DNA of 64,000 bases, from NCBI RefSeq assembly GCF_000003815.2, contig NC_049997.1, forward strand, positions 8,734,431-8,798,430. Reading direction: 5' to 3'. The stretch is from Branchiostoma floridae. Taxonomy: Eukaryota > Chordata > Leptocardii > Amphioxiformes > Branchiostomatidae. Numbering within the stretch: position 1 is the first letter of the stretch; the number at the start of each line of letters is the position of its first letter. The position numbers and the translations under genes were made by a program. The notes beneath the pieces are model-generated. The model saw only the letters and a program-made list of their open reading frames with translations. It searched no databases and had not been told where the DNA came from. Below are positions 1 to 64,000 of the stretch, piece by piece.

Positions 1-127
1 CTAGTTCAATCTCTACTATGAAACATATCGACTTGACGTAGTTTTGCGTGGATTTCAGAACTACAAGGAATGTTCTAGAAAGGTGCACCGTGCGTGTATA
101 TAAGTGTTATGGTGGTATGATAATGAT

Positions 128-385
128 GGTGGTATCTCACTACACTTGGGACAAAATGTGTGGCACTGCAGGTGTGGTTCGTTCACTGCGGCACTGTTGT
201 GTTATTTTCGCCGAATTTTTTTTTTAATTCAGATATTTACGATAATACGTAGAAGTATGACTTAGAAGATAACAAATACACAAAAGGTAAGTAAATTCGG
301 TCTTTGTCTCTGAAATTCGTTGTGAAATCGTCCGAACCCCGCAGTACCGCACCGGTGCCCCAAGTGCAGTGATGAGATACCACCT
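128..385. mobile_element. PIF/Harbinger-like MITE, family A copy 1
   Basis: A short inverted-repeat element. The left end GGTGGTATCTCACTACAC is inverted at the right as GTGCAGTGATGAGATACCACC. Inside lie GCGGCACTG/CGCAGT motifs and an AT-rich core with TACGTA-like sequence shared with copies at 1275 and 10574. It has no coding capacity. Confidence 0.7.
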
Positions 386-540
386 TTGTGGATAGATAGT
401 CTATAGTGGCCACCTGTGTCTAACCCTCGGGTGGTTTCATGATCACTAAGAAGTGGCTGCACCGGGAAGCTGATGTCATTATGTGTATTTTCTTGACACG
501 GCAGCAGGATTTCTTTTAATCCATACTTACATAAGCTGTA

Positions 541-690
541 TTCATGTGTTTTGAACTCCTTTTGATTCCTGTTTCATAACTAATTCATTTGTAGGCAAAA
601 TGTTACTTCTTATTAAGTAGTGCATGGGTTTTGAAGTCCTTTTGCTTTCTGTTTTATAACTAATTTCATTTCTAAGCAAAATGTTACTTT
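541..690. repeat. Degenerate ~82-bp tandem duplication
   Basis: The sequence from CATGTGTTTTGAACTCCTTT (541) through GGCAAAATGTTACTT recurs from 623 as CATGGGTTTTGAAGTCCTTT through AGCAAAATGTTACTT with scattered substitutions. Confidence 0.7.
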
Positions 691-773
691 TGACTTCTAC
701 TTATCGAAGTTGGAAGAAGAGGGCGATGAACCTGTGGATAATGTACATCGTATGCCAGTGCTTAAGGTGCACT

Positions 774-1023
774 CTCATTGGACTTGCGTCAAGGTTGCGT
801 CATTCCAAGTTTTGTTAGTTCGAAAGATACTCAACGAATTTCAGAGATAAAGAACTAATTTTCTAACTTTTTGTGTATTTCATCGTCTTCTAACCCGTCT
901 ATAAGTTTCACGTATTACGCAATATCAAAGTTATAAAAATCGGAGAAAATAACAAAACAGTGCCGCAGTGAATGAACCCCGCAGTGACGCAAGCTTGACG
1001 CAAGTGCAGTGAGAGTGCACCTT
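774..1023. mobile_element. PIF/Harbinger-like MITE, family A copy 2
   Basis: The termini AGGTGCACTCTCA and TGAGAGTGCACCT are perfect inverted repeats, flanked by TTA on both sides (a 3-bp target duplication). Inner arms contain repeated TGACGCAAG units. The core has TCAACGAATTTCAGAGATAA, shared with copies at 1275 and 60538. Confidence 0.8.
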
Positions 1024-1274
1024 TAGTCCGCTGTTGCTCAAACTGCTGTGTAAGCATATTTTCAGCATTACATTACTTTTGGTGTTCGTAGGTCACTGGC
1101 CAAAGGGGGTAGTAGGTCACCATCTAACTTCACTTTCTGTGCAACATGTATTGTGCCCTAGTTTTCCGTATTTGATTTCCATGTCATGTAATATGGAAAT
1201 AGGTCAAGTTACCTTTAGAAGCACAGATGTTGTAACGTATTTTCAAAGAAGCCTAAGTGCTTAATATGTCAAAT

Positions 1275-1522
1275 GTGGTATCTCACTGCACTTGCATCAC
1301 GCTTGCGTCACTGTGGGGTTCGAAAGATACTCAACGAATTTCAGAGATAACGAACAAATTTTCTTACGTTTTCTGTATTTTGTCGTCTTGTATGTCATAC
1401 TTTTACGTATTGCGCAATACCTAGATTATACAAATTCTGAGAAAGTAAATTATAAAACAACAGTGCTGCAGTGAACGGACCCGCAGTGACGCAAGCGTGA
1501 CGCAAGAGCTGTGAGATACCAC
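1275..1522. mobile_element. PIF/Harbinger-like MITE, family A copy 3
   Basis: Termini are GTGGTATCTCACTGCAC and the inverse ending GTGAGATACCAC. The core is nearly the same as copy 2, although the outermost ends differ (GTATCTCAC rather than GTGCACTCTCA). Confidence 0.75.
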
Positions 1523-2497
1523 CCTTACAGAGATTGAACGTCGTTTTAAAAGACGATAGGGACAAGGGGGGCCACGAGGAAGCAAACCGCATATTTAAGA
1601 TACAAATAACATGGTTAACCTTATGAACATACTTATAATGTTAACATTTACCTTCATGGATTCTTAAAAGATAAAACTTTTGACGTAGACGAGCAGTGCT
1701 TACGATATAGATTAATACAATAATACAATACACAGAATGTGAAAATTTTCTCTGACGCAAAAAAAAAATTGGTGTGACTAAAAGTGGCCTGAAGCCACGT
1801 ATCCTTAATAATTGACAAGAACATTTTTGCACGGACTGTTTAACCGTTTGGCAGAGTCTCGTGCTTGAATGAGTCCTACTAATTCTAAGTGTTATATAGC
1901 TATTTTGATATAATGTGAAGCTATGGAGGAAACATATATACCAAATTCCTTAAGAAAATGTTTTGATCAGACAACTACATGCACTTCCATTGGAATACGA
2001 CATGAATAAAAAAAAACGTGGGCTGCAATAAGAGGTTGATTACCATAGCATTTGAAATAGAAAATCATGTCAATTGCTTCCAGGCGATACTTCTTGTCGC
2101 TAGGCTCCCCTAATAATGGCCAATCTCAGTTGGACATGAGCACTCAGGCTGGCCTCAATAGACGTTATTACACTTGTAGCCTTTTTACATCAAAACGTGA
2201 TTTTGTGGCCATGAAACCATGACCCAGTTCCAAATTGCGCGCAGGGGAATAAAAGAAAAATGGGTGTTATGCAACAAGACGGAATGATAAAGGTTCTCTG
2301 GCAAGTTCAAAGTCATTTCTTGACGTTGACCCATTATATTGCTCTTCCTCTTTGGCCAGTAGCCATTGTACATTAGAGGCAATTTCAAACTTGAATAGTG
2401 CTTGTACTGTGGATATGTGTCTGGACCTTTAATTGATTGGAAAGGGTTAGTGTCATGGGCTATAACTAGTCTTGCGTGCTAGCAAGTACTGTTTATA

Positions 2498-2739
2498 CCC
2501 CCTTTCCACTAGGACGGCGCTCTCGCCGCGCTCTCTCTGCGACCTAGTTTTTGACAGATCGCTCAACGAATTCTATAGAAAAGAAACGGATTTTTTTACA
2601 CCTTGTGTGTTTTGTTGTCTTCTCGGTCACACTTTTACGTTTTTTATGATATACCAAGTGTGAAAGCGAAGGTTACACATATCCTATTTAGGTCGCAGTG
2701 AGAGCGCAGTGCGATCGCCGTCTAGTGGAAAGGGGGCCT
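2498..2739. mobile_element. Inverted-repeat MITE, family B copy 1
   Basis: Left end CCCCCTTTCCACTAGGACGG, right end its inverse (CCGTCTAGTGGAAAGGGGG). Inner arms have GAGAGCGC and GCGACCTA. The core TCGCTCAACGAATTCTATAG resembles the family A core. Related copies lie at 13549, 31917 and 35068. Confidence 0.75.
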
Positions 2740-3079
2740 TAGCACGCATCTTGAATACGAAATGTTAAAGATTCACCGACTCACGCCTAAAATACATCAT
2801 TCATTACGCCTCAGCATCATGTGCGTCATCTTGAAATATGTTACACTTAAAACATTGTAGATCACACCATTTAACTTTCAGTCATTGATCCTTGATGTGT
2901 CTTTCTTTTACGTAGATTCTTCAAGGCTCGGCATCCTCTGCTCGTCTGTGGTTGGGCAGCATAGCTCATACACCTACGTTTATCCTTGGGGCTAAATGTC
3001 AGCCCCCACAACGTCACTGAAGACGCACGAGTAGATTTATTTACAAAAGAGTGGCGCTTGCGAGAGGTCCAGAGCTGCG

Positions 3080-5639
3080 ATGGGAAATGAAACCATGCAA
3101 CTCGGCGACGAGTTCAACATATCGTCGGATGAGGTCCTGTCCAAACATCTACTGGACACGTTGTACGACGACATCCCGAGTTTTCTTCCCGATGACGACG
3201 GCATTCCGGGGACTAACTCTAGCAGCGCGTGCGGCGACTACTGTCAGCAGCCGGGCGAGCTTCTCGACGCCTCCCTGCACTTTCGGGTAGCGTTGGGCAT
3301 CGTGTACATCATCATCCTCCTGGTGTGCGGCGTCGGGAACTTAGTCCTGCTACTGATCCTGAGCAAATATCGCCAGGCAAGGACAAAAACGAACATGTTG
3401 ATTGCGAATCTCGCGGCATCGGACTTCGTCGTCGCGGTGCTGTGTATACCGTTCGATCTGGACTACTACGTCTTCAAGGAAAAGGCCTGGACGTTCGGCG
3501 CTACTTGGTGTAAACTGGTCAACTACATCCGAATGGTGTCCCTGTATGTCTCCACTAATGCCCTACTGGTTATCGGAGCAGAGAGGTAAGTCTTAGGACT
3601 TTTCGTTTGTTATATTAGTTGGTTGTATTGTCTTTTATCTATTTCTTGTATTTCAAGCTCTAGACAGCTGGGTGATTGCAGTCATGTCTGTAGAAATGTT
3701 TTTAAGGGTAGGAAATGTACCAGAAACACACAAATTTAAAACCTTCAACATGATTTTCGTTTTTGTTTGTTGTATTTATTTTTATATTCAAATGTAAATT
3801 TAGTCATTTATTGAAGCTTCAGACAAATTTCTTACGCCTTTTAACTTTTTCAATGGGGCAATGTAAAAAAACCCAACTAAAATGTCCATATTCTTTGAAT
3901 GAATGTAGTAGACAGAAAATGACGTCCAGTATATGCAGACATAGAAATTAATGTAAGACAGAAACGACAAATGCGTTACTTGGAACATAGAAAGAGAGCC
4001 AAATATTTAAATCAAAATTTTATTTCCTGAATAAACCTGAATTGCTCGATTGATCAGCCGGTGGTAAAGTCAGCACTCGGCTTGGTAGGCCCACAGTCTT
4101 GTACCACAGCGAGCCTTTTATTACATCTGGCCCATGCTGACCGTATTTACCGTATCTGACGGCAACCGGTTCCATGGTGTTATTGTTATGACTTTTCTTT
4201 ATTTCGCAACTGATAACGGTTTTAATCAGACTCTTTACTAATCTGCAAATTTCCTGGAAAACTTTCAGATCAACAAGGCACTTCCATTCTATAACAAAAT
4301 AGCCTTTTGTATCCCGTAGATTGTATCGTTAAAGTAGTGATGGTTTCTAGATTGCCTCAGCGGGACTCCTTCTTGTAGCATTTAACCCCCGATGCTTCTA
4401 CAAATTAATTTCTTTTATGTACAATTCCATGTAGTCTATTATGATTATGACAAGCGTACAATATATACAGTCTTGCTACCAAAAGTATGGAAAAGACGTT
4501 TTTCAAACACATACAAACAGAGTGGAAATTTCATTTCTTTAATGATGTATCTGTTAAAAGTAATAGATTGCAGCTCCTATCACAATCTCCTCTGCTTAGT
4601 AGCAAATTGAAACCGTGCGCGCGTAGGTACGGTGTATGGTCAAACATGACTGCGACTCCAAAATACTGATGCTGATTGGAAGGTTATGTGAAGATAAAGT
4701 AGGTCATAAAGATATAATAGTGATAGATGGTTTCTGTTCTTATCTCCTCCGAACAGATACTACTGCATCTTCTTCCCGACACGGCGGCGGATTGGGAAGA
4801 AGGGCGCGGCGTTCCTGTCCCTCATGGTGTGGGCAATCTCCGTCCTCATCGCCGTGCCGTCAGCGATGTACTCAGATGTCATGTCCTACTACAACCGCCA
4901 GGGGGCCTTGTTCTGCGGCCAGTTCTGGACCGTCGGCATCGAGAGTCAGACCAAAGCCTACTTCCTCTCTGTCATCAGCCTCCAGTTCATCATGCCGGTC
5001 ATCGTGCTGTCGTACTGCTACTTGGCCATCGTCTGGAAAGTCTACACAAGAGAGAGGCCGGGCGTCATGACGGAAATGCAGCGGAACAACCTCAACAAGT
5101 CCAAGAAGAAGACGCTCAAGCTGGTCTTCATGCTGTTCATGTTCATCGCCTGCTGGGCGCCGTACTACATCTACACCTACATCCGGGACTTTCACGCCCA
5201 CATCTTGGCCAACAGCCACCTGAACACGAACTTGTTCTACGCGGTGGAGGCTGCCGCGATGGGGAACAGCGTCATCAACACCTTCTTCAACATCATCCTC
5301 AACAAGAATCTGCTCACCTTCGTCCGCCCGCTCTTCCGCATGATCAGCGAGAAGTACCTCCGCGCGGTGATGTCCACCAGCTCTTCGGACAACGGCGTCA
5401 ACTCGAGTCTGCGGGGGGACCACCCGATTCACCGCGTGAGAGGAGACCGGGTGGTGACCCGTCTGGCCTGCAGGGAGAGCCACCCGAGAAGACTGAACTC
5501 CACTCAACAGCCGCTTGTCGCGCGCGGGCGGCCGGGGCAGGAGCCGGACCTCATCGTGGGGCTGGAACTGTTGAAGAAGAGCCCAACTCACGGGCATCGA
5601 AATGGCAAGAGCTGCCTGTTCATGGAAACCTCGGTGTGA
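3080..5639 (+). CDS. PROKR-like: Prokineticin receptor-like class A GPCR, two exons
   Basis: A plasma-membrane seven-helix receptor of 462 residues. Exons are 3080-3585 and 4757-5639; the split codon is R169, with donor AG|GTAAGT and acceptor ACAG|A. The extracellular N-terminus has NxT/NxS sites (NET, NIS, NSS). Seen motifs: GN in TM1, LAASD in TM2, C144 before TM3 pairing with C222 in the second extracellular loop, SLYVSTNALL in TM3, ERY in place of DRY, CWAPYY in TM6 (C301), and NSVINT (from residue 339) in place of NPxxY in TM7. The last feature, with the YVSTNALL and CWAP..RDF stretches, matches vertebrate prokineticin receptors from memory. Those are Gq-coupled peptide receptors whose genes also carry an intron next to the DRY motif. 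The C-tail is long, basic and Ser-rich. The ATG is the first in frame and follows GCTGCG. The exact ligand and orthology are not shown; another peptide-receptor subgroup is possible. Confidence 0.85.
3586..4756 (+). other. GPCR intron
   Basis: The intron runs GTAAGT...ACAG and interrupts the Arg codon of the ERY motif at the end of TM3. It is AT-rich, with no recognisable gene or transposon. Confidence 0.75.
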
Positions 5640-5850
5640 AACCCTAGCATTGCATTGCAAAACTTTTGCTGCAAAACGTTTTGCAACGTAAGGGTACAGT
5701 TTTTTCGTGGGGCTGGAACTGCTGAAGAAAAGCCCACTGAGCCACGGGCACCGAAACGGCAAGAGCTGCCTGCTCATGAAAAACTCTGTTTGAAACTTTA
5801 TGTTAACGAACACCCTACCCTTACATTGCAAAACTTTAAAACTTTGCTGC
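5551..5850 (+). repeat. Tandem duplication of the GPCR gene's last coding segment and 3' UTR
   Basis: The stretch 5551-5700 (last ~27 codons, stop and early 3' UTR) recurs at 5708-5850. The second copy still reads VGLELLKKSPLSHGHRNGKS and onward to ..CLLMKNSV then TGA, against VGLELLKKSPTHGHRNGKSC and onward to ..LFMETSV in the gene. Many differences are synonymous. The copy lies after the gene's stop, so it is 3' UTR unless it serves as an alternative last exon. Confidence 0.8.
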
Positions 5851-6193
5851 CAAAACCAAGCGTAAATGGTGGAAGATATGCTTACCGCATATCCAGAGTC
5901 CAGCATTCTTCTACATAATGAAACTTTTTGACTCTGAAACGTGATGGAAAATTATGCAATGCGCAAAAACATATCATTTTATTAAGAGTTGCTCTATATT
6001 ATTATTTTCTCCGTATTCTAAATTAAAATGTATTATTTTGAAGAGAACAAGATCTTCTGCGCATTTTCCATATCGTAACCAAAAATGTAAGCAATTATTA
6101 GTAGCATTCTTACACTCGAATATCAAAATTTTGTCAGTACACATGTGTACAAAAATTATAGCTTTCATACCTTTTTGTATCACAGCATTGTAA

Positions 6194-6293
6194 NNNNNNN
6201 NNNNNNNNNNNNNNNNNNNNNNNNNNNNNNNNNNNNNNNNNNNNNNNNNNNNNNNNNNNNNNNNNNNNNNNNNNNNNNNNNNNNNNNNNNNNN
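6194..6293. other. Assembly gap (100 N)
   Basis: Exactly 100 N, the usual placeholder for a gap of unknown size. The sequence on the right (6294-6600) is G/C-rich and unlike the left flank. Confidence 0.95.
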
Positions 6294-6649
6294 TATCGGG
6301 AGGGGGTGGCCTCCTCGTTGGGCTGTCTCTTGGGGCATGGTGAAAGGAAAAATGCCCCCCGCTTGTATATCCCCCCTCCGCCATAAAAAAACAACTTTCA
6401 CCAAGACTCTAGAGATGCCGGTGAAGAAGGCTAGGGAGGGGGTACATTTTGGTAGTTTCAGCGATTATGGCCCCCTGGTCGATTTCAACTTGGAGATTAG
6501 CAAAAACAATTTCGGGCCCGAACCTTGCCCCAAAATAGCTCTGTAGCCGCAGAATGCCATACGGCCCACGTTGGGGTCCGTCCGAAAGTGGGAAAAAAAA
6601 ACTGTCCGTAAACTACTCAAAGGGGCCCACTATTTCCAACTGTAATTGT

Positions 6650-7070
6650 AGTATTAGGAACAGAAAATGATGTTAATCCAAATTTACAAGTTCTGACCAA
6701 ATACCATGCACACAGATATGAATTGACATCCAATGCTGTTATTGTAGCTTCAAGAACAGTAATTTAAATGAGATATGCAGTTTCTAAATCAAATATCATG
6801 CACTCAACATTTCAAATCTGTCATCGTTACATCAGGAACAGAAAATGATGTCAATGCAAATATACAAATTCTGACCAAATATCATGCACATAACATTTCA
6901 AAAACTGTCATCTTATCATCAGATGCAAAAAATTACGTGAATGCAAATATAGAAGTTTTATTGACCAAATATCATGCGCACAACATTTCAAAACTGTCAT
7001 CATAGCATCAGCATAAAAATCATGTCAATGTAAATTTACAACTAAGCTCTGGCCAAATATCATGCACACA
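6650..7070. repeat. Degenerate ~100-bp tandem repeats
   Basis: About four copies of a unit with CAAATATCATGCACACAACATTTCAAAACTGTCATC-like order (broken here: CCAAATATCATGC, ACATTTCAAA, GAAAATGATGTCAATGCAAA). Short ORFs here are by-products of the repeat. Confidence 0.75.
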
Positions 7071-7627
7071 AGACTACATTCCAAGGTTGCTACAGACTGT
7101 TGTGACTTCGTAATTCTTAAATGTGTTTCTCTACTGCGGATGACGTATTGAGAAACCGATTGAACTCAGAAATTTCATTTAAACGTTTTAAATGTTTTGT
7201 AAAAAATGCTTTAATATGTATGGGAATTGTAATAATTTGTTAACGAGTAATATGTGTATATGTAAAAAATGGGTGTAATGTTTCCAGGATTGAAAATATA
7301 AAATCGTGACAAGTTCGTAATATTTTGATGAATCAGTAACGTAATGATGTAATTATTCGCAGTGATGAAGTATTTTTGTGAAAAAGAATATAAATGGATA
7401 TCCAAGAAAACTGCTAGCGCAATGTGAAAACAAAACAATGTCCTTATCCACGAATATGCCTCAGCCGAGTGCCTTGTAGTGGAGGATCTTCATGACAGAA
7501 GTAGTGATTTTCCTACTGGTAAACACAGCTTTGCAATAATTGATAAAACGTTCAAACCTTAAGTTGAAGACTATGTCTAAGAAGTAAGCAGAAGATGTTC
7601 TTTTACTAGCACACAAGTCAACGATAC

Positions 7628-7853
7628 GTTAACTAGCGTATCAAGTCTATCGTGGATTGGACGGGTTGTCTTCGGGGCAGTATGAGCTCTCCACCGCCCG
7701 AGTCAACTTTGGCACTCGGTAGTAGCTTACGTGGTTAGGGCAATTCACGCCGTAAGCTACTATCGACATCCAAATTTGATTGTGGGGGCGGAGAGCTTCT
7801 AGTGCTCCAAAGATAGCCCACCCAACCCACGATAGACTTGATACCAGGTTAAC
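7628..7853. mobile_element. Inverted-repeat element (MITE-like)
   Basis: Left GTTAACTAGCGTATCAAGTC followed by TATCGTGG; right end the inverse (CCACGATAGACTTGATACC, then AGGTTAAC). The central part is also partly palindromic (GTAGTAGCTTACG...CGTAAGCTACTATC), so a single strand could fold into a long hairpin. Confidence 0.7.
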
Positions 7854-9605
7854 AATCAGTGATACGACAAGTATTCTTTGATGTATTGTGCATTGTTGCC
7901 ATGCTTTGAAATATGATCAGATTTACACTTTGTGCCTGTAGGATTATTAGAGTTATGTGAAGTGGGTAGAGCGGTAATGGAGTTGTTCTACACTGTCTTC
8001 AGTGAGGTCGTCGTAAAAAAAAGATGCATGTATTTGCCACTGTATCTGTATTTGTAGCCAATTTGTGTATATTGAGTCAAAATGACCATATTTTTTGTGA
8101 TATTTTGCTGTATTGCCATGTTTTGAGGTTGTACAGATCACCGATTATGTTATTGTGACAGCAGTGAAGTTTGGCTAGAATGAATAAGTTTAAAGACACT
8201 ATCTTTAGGTCTAGACTACATATACGTGTCCCTGCTGAACAGAATCTCTAGATTATGTCTCCATATTTCACGGGAAAACACCCCTTTATTTCAGCTGTGA
8301 GACAATTTTGTACAATTGCTGATACAGACTGCATTCAAAGCACAACCTCTTGTAGAGAGCTTCATCAGACAATTACTGCACTGCTTTAACCGTTGATTTG
8401 GTGTTCACGCTTCGTCACGTTGATTAAAGCCTCTGTAGTGATGAAATAGTCATTTCTTTTTCTTTTCCCATTACCTGCAAGTTGTGAAGTGTCGTTGCAA
8501 AAGATCAAAGGAAATTGGAGGCGGCTGTAGAATGTAGATTTGAAATCAATAGTCTTGATGAAAGACCGAAAAGTTTTTCATCAAAAAAAGTCTCAGTTTG
8601 TAGTGATGAAACAGTCATTTCTTCTTTTTGTTGTAAAGTGAAAGATCAAACGAAACTGGAGGCGGCTGTACATTTGAAATTATTACTCCTGATGAAAGGC
8701 CGTAAAGTTACAGACCAAGGGCGATGCAAGGAGCGGTCCTTTGACGTCAGGAACGTTTTATGGATAGGTAAGAAGATGTGTAGAGCTTAAACAATAAATG
8801 CTGCGTTTCCCCTTCGCCACTGAAAAAAATGAGGCCGGTAGGTAGTGTTAGGTTATCAAAAAATTTTATAGGGCCTAGGAATATTTACGTGTTTCTTTTT
8901 CAATATACGATTCTGAAAAAAAGAGGAGGAAGTCTCTAGGGATCCTGTCTTTTGCGTTAGATTTTGTCCAAACTGATTCAGTAAATACATAATTTAACAA
9001 TGTCAAACTGAAATGCATCGAGGCACTATATAGCTATGATACAGACATACTATTATTCAGGATTTCAACATAGCGGGAACCTAGATTTGTCGGGTGTGTT
9101 AACACTTTACCTGGTGCACCAGAAACGATTAGATCTAGAACACGTAGGAAGCGATTCTATAACGTTTCCATCATGACGCTCTGATCTCAGATAGAAAATT
9201 TTACGTCCATTTTCAGAAGTTTGCCTCCCCAAAGCGTAGAGTCGGCAGGTTTTTTTCTAGGGTCTGACTGAAGCACAACATTTGTTCTTGCCGACGATTA
9301 AGCACGGACACGAATGTAGAATGTAAACGGGCATCCAATGATGGGCAAAGTAGAATTCAATCTAGACCTACAGCATGAAGACTATCAGCTATCAATATCA
9401 ATCAGCAACAGAACTTGTTCCTCTGACGCCTTCATTCATTGAAGCTCGCTTGACCAGAAAATAGATTCCTTGGACAGTGTAAATGATTTGAGAAGATAAT
9501 TACAAGTGTGATTAACTTATCAATGCTGCTTTTAATTGTAATTGGCTTGGCAAGGGTGTGAGCAGAACGGAACACATAATACGACAACTCCATACTACTC
9601 CAAAT
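7854..9605. other. Intergenic DNA with a degenerate duplication
   Basis: Between 8435 and 8710 a ~165-bp unit is repeated (AGTGATGAAA.AGTCATTTCT; GGAGGCGGCTGTA; TGATGAAAG.CCG). A 91-codon ORF at 8515-8790 arises from it and has no recognisable domain. The rest shows no gene. Confidence 0.5.
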
Positions 9606-9606
9606 T

Positions 9607-10008
9607 AGGGCTGGGTACCGTTACATAAAATTCAGGTCCAGGTCCGGTTCAGGTCCAAAGGATCAGGTCCAGGTCCGGACCTGAACCTGATTCAGTATGA
9701 CTCATACCAATGGTCCATTTCTGTTTGGTGGAGTATTAGACTTACACTGGCGTTTTAAAATACTACAACGCTAACTGCACCTGTACGATTGACTGTAAAC
9801 CTTGGTAATAAACTCTACTCTACTTCACTCTTGTCATTTTCTTCCAACTGCAAGCGCCAAAACGTGTGAATGCCTGATAAAATGATATGTTAATTTTCTA
9901 ATCGGTCCAACATCCGGTCCTCCTAATTTTTTCAGGTTCGGTTTTTCTGGACCGGTCCAATAAGAAAAACTGGTTTTGTACCGGTACGCTGTACCGATAC
10001 CCAGCCCT
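9607..10008. mobile_element. hAT-like MITE with 8-9 bp target duplication
   Basis: Ends are AGGGCTGGGTACCG and the inverse CGATACCCAGCCCT. Both flanks read ACTCCAAAT, which fits an 8-9 bp target-site duplication as made by hAT transposases. The interior is rich in CAGGTCCAGGTCC/ GGACCTGAACC and ACCGGTCC repeats. Confidence 0.75.
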
Positions 10009-10573
10009 ACTCCAAATATATCAAAATTTCTGAGCAAATGCAAATATTTCCCTCACAGCATTTCAGATAACCTGTGATAACACAATCTCTCGATGGCTTG
10101 GGTGGGAGGTGGCAACTGAAGGATCGGCCGCTAGGAGCGCGATTTCAAAGCATTAGCGCAAAACCCAAACAACGAATATGAAGATAAAAATGATCAATTG
10201 CAAAACAAAACATTTCCTTACTTGCATTGCCTACCCAGCTAATAGAAAACATAAAACCGTTATTGGGCCTATTTTCAGATGGTTCCTTCCAAATCGTCCC
10301 CCAATTATGGAGCCCTTTACTGTCAGCAATCAAACAGATCCCCTGCTATTTGTTCCCGACGGCCGGAGATGGAGTCTTGTTCATAAAACTTATCTGTTCG
10401 TGTCAGGGACCGTGGTAAGAATCGTTGATGCATGCTCGTGAAGATTGACCTTCCCGCTAGCTAGAGCTGAACCGAACTAGAGACCGTACGGATTAACTAC
10501 GTGTACTTACTGCGAAAGCGTCTAAACATCACTTCATTAGGCCTGGGCCCCTCTTTACTAGCCAACGATCGCT

Positions 10574-10822
10574 AAAGGCGGTATCTCACTGCACTTGGGG
10601 CACCAGTGCGGCATTGCAGGGTTCGTACACTATGGCACTGTTGTGTTGTTTTCGCCGATATTTTAATGATTTAAATATTGAGTAATACGTAAGAGTATGA
10701 CTTGGTAGACAACAAAATACACAAAACGTAAGAAAAATCGTTCTTTACCTTTAATTCGTTGAGTATTCTTTCGAACCCCGCAGTGCCGCACCGGTATCCT
10801 ATGTGCAGTGAGATACTACCTT
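10574..10822. mobile_element. PIF/Harbinger-like MITE, family A copy 4
   Basis: AGGCGGTATCTCACTGCAC at the left and GTGCAGTGAGATACTACCT at the right, flanked by TAA on both sides. The arms have CGGCATTGCAG/CCCGCAGTGCCGCA. Confidence 0.75.
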
Positions 10823-12204
10823 AAGCGACCGTTCAGCAAACAAAATCGGAACCGCGACCTTTCGTTTTATGATAGGCATTTGGTAAAATTATGATTTGAG
10901 AGGCCAAAGCACAAACATATAATATAAGACGTCCAAAATGAGTTCTTCATCTAAGAAACACAAAATTCTAGGTCACTCTGCGGGCGTGGCGACGTCTTAG
11001 CTTCTAGTGGAAAGAAGTTACAAATCACCATCAAACGGAATGCTGGAATTAAAACTTTCTTGTTGAAGTTTTACTGTCTACCAGGGGAGTCTTTGTGAGT
11101 GACATAATGACTTGTCAGTTGAACCGTAAAGCTTTCCAAGCTTTCTATCCATGACAAGAATCGTCAAATTGGCTGTGTACCGTCTTCTTAAGTGATTGTC
11201 GAGATCGTTAGCGAACATAAGAGACCTCTTGAGAGACATTCCTCTGCAACATCTGTGCGAATTCGCGTGACAAGCAGGCACACTTAAGTCTAATACAAAG
11301 ATTGTAAAAGAAAAGTCTAAATTTACCTTGTGTCAGTACTGTATACTAAGCCATCCTACCAGTCTCCGGCTGCACCATTATCCTCCTAAAACAATGCTAC
11401 TCTGCAATATTCAAAATAAATACACACCAATACGAAACAACAACAAACACAGGCCAAAAAAATACATTCGTTATCGCGGAATTAGATAGCCTGTTAAAGC
11501 GTGCCTACTGTATGTCAATAATTCTTGAGCTATGAGAAAATAAAGGACAATTGGAAGGGTCCAATTCCTTTTTAATACACATTGTAGATAAAGAATAAGT
11601 TCTTCATGTCTTTCAAGGGCGTCGTTTGGTTGCTGTTAACAAGAACAAGATAACTCAAGCTAACTTGAAAACGGTTTTCAGACTTACATTTCAAATTGGC
11701 CCCTAGATGAAATAATTACTGTTTCACTAAAAACATGGTTCTCAGAAACAGCGTAAATCAATTTTTATAGTGTATGAATTGCTTGCATATTGTAAAATTG
11801 TGTTATAAAACATATGACTTTTGTAAAAATGGGAAATTTAGAACCAAATGTTTAAACATCGAGACTTAACAGTACATCAACTGAGCAAAGCTAGGGTTTT
11901 CAGACTCCTGTTTGGAACATAAATTGACTGGATAGTACGTGGAAGTAATTAGCAAATTTGATGTATATCGGTAGGAGTCGCTTTTGATCGTCTTCTTTCT
12001 TTGCAATGTACGTAATGTGCACGTACGCACTAAGAGAGGGTCAGATATTCTAAATAAGTTCAAAACTTCAGCATTTAACACCTGACTCTTATCAACTCCC
12101 TTTCCCGGGACAAAAAGAGCATAGTCAAGCTCAAAATTTCGAACCAACGCCCTCCCCACCTTAAAAAAAACCCCAGCCCCGTTCGAAGACTACAACAGAG
12201 GCTA
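10823..12204. other. Intergenic DNA, nothing recognised
   Basis: AT-rich sequence with only short unsupported ORFs. The longest is on the minus strand at 11866-12159 and has no domain signature. Confidence 0.4.
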
Positions 12205-12295
12205 ATGTGTGTGTGTGTGTGTGTATGTGTGTGCGTGTGTGTGAGTGTGTGTATGTGTGTGTGTGTGTGTGTGTGTGTCTGTGTGTGTGTGTGTG

Positions 12296-12331
<36 letters not shown>

Positions 12332-12363
12332 ACTATGTGTGTGTCTATGTGTGTATGTGTGTG
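12205..12363. repeat. (GT)n microsatellite
   Basis: About 160 bases of GTGTGT with occasional A, C or T interruptions. The Cys-Val ORFs it generates are artefacts. Confidence 0.95.
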
Positions 12364-13548
12364 CCTGGCTGTCTGCTGGGGATAGCACTGTCTGGTAATT
12401 ACATACGAGTACTAAGCCGTCTTTTGTTACAAAGCCTTTGTGCCATTTCTGGGAACTGCGCCGTTTCACCTGCTACAATTCAAACATACGGACACTTACG
12501 TACTCTCGCACACATACATACGTGTGGCAACTTCCTAAACGAGGCAAGGCATTGTACTTGGCTTGTCAGGCAACTTTTCAACTGAGAGTTCGTACCCGTG
12601 AAACACATGTACACCTGTTCTCTCTACTTAATACAATGTACAACGCAACAACCCGCGACCCCCATGGTTCTGACACGCTCCCAACATCGCTCCCGGGCAC
12701 CGCATCTACACAACAAGGCCGCATTGGTCAGGGCTAGGAGAAATGCTGTGTTTCCGGTTAGTGAGCTGACCCGAGCAAATCCTGCCGACCTATAGCCTCC
12801 ATAGCAGGCTTCGAGCGGTGTTAGCCTTTTTTTGATGGGGGAGGGGGGCTGTCTCACGAGGTGGGGCAAACTCCCTTCTACGGCAAACACCCTTTCCCAG
12901 CACAACATAACCTAGCTAACCTAGCCATAGCGGTATCGCGTTACAACGCCCCCTAATAAATTAAAAAAAAAACCTCGAAGTCTGCGACGGAGGCTACCGA
13001 GCCCAGCCTTCTATGACCGACTACAGGCAAGGGACGTGGAAGAGAACTTATCCCATATTCGGTCGGCATTTTGAATGGCACCGATCTGACATCTGAGGGA
13101 CGAAAGTCAGAACAGAATTCCGGGCAGCCTTGCAAATTTTCCCTGTATCTTACACTATTCTTAACAGATCGAGGCTTTGAACATTAGTGTAAAAATGTAT
13201 AGTAAGAATTGCACTTCTTTCTTTATAGGTTATTGACATAGATATTGTATATAATAATAACATAGATCTAACCCTTTATTTGGTTGATTGTATATTGACT
13301 GTTACCATGGCTAGCCATTGATGATAGCCTCCGTCTAGTTGGGTAGCCCTGGCTGCCCTGGCTGTATTTCTTACAGCCAAATTAATCAAATGAATACGAT
13401 GTTGAAAATACATGACATTGTATACAATTTCACACCTCAGTTTTACATCATGAAACAGACGAGTGTTTATGGGAATTTTTTTCCACTGAAATTTTAAAAA
13501 AGAAGAGAGAGAATCCTTACCTTAATACGAACCGACCATGTTTTGTTA
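12364..13548. other. Intergenic DNA, nothing recognised
   Basis: Mixed composition; short ORFs on both strands lack any domain or splice support. Confidence 0.4.
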
Positions 13549-13772
13549 AGCCCCCTTTCCACTAGACGGCGCTCGCGATGCGCTCTCACTGCGACCTAAA
13601 TAGGAAATGTGTAACCTTTGATTTCTTACTGGGTATATCATACAGCATGTGGAAGGGTGACTGGCAGGACAACAAAACACATAAATTCGGTTTTTTGTAC
13701 AATTTGTTGCGCGATCTGTGAAATTCTAGGTCGCAGAGAGAGCGTGGCGAGAGCGCCGTCCTAGCAGACGGG
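13549..13772. mobile_element. Inverted-repeat MITE, family B copy 2
   Basis: Left AGCCCCCTTTCCACTAGACG preceded by TTA. The right arm keeps AGGTCGCAGAGAGAGCG...GAGCGCCGTCCTAG but the outermost end is eroded. Confidence 0.7.
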
Positions 13773-14863
13773 ATTGGAAACACAACAATAATTTCTGCAG
13801 GCCTCAGGTAATTATCGTACCTGCCAACCGCGCCTTCTGGTGTTTTCCCGCTGATTGATCTGACCTGTCTCCTGTGTGCACGCGGAGCGCTAATTGTTCG
13901 GCAAAAATCACGCCTGGAGCCAAACAAGGCCGCACCTTTCCGCTTACGTCGTGGGGAGATCAGACACAGTCAGCCGCCCACAGAAACACCTGCGTCCCGG
14001 TCCCTTCCGGAAGATTTCAAACTCTTGAAGTGACGATGGATCATACCATAAAACAGAGGTGATCTTTTATTACAACTTTCTATTGCCAAAACAGTACATT
14101 CGAAAGAGCCCCATGTCCGTTTTAAATCTCATTTGTTCGTATATCCTCCATAAGATAAGCCTTTGTTTTTCGAGCTGAATATTTATAAGAAGTACCTTTG
14201 CATGATAATCTCACGTGTAAAAATGTTTAATACTTAGAGATTGCTTTGAACAGTTCCCGGTTTAAATTGTCGTAGGGAATCGAACTCGCAAAGTTTAACC
14301 TTTTTTGTTCTCTGGTTACAGGGCTACGTCTAACAAAAACAGCCGCTAGCGAAAGAGGATGGTATGGGACTCAGTTGGATGACGAAACTATTTTCACAAC
14401 AAAAGTTAAAACTTTCCCAAGGCCTGTACTAAAGACAACCTCTGTGAAGATGTGAAGAAGTTAAACTACGTGAAGATACCAGGGATTATACCGGATAAGG
14501 CATGGCCTTAAAACGACAGGGGCTTAGTCACAGGAAACATTAAGCTGGGGGACGCAGGTGTAACTGACAGAGTTTTCAGGACGAACTGTGAATAGTGCGG
14601 TTGCTCATCGTCGGAAATGGCCGTTTAACACTTTACAGGATGTACTGACTGTGTAACAGTGTTGTGAGTTGCCGGTGGTCTGTGTTTTGATGCTGTTTCA
14701 AACGAGAACTACCGTCGAATCGCCTGTAAAAGTACTTATTAGTAGGACAATGGACCTGGCTATTTAGTGCAGAGAAAATTGAGGCCAGCTAACTACAGAA
14801 GTCTGCTGCTTTTAACTCCCACTGGGCTGTTTACATGTAGTACAACTCTAACAAAACACCAAG
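13773..14863. other. Region upstream of the 14.9-kb membrane gene
   Basis: It presumably holds the promoter and 5' UTR of the gene that starts at 14864; no specific element was identified. Several upstream ATGs exist if the UTR is long. Confidence 0.35.
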
Positions 14864-17800
14864 ATGGCGAAGTGTTGTTCAAACTGTTGGTACGATCGTG
14901 CGTGTTGGTTTTTCGGACTTTTCACGTCTATCTTCGGCGGGATCTCGGTTTTCTTCGGGATCGGAGCCCTCATGTACTGGAACAACCACGACTTGATCGA
15001 CGAGTTTGCTATCCCGATCTGGGTCGGCGTTTTTGTAAGTATTTCTTTCTAGAATGTATTCTTAGCTCTGTTCAGACCCTTATAGTTCCTAGTTGAACAT
15101 CGGGCACCAAATTTCCTTGATGTTTTTGTAGCAGAGTATATATATTTTACTGAGAGGGCTTTCTAACACTTCCACATTACCATACTCTATCGAGCTAGAG
15201 GCACCTCCTTGAACACGGGACCTCCATTTTACGTTCCTCACGAAAGACGGACATAGCCAAAACGTGATGCCCTTCCCAAGATTGAACCAGTTACTAATTT
15301 CATGCAGTTTTTACTTATGTTAACATCTATTCTATGTTCCAACGTAAACAGACCCTCAGAAGATCCATATAGTCTAGCGTACAACCAAATTTCTTGACAG
15401 TCCACCACCGGACATACCTACGGCCCCAACTCTATCGCCTTGAACTTTTCATAAACAGATAAAGAACCAAACAAATAAACGAGCTAACTAACGAACGAAG
15501 AAAGAGACAAAAGAGATATTCAATTTGATTTGAGTTTTTGTTGGATGTAAAGTGTACAGCAGGATGTGGTGCTGTAGTGTTATTCATTTACAGATATGTC
15601 GGAAGCAATTTAGTCAAACTTTCAAGAACAAGTTTGGAAAGTTAAGAAGAGTCTGAAGTACAGTAGACTCTATGGTATGGTCACAAACTGTTAACAGAGC
15701 ACTGTAGTCGGCACAGACAGCCATGTGGCTTGTTAAATATGCTAATCACAGGCTTTCAAACGTCCGGAATATGTGAGTCATCTTGACAATTTTATGCACT
15801 GGTGGGTGACCCAAAAATTGCAAACAGACGCCCCCAAAACCTTTCATACTCGTAAAAAACACCAAACCATGCACTACGACATGTTAATCTATCTACATCT
15901 GTGGCATTTGTATAGGTTTAACATTTCTTAGTTGTGTGCACTTCTGTTGTCATTGTTTTGTTCAATCTGTTGTCTTCATTTTCGTTGCCACCTCAAATAT
16001 GTAACAAACCATTTTGCATTGCCTCTGGCGACTGAATATGTGACATGGTTGTCGGGTATATTTCCGCAAGGTGGAAAGACAAGAAATCTGGCTGTACAAA
16101 TCGCAGTTGGTAAATGCCCATTTTTCGCTATAACGTTTTCTCTTTTTTCTCTTGTTAATTTGTAAGTCTTTCGTTTCATAATTCAAACGAAATCATCCGT
16201 GATTATCATCGGACTATTCCTATTTGAATAGCCTCGAGCCTACAAGGGTCACTCAGGCGACTGACCTCATTTGAAATCTAACAATCAAAATATAAATGAT
16301 GCACCTTATTTTTATCCGAACACAAAAACATTCCTACATACAAAACTACATCTTCAGTGTAAAAGAATATTCTTTACGGTAGAGTTGAGTTTATGTGATA
16401 TTTAGTGTTGCACTTATTAACACAAACATCGCGGATATATATCGGGGTATTCAAGCCCAATTCATCGGTGTGGAAGATTCACTTGTCCAACCGGATAGTT
16501 TGGCCTCAGGTTGGTTTATTGTGGTCATAATTGCCATGGGTGTGACACAAAAACTGACCACTAGGCCGTTTGTAGTGGTCAGTTTTGTTTCGTAAGCAAC
16601 GCCTAATCTTCTTCATGAATGACCAATACGTTTGCTGGTAATCGTAAACAATCTTCCATTTTGTTAAAAAGTTGTGCACGAGATAAGATGCAGGTGCATA
16701 CTGCAGTTGATCCAATTCCCAACAGAGGGCGCACTTTTCAATGACAAGTTTTTTTACCCACCTTGAGTTGACGATTAAAAAAGGCGTTGGATCTTGTCCA
16801 GTTTTCATAAGCCTACTCTTCAAACAAATCGTAGCCGTAACCTATCAATAACAATATTGGATAACCTTAACTCCAATATTTTAAGGTATGAATACTTGGA
16901 TATGATAGATTTTGTATCTAATGAAAACTTATGGAATAGATCAGATGTACTAACCACGATGTTTGTTTCCACAGTTGATCTGCATCGGTGGGCTGGTTAT
17001 GGCGAATAACAAATGCAGAAGATGGGAAGACATCAACAAAGAGGTACATTCATCAATTTGCTTGTTTTTATCTTTCTTTGGCTGTGTACTTAGCAACCTC
17101 TCAAATGTTCATGAATTTAAAGATTGATATTATTAGGTTATTCGTTTGTAGTCATAAACGTTGATGAAGGACATAGATAACAGCATTGCAGTAATGAAGA
17201 CGATATGACTATTTCATTGATAATAGGTTTGTTCGTAATGTCGAGCATTACTGTATTAATTTATTACTAACAAATATGTTGTTGTAAAGAATATTGGAAA
17301 AGAGATTTATTGATACATTTGTGGATAATTTTAGCCCTTCTAAACGATATTCCGAATAAAGACACTAGTGACAACGCCAAATTGATAAAAAGACCAGCAT
17401 GATTATACAACAGCCATAATACTAATCCTATCACCGGACTTCAGGAAAGTGTTTGATGTGTGTTTTTCTGTGTGTGATTCTAGTACTTGGAGGAACTTGA
17501 ACTAAAACTCATATCGGAAGAAGAGCCGAAGCCTGTCAAGAGGATGGAAAGTTTCACTCGACTCTTCAAATCCAGGTCCAGGTTGTCTATCCGTAGCGAC
17601 GTTGGAAAGGGTAAAGCTTCTCAGTCAGTCAACCAAGTCTCTGAGAAACAGATCTTCGAGAGACTAGACTTGTTGCGCAAGGAGAGGGAAAATGAAGCCG
17701 CTAGTCGACAAGGTTCTCCTAAATCTAAGTCCCGACACGATAAAATCAGACGACAGGCTAAATACGAGTTGTTGAACGAGTTGGGGGACCAACCGTTACA

Positions 17801-20075
17801 CCTGAGTTCGTCTTGGTACTCCGATCTTAACTGTTTAACGGATGAAGATATGAACAAGTGTCAAGATAACATGAGGAATAAAAGGTTTAAGCCAATTCCC
17901 GATCATATCAATCACGATAGAAACGACAATGGAAATGAACAGCTTGGAAATGAACATTGGTCACCAGATGATCGCTCAAGTAAAAGGCAGGAAAGAGACA
18001 GAAGACGAGGTGAAAAGGGTAACAGAAGACACCGTGATACAGGCAAAGTTGATGAGTTTGAGATGCTAGCAATGGGACAATACAGCGAATCAGCTCATTC
18101 GACCCACAAATCAAAACAAAGAAGAAGCCTACAGAAAAGAAAGCAGGGAGCAGACATTGAGCAAGAGGAGCGGTACGGGGATAATGAAATCCCTATAGAG
18201 ACTGTTTCACGTAGAGCTGAGAGGAGACCAGAGTATAGGAGGTCATTCTCGGAAGGTTATCGTGAAACTGGTAGCATTTCCGACTTCAACGATGAGAACA
18301 TGATTGAGAAGAGGCTCCATGATAAAAGAAACTCTACAGCATCATTGGGGACCGGTGTTGTTCAACATCACACGTCAGGCAACTTTCTAGAGGTGCCTGG
18401 AGTAAGACGAAAGAAGCGGGAAAAGGATCTGTCTACAGATGTGTGGCAACAAGATTCTAGAAGTCTCCCTGGAACTCCCGAAGGAAGGCGAAAGGCAGTT
18501 CGGGAAGAGACAGACATTCCTCTGTACACAAAAAGTCTTCCTGGGACGCCAGAGAGAAGAAGGCGCATCCCCAATCCGTTAGGCTATCACGACCGTTTGG
18601 ACTCTACCACGATTAACTTCTACCAAAAGTCAAGTCGGATCGGAGAAGTCAAGCGGAAATCCCCGAGTCAAAGATCGGTGAACAGCATGGCGGAGTATCA
18701 GAAGCGATCGCTCGATAAGTTTATGATTCCTGCGTTTATGGAACAGCAGCAAGGTATCACGACCGAGCCTGACTACTACACCACAACAAGCTTGGACAGG
18801 AAGCAGCAAAGAGCTCGGCACAGGTCACAGCCTTTGGCAATGTCAGAAAATCATGGTAGCAGCATTGACTGTATGGATGGCAGTAGGCGACGGTCTATCC
18901 CTGGCATCATCATCTCACAGGACGCACTCGATGGGCATTTAAACCCCGACGACTCTATCCAAAACATGAATGGATCACAGCAATTTGCTTCTCCCAATAC
19001 TTACAGGCGAATGTCTGTACGACCAAAAGTGTCGACCCGCGCTGACTACATATCATTAGGTTTATCAACTCCTACTTCGAGGTCGCCTAAACAGTCTCCT
19101 GCTCAAAGACGTAGGAAGACTGAACCAGCGCTGGCAGGACTCGAGTCCTTAAAAACTTACAGGGATTCCCTCGAGGCAGATGGATACACCAGTGCGGAGT
19201 TAGAGGCAGACATCTATGACCACATGGTAAGAGAAAGGATGAGAAAGTTCAAGGGAAACATCACAGAGCCCAAAGTAATTTTCCCGACCCGCAAACGCCA
19301 TCGCACTGCACCAGCGCCGGTGTCGCCTGCAACACGCAGGAGGTATTTAGATGACATGCACCAGTCTCCTTTCTTTGGTCTACAGGATGAAGACGATGAC
19401 ATGAATGATGCGCATGCCTACAGCAAGTTCGGCTCGAGGAAACAGAGCCTTCCACCATATTTGGACCGAAGGCAGCGAAGAACGTCGGGAAAACACCGAA
19501 AACCAAGCATTCCATATCTCGAATCGTACTCTTCTGAATCAGAGGAAGGGGAAGAGGCAAGCCTGCTTGGCTCGAGAGTTACGCTGAATTCTCGCGGCGG
19601 CAAGAACTCCCGCACAGTCTCTCCAACGGGCTCTCTGGAGGGTATCCTGAGGAGAACCGGTTCTCCACCGGAATTCAAGATGGCGGCGCGCAATAAGAAA
19701 GCAAAGCATCACGGGAGACATTTCGAAGGCGGAATGATCATGTCCGAACCCCGTAAGAAGAAGGTTCGTTCTCCAAAGTTAGTGTCAGACATGTATGAGA
19801 CGTCTGGGCAAGAAAACAGCGCGACAGAAAGCGAAACGTTCCCGCCAACAACATGGGAGACAGAGTATTCAACAGGGAAAAAGAACAACGACCTCCCGAA
19901 GAGCGTTTACTCGGAAGAAGACGAAATAAGGCTTCTCTACAACTCAAATAATGAAGATGCCCCGTATGTGAAAAACAATGACGGGAAAGTGGGCAACTCG
20001 CGGGCGCACGTGCTTCTGAATGATGACAAGGAAGGTGTGATGGTAGTCGTGGTGAAGAAGAGAGACACTTTATAG
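14864..20075 (+). CDS. Two-pass membrane protein with long disordered basic cytoplasmic tail (unrecognised family)
   Basis: Three exons by splice signals: 14864-15034, 16975-17043 and 17484-20075, all joined in phase 0, giving 943 residues. A Cys-rich start (CCSNCWYDRAC, possible palmitoylation) leads into TM1 (about residues 14-39), a short loop and TM2 (about 48-66). TM2 is interrupted by intron 1 after WVGVF. The remaining ~875 residues are hydrophilic, rich in Arg, Lys, Ser and Glu, and look disordered. They contain two SLPGTPE.RR motifs (residues about 407 and 431) and an acidic SSESEEGEE cluster. I recognise no catalytic domain. The start is the first ATG of an ORF preceded by CACCAAG. 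AATAAA signals lie at 20184 and 20706. Intron positions and the TM cap match the gene at 31.3-34.2 kb, so the two are probably tandem paralogues with different tails. A scaffold or adaptor role at a membrane is only a guess. Confidence 0.75.
15035..16974 (+). other. Intron 1 of the 14.9-kb membrane gene
   Basis: It runs GTAAGT...CCACAG, phase 0, inside TM2. It contains a near-perfect 16-17 bp-armed hairpin at 16547-16588. No other feature was recognised. Confidence 0.7.
16547..16588. repeat. Short hairpin (inverted repeat) in intron 1
   Basis: ACAAAAACTGACCACTA pairs with TAGTGGTCAGTTTTGT across an 9-10 base loop. It could be the footprint of a small transposon or form an RNA stem; no gene-like processing signals were recognised. 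Confidence 0.7.
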
Positions 20076-21835
20076 TTGACTTAAGTTGTGAAAGGAAGGG
20101 GGTTATAAGTTGGACTGTACAAAATTGCGTTAGGTTATCTGTCACCAAATTTTTACCAAATTGTGAATGTTTGAACATTGAAAAATAAATAGAAAAAAGC
20201 AAATTGCAAATAGATTGCAATTTTCTAGCGCAATTTTGCTCAGTCCAGTGATATAACGAGTCGTAAATGTACCTAATTGTATATACCATAAGGGAAAGGG
20301 GACAAATTGCAATAGCTGTCATTGCACAATTATTGCTGTTGTGATAATCGAAGGATGAATTTTAGGGCAGGGTAATAGTATTGGACTATTACTACCTCAT
20401 ATACAGACCTTATACTATGTATTGGTCTCAAAGTGATTTAAACTTTAAGTTAGTTATGTTGTCAGTCTGTTCAAAGACTGTATATTGATGTGTATAAAAT
20501 CCTTGGTCAGTTTTGTTACTAGACTGCTCTTCACTATGATGTTGATTTCTTTTATATTTTCTCGATAGATAAACCTGGGATGGTAATGATTTTCTCACAA
20601 TCTAGAGTTGTGTTTGATTATTTATTATTTTTCAGCACAAGTATATTTATGGTGCCTTATTCAATGAGGGCAATTGTATCAACGATTTAGATTTCAAGTG
20701 ACAGTAATAAACTGGTCTTAAGTAGGGATCACAGCCTAATTTAAGACTACTTAATCTTTTTTTAAATGCTTTTATTGCATTTAACTTCTCCTTACCACAA
20801 ACTATGTGTCTTCCGGGACAACACATAATGTGGTTATGATATTCAATGATGGTATAGTTGTTTATTCTTCATCTCAGTAAAAAGGTTATTCGTTTTCATA
20901 AGGTGTCCACGACTAGTTCATATTCTTTATTTTTTTTGTCTTGGTCAGAAATATGGCATAGTTCATATTTTTTATAATTTTTTTGGCTTGGTCAGAAATA
21001 TGGCATTGGCATCTATTAATGGATAGCTCGAAAAAAACTCCATCAACTCTGGCATTCCCTCTGTGTAATATGGATGAAAGCTCAGTGTGCAATGATCTCG
21101 CACTAACCAGTTCTAAATTTATAATCACTGAGCTTCTACCGACTAGAACTGCAGTACTTTTCAGTTCCACTGTGGGGCGCTTACACGCCTTTATCGTGGT
21201 GTATGCATCAAAGGAACGATCATCTATCAAACGTACTGATTGAACCTGTAAACTTTCGCGGAAAAAAGAAATTCTGCTAAGAGTAAGATGACTTCGATGA
21301 ATGTACGCAATTGCGCAGAGACTTCTCTTGAGTTACTCTCCCCTGACCCGGTGAAGACCCTACTATTCTGAGCACTTCAAGCGGTTAACCTGTCAAACAA
21401 AACACCATCTCGTCCAACGAGATCGTTACGCACTCTTCACCAGGTGCTTTTAACCGTTGACCTCCAGGTGTTCGCTAAGGCATCATTTATCATTTCGTAA
21501 CGGTTAAGTTGTGAACAGAGCTTTCTTTGCAGAATCAAGAAAATAGTCTTACTTACGACAGGTTTAAGAAAATTGATAGTCATCTTTGGAAAGGTCGCAT
21601 AGGCCATTCCTTGAAGGGGCGTGCTTGAATAGTGACAGTGTCGCTATGTGATGGCATTAAGTCCCGATTGTGTGAAAAGACTATCTTTAAAACAAGTGCT
21701 TTAAAAAAGCTGGCATTTTTCCAATGTTTGCGTGTGTACACGTTTTTTTTCTAGTTATTGGAATGTGCTGAAACTATTGTTTATATTAAATGGATGTAAA
21801 AAGGAAACAAGAACAATTTAAAATCACCCTCCCCT
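20076..21835. other. 3' UTR and intergenic DNA
   Basis: AATAAA motifs at 20184 and 20706 are candidate polyadenylation signals for the preceding gene. A 45-47 bp tandem duplication lies at 20916-21005 (TTGGTCAGAAATATGGCAT twice). No other gene is seen. Confidence 0.5.
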
Positions 21836-22090
21836 GGACTCGATCCCGGACCGTAGCTCTGCAAATCAGGCTGACGTCAGAGGTATTTGTGTAGTGACCC
21901 CTGAACCCGGAAGTCACTTCTCTGCATCATAGCGCACTTTTCAGAAAATGATATCTCAGCAATCGTATACCCCTGCTTTAACATTTTTACATTGTCACGG
22001 TCTCCATAGTACATACTACAAATCTGGTAAGTTAGAAGGTCCAGTTCTTTTTCGATAATACAGGGCGATCAATGAAAAATCGTGGAATTT
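21836..22090. repeat. Dispersed repeat, copy 1 (tRNA-like end)
   Basis: It starts with a segment whose reverse strand reads GTCCGGGATCGAGTCCAGG, similar to a tRNA B box. It continues with GCAAATCAGGCTGACG and CCATAGTACATACTAC, and ends with CGATCAATGAAAAATCG. A related copy is at 24008-24260 in the same direction. Confidence 0.5.
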
Positions 22091-24007
22091 CCATTTTCGC
22101 ACTGGAAATCCTACTAATGTCATAGGGTTTCCAGTCGAAATTGTTTTGTACCCAGGGGAATCAGAACATTTGTGTTCCCTAATAGAGGGTCTTGATTTAT
22201 GAAAAATAAAAGTTACAGAACAAAAATCGGACCTTCCGTTCCAGAGATATGGCCCTTTAAAGTTGCTGGGCCATGGGCGGTGTCCGCAGGTGTGGCGCCA
22301 GGTGTGAAAATCGCATTTCTAATTAGCAATAATTAAGAAAGTAAAAACATTGTGCCACTCAAAAGTTCTTTTCTGCACAGTCCAAGTAGTATTTTGTAGC
22401 AATCAAGTAAAGATAAGATGTTTATTTGCCTTTTTCTTTCACTACAGGTGAGGTCAACCTGCTGAAAATTAAGTTTTTTCAGCATGGCACATGCACAGCT
22501 GGAAAAGTGGCCAATTATTTCCAGATGACCCCTTTTTGAAGAGCGATAATCAATAAACTGTTCATCCTATAACTAAGATATTTCAGATATTGGAAATATG
22601 TAGTAGATTCTCTTAACACAGTTTATTGCAGACATTCTAGAGACATGGTTACGAGATTATGTGTAATCAAAAATACTAATTTTTAACATATCTCAAAAGG
22701 TCAAAGGTCATCGGCACCTGTCACTTATATAAGTCCACATAAAAAATCAACATTCTTCTCTATCTCAGTGACAAGTATCACATGTTTAATATAACAGAAT
22801 AGAAATAGTTTAGATAATTTCCACATCAATTATGCAAATTAGCTTCTGATTTGCATAATTAATATTTAATTACATGAAGCATCACTTAATCTATCTACAT
22901 ACCAATAATCATGATGATCCGTCAACCCCTTCTTGAGTTATTCCCTTTCACAGTCTGACCATAAGCATTGAATATCAGCATACCTTACTACTAAAGGGTT
23001 TTGGCTAATTCTAAATTTGTTATCAAAACTATCACATTTCACCAGGAAATACTACTTTTACGACATCTAATGACCAAAAGTATATAAAAATATTACCTAT
23101 GAACCATGACCACCTGACTTTGTAACTGGTTTATTCAAGTTTATTGAACAATTGATAATTCTTTGACATTACAACATATGTTTGAAAAGACTTGGTAGCT
23201 CCTCTTCTAAGCTGCACAGCTTTGAATGGTTGATACATTGTAATTCTCCCTCTGTGCCATCTCAATTTCTTCTATGATGTTGCAGGTGCTATTCCCAATG
23301 CAGCATCTTGCAAATCTGAAAACTTTTAACATTGGAAATATCAGCAAAAACCTCTATGCCCTTGATATCACATTCAATAACAAACACAACTTGCTATGTT
23401 ATTGATTTTTTGGATCTTACAAGGTAAAAATTGAACTTCAGTGGTGATCATCTCAACGTAAATATGCTCACGTTGGACACATTTACAAATGATGTTTCCT
23501 TTCATGAAGTTGGTGACAAAGAAAACAAAAGTTTTGCGTCTCAAACCTGAAACAAACGTGTCCGAACATACAATGTATCTACACTTATAAAGGCTATCTG
23601 TATACAATTAATGAATATCAATACGCTAATTATTTACATGGAAACGAGAATATTTTGATAATTATGGACCCGCCTAACTAAATTTATATGCAGGGTCCTA
23701 CGGCCGTAACTCACGGCCCGGACTCGGCACACCACACGGAGCGAGTAGCACATGTTGAACATTCACATCGCTAACTCACAACAAACCTACACATGTTATA
23801 CATCATTTTAAAGCTTAGAAACCGCTTGTTACACACATGGATGCAACTTTTTGAAAAAATAAGACATCAATGGTGAAAAATGCCATCTAAATTTGCAAAC
23901 TGGAGGTAAACCACCTTAAAATTGCGGTACAAGAAAGTTTCACGTACCAAATTGTAGCTTGTTTTCTTGTCTATCCAAACCTACCATATATGGGTTGCTT
24001 CCAAATA
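22091..24007. other. AT-rich intergenic DNA between two repeat copies
   Basis: The two flanking repeats could bound one inserted element of ~2.4 kb, but no protein domain was seen between them. Confidence 0.35.
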
Positions 24008-24260
24008 AGGCTGAGATGCAAATCAGGCTGACGCAACGCCATGCCCGCAGAGCGCTCGAACAGGTAAACGCGGAAGTGACTTTCCCGTCTCGCGAGGCAT
24101 TTTCCCGAAGGCCATATCTCAACAATCTTTTATCCCCTGCTTAAAATTTTTACATTGCCAGGGCCTCCATACTACATAGTACAATTCTGGTAAGTTTGAA
24201 GTTCTAGGCCTTTCTCAATTTTACACGGCGATCAATCGAAAATCGCTACACGCACGGAAA
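24008..24260. repeat. Dispersed repeat, copy 2
   Basis: It matches 21860-22090: GCAAATCAGGCTGACG, CGGAAGTGACTT, CTGCTTAAAATTTTTACATT, CTCCATACTACATAGTAC and CGATCAATCGAAAATCG, with many substitutions. Confidence 0.55.
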
Positions 24261-25979
24261 ACACCACCGCCGCACGCATGAATATTAACTAAGTCGCAAA
24301 GGAATCTGGGACAGGCTATATGTAACTGTTATATATATATACACGATTTATTTGGAAAACATTTCATTTTTATGAATTGGTAATACAACGTTAAAATGTA
24401 AGAGCAATAATTTGATTATATGCTGCATCAATCTTAGGAATATCATACTTCATTCATTTAATCTAATCAAATATTAGGCCCCATTACGGACCACAGACAA
24501 TGACTCACGACAGAGCTTTTAACTTGTATACAAATGCATTGCAGATTTTGAACAGGTCCGTTCATCTCAACATCACAATATCACAACATCACTCCATCAC
24601 TCCATCACAACGGCAACTATTCTGGTCTCAGGGCATTTTGCCGCGAAGGCGGCAAAATGCAAAAATCAAACTTGGAAGATAAAATCTTGTCTGGCGCATC
24701 CAAAATAGACCTGCTGTAGATGTACGTACGTTTGGCTTGCTAATTTCATGGTCTAATGAACTGTCTTCACCTGAATGTCTGTCTTCTTCTCGATTTAGTG
24801 TTGAAATATTCAAACACGTTGGCAAGACTATATAGTATGTTGCTTTTTTCTATTTTCGTACTCGCCTATCTATTGTATCTTTATAGGAAAGGAGTGCTTT
24901 TGTGAGACTGAAAATGCGTGTTTTACTGTGTAAACGATATGCTAATCATCACAAACCACTGACTGATTCACCAAATCAAGACTATACGACCGTGAATGAC
25001 CTTACAGGACCTGACAACATCGCTTCTGATTGGCCATTCACTCTGCCCTTTGACCTTAACGATCAAAATTTGTGTGGCAAATTTAACTGGATAATCTTCT
25101 TTGTTCGATGCTGTGCCACCTTTTATAGGGGACTGACTCGGGCAAAGTTCTTGTTCCTGTGAGGTAAAGCCTGTGCCTAAGAACAACATTCTCAATTCGT
25201 GAGTTGTTTTAATTTGATCGCCATGTTAGTAACTCCATAGTTAGTGACAACAGTCTAGGTGGGAAGAAGACAATGCAGTGCATTTGTTCATCCATGTGCA
25301 CTTCGGAATTTAAATCTACTCCCCGGACAACCCTTTGGTTAACATTTCAAGGTTGGTGCACTTTGTATTTTATCTTCTTTTACGAATAGGACTCCCACAG
25401 AGCACTGTACCATACTTTGAGGACTTTGATAAGTTTTTGAAAACTTTTCCTTACGTTTTACTGAACTAGTATTGTAGTCACGTAGCCAACTTGGCCGAGG
25501 GAGGTGAAACGCTACCAGCCGCCATTTTAAAACTATCACTAAGTGGCCACGTTAAGTACTCCAAAGTTTGTTGCTATGACGATAGCAAGAGTTGTATAAG
25601 AGCTAAATACGAGAAAATCACACCACTGGCAGCGTAAGATATATAGTCAAAATAACTCTGTATCTGACAGAACCATATTGCTTAGGGACAAGGATACAGG
25701 AACTGTAGTGAACTCAGGTCACCTTGACTGAGAGCACCAAAGACACGTCACGAAGCTTAGAGGATTTGTGGCGTACTTTAACACATACAGAACCCTGATA
25801 CAGGGATTTTAAGCAATGAATCCGCAATGCACGGCGCCACTGAACATTCTTACGGCTTAATCGACTGAAGGAAGTCTCGTAGGCGACCTTGTAGACTGTC
25901 AATCCTCTGCTAAAAGAACAGATTGTGTACCGACTGAAGATATGACACACGAGTAGCAGTGATCTCGGTTGACGTAAGT
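24261..25979. other. Intergenic DNA, nothing recognised
   Basis: A short AT dinucleotide run lies near 24330. A single AAAATGGCGGC (YY1-type) site occurs at 25518-25528 upstream of the tandem array. ORFs are short and unsupported. Confidence 0.4.
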
Positions 25980-27735
25980 GTTGTGATGGTAGCTTTGAGT
26001 TAAACTTTCAAGCATGAAAGCACTTGAAATCAGCGTTAAGTATTACATTTTCCTGTGAATAATTATATGCCTTTAGGTTCAAGGCTAGTCTGTGATGCTC
26101 TAATCAACTTCTCTCAGTATGAACTTTTTGTGTAGCTCACTTTGAACAATATTTCAACTCGTGATAAAACGATACGACTTTCGCCGCCATGTTTTTTTGT
26201 AGTTGAAGGTCAGTCATATTTAAGCTCTTGATGAAACGATAAAAGCTATGAAGCCGCCATGTTGTCTCTTTGTTTGGGAGATTTGAGATAAACTTTCCAG
26301 CCATGAGAAACCCTTAAAATGAGCCTTGCATAACTTTTCCTGTGAACAATTAGATGTCTTCAGGTTCCAGGATAATCTATGATACTCTAATCAACTCTTC
26401 TTAGTATAAAAATCCTGTGTCACTTTGAACAATCTTTCAACTCATGATTATGCGATACGACTTTTGCCGCCATTGTTTGTTGTACTTGACGGTCAACATT
26501 AGTCGAGCTTCTGATGAAACGATAAGAGTGATCAGTAAAGCCGCCATGTTGTCTCTTTGTTTTGTGGCTTTGAGCTTTCCAGCCATGACATACCCTTGAA
26601 ATGAGCCTTGCATAACTTTTCCTGTGAATAATTAGATGTCTTCAGGTTCAATGCTAGCCTGTTATACTCTAATCAACTCTTCTTAGTACAAAATCCTTGT
26701 GTGTAGTTCACTTTGAACAATCTTTCAACTCATGATTATGCGATACGACTTTCGCCGCCATGTTTTTTGTTGTACTTGACGGTCAACAATTAAGTCGAGC
26801 TTCTGATCAAACGATAAGAGTGCTAAAGCCGCCATGTTGTCTTTTTGTTTTGGAGCTTTGAGCTTTCCAGCCATGAGATACCCTTGAAATGAGCCTTGCA
26901 TAACATTTCCTGTGAACAATTAGATGCCTTCAGGTTCAATGTTAGCCTGTTATACTCTAATCAACTCTTCTTAGTAGAAAATCCTTGTGTGTGATTCACT
27001 TTGAACAATCTTTCAACTCATGATTATGCGATACGACTTTCGCCGCCATGTTTTTTGTTGTACTTGACGGTCAACAATTAAGTCGAGCTTCTGATCAAAC
27101 GATAAGAGTGCTAAAGCCGCCATGTTGTCTTTTTGTTTTGGAGCTTTGAGCTTTCCAGCCATGAGATACCCTTGAAATGAGCCTTGCATAACATTTCCTG
27201 TGAACAATTAGATGCCTTCAGGTTCAATGTTAGCCTGTTATACTCTAATCAACTCTTCTTAGTAGAAAATCCTTGTGTGTGATTCACTTTGAACAATCTT
27301 TCAACTCATGGTAAAACGGTACGACTTTCGCCGCCATGTTTTTTGTTGTACTTGAAGGTCAACAATAGTCAACTTCTGATGAAAAGATAAGAGTGATAAA
27401 GCCGCCATGTTGTCTCTTTGTTTTTGGAGCTTTGAGCTTTCCAGCCATGACAATATTACCCTTGAAATGAGCGTTGCATAACTTTTCCTGGAACAATTAG
27501 ATGTCGCCAGATTCAAGGCTATTCTGTTATGCTCTAATCAACTTCTCTTTTGGCATTTACTTGTGTCTAGTTCACTGTGAACAGTCTGTAGTTCACTGTG
27601 AACAGTCTGCCACAATACAACTTCCGCCGCCATTTTTTTGTACTTGAAGGTCAACAATAGTCCTGATGAAACGATAAGAGTGATAAATCCGCCATATTGT
27701 TTCTTTGTTCGGGACTGCCGGGACTAAAACTTTTA
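25980..27735. repeat. ~288-bp tandem array, about six units, with paired YY1-type motifs
   Basis: Landmark CTTCAGGTTCAA-type sequence recurs at about 26070, 26349, 26637, 26926, 27214 and 27503. The two central units (about 26735-27310) are identical at a 288-bp offset. Most units carry two GCCGCCATGTT sites (reverse AACATGGCGGC), giving ten exact matches to AANATGGCGGC: 26183, 26253, 26540, 26754, 26828, 27042, 27116, 27330, 27401 and 27626. Outer units are more diverged. ORFs of 64-71 codons here repeat with the unit and are not supported as genes. Confidence 0.9.
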
Positions 27736-28830
27736 CAGCAGAGAGTTAACTTCACAAGGTCAGTATGGGGAAGCATTACGTACGAGTATTGAGCTTAGAT
27801 ATCATGTTATTACAGAAAGGATCAACAAAGAATAGTCTGTGTTATGAAAATATCTAAAGTTGTGCCTTTCCAACCTGAATCACAAAACACGTAGTAGAGA
27901 TAGTAAAGGAAGATATGAATCAAGGCAGTGACTATTCTCTTTGTGATATTTATTTGTATCTGAAAGGACTATAGATATGGTATCAAAGCCATAACTTTCA
28001 GGTTATCAAGGAATATTCCGATCATAATAAATGTTGTATCGTACAGTAAGAGTCGATAACCATTAGCACAATGCTCTCAGGGTTTTTGAACATACTGAAT
28101 AGCCAAACGTAAAAACACACAAGACTGCATGTGACCTTTTAAGAAACATTGGACTTCTTTTTAGTTAAACAGTTCAAATATCTTGATTTGAAGTGGATAA
28201 TTGGGACAAAGTAACATTTAACGACCTTTACTGAGTAATCACTTACAAATTATCACAAAAAGTGTCCTTGAGCAACCTTAATTGTCCACTGATTTAAAAG
28301 CACAGCATGTTAAGGGCACGTGTTTGACAAATTGTCCTAATTTGTAATATATAGTCTTGCCTTGTCCCTGAATAATAGAAACAGTATCAAAACAATTGTC
28401 AACAGTGAATACTTTTGTGCATAGAACCTGACTGAGAAAAAGAGAAAAAAAGGCAGAGAGAGAAGCCAAAAAGAGGAAGGAAACGCACCTCGGGTATGGG
28501 TGGTATTACCAGATCAACTTGTCCTTACATTAAAGATAATATTGCTACAACTTTTGTTATTTATTCTCGCGGCATCTCAATATGGATTGGTAGCCCTACT
28601 ACTTTTGAAAGTTGATTTACAAGGGGGTTCACCATACATGACAAGACAAAACGTGTTACATTCAGTCAAAGTTAAGACACCAGTGGACAACATACAGTAC
28701 ATAACAAGCGTGAGATTCAAAATCATTGTCCATCTAATTTCACCAAGGAGCGTTTATCAGATAAAATCTATTTGATTCATACATTGAATGGGACTGTGAT
28801 TTATAACTGGCCGTTTTGGTGATATAAACA
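27736..28830. other. Intergenic DNA, nothing recognised
   Basis: AT-rich. A 91-codon hydrophobic ORF at 28500-28775 has no splice or homology support. Confidence 0.4.
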
Positions 28831-28831
28831 G

Positions 28832-29345
28832 TTGTTTTTGCAGAAAAAGACATATTATTGTAAAGATTAAAACATGGCTACATTTTCAAATTGCATGTAC
28901 AGTTATTTAGAACTTGTTGAAATTTGAACAACTATCCATAGGCTACAACATGTCTTACAATGACTGACTACTGGTTAAAGCAGATACACCATTTTCAAAT
29001 TGTATGCACAGATTTCCATTCATTAACTATTTTGAACGTAGCTCATTTTATTCAATACATTCCAATGGCAAAATGTTGAAATATGAACAACTATCCATGG
29101 GCTACAAAATGTCTTCCAATGACTGGCTCCTGATTGTAGCAGGTACACCACTTTGCTGGGTCATCAAAGTGACTGCAGTTTCAAATTGTATTTGCACATG
29201 TACAACTTTCCATTCAGTAGAACGTAGCTTATTTACATAAATTCCTATGACCAAATGTTGAAATATGAACAACTATCCATAGGCTACAAAATGTCTTACA
29301 ATGACTGAGTCCTGACTGTGGAAGGTACACCACTTTGCTGGGTCA
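28832..29345. repeat. Degenerate 160-180 bp tandem repeats, three units
   Basis: GAACAACTATCCAT, GGCTACAA.ATGTCTT and AATGACTG recur at about 28928, 29087 and 29267, with TTTCAAATTGTAT and ACCACTTTGCTGGGTCATC parts. Confidence 0.75.
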
Positions 29346-30266
29346 TCGTGCCCCTTTGAGGGCCAAAGTTCGTGTCCCAAGGCTGTACGCCATGTTAATA
29401 ACAGCCAGGGGCTGACATGTAACATGTATAGAGGTGTTGTGACTGACAAGGTTGTGGTCCGGGGTTGCCCCACTTGACACTTAGTGATCGATTATTAGCC
29501 TACTGACAGTACAATACACCTTGGAGTGACACACATCTGTACTTTCTTTAGCTGACCTTCGTATACATGGCACGTGCATGTATTATTTTTCTACCAACAA
29601 TCATCACCAAGGACACTGGATTTGCTAACACCTACTGAAGATATGACGTTATTACACTGTAGTATGTATGAGGTATACGACAGACAGTAAGGGGCTCCAA
29701 AAAAGCGTTGTGAATAAACCTTTACGACTGAATATACGACTTAAATGATGTTGTTAATGAGATATTAACATACATCGCTTACCGATTTTTTCAACACTGA
29801 TTTGTTTACCTTTTTTTTACACGCCTACTATTAGTGACGTTGACATGTATGAAAAAAATGCATATAGTACTACGTTTGTAACATAGTACGAAACTCAATA
29901 CCGGTACAGTATCTCACTAACTTCCTAATTATTAGATACCTTAGTGTGACGTAAAACAAAGAACGGGTAGTGTACCTTTCTTCTAAAGCATTTTGTTCAG
30001 TTGGATGTGGCACATTAAACACCAGTATGACTTACTTTTGCCGTGGAACCAAGATGGCAGCTGTGTCACCGGAATGTTGTCTAACAACTATTTTAGGTCA
30101 TAGGTCATCTGGGATTAGACGAGAAATGACAAAAAAGCCGGGGTGGGGGGGGGGGGGGTACAAATCAAGCTAACACAAACATTTAACTTTAGGAGAAAGA
30201 CTGGGATGTATTGTATTATATCGGGAAGTACAGGAAAAGTAACACCCCTGTAAAATGTTTTCCCAA
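29346..30266. other. Intergenic DNA, nothing recognised
   Basis: It contains a G-run at about 30143-30158; no gene is seen. Confidence 0.4.
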
Positions 30267-30366
30267 NNNNNNNNNNNNNNNNNNNNNNNNNNNNNNNNNN
30301 NNNNNNNNNNNNNNNNNNNNNNNNNNNNNNNNNNNNNNNNNNNNNNNNNNNNNNNNNNNNNNNNNN
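30267..30366. other. Assembly gap (100 N)
   Basis: A 100-N placeholder gap of unknown true size. Confidence 0.95.
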
Positions 30367-30428
30367 TTAGGAGGTTTGACGCAACAAATTTTATAGCACT
30401 GTGTACAGCATAAGCTACAATTAGATAA

Positions 30429-30639
30429 TATACTGTACATGCAGAAATGTTCGCGGTGGATTAATGTTCGCGGTTTTCGTGGCGACCGCTTCACCGCGAA
30501 TTTAAAACCACCGCGAACATTTTTACTTAACAGTAAGCAAGTGTATGGTGCTACCGCGAACTTAAAACCACCGCGAAAAGTCCATTTTCCCGCTACCGCG
30601 AAATTAAATCCCCGCGAACTTAAATGCATTTACAGTATA
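30429..30639. mobile_element. CGCGAA-rich inverted-repeat element
   Basis: The ends TATACTGTACATGCA and TGCATTTACAGTATA are inverted. Inside, GTTCGCGGT/ACCGCGAAC units recur at least six times in both orientations. It is a MITE-like element with strong folding potential and a very high local CpG density. Confidence 0.75.
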
Positions 30640-31181
30640 GCAATATGGGACAGTAGGGATTGGAATCCAATCCATTTGTCATTCTCCTGGGAGAGATTGG
30701 AATTTCAATCATTCCTAGGGGGATTGGAATTCTGCCAAAATGCTAAAGCCTCTGTTGTATTATTTTTTTAAATGAACAATTTAAAGTTTAAGCCATTGAC
30801 TAAGGTACTGTTATACACCAGTAAGAAGTATACTGCATATTCTTGAGATCTAAGTGTCTGAAAAAATATAAAACGTCTGCTGTAGTGTTAGAAATGTGAA
30901 GTTAGCAATAGACTAAATATACTGTTTAAACTAGTGAGTAATGTACAGCCCATTAAAGTGATAAAATGATAAATCGTTTGTTGTATAATTGTATTACGAT
31001 TATTTGTAAAGAAGAAGTCCTTGAAGGGACTTGATAAACTAAAAAACAGTTTGGAATAACGTTACTTGGGAATAAAGGAATGATATTCAACGTAGAAGAA
31101 AATATCATATTAAGTTTAGGTAAAGATTTCAACTGGTTTTGAAGCTGAACTTTAACATTCTGTCTGTTTTTTTATTTCCAG

Positions 31182-31263
31182 CGTTACAAATGGCATCAGG
31201 TTTACATATTAAGTCAAGTATTCTTGGATTTAAAACTTGAGGATCTCTCACCGATAATTCAAG
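31182..31263 (+). promoter_or_regulatory. 5' UTR segment with putative splice acceptor and 17-codon uORF
   Basis: A pyrimidine-rich tract ending TTTCCAG at 31181 looks like a splice acceptor, so the coding start probably lies in the second exon of the transcript. The segment contains an upstream ORF at 31190-31240 (ATG GCA TCA ... ACT TGA) that ends 23 bases before the main ATG, which could dampen translation. The upstream noncoding exon was not located. Confidence 0.4.
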
Positions 31264-34239
31264 ATGGCGGACGAATGTGACACTTCTGACGTGGAGGTCA
31301 AAGGTGCTGAGAACGAATTAGAAACGATGAACCGTAAAGAGCAGAAACCAAATATTACAGATAATACTTTACCTGCTAAAAACAGCGAAAATAACGAAAC
31401 TTCTATTGACATCGAGAAAGAAAACGAAAACAACGAAGCTCAGGAAACTCAACCCTTGCTCTCGATCTCACAAAGTCAAGTCGTCTCCGAGGGGACCAAA
31501 GTGATCACAACGGTTTACGAACTTTCCGAGGAAGAAGCAACCAAACCAAAGAAAAGACGTACTTGTAAGGAGTTCTTCTGTGCCTGGGATGACAGAAGGG
31601 CCTATTATTTTGGCAGAAAGTTAGGTATCATCTTTGTTTACTTGGGAATAGCAATGGTGATCGCAGGTATCGTGCTTGTCTGGATCTCAACCGTGTGGAA
31701 ACCGGAAAGGCCGTTTGCGATGATGATCTGGATTGGAATCACGGTAGGTTAATAGAAAAATTGGTAAACACTTAAAACACAAAAAATAGCAATGTTTAAA
31801 ACCCAGTTAACGCAAATGTGGTGTCAGTAGACCTTTAATGACGTGGAGGTCAAAGGTGGTCAAATGTGTCATGTGAAGTCACGTTGATTCAAACATTTAG
31901 CGTGCGAAGTCTGTTTCCTCTTTCCACCAGGACGGCGCTCTTGTCGTGCTCTCTTTGCGACCTGACATTTTAAACCGATCGCTCAACGAATTCTACAGAA
32001 AAGATACGAATGAACCTTTTTACGCTTTGCGTGTTATGTCGTACTTTCATTAATACTAACATATTTTGTATGAATCAGATACATTCATATTTATGTCACA
32101 GTAAGAGCTCAGCGCAGCGCTTCTAGTATGTTTGTGTGTGTGTGTGTGGGGGGGGGGTATGCAGTGTTTTTGATGTTCCATACTAGTTTCAAGTAAATAT
32201 CTATTTTTTATGCTTTGTTTCAGGTTATCATAGTTGGAGCGTTGATTATTGAAAACTCCAACTGGCAGAAGGAGATTGACAAGGCTAAGAAACGGGTATG
32301 TTGTGTAGCGTTGTAAAATAAAACTACAACATAAGACAGATAACAATTACTCAAGCAACTATCTGGACAAGAATTTGGAAAGGCGATAGAGTTGAATTTC
32401 CCTAAGACGTATCTATTTGTATAAGTACCTCATATTTGTCGTATGCAATAACCAAAATGTTCAACCTTCAAAGCTATATATATTCTAAGGTACGCATTGC
32501 CAAATACAAGAAAGTAAAACTTTTTAAGATGGTCCATATTTCGTATGGCATTATAATACCTTATTTAATCACTTGATGAAACATGGTATGGTTCTGTATC
32601 AATATATTGCATCTATCTTAAATTTGTTAAAAATAATTGCTCAATTAGTATTAAAATAAATTAACAATGGATTTTAAATTTCTAACAGAACATTGTGTAT
32701 GCACAAGAGAAGCTCAAGGAAAAGGCAAAAGAACCCAAAATGTTCTTCGGAGCAGCTTTCAATGACATCGACATAACGGACGAAAGTGGACAACCTGTTC
32801 ATCTAACAGAAGAGCAAGTACGAAATATGGTCAGCGATTTGGTGGGACCGGACGCCATCCATTCTATCTATCATATCGAAGGACAATGGAAAGTTTACTT
32901 CCATACCAAACCCGCTAGAGATGAGTTTATGAGCAAATCGTTGATTTACAGGGGCAAAGAGGTTAGAAAGTATGTCATTGAGTCCAAAACAGAAGAGGGG
33001 TTGGCTGCCCTATCTGAGTTGCACGCTATGGAAGCATTGGAAGCCCAGAATACGACCTTATACGGCTACACGTTTGAAGAAAGGGATGTCGTTGATGATG
33101 ATGGTAATATGGTGAAATTAAAAGAAGATGAAGTTTGTGAAAGTATTCTTAGTACTGACATTGATCCAGATAAGCTATACGCTGTGGAGAACATACGAGG
33201 GGAGTGGAAAATATATGTCTACGGACAAACCTCGGGGGAAAAACTTCTAGAGCAAGGTCTTATAATCAGAGGACGTAGTATTAGACTAAGTACAATAGAC
33301 TACAGCAAGATTGTCCAGCCTCCGAAGGTAAAATTGAGAAAGTCAAGCACGTCGGGCGCAAGCGGTGAAAAGGACATGTCAGGTGTGGCCATTCTGAAGA
33401 TCCTGAATCTACCTGTTGTTGTTGAAGACCGTCTAGTTATCAAGAACTTGCAAAAAGCAGGGTGCAAAGTGAAAGGGGCCATACAGAAACAGAGAGTCAA
33501 GCGTGAGTACGCAAAGGCATCAGTGTACTTCTTCAACGGCATTCGCTTTGTACGTGTCCGTATTCCTAGCATAAAGCGGTTTCCTCTGAAGCAGGTTTGG
33601 GACGGATACTTTGTCAAACTAGAAGTGGTCAAAGTTTTCCCAGATAATGACACCTCCGAGCAAAACGCCAGGCTAGATTCGGCCATTTGTGTTCTGAAAG
33701 TGGAAGACAAAGCCACAGATGCTAGCAGAAAAACAGAAGTCGTGACGACAGCTATTTGTCACGTGAATAATGAAGCAAAAGAAAACCTTACACTACCGTC
33801 CTTCTCAGACACTGATGGTGCAGGGGAGACTTACGGAGCCGATAAACTCTCACGAGAAAGTGTGAGAACTTCTCTGCATGAACTTGACATGGGGACTGAT
33901 CGTACGGATGGATTAGATGCAGGTGAACTCTCGCAAGAGTTTACGAGCCCTTCTTTGTATGACCTTGACATGGACCCAAACCACATACATACTGAGGAAT
34001 TATTGGTAGAAAATGAACTCTCGCGAGAGAATACGAGATCCATATCTGGCGATCTCGAAGGAGCGGTTGGTGGAGAGGAGTCAGAGGATTTGAACATTCC
34101 GGAAATGGTGAAGAGAGCCAATGGTGATTCCGGAATACAGACTCCGGAATCCGGATCGAGAACTTCCGTTCTGGGGTCACAGATGTCAAACCAGGAAGGA
34201 GCACGACTGACTCAAATGCGACAAGAATATCTCGTGTGA
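31264..34239 (+). CDS. Two-pass membrane protein with repeated alpha/beta (RRM- or gag-like) cytoplasmic domains
   Basis: Three exons: 31264-31743, 32224-32295 and 32689-34239, phase 0 at both junctions, giving 700 residues. The acidic, Asn/Glu-rich N-terminus (~115 residues) is followed by TM1 (about 120-142), a short loop and TM2 (about 152-172), with intron 1 inside TM2 after WIGIT. Exon 3 encodes two clearly related ~80-residue units (about 202-281 and 308-387). Each has an acidic D-x-x-G segment, then a [GE]xWK[VI]Y strand and a [KR]..L.[YI]RG[KR].[VI]R end. A third, more divergent unit starts near 417. The spacing suggests ferredoxin/RRM-like folds as in gag-like or ZCCHC-type proteins, which is inference. 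A Ser/Glu-rich tail has three ELSRE-type repeats. The start AAGATGGCGGA resembles a YY1 initiator element. The closest relative in the window is the 14.9-kb gene. Confidence 0.75.
31744..32223 (+). other. Intron 1 of the 31.3-kb membrane gene
   Basis: It runs GTAGGT...TTTCAG, phase 0. It carries the family B MITE copy 3 and a short GT/G run near 32134-32158. Confidence 0.7.
31917..32129. mobile_element. Inverted-repeat MITE, family B copy 3 (intronic)
   Basis: Left CTCTTTCCACCAGGACGGCG, core CGATCGCTCAACGAATTCTA, right arm CAGTAAGAGCTCAGCGCAGCG then TTCTAG. It is more diverged than copy 1. Confidence 0.65.
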
Positions 34240-35067
34240 TATTTTCTTACCCTTGAAATATTCAACTTTATAGACAATGAATGTTTCTTTTTTTTAAGAA
34301 GACAATGGGATCCGATTCTATTCCACACATATACAATGTACATAGCTATATATGTTTACGTTTGTACTATATTGTTCTATTGCTTTATCGTGATGATTCA
34401 CATACTTTAAACTATACAATTTCTGCAGGTATGTCCTGAATAGAAAATAGACTAGCCTGACTAAAATCGTGCCCCTAGCGGCCGGCAGTATAGTTGCCAC
34501 TTGCTAGGAGGGGGTCATTGAAGGTGGTATGTCACTGCACTTGGGACACTGGTGCGACACTGCGGGTTTGTTCATTGCGGCACTGTTTTGTTATTATACC
34601 ACCTTAACCCCAGCAAGTGAGAGGTTGTGTAAGTACAGGCTAGATCGAATAGACGTTTTAATAGCTTACTGTAAGGTTGTAAGATGTTTCGCATTGCTTT
34701 TATACTTTGAACCGTATCGTGTTTTGATATGTTGGGTATGGATGGTGTAGCTATAATCTACATGTGTGCAGTTTGTAGTCATGCAGAATACCATGTAAAT
34801 ACACACCATTGACCTCACCACACTTGTGATTTGTCAATACTCAAGGAAAGATCACTACCTCGAGTTGAACTTGAAAAACACAAAGTCATAACAACCCAAA
34901 TTCACTTGGGCAGCAATCTTGCTCAGCTAAGTTCATTGATTAAAAAATTCGTTTACGCTTTGTGTATGTTGTTGTCTTTTCAATCATATTTTACATTTAT
35001 CATGATATTTCGATCCGAGTCAAGATTTGTACAATTCCGACTTTGTTCCCAGTGTAATTGCCATTTA
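34240..35067. other. 3' flank of the 31.3-kb gene and intergenic DNA
   Basis: No clear AATAAA near the stop. Apart from the short MITE at 34521-34615 nothing is recognised. Confidence 0.4.
34521..34615. mobile_element. Internally deleted family A MITE (95 bp)
   Basis: AAGGTGGTATGTCACTGCAC followed by GCGGCACTGTTTTGTTATTA and then TACCACCTT. Most of the core and right arm is missing, but both outer ends remain. Confidence 0.6.
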
Positions 35068-35293
35068 AACCCTTTTCCACTAGACGGCGATCGCGCTGCG
35101 CTGTCACTGCGACTTGAAACGGTTGTGTGAAATCTTCGATTACACACTGGGTATAAGATACATAAGTGTGACTGAAAAGACAACAAAACACGCAAAGCGA
35201 AAAAAAGTTTTTTTCCTTACAAGTCATTGAAGGATCTGTCAAATTTCAGGTCACTGAGAGAGCCTGGCGAGAGCGCCTTCCAAGTGGAAATGG
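35068..35293. mobile_element. Inverted-repeat MITE, family B copy 4
   Basis: Left AACCCTTTTCCACTAGACGG, right GCGAGAGCGCCTTCCAAGTGG. The core has ACAACAAAACACGCAAAGCG, in inverted orientation to copy 1. Confidence 0.7.
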
Positions 35294-36270
35294 AGAATTT
35301 GGGCTTTATGCACAGTTGGATAACATTATGGGTACCTGATATAAACGTTGAAATGAAGCACTTGCTTGGATACCATTCCTGTCAAATGATATCAAAATTG
35401 TACTCCACGTCATATCTCAAACAAACCATGAAATAAAAGCTACATCATGAAAAGTTTGATATTTTCTCCAAGGAGCTACATTGTATAAAACTACTACTGA
35501 GGTGATGAAGCATCCAATGAGTGTATCATATTGCTGTGTGCATTGATCATTCACACGAGATGGTGTTAGGATGCTGATAGCATGATAAATCATACCTTGA
35601 CACCTCCTGAAAGACAGAACGTAACCATTGATCCCTCATAACAAGGACCAGATGTCATGCTCGCACCTACTGATCCCTTCAAACGACGCCATTAACTTCA
35701 CCTAACTAGATTCTAAGGCACTAAGATCCATCATTTAATCATCGGCGCCTTGGGGATTCTAAGTTCCTCAGAATAGATCCTCATATGTCTTTATTGCCTT
35801 GAAGATCAGCAAGCGTCTGTTAGGACATTACACTGTCTCACGTTACTCACGTTTGAAATAATCATTGTACCCGACCGCGAGGTGAGAGCACTGTCTTTGG
35901 ATCCATGGAGCGTACGTATGTACGATAATGCAACTTGGTGCAAATTTTTTTAACTTAAGACTGCTACTTTGTGGAGTTTTTACATGCTACATAGACGTTC
36001 ATTTGTGGAAGCAAGGGTGTATAAAAACCTTTGAAGGTCCTTACATCAAATCCTAATAAATCCATCAAAATATATCATTACATGTACAACGGTGCAAAAT
36101 CTAGTAGGGTTCATCGTCCGTGCCTCTTCGTTTTGGTCATTTTTTGTTTTTTCAATTTCAAGAGTCTCTAAATTAAGGTTACATCTGGAGCCGTACGTGT
36201 GTCTGGCGGTAGGTTGTTCCAGACATTGGGTCCACGGTTTTCTATCGATCTTTTGAAGGTCTCTCATTTT
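35294..36270. other. Intergenic DNA, nothing recognised
   Basis: No gene or transposon recognised. Confidence 0.4.
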
Positions 36271-37078
36271 TATATTTCAGCCATACCATAGGTATGGTGA
36301 AATATATTGTATTCGTAATGTTTCTTTCTTTCTTTCTTTCTCCTGTCAAATCTTCAAATCGAATCAACTCCGCCATTTTTTAACCGATTGACTTGAAATT
36401 TGGCACAATGGTAGAGTAAGCCAATACCCCTAGGTGTTTTTTTCATTTTTTTCATATCTGCCTTTAAAATGATTTTATTGAGGTTTTTGTCAATTTTTAT
36501 GTATATTTCGGGCTCCTGTACCCTGGTATTACAGCCGAATGACATAAAATTTGGTACAGAGGTGCCTTGATCATATGCTCACCTAGATTCAATAACAGTT
36601 TTGGCAGACGGTACAAAGAAATGCTTAATTTTGCGATTTTTGGCCATTTTTTGACCAAAAAAGGACATTTTTGGCTCCCGTAGCCTCGTTTTACAACCAA
36701 ATGATCTGAAATTTGGTATAAAAGTGCCCTTCAATTATGTGCACATAAATTCAATAAAAGTTTTCCCCTACGGTACAACAAAATGCTTAATTTTGCGATT
36801 TTATGGCCATTTTTTGACAAAATTTGGACATTTTTGGCTCCTGTTCCCTCGATTTACAACCTAATGACCCGTAAATTGGTAAAGGGGTGCTCTAGATATC
36901 TATTCAAATGACCCATGTATAATTTTTGGCATGGACCACTTTAAAATGATATATTTTGGATTTTTTTGGTCATTTTCCAATGGCCAAAGGGGCCAACGAC
37001 CTCAAGGCCTATTGTTGCATGATGGAGATGGCTGAAATATGCTGTATTTGCTCTCAAGCAAATGTCGGCCTTTCTAGT
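36271..37078. repeat. 0.8-kb dispersed repeat, copy 1
   Basis: It begins with the palindrome TTTCAGCCATACC-AT-AGGTATGGTGAAA and a TTTC tetranucleotide run. It then has three or four ~160-bp sub-units (GGCTCCTGT.CCCTCG.TTTACAACC; AATGCTTAATTTTGCGATTTT). ATATTTCAGCC at the left and GGCTGAAATAT at 37030-37040 are inverted ends. It is repeated at 37962-38755. Confidence 0.85.
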
Positions 37079-37961
37079 AAAAGTTTGTCTTAACAACATT
37101 TTTTACAAAATGAGGTAGCCTCAAAACGTGGCACGTTCCATGCCGAAACTGACCCCTTAAGTGTCCATCAAAGGGTTTAGATCGAAGCCGGACCGCTGGT
37201 AGGTCATCTCTGACGTACATGCGCCTGGGGTCAGAATTACCGGCCAGCTTGACATCGGTAAGTCTTCCTTTGATAGCGTTTGACACGGCCAGATCTCAGA
37301 GCTTGAGCTGGCCGCGTGAGGGTTTAGCGGCTACTCTTTCTAGATTAGAGAGAGGAAGGACCCGGGGGGCCGGTATGACATGAGTGTGACGCGCATAATG
37401 TAGGGCAAGAGGCCTGTAATAAGACGCGTGTGCCATGAAAAAAACTCGAGTGCACTAGTTGCTAGAAAGAAGGTCAAGGTACCCTTGAAACTAAGGCAAA
37501 TAAACGTACTACAAATTGTTAAGTCATTTTTTCCCTGCCTGTTAGTTCATAGTACATAAATGCAAAGTTAATGCAAACCGTTACATTGTGAATTTTCCTT
37601 ATAAACATGGAAGTGATAAAAATTTAGAACGCAGAACACAGTACCGGTTCTAAGAATCTGCCAGGGACAGGTCTATGGTTGTTTGTAAACTATCTTTTCT
37701 GTCATACATTTCAATATTCCTTTGCAAATGTTTGTAATACCTGACATAAACGACACGTTATGGGATGATGGTTGTCAGAAGTGATTACTTATTTTAATCC
37801 CTAAAGGGGAAGTCTCAAAGGACTACAGCACTTTGGCGGCGTCGCTACGTTCTATATCGGATTTATGTTGTCCTTGACTTTATAATTGGTATATCATGCA
37901 AAACCTACTAAAAGAAAGAAGAACAAACAAAGTGGAAAAGGATTCGGCTTTATCGATTTAT
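37079..37961. other. Intergenic DNA between the twin repeats
   Basis: No gene is recognised in this stretch. Confidence 0.4.
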
Positions 37962-38755
37962 TATATTTCAGCCATACCATAGGTATGGTGAAATATATTG
38001 TATTCGTAATGTTTCTTTCTTTCTTTCTTTCTCCTGTCAAATCTTCAAATCGAATCAACTCCGCCGTTTTTAAACCGATTGACTTGAAATTTGGCACAAA
38101 GGTACAGTAAGCCAATACCCTCAGGTGTTTTTTCCATTTTTTTCATATCTGCCTTCAAAATGATTTTATTGAGTTTTTTGTCAATTTTTATGTATATTTC
38201 GGGCTCCTGTGCCCTGGTATTACAGCCGAATGACATGAAATTTGGTACAGAGGTGCCCTGATCATATGCCCACCCAGATTTAATAACAGTTTTGGCATAC
38301 GGTAGAACAAAATGCTTAATTTTGCGATTTTTGGCCATTTTTTGACAAAAAAAGCACATTTTTGCCTCCTGTACCCTCGTTTTACAACCAAATGACCTGA
38401 AATTTGGTATAAAAGTGCCCTTCAATTATGTGTGCATGAATTCAATAACAGGTTTTCCATACAGTAAAACGTAATGCTAAATATTGCGATTTTATGGCCG
38501 TTTTTGGACAAAAATTGGACATTTTTGGCTCCTGTTCCCTCGTTTTACAACCAAATGACCCGAAATTTGGTTAAGCGGTGCTCTAGATATTTATCCAAAT
38601 GACCCATGTATAATTTTTGGCATGGAACACTTTAAAATGATATATTTGGGATTTTTTGGGGTCATTTTCCAATGGCCAACGACCTCAAGGCCTATTGTTG
38701 CATTATGGCTGAAATATGCTGTATTTGCTCGCAAGCAAATGTCGGCCTTTCTAGT
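37962..38755. repeat. 0.8-kb dispersed repeat, copy 2
   Basis: Same direction and order as 36271-37078, with roughly nine in ten bases shared by eye. Small indels remove about 14 bases. Confidence 0.85.
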
Positions 38756-38840
38756 TTCTTTGAGCATTCTGTCAAATCGCCCGGCCGCTTCGACGCCACC
38801 AGTGTTCCGTAGCATAAGTGAGATACCAGCTTTAGCATCT

Positions 38841-39048
38841 CAATACGCTTAAGTAATTCCCATCTTAGTCTCCCTCCCACACTCAAGCTATCTTCAACTG
38901 CAGATGGCGTCTTTTCAATTCCAAATTCTTCTTCTTTGTTACCCCAATACGCTTAAGTAATTCCCATCTTAGTCTCCCTCCCACACTCAAGCTATCTTCA
39001 ACTGCAGATGGCGTCTTTTCAATTCCAAATTCTTCTTCTTTGTTACCC
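38841..39048. repeat. Perfect 104-bp tandem duplication
   Basis: The unit starting CAATACGCTTAAGTAATTCC at 38841 repeats from 38945 with no difference seen through GTTACCCCAA. It is either recent or an assembly artefact. Confidence 0.9.
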
Positions 39049-39698
39049 CAAATCAGCGCCTACGGGGGAAAGTGTGTGTGTGTGTTTGTGGGGGGGTGGG
39101 GGGGGGGGTGGGGGTTAAAACGAGAAGGCCTTCAACCTGGCTTTGAATGGCCCAACTGTGTGTGGGGACTGGTAAAATTCGCCATCCAGGGCGTTCCATT
39201 GCCAGGGATTGCGCGGGGTAAGAATGAGTATTTGTAGGTAGCTGTGCGGGTTTTGGTGGGGTGGACCTTGTTGCGGATGCGTCATTACATCTTAGCCAAG
39301 CAGGTACCTTAGGCAAACATGTCCGTGACATGCAAATGGGGACTTAAATTGCATTATTAATTAAGAAATTGTGTAATCGAATTGTTTTCCATAACTGGAC
39401 TTCAATAAATGTAGCACCCGTAATTCATGATTGGTTGAAACATAAACAGACGCCAACTATGCAAAGAAGGAACTGATTTGCATATTTATGCAAGTTTGTC
39501 AATCATGAACATCGCCGTGCATAAGTTATGTAAATATGTAAGTCATTTCCATAAAATCTACAAAAGCTCTCAAAACCAAAACCGATCCAAAATCTCTCAT
39601 TTCATGAAGGTATAAGGTTGCCAAACTCTAGTTTTAGAATGCTATCCTCTTGGATGTTGATTTGGTTGTGCACTATATTCATAAAAGGTACGGATGTC

Positions 39699-39880
39699 TT
39701 GCTCCCCACCACTATCCTCCACTAGGTACAGTGGTGCGGGGATAGTAGAATTCGGCAAAGCAAACAGGGAAATTGGGCAGAGGGGAGTCAGTCCACCGGA
39801 TAAGGTTAATGTTTCCGTCCATAGCGACCGGCCAACTCCTCTGGTAGCAAAACTCCCCTGGCAAATTATTCTCCCTTTAA
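39699..39880 (-). repeat. Dispersed repeat also present at 43727-43867
   Basis: The reverse strand reads AGGGAGAATAATTTGCCAGG, GTTTTGCTACCAGA, GTGGACTGACTCCCCT and TAGTGGAGGATAGT, matching the plus strand at 43727-43867. Confidence 0.6.
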
Positions 39881-40009
39881 GTAACAGCAAGCGTAGTCAG
39901 TCTGGTGGAGACTACCTCACCACTGACTACCGGCACATCACATACACATCTTTCCCACGCCTTCCTGTAAGCTTTATGCCTGAGAGGTGACAAATGGTTT
40001 CCCACGATA

Positions 40010-40241
40010 GAAGTTTGGCAGGACATTCATCACAAGCGTGCACTTTGTGCAGACTTATGGTGTTAGATAAGCAACCGGGGTAGCCGGTATGTGTACAGAG
40101 ACTCGTGAGGTCAGCAGTGATAACTTGACAGGATATTACTCGTGACAGCATCGTCATTTTCAAACTCACCTGACTAAGCTTCCGGGTACGCCTTCATTCG
40201 TTCCTAGCTATAGGGAAGGCACAAAATTAACGGCAAAGTAT
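40010..40241. repeat. 232-bp direct repeat at left edge of gap
   Basis: GAAGTTTGGCAGGACATTC through CGGCAAAGTAT is repeated at 41259-41491 with a few substitutions and one single-base insertion. This copy runs straight into the N run. Confidence 0.9.
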
Positions 40242-41034
40242 NNNNNNNNNNNNNNNNNNNNNNNNNNNNNNNNNNNNNNNNNNNNNNNNNNNNNNNNNNN
40301 NNNNNNNNNNNNNNNNNNNNNNNNNNNNNNNNNNNNNNNNNNNNNNNNNNNNNNNNNNNNNNNNNNNNNNNNNNNNNNNNNNNNNNNNNNNNNNNNNNNN
40401 NNNNNNNNNNNNNNNNNNNNNNNNNNNNNNNNNNNNNNNNNNNNNNNNNNNNNNNNNNNNNNNNNNNNNNNNNNNNNNNNNNNNNNNNNNNNNNNNNNNN
40501 NNNNNNNNNNNNNNNNNNNNNNNNNNNNNNNNNNNNNNNNNNNNNNNNNNNNNNNNNNNNNNNNNNNNNNNNNNNNNNNNNNNNNNNNNNNNNNNNNNNN
40601 NNNNNNNNNNNNNNNNNNNNNNNNNNNNNNNNNNNNNNNNNNNNNNNNNNNNNNNNNNNNNNNNNNNNNNNNNNNNNNNNNNNNNNNNNNNNNNNNNNNN
40701 NNNNNNNNNNNNNNNNNNNNNNNNNNNNNNNNNNNNNNNNNNNNNNNNNNNNNNNNNNNNNNNNNNNNNNNNNNNNNNNNNNNNNNNNNNNNNNNNNNNN
40801 NNNNNNNNNNNNNNNNNNNNNNNNNNNNNNNNNNNNNNNNNNNNNNNNNNNNNNNNNNNNNNNNNNNNNNNNNNNNNNNNNNNNNNNNNNNNNNNNNNNN
40901 NNNNNNNNNNNNNNNNNNNNNNNNNNNNNNNNNNNNNNNNNNNNNNNNNNNNNNNNNNNNNNNNNNNNNNNNNNNNNNNNNNNNNNNNNNNNNNNNNNNN
41001 NNNNNNNNNNNNNNNNNNNNNNNNNNNNNNNNNN
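40242..41034. other. Assembly gap (793 N)
   Basis: A sized gap bounded by near-identical sequence on both sides. The true gap may be absent or of different length. Confidence 0.95.
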
Positions 41035-41258
41035 ACCAAGCAGTCCCCGTTTATAACATACAGGATACTTACAGGATCCGTGAATCTGAATTCGAACATT
41101 GATATATTCCAAACAGCAAAGCAGATCGTTGACTCTATTATTACTAATATTGTATTAGTAACATGGGTCGTCCTAGCCTAACTTCTGTCCAAAATAAAAT
41201 CAAAATTATTAAATAATAACCCATTGAAATGATTGTCTGTTGTTTATGGTTGTATCGA

Positions 41259-41491
41259 GAAGTTTGGCAGGGCATTCATCACAAGTGTGCACTTTGTGCA
41301 GACTTATGGTGTTAGATAAGCAACCGGGGTAGCCGGTGTGTGTACAGAGACTCGTGAGGTCAGCAGTGATAACTTGAACAGGATATTACTCGTGACAGCT
41401 TCGTCATTTTCAAACTCACCTGACTAAGCTTCCGGGTACGCATTCATTCGTTCCTAGCTATAGGGAAGGCACAAAATTAACGGCAAAGTAT
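41259..41491. repeat. 233-bp direct repeat right of gap
   Basis: Second copy of 40010-40241. It continues into TGTAGGATATCATGC, sequence not seen on the left because of the gap. Confidence 0.9.
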
Positions 41492-43528
41492 GTAGGATAT
41501 CATGCAGTGCATTCAAGTTATTAGTAAGTAGAAGTTTTGCAATAGAACCGTAGAAACATATTTGTATATATAGAATCTCTGGTTTCTTGAATAACTGTTA
41601 TGTTGTACAGTTGTGAATGTTACTATTGATGTCTACCATTCATCCAGGCATATAGTAGAGAACGATTTTCTGTCGCCCGAGTCCAATAGAGTCGTAAAAT
41701 AAACATAACTCAGGATATTTTTGATCGTTTTAAATGCCATAACCGTCTGATTGATTAAAATTGTTTGGAAGATAAGATCTTTATGTCTGCATTCCCGAAT
41801 CGGTTTCCATTCAACGTTTCATTCCAAAGAGCTATGCCATTTTCTGTGTAGACATTTCTATCTTCAGGGCATCTACTGGTATTTCTGCAAACCATGAGTA
41901 ATGTTGTACAATCTATATTCCTATACTTGCACTTACTGGAAATGGTTGGTATAAATTCCCGTTTTGGAATGAAAGATACGGATTTGCAATGCGAATCTCT
42001 CCATTTAAAAGAAATAACAGCATGCTATTATATGAAACACGTGCACTGTGGGTTTGAAAGTTACCATTCAAACCGGGGTTGTTCTATATACATCTAGGTA
42101 AAGTTATATTAAGCTTTCCAATCTGAACACACGTATGCTACTAGTATACCAAATGATATAGTCTTCATTTGTGTTCTTTCACATTTTCGTCTTTGACTGT
42201 GGTACTGGCTTTGGCATTCTATGACATAAGTAGCCGTTTTTCAAATTCTATTTGTAATTTACAGCATCTATTTTTACAGAATTTTGTAGCTGCTGTGTAC
42301 GATTTACAATATGGTCAGACACTTTGTTTTAAAAACAGTCGAAAATTGATGCGCACACGGGTTTCTAATAGAAACTGAAATGTTGATTTCATTCCATGAA
42401 ACTTTCTAACCATGTTTTTTTTCCGTGTCCTATATTTCCGGAGGGGGTACCAGGACCTGCGCTTCCACCATTCAATACACTAGTATACCATTTGCACAGA
42501 TTTACTGCATCTTGTCAAACATATGTTATTCTTACTTTCTTTTAATAGTGGCACCGATATAAGTTGTCTTAACTTGAGTGGGCCGTTACATGTCTGTTAT
42601 TTTGCCTTTATGTGTTTGTTCAATAAAAAAAATAAAAAATAAAAAAATCAACATTTGACTTAACTGAAATCGATTAGCAAGACAAGACAGTTTTCATCCT
42701 GATGAGCCGTTTTTTGACAGATGTCAGCTGATTGTCGTTCCAATAGACACAAGGTTACTAATGGCTAATGCATCATCTTCGATATTCGCTACAATATCGC
42801 CGCAGGGATTTATAATGTATCAAGGGTTTAGTTGTAGATAACAGCAGGCCAGGACTCTTGTGGGTATAATGCGTAATATGTTGTGTAACAATATTTGATG
42901 GATTGTTGTTCAGTATGTACAAGGCGCAGAGCCAACCCCTCTCCTTCTACCGTCTTTTACCTTTCCATCCGAAGGCAGATATCCATTTTTACACCGGGGT
43001 AGAGTGAGAGAAGCCGCAAGGACACTACGTCTAGCTAACCTTTGACATTTGACCTTTGAACTTTATTCATCAACTTGTCAACAATGTTACTTACCACTAG
43101 TGCTAGTGCTAGTGCTAGTTAACAGCTGTGTCTTAACCTAAAAATAACATCATTGTTCCCAACAATGTGAAACTGAAGAAAATAATATCACAAATACTGA
43201 AAATAAGATAACAATTCCTATCGACCAGAGGGTTCGTCCATTCTGTCCAGAGCTAATTGAAGACTAATATCACTTCTTATTGCATGCCCCAAATGTTCTG
43301 TTATGCTTAATTCACTGCACACAAGACTATCGTCGGACATCAATGGACTTAGATTGTTAGTTTAGATACATTATGACATGTGACAACCTCTGTCTGGTAT
43401 ACATGGAAAATATATTAAAGAATGTCTAGACGCTAGAAATCCCTCCAATAATTGTAAAAGACCATTTTCATCCTATACTATACACACGTGTATTAAGTAG
43501 ATTAGACTTATAGAACTGTAGTTATGTA
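41492..43528. other. Intergenic DNA, nothing recognised
   Basis: It contains an A-rich run near 42627-42650 after AATAAAAAAAATAAA, and an (AGTGCT)n run at about 43097-43122. No coding exon is recognised. Confidence 0.4.
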
Positions 43529-43539
43529 TCAGTAGACGC

Positions 43540-43735
43540 CATGCTTTGTACCTTGCGCAATAAAGTTATCATCATAACAATATGATATAAGCCAGCAATC
43601 GAACCCGTGACCTCTGGATTCTCGTGTCCACCATCCTAGCCACTCGACTATTCGAAACTTTGTGGCGGTCATCTTTAAGCAAAGATGTAATTTCACAGTC
43701 CCTACCAGACTGAGTACGCTTGCTATCATAGGGAG
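43540..43735 (-). mobile_element. tRNA-derived SINE candidate
   Basis: The minus strand has GTCGAGTGGCTAGGATGGTG (A-box-like) and, 35-40 bases later, GGTCACGGGTTCGATTGC (B-box with GGTTCGA), then a non-tRNA tail of ATATTGTTATGATGATAAC and more. The cloverleaf is too imperfect for a working tRNA. Confidence 0.5.
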
Positions 43736-43867
43736 AATAATTTGCCAGCACAGTTTTGCTACCAGATTAATCTAAGCGTGGACTGACTCCCCTGGCCAAT
43801 TTTCCGATTTTTTTTTTTTTTGTGTTTGCCAAATTCTAAGATTCCCGCTCCCCAGTGGAGGCTAGTA
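43727..43867 (+). repeat. Dispersed repeat, second copy
   Basis: It matches the reverse strand of 39699-39880 and adjoins the SINE candidate. It includes a poly-T run. Confidence 0.6.
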
Positions 43868-44361
43868 ATTTCATTCCATCAACGTACATGTATAACCGTG
43901 CAAGTGACGTCTAGTGTAGACTGGTAACGCCAAGAAGCACACACTGCCCATTCCCTTACATGAGTCAGACTGTCTAAATCACTCACGTAGACAATAACTA
44001 TGTCGTCAGCAAGTTAACACTCTGTCCATAACGCAACCCGGTCAACTTTTTTCTTGGCAAAGGTCCCAAAACCTGTCCACCATGCAGCAAAAACAATTAT
44101 GTGGTGATATACTGGGTCTTTGCGGACTTATTCGGGGCTTATGTATGTGCCTGGTTAAATGATCTACATCACATACCATCATTGTCGGCGCCACGGTAAG
44201 ATTGCTAATTTTGCACGTATAAAAAAAGAATAATCGGTCTATCTTTAGTTGAAGAGTGGCATCCATGACTGTAAGAATTAACTCTGCTTTTAGTTTTAAT
44301 CAAGCTTTAGTTCAATTAAAGTCGTTTAGAGGGTGTGGTTCAGTTAATCATAAAGTTCTTA

Positions 44362-45604
44362 AGGCCCCCTCTCACTTGACGTGCGGCACGCTTGCGGCAT
44401 TGCTGCGTTCGAAAACGCAGATGTACCGCCACGGAACCTAGAGGTGCCGCAAGCAAACCTAGAGGTGCCGCAAGCAAACCTAGAAGTGCCGCAAGCAAGC
44501 GCGACGTTTTTTAAAAAGTTTAAAAATAACGCAAGTGGCAAGATGCCGCAACATTGCCGCAACAGTGCCGCAACAGTGCCGCAACAGTGCCGCAACGGTG
44601 CCGCAACAGTGCCGCCACCATGCCCCAAGCAGTATCAAGGATATATTTTGCCTATTTTACACCAAGAATCAAAAGTAAACATCCTTTTATCACTGAAAAA
44701 CTATTTTAGATGCATTTCTAATAATTTTACAGTGGTTTTCGATCCAGTAAAAACACTGCGAATTCCACAAAACTTACCTTGTATCCGTATTCAGGGTTAA
44801 CTTAAAAATGCATCTTTTGATTTATTTAATTGGAAGTAGGTCAGTATTTTATACTTGAAAACAAAAAATAAGTAACTGGTTTATCGATTAACCTACGGAT
44901 GTAGAGAAAAAGATTATCGTACAACGTTCAAAAATAATTTATTTGTGTTGGATGATAACGAGTTTGCGTTTGCGTTATAACGTTACAAGCTAATCATTGC
45001 TGGTAGCCTGCCGCCGATAAAATACAAAATTGCAGTCATTCAAACCGATGGGCCATATTTTTCTCACTTTTTACAAATATGATAGACTTAGACATCAATA
45101 GGCTGGCAAGCCATCCGCCGACAATGAAAATACTCCGCGTCATACAAAATAAGTATGAAATATCAAGCATTTTCATTTTAAAAATTTGCAAAATTGGTGA
45201 ATAAACATATTAACATACATAATTACACATAACGTTACATGGTGCAAAACGTACACATCGATTCAAATCTGGTATATGGTTCGTGTCCGTTCATTTGGGT
45301 CATTTCCTTTACAGTAAAAGTCGTTCAAGGTTATTTATAGCATATGTATCATATAATTCATTATCATAAGGGAAATCTTTTCATTATAAATCTCATTTTG
45401 GGGCATTCTCATCATTTTACAGTGATTTTTCATAAATTGACAACGCTGCAATTGCCAATAACATGTTCATTTAGTTTAGAAACGCAGCAGTGCCGCACGT
45501 CAGTGTGAGTGCAAGACAAAATCGGCGAAATTAACACCGTAGTGCCGCAGTGAACGAACGCAGCAATGCCGCAAGCGTGCCGCACGTCAAGTGAGAGGGG
45601 GCCT
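44362..45604. mobile_element. 1.24-kb non-autonomous transposon with perfect 50-bp TIRs
   Basis: 44362-44411 and 45555-45604 are exact inverse copies (start AGGCCCCCTCTCACTTGACG), flanked by TTA on both sides as in PIF/Harbinger insertions. Inside the left arm are three 23-26 bp units with CCTAGAGGTGCCGCAAGCAA (44437-44500) and about seven 11-base GCCGCAACAGT units (44541-44622). No transposase ORF is present. Confidence 0.9.
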
Positions 45605-47099
45605 TTACTATATTCTTACTTATTAGTCTGAGTGTCATCCTTGTTAGTTTACCGGGGCTTCTATAACCACAAACCCTTGCACCCCCCTCCCAGGATGCCC
45701 CCCCCCCTTCTTTGCTCATTGCTAAAGCTATACAGAAACACCACACTCGCAACATGCATATAACAGTCTAACTCTAAAACTTCCAAATCATGCTCGCTAT
45801 GAAGAGGTGTGGTAAAAGTTATGCTGCGTGCGTGTCAGGCCTATCGTACGACCTTCTGACGACGTTCAAAGAAGTGACAAGAAACCTTATTTGGGAAAAG
45901 CCAATCTGTACTTCGCCGGTTACCCGAGGCCAAGCTTAAACGATTTAGAAAGAAGCAATTCCGAAAAGAGGTTTAAAACGACGTTGTAATTATACAGCCC
46001 AGATGGTGACCCGCCCTGAATTTTGTACAGAATTCGCCGCCTACATTCTAAACACAAGGGGCTCATGAATGTATCGTACCGGACAGAGTCTTAGGTACAA
46101 CCCGACTTGCAAACAATCATGACTTTAAACATATTGGCAAATATCTAAAAATGAAGTATTCAAGCACTGTATCCGAGCAAACTTTGTATCCGAGCAAACA
46201 CTGCATCCGAGCAAACAATGTATCCGAGGCGTATACAAAGACGTAGTTTGTATACAGCACCGGGCTAAGCCAGATGTATCTGCGTATCCCACCGCGGCAG
46301 GGATCTGTGATTTGTCCGGATTCGCTCGGAAACGTCCCGTATCCGCCATGGAGCACACTTCCGGATTCGTCAAGTCCCGATTTGTTTATTGACAGCACCT
46401 GGGGAATAATGATTGAGCGAGCTCAATGGGGAATGATCCAAAGGTCTGCAGTATCAGTGGACACCTAACAGCCTAATTTCCACACCTACTTTGCGCTCTG
46501 CGCCGTTAATGCAAAAGCTTAAACGAAATTGCACCCTGCTTAGTTTGAATGTCAAATATGACTTTCTTCATTCTTAAATACTGAGTAAATGTGAGAGGTT
46601 AAGTTCCCATACTACAGTAGGGATGAATTTACTCTTAATGCAATACATAATTCAACATATTAGTTTTGTCTAAAATAATTACATGGCGTATAAATCAAAT
46701 CATATACTTTGTTAGAAAAGTGTTCCTTCTGACCTACCATCACCTTCACCTTCTTACTTGCACTTGCCGATGCCACAGAGAGTGATGTATGAGTCCTGCT
46801 GGGCGCACACGCCTTTTACTTATCTACAACGCAAGACTCACAAGTATTGCTCGCCCAGGACACCGGAAGTTCCATTAGAGTGCCCTAAAAGCCGCTATGG
46901 GGCCATTATCGAACTTGACCATATTTCCCCCCCACCTATCTACCTACCAAATAGAACGTTCGATTGAAGTCCATCGACAGTTTCCAGACTGTCTCTGCCT
47001 GGTTTCTTGACTGGGGTCTCGACCTTTTCTCGAGGTTGTTTCAATCAAGTCAGATTAGAATAAAGTACAGCTTCCACCTATTTACATTCTTGGAAAATA
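45605..47099. other. Intergenic DNA with a small minisatellite
   Basis: At 46168-46228 a 17-18 bp unit TGTATCCGAGCAAAC is repeated four times. A C-run is at 45700. No supported gene. Confidence 0.5.
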
Positions 47100-47256
47100 T
47101 GTCGAACAAGTGTCGTCGCTATCTATCAGTCCTTGAGATGGAATAAACATGTACAGGCACAAACTAGCAAAACCAATAAACTCTTAGGAGCCCTTTGCAA
47201 ACATTCAAGTTTATCTAAGGCACCTAATAATTTAATATCAAAAGAGAAAGTTGAGT
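47100..47256 (+). pseudogene. Fragment of a second LINE reverse transcriptase (plus strand)
   Basis: In one frame this reads SLRWNKHVQAQTSKTNKLLG followed by ALCKHSS, the typical segment after the RT catalytic core in CR1/jockey-type elements (L.WN.H.....KANK.LG.L). It is on the opposite strand to the adjacent LINE and belongs to a different element. No other domain was seen around it. Confidence 0.5.
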
Positions 47257-47309
47257 AGGGGGGGTGCTCTTGAGTTAGCCTCTGGCAACACCATGATACG
47301 ATCAAAGCC

Positions 47310-50150
47310 AGAATATGAGATGAGAGCTTTATTTTGGTTCTTGCAGTTTAGTACATAAACTGAAATTCTAAACCAAATTACAATTGTGGGCATATGTTCG
47401 CCCGAGAGTATCAGTCTTTAAAAAGTATCATTATAAAACATTCATTATAAAATAGAGTTACATAATAAAAGACGTCAGCGTTTCGTCTTCCAGGGAACAT
47501 TAGACAATTGTCATTGAGAGGAAATGAATGTCTACAAAGTCTTGTTATACAGAGATGTTGCCTGATACAAAAACGACTTTCTAAGTCGCTCAGTGCGACA
47601 CGCCGGTAGTGTGAGCTGGTTGCAGTTCCTTAGTGTGCGTCCAGTCTGCTGTTGCCTGTTCCCCGTAACCATGTAGTGTAGCGGATGGTCACTGGCGCGC
47701 ATCTGGTTTAGAAGTGTCACTGCTGCTTCTTCACGCCTGGACCGGAGAGTTGGCAGGAGGGTAGTCGTGCAGGAGGCATCACTGTTTCGGTGAATGATCC
47801 TCATGGCTCTTTTCTGTACTGCCTCGAGGGTGTTTGACTGTGAGATGGTGCACCCAACGTACACAACGTTTGCATATTCCAGTACCGGTCTGATGAGGGT
47901 TGTGTACACTGTTGTTAAATCCTCAGCAGGCATACCACCTTTGGCAAGAAGACGTAGGAAGTGCAAGCGTTGAGAGCCTTTTCCCGTCACGTGAGAAATG
48001 TGGCTGTCATACTTAAGGTTGGAACTGATCTTGAAACCGAGGTAGGGAGCACATGTAACGACTGTTACCTCCTTTCCTCCTAGAGTAAGTGGAGGGAGGT
48101 CAGGTGGTATTCTGGCGAAACATATCCTAAGCTCGTACGATTTGTCGCCATTCATGGTCATGTTGTTTTGTGTTGCCCATGAGTCCAGGTGGGTAGCCTC
48201 TTCCTGCATGGTGGTGTCGGATTCAGCAGTGATACAGGGGATGCAACGAGACAATCCAATGTCATCAGCATAACCGATGTTGGTGGTCGTTTCGTGTTTG
48301 ACAGTTCGAGAGGACATATACACCAGGAATAGGTAAGGTGACAAGACTCCCCCCTGGGGTACACCAGAAGTGACGTCGTGCCAGCTGCTGAATTCACCGT
48401 TGGCGGCGACACGCTGTTTCCTGCCAGACAGATAACTGTTGATCCAAGTCAACATTTGAACAGGGATACCGCGTGTAGCAAGGTGCTGTAGAAGAATCCC
48501 ATGGTCTACTTTGTCAAAAGCCTTTGACATATCTGCAAGTAACCCGCGCACCACTGATGTCTGCTTGTTGTCAAGACTAGTAACCCAGGACTGGTATGCC
48601 TTTAGCAGTGCAGCAGTGGTTTACGATTTAGGCATATATGCAAACTGATCCTTGATCCATGGTTTCATTATGGGGAAGAGTTTGTTTAGCACGAGACGTT
48701 CCTGCACCTTTCCCAGTGTAGAGATCAGAGAGATCGGCCTCCAGTCCTTCTTGCACGTAGGGTGTGTTGTTTTGGGTACGGGACAGATGTTTGCAGTTTT
48801 CCACGCAGACGGCATGATGCCCGTGTTGTAGGATGTGTTCATCAGATGACAGATGACCGGACTGAGGTCCTCACAGAACTGGCTCAGAACCCAGTTTGGT
48901 ACACCATCGGGACCACAGGCTTGCCTTGGGTTTAGATTTTTTAACAATGTCTTTACTTGGCCAATGCTGCAGAGATCGTAGGAGTCATCAGTGGGTGGGA
49001 GTGGGAACAGAGCAAAGGTGTTGCTGACTGACATCGCCTCCCCGAAGAAGTTGTTTAGGTGATCTGCTACTTGTTTCTCTGGGATGTTGGTGAGAGTGAC
49101 CTTTCGTTTTGATCTCTGAGTGCGGCCTAGTTCGTTGTTTACAAAATTCCACCAGTCCCGGGGATTTTGCTTTTTCAGCGATCCAATGCACCTGTTGTAG
49201 TAAAATCGTTTTTGCTTCCTGATAAGAGTCTGTACATGGTTCCGGAGTTTCTTCCAGCGCTCTGTTTTGCCATACTTCAGGTAGACTGCTTGTCTTTTTT
49301 GAAGTGCCGATTTGATTGTGTCGGTCATCCAGTACTTGTCAACGTTTCTGGTCTTCTTCCTCCTGAAAGGTATGCAGGTGTCGAGCATGGTTTGAATGAT
49401 GTCGTAGAAGGTGGTGACCTTGTCCTCGACTGTGCTTGCGCTGTACACACTGGACCAGTCCGTGATCGCCATGCACAGTCCTAGAGCGTCCTTTCTCTCC
49501 TGTGTTACCAGGCGGTGCCTGGTTCTGGAGGGCTCACAGTGGTTTTGATGGATTTGGGGTTTCCAAATCACACAGTTGTGATCACTTGCTCCGAGGGGTG
49601 CTATGGTAGTCGGTGTCTGATATTGGTTGTGGACATTTGTAATGATTAGATCCAGCACACTGTCGGCGCGGGTGGACATTGACACTACCTGTTTCAACTC
49701 GGGGTGACTGGTCAGCAGTGGGTTCAGTGGAAGCTTGTTGAAATCGCCACACAGAATGATACCTGCGTGTGGATGTTTTCGGCGAATTTCATCCAAGGAG
49801 TTGATCAGGTATTGATTAGTTGCGGTTTGCAGGTGAGGTTCGTTTGCCAAAGGAGGGTGATAAAGTGCTCCCAAGAAAAGGCTGGGGATGGCTCTTGGAG
49901 TCCAGTGTGGTTCGAGCTGTATCCACATACATTCAATGTCATCAGGTGTCGAGATGTTGACAGGAGTTGCCTTTATACCTGATTTGATGTAGAATACGCA
50001 TTTGATACTGCTGGGGGACCTCAGTACCACAACAACTAAGATGTTTGACGTCCAATACCATGCAGACTGCATTGTAAAAGTGTACGTAGCCATAAAGGTA
50101 ACCCCAGTATAAGCCTTGCAAGAGAACTTGAATGGGATAGTCTAGCCACA
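47310..50150 (-). mobile_element. CR1/jockey-group LINE, 5'-truncated
   Basis: A non-LTR retrotransposon on the minus strand. It encodes most of an apurinic-like endonuclease and a full reverse transcriptase. The 3' end lies near an AATAAA at about 47333. The N-terminal part of the endonuclease is missing or frameshifted beyond 50093, so the copy is truncated near 50.15 kb. No ORF1 is present. Target-site duplications could not be fixed by eye. Confidence 0.85.
47532..50093 (-). pseudogene. LINE endonuclease-reverse transcriptase with a single in-frame stop
   Basis: Two stretches, 50093-48621 and 48554-47532, lie in the same frame, separated by one TAA (plus-strand TTA at 48621). Endonuclease motifs seen: LCGDFNKLP, DLIITN and GASDHN. 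RT motifs seen: DWRPISLIS, DMSKAFDKVDH, GVPQGGVLSP and the catalytic YADD, then a C-terminal region with VQKRAMRIIH. The family reverse-transcribes its own RNA at nicked target DNA. One nonsense change, with little other damage, indicates a fairly young insertion. The element has no RNase H, as in CR1/L2/jockey groups; the exact clade is not determined. Confidence 0.85.
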
Positions 50151-50289
50151 AGGAGCCACTATCATCATTATAGTATGATGATATCAGGTAAGCTTCCTGG
50201 GTTTGCCACGTTTTGCTTTGTCTGCAATTTCAATAAATCTAAATCTAAATCTGCTTCGAATTCCCGAGTTATTAAACTAAAACAAACAT

Positions 50290-50764
<475 letters not shown>

Positions 50765-50765
50765 G

Positions 50766-52312
50766 ACTAAAGCATAACGTTCCCGGCAAAGGTAAAAGAC
50801 TATCGAGCAGTGAATAGTCCATTTATGATGGATGTGTAACGGCCTGCACGTACAGGTTTACATCCGAAGACAAACGTCCTCTGAAAGATGTATTGCCGGA
50901 AGCAGGGAGGTGTGACATTGGATCTGAGTGACATTCATCATTTCAGGAAATTCTCCAAAGAGATTGTCATTATAGATATAGGTGAACGATTCCTTACAAG
51001 GGGAGCACCGAGCCATATTGCCTGGGGACCCGCGGTCAAGGAACTACCATTCCAGACGTGAGAAGTTGTATATCGGAAAGTATATTATAGAAAGTATATT
51101 AGAAAATATATCAGCTATATATCATAAATTGATAGATGACGCATGTGAACATTGAGTGCACCAAGATAACATATGAAACTCAGTGCATGAATTCGGGTTA
51201 CTCGAGATGATTTTGTATGGCCACAGACGTTTTTATAAGGTGTGGCCCCGCCGAATGACCGAGAAGATAAGTTAAAGGCATATATAGCAGACACCTACGT
51301 AGATAGATGCCCTCAAACATGACGGGTATTCGGCATTAGGTGTTACTGACCGATGGCTTAGAAGGGTACCACCGGTCAAGCTTTACAGATAGGTGGGCGG
51401 AAAGAAGAAAAAAGATCACAGACGCAGGCTGGTAGAATACGCCACGCAAACGTTATTACCTTCATTCATCATCTTAAAAGCTTGGGGTTTGCGGATGCAG
51501 GGGTTATTGACAGATAGATCCAAGGCAATACCCGGTCAAGATTTAAAGACACGTAAGAAACGCAGGGCAAAGTCCAATGTATGATGGTATAGTAAGACTT
51601 TACAACTATTCTTATTTATCCATCTTTGGATTATATTCAATGTATCAAAATCATCGTACCCTTGAAAACACAGTAAGTGCTAGTATATGTAGTAAATATT
51701 CATAAAAATATTCTTCAAAAGGGAGCCAACCCAGGGCGTTGTAAACCTTACTTAGCGAGTTTTTTTTTCACAAATGAAGCAAGGTGGCCATGATTATGTA
51801 AAAGATGTAGCATTTGAACTCTAGTAAAATTCTAAGAGCAAAGGGTTAAGTTTCCTCTGAAATCCTGATGGCTAAAAAACATATTCACCCATCCTACACT
51901 TTATGCTTGATATATAAGACAAAATCTTTTTGATGTGTGACTCAATATCTTTATTCAAAGCAAAATAAGGTTTATAAACTGACATCATTGACTGAACAAA
52001 TTTTGAATTCATTGACACACATTTCAAACCATTATCACCATTCTAGAACTTCCATCTATCCATCAATATCATCAAAAGATCTGATCATACAAACACGTAT
52101 TGTTATCTTATTTTTACAACAATAATTACTTGCATAGAGTGAGAGTGAGATAGCATCTTAAACAGAACATTATTGAATTGCTTAAGTGACTCAATACACT
52201 ACAACACACTAGAATTTGGCTCATTCTACTCATAACTTCGGACTATAGACAGTGACATTTGACTTCTACAAGATGAACGTTTGCAACCTTTAGAATACTA
52301 CATACCCTACAT
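50766..52312. other. Intergenic DNA and LRR-Ig copy 1 3' flank
   Basis: The minus-strand AATAAA at 51955-51950 is about 360 bases after the LRR-Ig stop codon and may end that transcript. No other gene is seen. Confidence 0.5.
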
Positions 52313-55015
52313 CTACGTAACTGTAAGCTGCACAACCTTAGAATCAGAGCCTAAGCCATTGAGTGCTTTGCAATGATACTCTCCAGCATCGCCTGCCACT
52401 AAGTCGCTGACTGTCAGGGCCCCATTCTCATAGTTCACGCGGAACTTGTTATACTGGTAGGAATACTTGGACAGCTCAACTCCGGGAGACTGAGGAATAG
52501 TCCAGAAGATTTCTGCCTGAGGACAGGCCGTCACGTTACACGTCAGGATCGCGTCTTTACCCACAGTGCCCTGGACCTGTCCGCCGGTTTGGTCGATCTT
52601 CGGTGCGGAGGTTTGTGGCTTACAGTCGTCACAAGTGAGTTCATCAACACTCAGGTCACGTAACTTCTTTCCAAAGTACTTGGATGGAGAGCGACATTCA
52701 ACTTGAATTTCGAGCATAGGACTTGCGGTTTTAAGCCACTGGGCAAAATCCTTCATTAAGCAATCACATGCCCAGGGGTTGCTGTCAAGGGACACTTTAC
52801 TCAAGTTTTTGAAGCCAGAGAAAATGTTACCGGGCAGATAGCTGGCTAAGTTGTCCGCAAGGTTCACTGTTTCCAAACTAGACAGGCCCACAAATGCACC
52901 ATTTTCGATGAAACTGATGCGGTTACCCTCCAGCACAAGAGTGTTTAGCTTGGTATTCGGGAAGGAATTGCTCGATAGATGGGTGATTGAGTTAGAGGTC
53001 ATGTCAATCCGACTCAGGTTCACGTATGACATGAGCATATCTGTAGGGACCATACTGATTCTATTGCCCTTAAAGAAAAGTGCGGAAAGGTTGGCGGATT
53101 TGCCAAAGTCGGTGGTGATGTTTTCAATTTGATTATAAGAGAGTGTTAGAGATGTCAGATTAGACAAGCAGTTCAGGGCATCTGTAGGAACTGCCTGCAA
53201 ATGATCCTCATCTAAAACCAACGACTGTAGGGAGGGGAGGTCGCAGAAGGCCTGGGCGTTAAGTGTACCATTCTGGTTAAGTGCATTTGCGAGGTTTAAG
53301 CGGTCAAGCCTCTCTAACCCTTTGAAGGCATCAGCCGGTATCATATCCATCTCATTGTCGTACAGATCTAACGTCATGAGAAACGCTGCGTCGCTAAGGC
53401 CTGTTGGGGGAGCTTTAAGTTTGTTGTTGTTTAGCGAGATGGTTTGGACTTCTTTAAGTCCGGAGAAGGAAATCTTATCGAGCATATTGTAGCTCAGATC
53501 GACTTCCTGTAGGTAATACACATCAAGAGCGCCGTCTGCGACCTCTGTCAGTTGGTTGTTGGCTAGATTGAGCGTCTGTACTCTAGTGGTTGAACCGAAG
53601 ACGCCCTTGGGGAAAGATTGGAGTTTATTGAACTCAAAGCTGACAAGGGTCAATGACTCGCTTTCTGACATGAGACCACTGGGGACAGTAGTGAGTTCGT
53701 TATGCGACAGGTCTAGTGATCTAAGGTACTTAGCGTGGTCAAAAGCCCCCGCTTCTATACTTGCTATCTTGTTGTCATTGAGAGTTAATGATGATATACC
53801 TTCCTTACCACCTGACTTAAATGTATCTTTAGTGATAGACGTCAACTGGTTGTTATTTAGTTGGATGTTAAGGGCGCTGAGGGTAAGCTCCATAAAGGCA
53901 CCATCATCAATAGTGGATATCATGTTGTTGCTGAGAACGATTTGGTTCAAGCGTTTAGCATTGGAAAACAGAGTTTTGGAAATCTTGGTTATCTGGTTGT
54001 CACTAAGGTCTATGCTGAACAACTTGGGCGTGTACTTGAACATGGTGGAGTCAAGATCGGTTAGATTGTTACCACTCAGGCTAAGACGTTCAAGATTTTC
54101 AAGGTCTTGAAATACCTTTCCCCCTATTGATGTGATCTGATTGTCGCTAATGTCTAAGAATTCCATGTGAGACAGACCTTTAAGATCGTCGTCTGAGAGA
54201 GTTGAAATTTGGTTTGACCCTGCATTGAGCTGCATGAGAAGCGGACAGTTTTGAAAGAGGCCGGAAGGAAACGTGGTTAGAGCGTTACCAGAGATATCGA
54301 AAAACTCGAGGTGACCGAGATCGTCAAAGGCACCTGACTCGATGGTTGATATCTTGTTACTTGGCAGTAAGAGTCGGTTTAGCCTTTTCAGACCCCTTAG
54401 GTCTGTGGCGCGAACCTCGGTGATGCCGGTACTGGTGAGGGAGAGGGACGTGATGTTTTCAGGTAGATTGCTGGGGATGTTCAGGATGCTAAAAGAAATT
54501 GAAAAGAACTGATCAAATTTATGCATTGACTCTAAGTATAATGAAAAATCCATCAAGTCTATGCAGGCGTTCTTCCAGCGGGCTTACTCATAAATGTTCC
54601 CAACTATACACATGTATTGGAATCTTAATGAACAGATACTTGGTAACTTACGTCTTTACAGCAATATATAAACTTTTCCTGTCTTGGTTGGATTGGAATA
54701 TCTTATTTCCGTTATGCAAACATCAAAATATGACCATCGAATTAACTGGGAATGTTTTTATAGCATCATTTTGAAATGTTTTAAAAGCATCATTTTAAAT
54801 ACTTAGACAATACAAGTTGCGTTTATGCTGATGATTGTTTCATACAAAATACAAGCTTTATATAAAACTTACTTTCCTCCAGTACAGGTGACCGCAAAGG
54901 GATGAGTTGTTGTAGGTTGACACAGACACCCATCCGGGCACTGAGCATCGGTTGATTTGAATAGCACAAAGGTCACGAGTGCAAAGGTCACAAGGACACC
55001 CCACGTGGTGGCCAT
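52313..55015 (-). CDS. Secreted LRR-Ig protein, copy 1 (about 24 LRRs)
   Basis: Coding exons on the minus strand: 55015-54873 (signal peptide and LRRNT) and 54488-52313, with split codon AA|C. The product has 772 residues. It starts with a hydrophobic signal ending near STDA, followed by an LRRNT with CPDGCLC and VTCTG. Next come about 24 leucine-rich repeats of the 24-residue extracellular type. An LRRCT follows (about 618-670, NPWACDC to LTCDDC) and one Ig domain (about 675-772, Cys 698 and Cys 754, W in FWTIP, DAGEYHC). No transmembrane segment or GPI signal follows, so it should be secreted. The family is used in recognition or adhesion; LRR-Ig genes are greatly expanded in amphioxus. The ATG is just inside an exon with acceptor TTACAG|GCAAAC. 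A noncoding leader exon ends at 55713. A minus-strand AATAAA lies at 51955-51950. It is the paralogue of the 56.4-58.9 kb gene. Confidence 0.88.
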
Positions 55016-55712
55016 GTTTGCCTGTAATCATAGAAACACTATTGTTGTTTTTTGTTAGTAGATACTATTTCTTAACCCTTATCGGTATTGATAAGACTAC
55101 TGTGGCATTACAGCTCACCGGGATCATTTCATTCACAGATTACAAGTTAAGATGGCTTGTCATATCTCAATCATAAGAAAAATTGCACAGTCTAAAACCG
55201 TGAAATAGAATCGCCGTTTTCAATTTTACATACATTTATATTTTGTATTCGAGACGCATTTAAACCATTATACATTCTAGACGCATTTAAACCATGCACC
55301 CATATCATATGCATTATGCAGCACGGTTCGTTGTACGGAAGGGCATTCCCCCAAGCCTTGTGACTGCCGCGTGCTTGTTTGATGTTTACCTAAGGGGGCG
55401 TACACCTCCATTTTCCCACCTGCTACTTTCCACATAATGTTATGGAGTCTTAAATTTCATTTGGAAATTTCTCCTTCGTGCTATTCAAATCAAAACCATA
55501 CCTTCGTGACAAGTCATCTTAAGTTGGTTTATGCAGTCAATACGATTGAGTTTATGGCTATTCTAGTATGCTTATATCTGTATTTGTACAGGATAATAAG
55601 GACCAATTAAAGACATATTGAGATGCCATTTATCGAGCACCGTGATCATAAACCAGTCACTAAGACAATGAATAGTCCTACTCTGCCTGTAGAAGACAAA
55701 GCGCATAGTCAC

Positions 55713-55860
55713 CTTTATAATGGTTGTTCCTTTGGGTAGCTCAGGTAATGTTGTGACTGCAACTCTTTCGTGGCACAGACTGTCGTCCAAGTCAGTCAGG
55801 TGAGACTTGAAGGTTAAAGGTCAGAAGGGTTCATTTATCATTAAACCACTCCATATATGG
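55713..55860 (-). promoter_or_regulatory. LRR-Ig copy 1 promoter and noncoding leader exon
   Basis: The donor on the minus strand is AAAG|GTGACT, with the exon ending at 55713. Upstream at 55851-55860 is CCATATATGG, which fits both a TATA box and a CArG (SRF) element CC(A/T)6GG. The segment aligns with 59673-59829 in front of copy 2. The transcription start is not known; about 25-30 bases downstream of the box (near 55825) is expected. Confidence 0.5.
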
Positions 55861-56381
55861 TGGGCACGGGCAGTGACCTCAGAGAGGCCATTCAGAAAGC
55901 CAGGACGAAGTCACAAGATATACATGTGATTTAGTGCAAGGACCGGACAAAAATTCTGCTCTATGTATAATAGTTTGCATATGGTAGGTTCTTTAAGACT
56001 TCTAGATTGCTGACGTCATCTATTGCGATATAAATGATAATGACAGAAGCGGCATAAGTTCTTCACTTTTAATGATAGTCAAGTCGAACGGTACCACGTA
56101 AAATAGTAAACGCGATAATTTCAACTTGGATTAAAAATAAATTGCATTGCTCAAAGTTGTATCTAACATTCTGTGTACTAGGCAGACGATCAATACACAC
56201 AATGTGCAGTCATATTGCTTTTTCAAAGGGATTACGTATTCTTTTAAAGAATCAAGCCTTACGCTTGTTACAAATAATTTCCAAACAAGTATTAAAAAGT
56301 TAATCTTTTTGGCATTTTAAGGCGTATGACAATGTATTTTTTTTGTATTTCATTTGAGGACTGTTGAAGCTATATATGACT

Positions 56382-58914
56382 CTAGCTCTCCATAACGGTT
56401 AACTTCACAACCTTAGAGTCAGTGCCTAGACCATTAAAAGCCTTACAATGATAATCGCCAGCATCACTTGCTAGTGTACTCCTTACAGTCAATGTCCCAT
56501 TCTTATTGTCCACATGAAACCTACTGTACTGATAGGAATACTTGGACAGCTCAACTCCGGGAGACTGAGGAATAGTCCAGAAGATTTCTGCCTGAGGACA
56601 GGCCGTCACGTTACACGTCAGGATTGCGTCTTTGCCCACACTGCCTTGTACTTGCCCGCCGGATTGGTCGATCTTTGGCGCAGACGTTTGCGGTTTACAG
56701 TCGTCACAAGTGAGTTCATCAACGCTCAGGTCACGCAACTTCTTTCCAAAGTGCTTCGAAGGAGAGCGGCACTTGACTTCAATCGCTAGTGTAGGACTTG
56801 ACGTGTTTAGCCACTGGGCAAAATCCTTCATTAAGCAATCACATGCCCAGGGGTTGTTGTCAAGGGACACTTTACTCAAGTTTTTGAAGCCCGCAAAAAT
56901 GTTACCGGGCAGATAGCTGGCTTGGTTGTTGGCAAGGTTCACTGTTTCCAAACTAGACAGGCCCTGAAAGGCACCCTTTTCCAAGAAGCTGATGCGGTTT
57001 TTCTCGAACACGAGGTTCGCTAACTTGGTATTTGGGAAAGAATTGCTTGATAGATGGGTGATTGAGTTAGACGTCAAATCAATGCGAGCCAAATTTGCAT
57101 AGGGCATGAGCATATTAGTAGGGACCATACTGATCTCGTTGTCTTTGAGGTACAGCTCCAAAAGATTCGAAGACTTGCCAAAGTCAGTGGTGACGTTTTT
57201 GATCTGGTTGCCAGACAGTGTCAAGGATGTCAAGGTAGTTAGGCAGTTCAGGGCAGATGTTGGAACAGACAACAAATAATCCCCATCTAAAACCAGTGAT
57301 TGTAAGCGAGGGAGGTGGCAAAATGCCTGGGCGTTGAGTGTACCGCTAGCCTTCAGTGAATTTGCAAGATTTAGGCGGTTGAGGTTGTCTAAACCCCCAA
57401 AGGCATTAGCGGGAATCGCATCCATCTCATTGTCATAAAGGTCCAATGTCGTCAATGACTTTGCCTCACTGAGCCCTGTCGGAAGTCCTGATAGCTTGTT
57501 GTTGTTTAAAGAGATTGTGTCAACTGATTTTAAGCCAGAGAAAGAGAAACGGGATAGCAGGTTGTAGCTTAGATCAATGTAGTTCAAACCCTTCACCACC
57601 AGTGAACCTTCCTCAATTTCTGTTAGTTGATTATTGGCTAGGATCAAATTTTCTACGTTAGTTCTCGGGCCAAAGATGCCTTTGGGAAAAGAGTTGAGTT
57701 TGTTAAACTCGAAGTTTACTGTGTTCAAACTCACATGTTCAGACAGTAAACCAGCAGGAACAGCGGATAGTTGATTGTTAGAAAGATCTAGCTCATCTAA
57801 TTGCTTCGCGCTCATAAATGATCCCGATTCTATGGCGGCTATCTTGTTGTCATGAAGGGTCAGCGTTTGTATTCCTTGAATTCCACTTATTTTAAAGGTA
57901 TCATTGGTAATGGATGTTAACTGATTGTTGTGGAGATAGATCTCAAGAGGAAAAAAGAGCCTTTCAATCTTGGCAAATGCACCGTCATCAATTGTAGATA
58001 TCATATTGTCATTCAGAACAATTTGGTTTAACCCTTTTGTGTTAGAAAACAGGGGTTTGGATATCTTTGTTATTCGATTATTACTAAGGTCTATAGTATC
58101 TAGGTGACTCAAACCAGATAAAATATCCTCAGGCAATAGAGATATATTATTAGAAGCTCCGTTTAGTTCCTGAAGGATCGGACAGTTCTGAAACAACCCG
58201 GAGGGAAACGCATTTAAGACGTTACCGGAGATGTCGAAGTACTCAAGGCGATGGAGATCATCAAATGCACCTGACTCAATAGCTGATATCTTATTATTTG
58301 GCAGCGAGAGGTGCCTAAGCCTCTTCAGGGGCTGCAGGTCTGCGGCGCGGACCTTGGTGATGCCGGTATTGGTGATCGTTAGAGAAGTGGTGACGAAGGG
58401 TAGATTGGTTGGGATGTTCACAATTCTGAAAAAAATCAAAAACTTTTAAGAAAAGAGCAAGAAGGTTATAGGCATTTAAAGATTTATAAGATAGAAGGCT
58501 TATTGCAAAAATACAATAAAGGACAATGATAATGATTCTGAATGGAATTCATTAACAAAGTGGACATTAAGTGAAATATAGGGGTCATCAAATAGTGATA
58601 CTTCAATTCTAACATTAATGCTATTGGGTTTCCTTTCTTTAAAAAAATATATAAATACACATAATACATAAAAACGGGCGATTTTTTTGCACCGTTGTAA
58701 CTCTTGAATAAAATTTAAAAAACTGACTTTCAAAATAATGTATGTCTACTCAAAAGAGATGGATTGATATGTACTTCTCTCCAGTACAAGTCACTTCATG
58801 TGGATTGATTGCTGGCTCACAATCGCAGCCATCGGGGCAACTCGCGTCTGCACCTTGGAACGGCACAAAGGTCACGAGTACAAATATCAGGAGTACACGT
58901 GATGGGGTGGCCAT
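56382..58914 (-). CDS. Secreted LRR-Ig protein, copy 2 (about 22 LRRs)
   Basis: Coding exons: 58914-58775 and 58425-56382, joined through split codon AA|A, giving 727 residues. The order is signal peptide (MATPSRVLLIFVLVTF to GADA), LRRNT (CPDGCDC to VTCTG), about 22 LRRs, LRRCT (about 571-623) and one Ig domain (about 628-727), ending VKLTVMES with no membrane anchor. Compared with copy 1 it lacks two consecutive LRRs. Its fifth repeat (SHLDTIDLSNNRITKISK) joins the start of copy 1's repeat 5 to the end of copy 1's repeat 7. LRRCT and Ig are nearly identical to copy 1. The noncoding leader exon ends at 59673 and the acceptor for the signal exon is CTACAG|GCAAAA. The role is likely extracellular binding; the ligand is unknown. 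Confidence 0.88.
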
Positions 58915-59375
58915 TTTTGCCTGTAGATATATGGATATCATCTTTAATTGCATGCCAATGGTAAACTGATGCAGTCGTAATAACAGATGAAAAATTCTAA
59001 TGTTTACCAAAAATGCTGTTGGACTGTAAGTCATTCCGTACATTGGGACAGTTTAATGTGATTTTCAATTCATCTAACAACAGTTATGACAAGTCAGGTA
59101 GCGTGATTTTATCTGTAACGAGACACTAAATTGAGATGCTTCACGTTTACAATAAGTATGTACATATTTACGATTGTTGAGAAATCATTCGGCATTATGT
59201 CCGGATGTTGTAACTTCATTGAAAGACACAAATGTGGTGGATCTATTGCGTATTCAAGCAATCAACTTCAATTGACTTATACTTTAGATATTGCAGCATA
59301 TTGGAAACTATACATTATGGACAGCATAAAAGACTGCGTAATACAATAACGCTAATCTCCAAACAGATCCTACGT

Positions 59376-59493
59376 TAGCCTAAACTAGTATCAAAAGCTG
59401 CCAGAAGAGTGTATTGGACTACGGACTCCGGTAGCCAAACACACTCCTACGCCGGCCTTACTCCTTTTGCAGCTTTGATATTAACTCAGGCTA
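59376..59493. mobile_element. Small inverted-repeat element
   Basis: TAGCCTAAACTAGTATCAAA followed by AGCTGC at the left is mirrored by GCAGCTTTGATATTAACTCA and GGCTA at the right, with partial mismatches. The middle is GC-richer and also partly self-complementary (GACTCCGG region). Confidence 0.6.
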
Positions 59494-59672
59494 CCGTAGC
59501 ATCTGCTTGCAGATTACAATAACGCTGCAGTTACCTTAGAATTTTAGGCTAGTTTAGAGACCATGTTCTAATTGTTGTATATGCAAAAAGTCGATAAGAA
59601 ATAATGAATCGACCACTGTGACAGTAAACAGTCCTACATTACTCTGCATGATAAAGAAAAGGCGCACGTTAC

Positions 59673-59829
59673 CTTGACAATGGTTGTTTCTTTGGAAGTT
59701 CGGATAGTTCTGGAAATGTTGTGTCTGCAAATCTTTCGTTGTACAGACTAGGGTGAAATTCAGACATGTGATACCAGAAGGGTAAGGGTCGACCAGACGA
59801 GTTAATGATTATAATCACTCCATATAAGG
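59673..59829 (-). promoter_or_regulatory. LRR-Ig copy 2 promoter and noncoding leader exon
   Basis: It is homologous to 55713-55860. The donor is CAAG|GTAACG, and the box CCATATAAGG at 59820-59829 (CCTTATATGG on the coding strand) keeps both the TATA and the CArG pattern despite substitutions around it. The intron between this exon and the signal exon runs from 59672 to 58921. Confidence 0.5.
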
Positions 59830-59984
59830 TGGACAGTCAGGGTGTTTAGTACACCTACCTCAGACAGGCCATTCGTAAAGCCAGAACTAAGATATGCGTG
59901 ACTAATTACAACGACCAAACAACAAATCTGCTTTATATGATAGTTAGGGATTCTTTAAGAATCTTACATTACATACTTTGTCTT

Positions 59985-60175
59985 CCGAGACGATGGAGAT
60001 CATCGAATGCTCTTGGCTCGATGGTTGATATCTTATTATATACCAGAGAGAGAGAGAGAGAGTTGCGTTAGCCTAGTTGAATGCTTTATTAGGGGATCGC
60101 GCTTCTGACCTTGAAACGGCACAAAGACCACGAGTACAAAGGTATTATGTGATGTGACAACCATGTTTGCCTATG
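59985..60175 (-). pseudogene. Collapsed third LRR-Ig copy (relic)
   Basis: 59985-60045 matches the start of the LRR exon of copy 2 (CGATGGAGATCATCGAATGC versus the same region near 58247), and 60094-60175 matches the signal-peptide exon. Most LRRs, LRRCT and Ig are gone, and a GA microsatellite sits between the pieces. A promoter-like relic resembling the leader exon follows at about 60930-61010 (GTCAATCAGGTGGGATT). It is not translatable. Confidence 0.65.
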
Positions 60176-60537
60176 CAATGGGCAAAGTACATGTAATCAA
60201 AGATGGGGGACATTACCTGCAATTACGGATCCAATAACAATAACTGATTAAAATACTGATGCTATACAAAAACAATTACTGCCTGATTATCAGTCATTAC
60301 GATGATAGTCTGATGTGATTTTCTATGCGTGGAACAAAAGTTGCAGGGGAGTAAGCCGCGTGACAAGTCAGGGGATTAATTTCCTATATAATGTATAAGG
60401 ACACACTCAATTGACTTGCTTCTGGTATGCTTTGTTACAAACACGTTTCTAAGAAATCATTGGACGTCATGCCCATATTCTGTCGTGATCGCCTCCATTG
60501 AAAGATGGCGGTTATTTAGGGGGTATGTAGGCAGTTA

Positions 60538-60773
60538 AGGTGCGCTCCGACCGCACTTGCGTCACTGTGGGATTCGAAAGATACTCAACGAATTTCAGAG
60601 ATAAAGAACGAATTTCCTTTCTTTTGTGTATTTTCTCGTCTTCTAAGTCATACTTTTACGTATTACACAATATCTAAATTATTGAAAAATCGACGAAGTA
60701 AACAAAACAGTAACGCAGTGAACGAACCCCGCAGTGACGCAAGCTTGACACAAGTGCGGTGGGAGCGCACCTT
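60538..60773. mobile_element. PIF/Harbinger-like MITE, family A copy 6
   Basis: AGGTGCGCTCCGACCGCAC at the left and GTGCGGTGGGAGCGCACCT at the right, with TTA on both flanks. The core is shared with copies 2 and 3 (AAAGATACTCAACGAATTTC). Confidence 0.8.
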
Positions 60774-63700
60774 TAGAGCCAAATGACGAAGATTTAAGAT
60801 GTCGCAGCAATGGAGATCTGTCATGTTAGGAGAACAGGACTGTTGAATACAAATGCGTCATGGTAATCTCAAAATTGCTGGCCAATTTAGGAACCGTGAT
60901 CGGATAGCTGTGACTACAATACATGACTGACGCACCCACTGGCTTGTGAGTCAATCAGGTGGGATTCAAAGGGTAGGGGTTAGATAAGTTAATGTCCTCA
61001 AACGTTCAAATATATGCAGATATATGATATTGTTTATGGTGCAAAGACCAACCATTCAACCAGACATACATTGTTATTGTGAGTTATTAAAACTATTAGT
61101 GAATGAATCAATGAATGAAATATTAGTGAAAGACCTTTACTTTACATTTCTGCCCTACTGGGCTAAGCACAGGTCACATGTTAACAATCCGATACATTTT
61201 TGTGTACAAATAAACGTCTACTTCAGTACATTTGACTTCCTCTCGCTTCTTGGTAATTGTAGTTGTGTAGTTAACTGTATGATTAGTTAGGATCAGTTTA
61301 TCGAAGACTGTAAGAAATGATATTTCTTTTTACTTTTCAAGGCCCTGAAGTGGGGAAAGTTACTTAACACAAAACCGAAAAAAATGTTTCTATCGCTATC
61401 ATACAAATGACAATCCACAGTAAAATGTACTTCGTCTTCTACTTTTACCTAAACTACAAAATTTGGATATTTTTTTCCTCTAGAGGATTGTGATTATGTC
61501 TTCTTGATTCGATTCGCAATTTGTGTCGTCTTCCTTAACCTTACCTATTAGAAACCTACAAAATTGGCAGATTTTTTGCTCTAGAGGAATGTGGTTCTCT
61601 TTCTGATTTGATTCGCAGTTTGTGACAACTAATTTTTAGTTCGGTAACGGACGATCTGGACTAATGTTTGCAATTTAATGATGTTTTTCTTCCCTATCAG
61701 ATTGTTTTTATAATAACGTTCTAAGTTTATTTTTCGCATTAGCAACTTTGTTATCTTTAAGGATGTCGTATAGTAAAGTCTGAAAATCGAGTATTATTCC
61801 GAATTATTAATATCATCAATGGTATCATGTTAACATGCAAACCATCTACTCAAAGCGCCAATGTGTTTACCTTGCCAGCGTCTATGACTATGTTTTGCAT
61901 TTTTGTAAATAATTATGAAATATCAAACTTTGTACATGACATGCTTTGTACTATTTTCCTGAAGAATTTTAACAAAAGTGACATACTTTGAAGATAAGAA
62001 TAATAGGCTCGAAAAGGGGGTGTAGTAAAGACGACAATGGATTACAGAGGGAAGGGGTTAAACCAACGTTTTAACTTGAAACTTAGAATTCCAGGGACTC
62101 CTGGTCCATCGCATTAAGTTAGGTCCTGCAGCTATTGCCACCACTTAAAATCAAATATGTCTCCTGTGCTGTTATTGTTATATTGATCTAATCATTCACC
62201 AGTGTTAAGTCGATAATGCATGAAGGGTAAGACATTGATATTTTGAGTACCAAGTATTAATCATTTACGCATCATTGGTTCAAGCTAAACCCACATGGTA
62301 TCTATAGACTTCAAATTATATATTCCGACCTTAGCTGATTACTGCAAAACCATCTTCTAATTCATTTTTTTTTATCTTGATAAACTTTAACATTACATTG
62401 TGACTTCAAGTGACTCCATCCGTTAAGTCCTCGAACATTTATCGGAATTCTGGAAGATAAAACCGGTTTATGGGCCCAAATTAGACTTCCTCCCGGAGAG
62501 AAATTACACTTTCTCGGTGAAAAATTAGAAACCATCTTCCACAGTAAATGTGCCTTCCTTCTTGGTTGCTTTGCTCCTAACGCATAGCTATATATCTACC
62601 TTTAACCGCAATTATTCAGGTACTATAATCGATTGTACGAAAGAAGCCATACATTTGAAGCTCTGCTAAATGTGTTATGTATTATAGATGACTGTATCTG
62701 CGTAAACATTCCAATTTAAAGCCAACCATTGAGTCTATTCTTAGATTCAACATCACAATGTGCGCAATCTGCTGTATAAACCGAATAAGAAGGTACCAGC
62801 GGAATACACCGTCTTCTATCGTATTTATGTCCACCTCATCCGAGCGAGAAAACACATGTTTCAATTCAAAATGAGACAGAAGTTGATACATTTGGTGTAC
62901 TCGGACAAATAAGATAGCAGCCTCTGAATACGTTATTCGAATTTTCGACTGATCGATCTATTTCATGGAAACCCGGGTGATACAAGCAGAACCCCATGTG
63001 ATACGGTAGGTTATCACCCTGTATGGAGCACCCATATCGAACGCTATCGAACGCGGCTCATGTACGATATACATTTATTTTACAGATTTGGTTTAAGTAT
63101 GATGTGAAGGGTCAGCAAGGGCTACTGGCTGTCGGAAGGCTGCGCACAGCAATCCCTTTAGGCAGATCGCTGATGGATAGAGTCCATTCCAAGACACCAT
63201 GAGGGTTTTTAGGCGATATTTATAATTAGTCTGAATTATTTTGAATAAAAGAATATCTGAGCCACAATAATTAAATTATTTTCAAAAAATTGACTAAGAA
63301 AATACTCATTTATTTGAATTTCTTTGAATATTTTAGAAACATTTTGAAAGTAACTGTACAAAAATATCTTTATTTAGAATAATTGTGAAACCTCTCTGTG
63401 ATTATTTCACATTTACAAATATTTACAAAAAAATGGTTAACCTGGCCAAATGGTAAAATTAGTTTATTGCCCCCATAAAAGTAAGCCCTATTGTTGCATC
63501 TGTATATTTTTAGATTTCACTGCTGGGCACTGGTGGATCCTTTGTGGTGGGCCATTGTTGCATGGCACCCAACCATACTTTGCAAGGATGTGTGAATTGC
63601 TATCTTCCCAGCCCACCGAACCATTTACAAAAAGTGGTAGAAAATGGTAGAAAATGGTAAATAATGGTAGAATGCTGTTATCATTATTTAGAAACCATTA

Positions 63701-64000
63701 GAAGTATCCAATTCCACACTATGAATATTTCCAAAGTTTTACAGGACCAGGGAAATATTTATAAAGTTGAAACAGTGTTTAAAATATTTCTGAAGTATCA
63801 AATGTCCTAGACATATAATTACAAAACTTTAAAATCAATTCTAAACAATGGCAACAAACATCCGCATGGTGTCTTGGAATGGACTCTAGTAATAGATACC
63901 AAAAGCAGCATCTAAAAAAAACGGTATCCTGGTGATAACGGTAATGTGTTACTCTGTATGGCATAAAAGTATCCTTAGGCTAGGATATGGGCGACGTCTA
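60774..64000. other. AT-rich intergenic DNA
   Basis: 60930-61010 resembles the LRR-Ig leader/promoter block and likely belongs to the collapsed third copy. 63250-63800 is very AT-rich, with GAATATTT-like repeats and several AAAATGGTAGA units (63640-63670). No gene is recognised. Confidence 0.45.

Follow-up and report, generated by a model that had tools for sequence, protein, structure and literature searches.

Two tandem amphioxus genes that look like uncharacterised two-TM paralogues with divergent tails

In this study, we found that two co-oriented genes, lying 11.2 kb apart in a window of 64,000 nucleotides from Branchiostoma floridae (the whole stretch of DNA analysed, by whose first letter all positions are counted), look like uncharacterised two-TM paralogues with divergent tails, and we file them as such rather than as a wholly new kind of system. 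The two predicted proteins share a membrane cap encoded by two exons, and their giant third exons are unrelated by sequence. To this picture the present analysis adds that the repeated unit in the third exon of gene 2 is predicted, by structure modelling, to have an RRM-like fold. The present standing of the pair is that of two gene models in one window, and among the matches listed from a search of open-licence PMC titles and abstract starts the pair is undescribed, which is no proof of its being unpublished.

Gene models

Both genes are predicted, from splice signals and open frames, to consist of three exons (Table 1), of which the third is a single giant uninterrupted exon in gene 1 and in gene 2 alike. 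All four introns have GT...AG ends, every junction of both genes is in phase 0, and the spliced frames remain open until their stops, giving proteins of 943 aa (gene 1) and 700 aa (gene 2). On hydropathy only, each protein has two adjacent hydrophobic segments, the second of which is split by the first intron after WVGVF in gene 1 and after WIGIT in gene 2. The three-exon plan and the position of this split are as the preliminary description had given them, and the paired gene models are confirmed as a real feature that had been well read. Gene 2 differs in having an N-terminus of ~99 residues, acidic and polar with a basic stretch at its end, and in one further, weaker hydrophobic stretch at residues 417-435, within the third segment of its exon 3, which is likewise assigned by hydropathy only.

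Table 1. Predicted exons of the two genes and segments of gene 2 exon 3, with their positions in the window
Feature	Position	Strand	Description
Gene 1 exon 1	14864..15034	+	start codon, WYDR motif before TM1, TM1, short loop, start of TM2 (ends WVGVF)
Gene 1 exon 2	16975..17043	+	69 bp, 23 codons: remainder of TM2 and charged linker
Gene 1 exon 3	17484..20075	+	863-aa tail; stop codon at 20073-20075
Gene 2 exon 1	31264..31743	+	N-terminus, WDDR motif, TM1, loop, start of TM2 (ends WIGIT)
Gene 2 exon 2	32224..32295	+	72 bp, 24 codons: remainder of TM2 and charged linker
Gene 2 exon 3	32689..34239	+	516 aa: two RRM-like units, third segment, acidic polar tail
Unit 1	32728..33000	+	modelled RRM-like beta-alpha-beta-beta-alpha-beta fold (pLDDT 91, pTM 0.79)
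Unit 2	33043..33315	+	28% identical to unit 1; putative fold by that similarity
Third segment	33364..33660	+	sequence unrelated to units 1-2; model (pLDDT 40) too poor to read

A codon-model scan with a cut-off of 9, in which exon 2 of either gene is too short to receive a score, finds three large exons, namely gene 1 exon 3 and gene 2 exons 1 and 3. The third exons of both genes score high, as members of the training set of the model, to which gene 2 exon 1 likewise belonged. Reading frames that stay open for 863 and 516 codons are themselves improbable by chance. No stretch on the own strand of gene 1 exon 1 reaches the cut-off, and this exon is therefore predicted from its splice site and start codon and from its resemblance to gene 2. 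The strand opposite this exon (14863-15049, minus strand) scores 9.6 and 12.6 on the same model. Between the two genes, the scan yields one stretch of 39 codons only (24007-24123, score 9.1). Also between them, at 26048-27587, is a tandem array in which a 288-bp unit is repeated ~5.4 times (88% matches).

The remainder of the window contains several other features. Upstream of gene 1, at 3035-5639, there is a rhodopsin-type GPCR gene of at least two exons. At E <=1e-10 it matches 13 distinct PDB sequences, of which the prolactin-releasing peptide receptor (E 3.9e-18) is nearest to its second part. A single repeat element occurs as two near-copies, at 36270-37060 and 37960-38750, each containing a 162-bp unit repeated in tandem ~2.3 times, the consensus being nearly identical in both. 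On the minus strand, a LINE-like element at 47532-50141 contains two adjacent ORFs that meet at 48620/48621: one encodes a reverse transcriptase (PF00078), and the one upstream of it has endonuclease matches that fall short of the curated cut-offs. Also on the minus strand, at 52313-58445, are two LRR-Ig ORFs that are 64% identical (470 of 731 aligned columns) and whose differences include gaps in the N-terminal LRR region. No Rfam matches were obtained at gathering scores.

The shared membrane cap

The preliminary description had claimed a conserved two-exon membrane cap, and both the sequences of the two caps and the positions of their introns argue for it. Comparison of cap with cap by BLASTP gave 22 identical residues out of 69, with an E value of 2e-8 that refers to this single comparison. 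Because two-TM segments resemble one another by composition, shuffling was confined within the N-flank, TM1, loop, TM2 and C-flank of both proteins, and the cap score was equalled by 2 of 20,000 such topology-keeping shuffles, or by 1 of 5,000 when part of the exon 3 linker was included. The one control sequence, taken from TM1-2 of the window's GPCR, reached scores of 31 and 41 with the caps, compared with 85 for cap against cap. Residues common to both caps include W-x-D-R just upstream of TM1 and I-W-x-G in TM2. Furthermore, intron 1 falls at the identical aligned codon in both genes and the positions of intron 2 are at most one codon apart, a coincidence expected at ~1e-4 (~1 in 9,000 trials) if introns are placed at random under a simple independent uniform model. 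The likeness of the caps goes beyond hydrophobicity, contrary to the outcome that would have refuted the earlier reading, as judged by topology-keeping shuffles of one sequence per side and not by a true profile comparison. The caps are taken here as homologous.

No convincing third member of the cap family was found in the window, where tblastn with both caps returned their reciprocal matches (E 0.005 and 0.019). Searches of viral and genome contigs, collections containing no animal genomes, were also made with the caps and with the units of gene 2. None of the pattern matches in viral contigs was confirmed, whether from the unit alignment (269 matches), the gene 1 cap (5) or the cap alignment (8), and 1 of the 39 pattern matches of the cap alignment in genome contigs was confirmed. 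This match (L001), an ORF with bacterial neighbours in a Flavobacteriia MAG, encodes what we presume to be an oxidase/nitric-oxide-reductase-like membrane protein, and is taken as a chance hydrophobic match rather than a relative of the caps. Among PDB sequences, gene 2 exon 3 had no match at E 10, and the best matches of the gene 1 cap (E 0.73), of the cap profile (E 0.085, a sugar transporter) and of the unit profile (E 0.39) are not credible.

The third exons

Local alignment of the two third exons gave a score of 42, which was equalled by 671 of 1,000 shuffles, and the claim that they are unrelated holds at the level of sequence. No cap similarity was detected beyond the exon 2/3 junction either, since 2,055 of 5,000 shuffles were as good as the pattern Y..E..KLK...EPK seen in the first 24 aa of exon 3.

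Exon 3 of gene 1 had been described as disordered and basic, and its composition is disorder-like and mildly basic. Its 863 aa comprise 27% hydrophobic residues and have a net charge of +30, with 14 [ST]P sites, 12 RxxS sites and two SLPGTPE motifs. From residue 101 onward the Uversky index of gene 1 is below zero in 15 of 16 fifty-residue blocks, the remaining one (block 551) being at +0.02, and it is above zero in the two blocks before residue 101, which contain the cap.

Exon 3 of gene 2 had been described as built from repeated alpha/beta units. Two such units of ~85 aa each can be demonstrated, their similarity being matched by 0 of 5,000 shuffles, and the first of them was modelled; the third segment does not belong to the repeat as far as its sequence goes. 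The best structural neighbours of the unit 1 model are RRMs, with identities of 6-22% among the matches listed, and Foldseek gave no match with E <=0.001 for this model. Unit 1, as modelled, has the fold that defines the RRM superfamily, and unit 2 would share it by similarity alone. The Pfam scan of the units gave no RRM family among the matches listed. Gene 2 also contains no canonical RNP1 octamer, its best octamers agreeing with the consensus at 3 of 7 defined positions, and in units 1 and 2 the RNP1 positions 3 and 5 would be occupied by Q/E and K, given that consensus and an assumed register. RRMs without canonical RNP1 may still bind RNA.

The third segment was considered as a third RRM because of its sequence pattern: by eye, it shows ILNLP, which resembles RNP2, and a strand SVYF. 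A profile comparison gave this reading no support, nor did shuffles, of which 4,508 and 2,668 of 5,000 were as good, nor a single-sequence model with a pLDDT of 40.

Discussion

We consider with moderate confidence that genes 1 and 2 are ancient tandem paralogues of one two-TM protein, which have kept a hairpin cap while their cytoplasmic tails diverged, with no swap of tails demonstrated. The cap would be an N-in/C-in hairpin, because in both genes the loop is short and carries less positive charge than its flanks, and this would put the long tail on the cytoplasmic side of the membrane. The charges of N flank, loop and C flank, counted in windows of unequal length, are +6, +1 and +4 in gene 2, and +1, -3 and -1 in gene 1, where the pattern is weak. 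After duplication, the tails may have diverged through fast evolution of a disordered giant last exon, with the RRM-like units gained in gene 2 or lost from gene 1. The tail of gene 1 could then act as a flexible scaffold regulated by phosphorylation, and that of gene 2 as a docking arm tethered to the membrane. By analogy with the channel OSCA1.2, tandem RRM-like units lacking canonical RNP1 would be more likely to engage protein partners or to dimerise than to bind RNA. If transcripts and orthologues confirm the models, the pair would be a clean case of tandem paralogues that retain an anchor while their cytoplasmic parts diverge, and gene 2 would combine tandem RRM-like domains with a membrane anchor in one protein, for which, to our knowledge, there are few precedents.

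The same facts may be read as exon exchange, in which a mobile two-exon cap with a phase-0 intron downstream was joined to different giant third exons, and we regard this as possible though unlikely. The caps are conserved while the third exons show no relationship in sequence, and the detectable similarity stops at the phase-0 junction, as the shuffles over the start of exon 3 indicate. However, the comparison involves just two members, similarity would fade in a disordered tail in any case, and no copy that could have donated the units of gene 2 was found elsewhere in the window, the search for tail copies covering the gene 1 tail through its first 44 residues. Moreover, duplication together with a fast last exon and the gain or loss of units explains the tails, and therefore no exchange is needed. 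With two members, exon exchange and old duplication with tail divergence are inseparable. Hence, from the preliminary description of a conserved anchor displaying exchangeable modules, the conserved cap and the unrelated tails can be retained, but not the exchangeability, for which two members are too few and the facts of which old duplication with tail divergence explains equally.

In a broader form of this idea, the cap would be a portable two-exon anchor of a family carrying unlike modules, and the RRM-like tandem, which might have come from a retroelement, would hold RNA or RNP partners at the membrane; this we think improbable. Slightly less probable again is the capture itself, in which the gene 2 units would come from ORF1 of a type I LINE, placed as an intronless exon behind the cap. 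The units do lie in tandem within a single uninterrupted exon, Jockey-superfamily type I ORF1s have one or two RRMs in one frame, upstream of three CCHC domains in the Jockey lineage (PMC4120745), and a LINE-like element is present in the window at 47.5-50.1 kb. Nevertheless, the CCHC knuckles carried by type I ORF1 according to that text have no counterpart in gene 2 exon 3, where the one pattern searched (C-x2-C-x4-H-x4-C) had 0 matches, a membrane anchor is not among the ORF1 domains which that text names, and neither an RRM nor a retroelement family is among the Pfam matches listed for the units.

Lancelet gene models reportedly often err in domain architecture (PMC4967905), so that one or both third exons might be separate genes that are not spliced to the caps; nevertheless, the same three-exon plan, with GT/AG ends and open phase-0 frames, was found independently in both genes, and such an error is very improbable. 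Convergence of unrelated two-TM proteins, alike merely as membrane helices are, accords with the weak and unspecific Pfam matches of either cap, none of a family above its cut-off, but is scarcely credible in view of the topology-keeping shuffles (2 of 20,000), the intron positions and phases common to both genes and the W-x-D-R motif that both have before TM1.

Comparison with known families

As paralogues with a common cap, the two proteins were compared with several known families. Pfam gave nothing above any curated cut-off for the scanned pieces of both genes. TM1-TM2 of the gene 2 cap matched the start of the CD20-like profile PF04103 (E 0.0081; 16.7 bits, against a cut-off of 27.9), but unrelated Pfam families score as well with this cap, and PF04103 is absent among the Pfam matches listed for the gene 1 cap. 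CD20-like/MS4A proteins have four TM segments, whereas the gene 1 and gene 2 proteins have two adjacent ones. Membership in MS4A fails on the number of TM segments as well as on score, and similarity of this kind in invertebrates, consisting of short stretches shared with unrelated membrane proteins, has been rejected before (PMC2826416).

The OSCA/TMEM63 channels offer a precedent for a cytosolic RRM-like domain beside membrane helices, and we claim no sequence kinship with them. In OSCA1.2, a channel with 11 TM helices unlike the two-TM protein of gene 2, the helices of the RRM-like domain serve the dimer and its RNA face is occupied, and RNA binding is deemed unlikely (PMC6265326).

Neither TMEM200 nor TMEM51 is represented among the Pfam matches listed for either cap, in a scan whose HMMER filters drop weak matches. 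These proteins combine a two-TM cap with a long cytoplasmic tail, and their likeness to the present pair is one of layout only.
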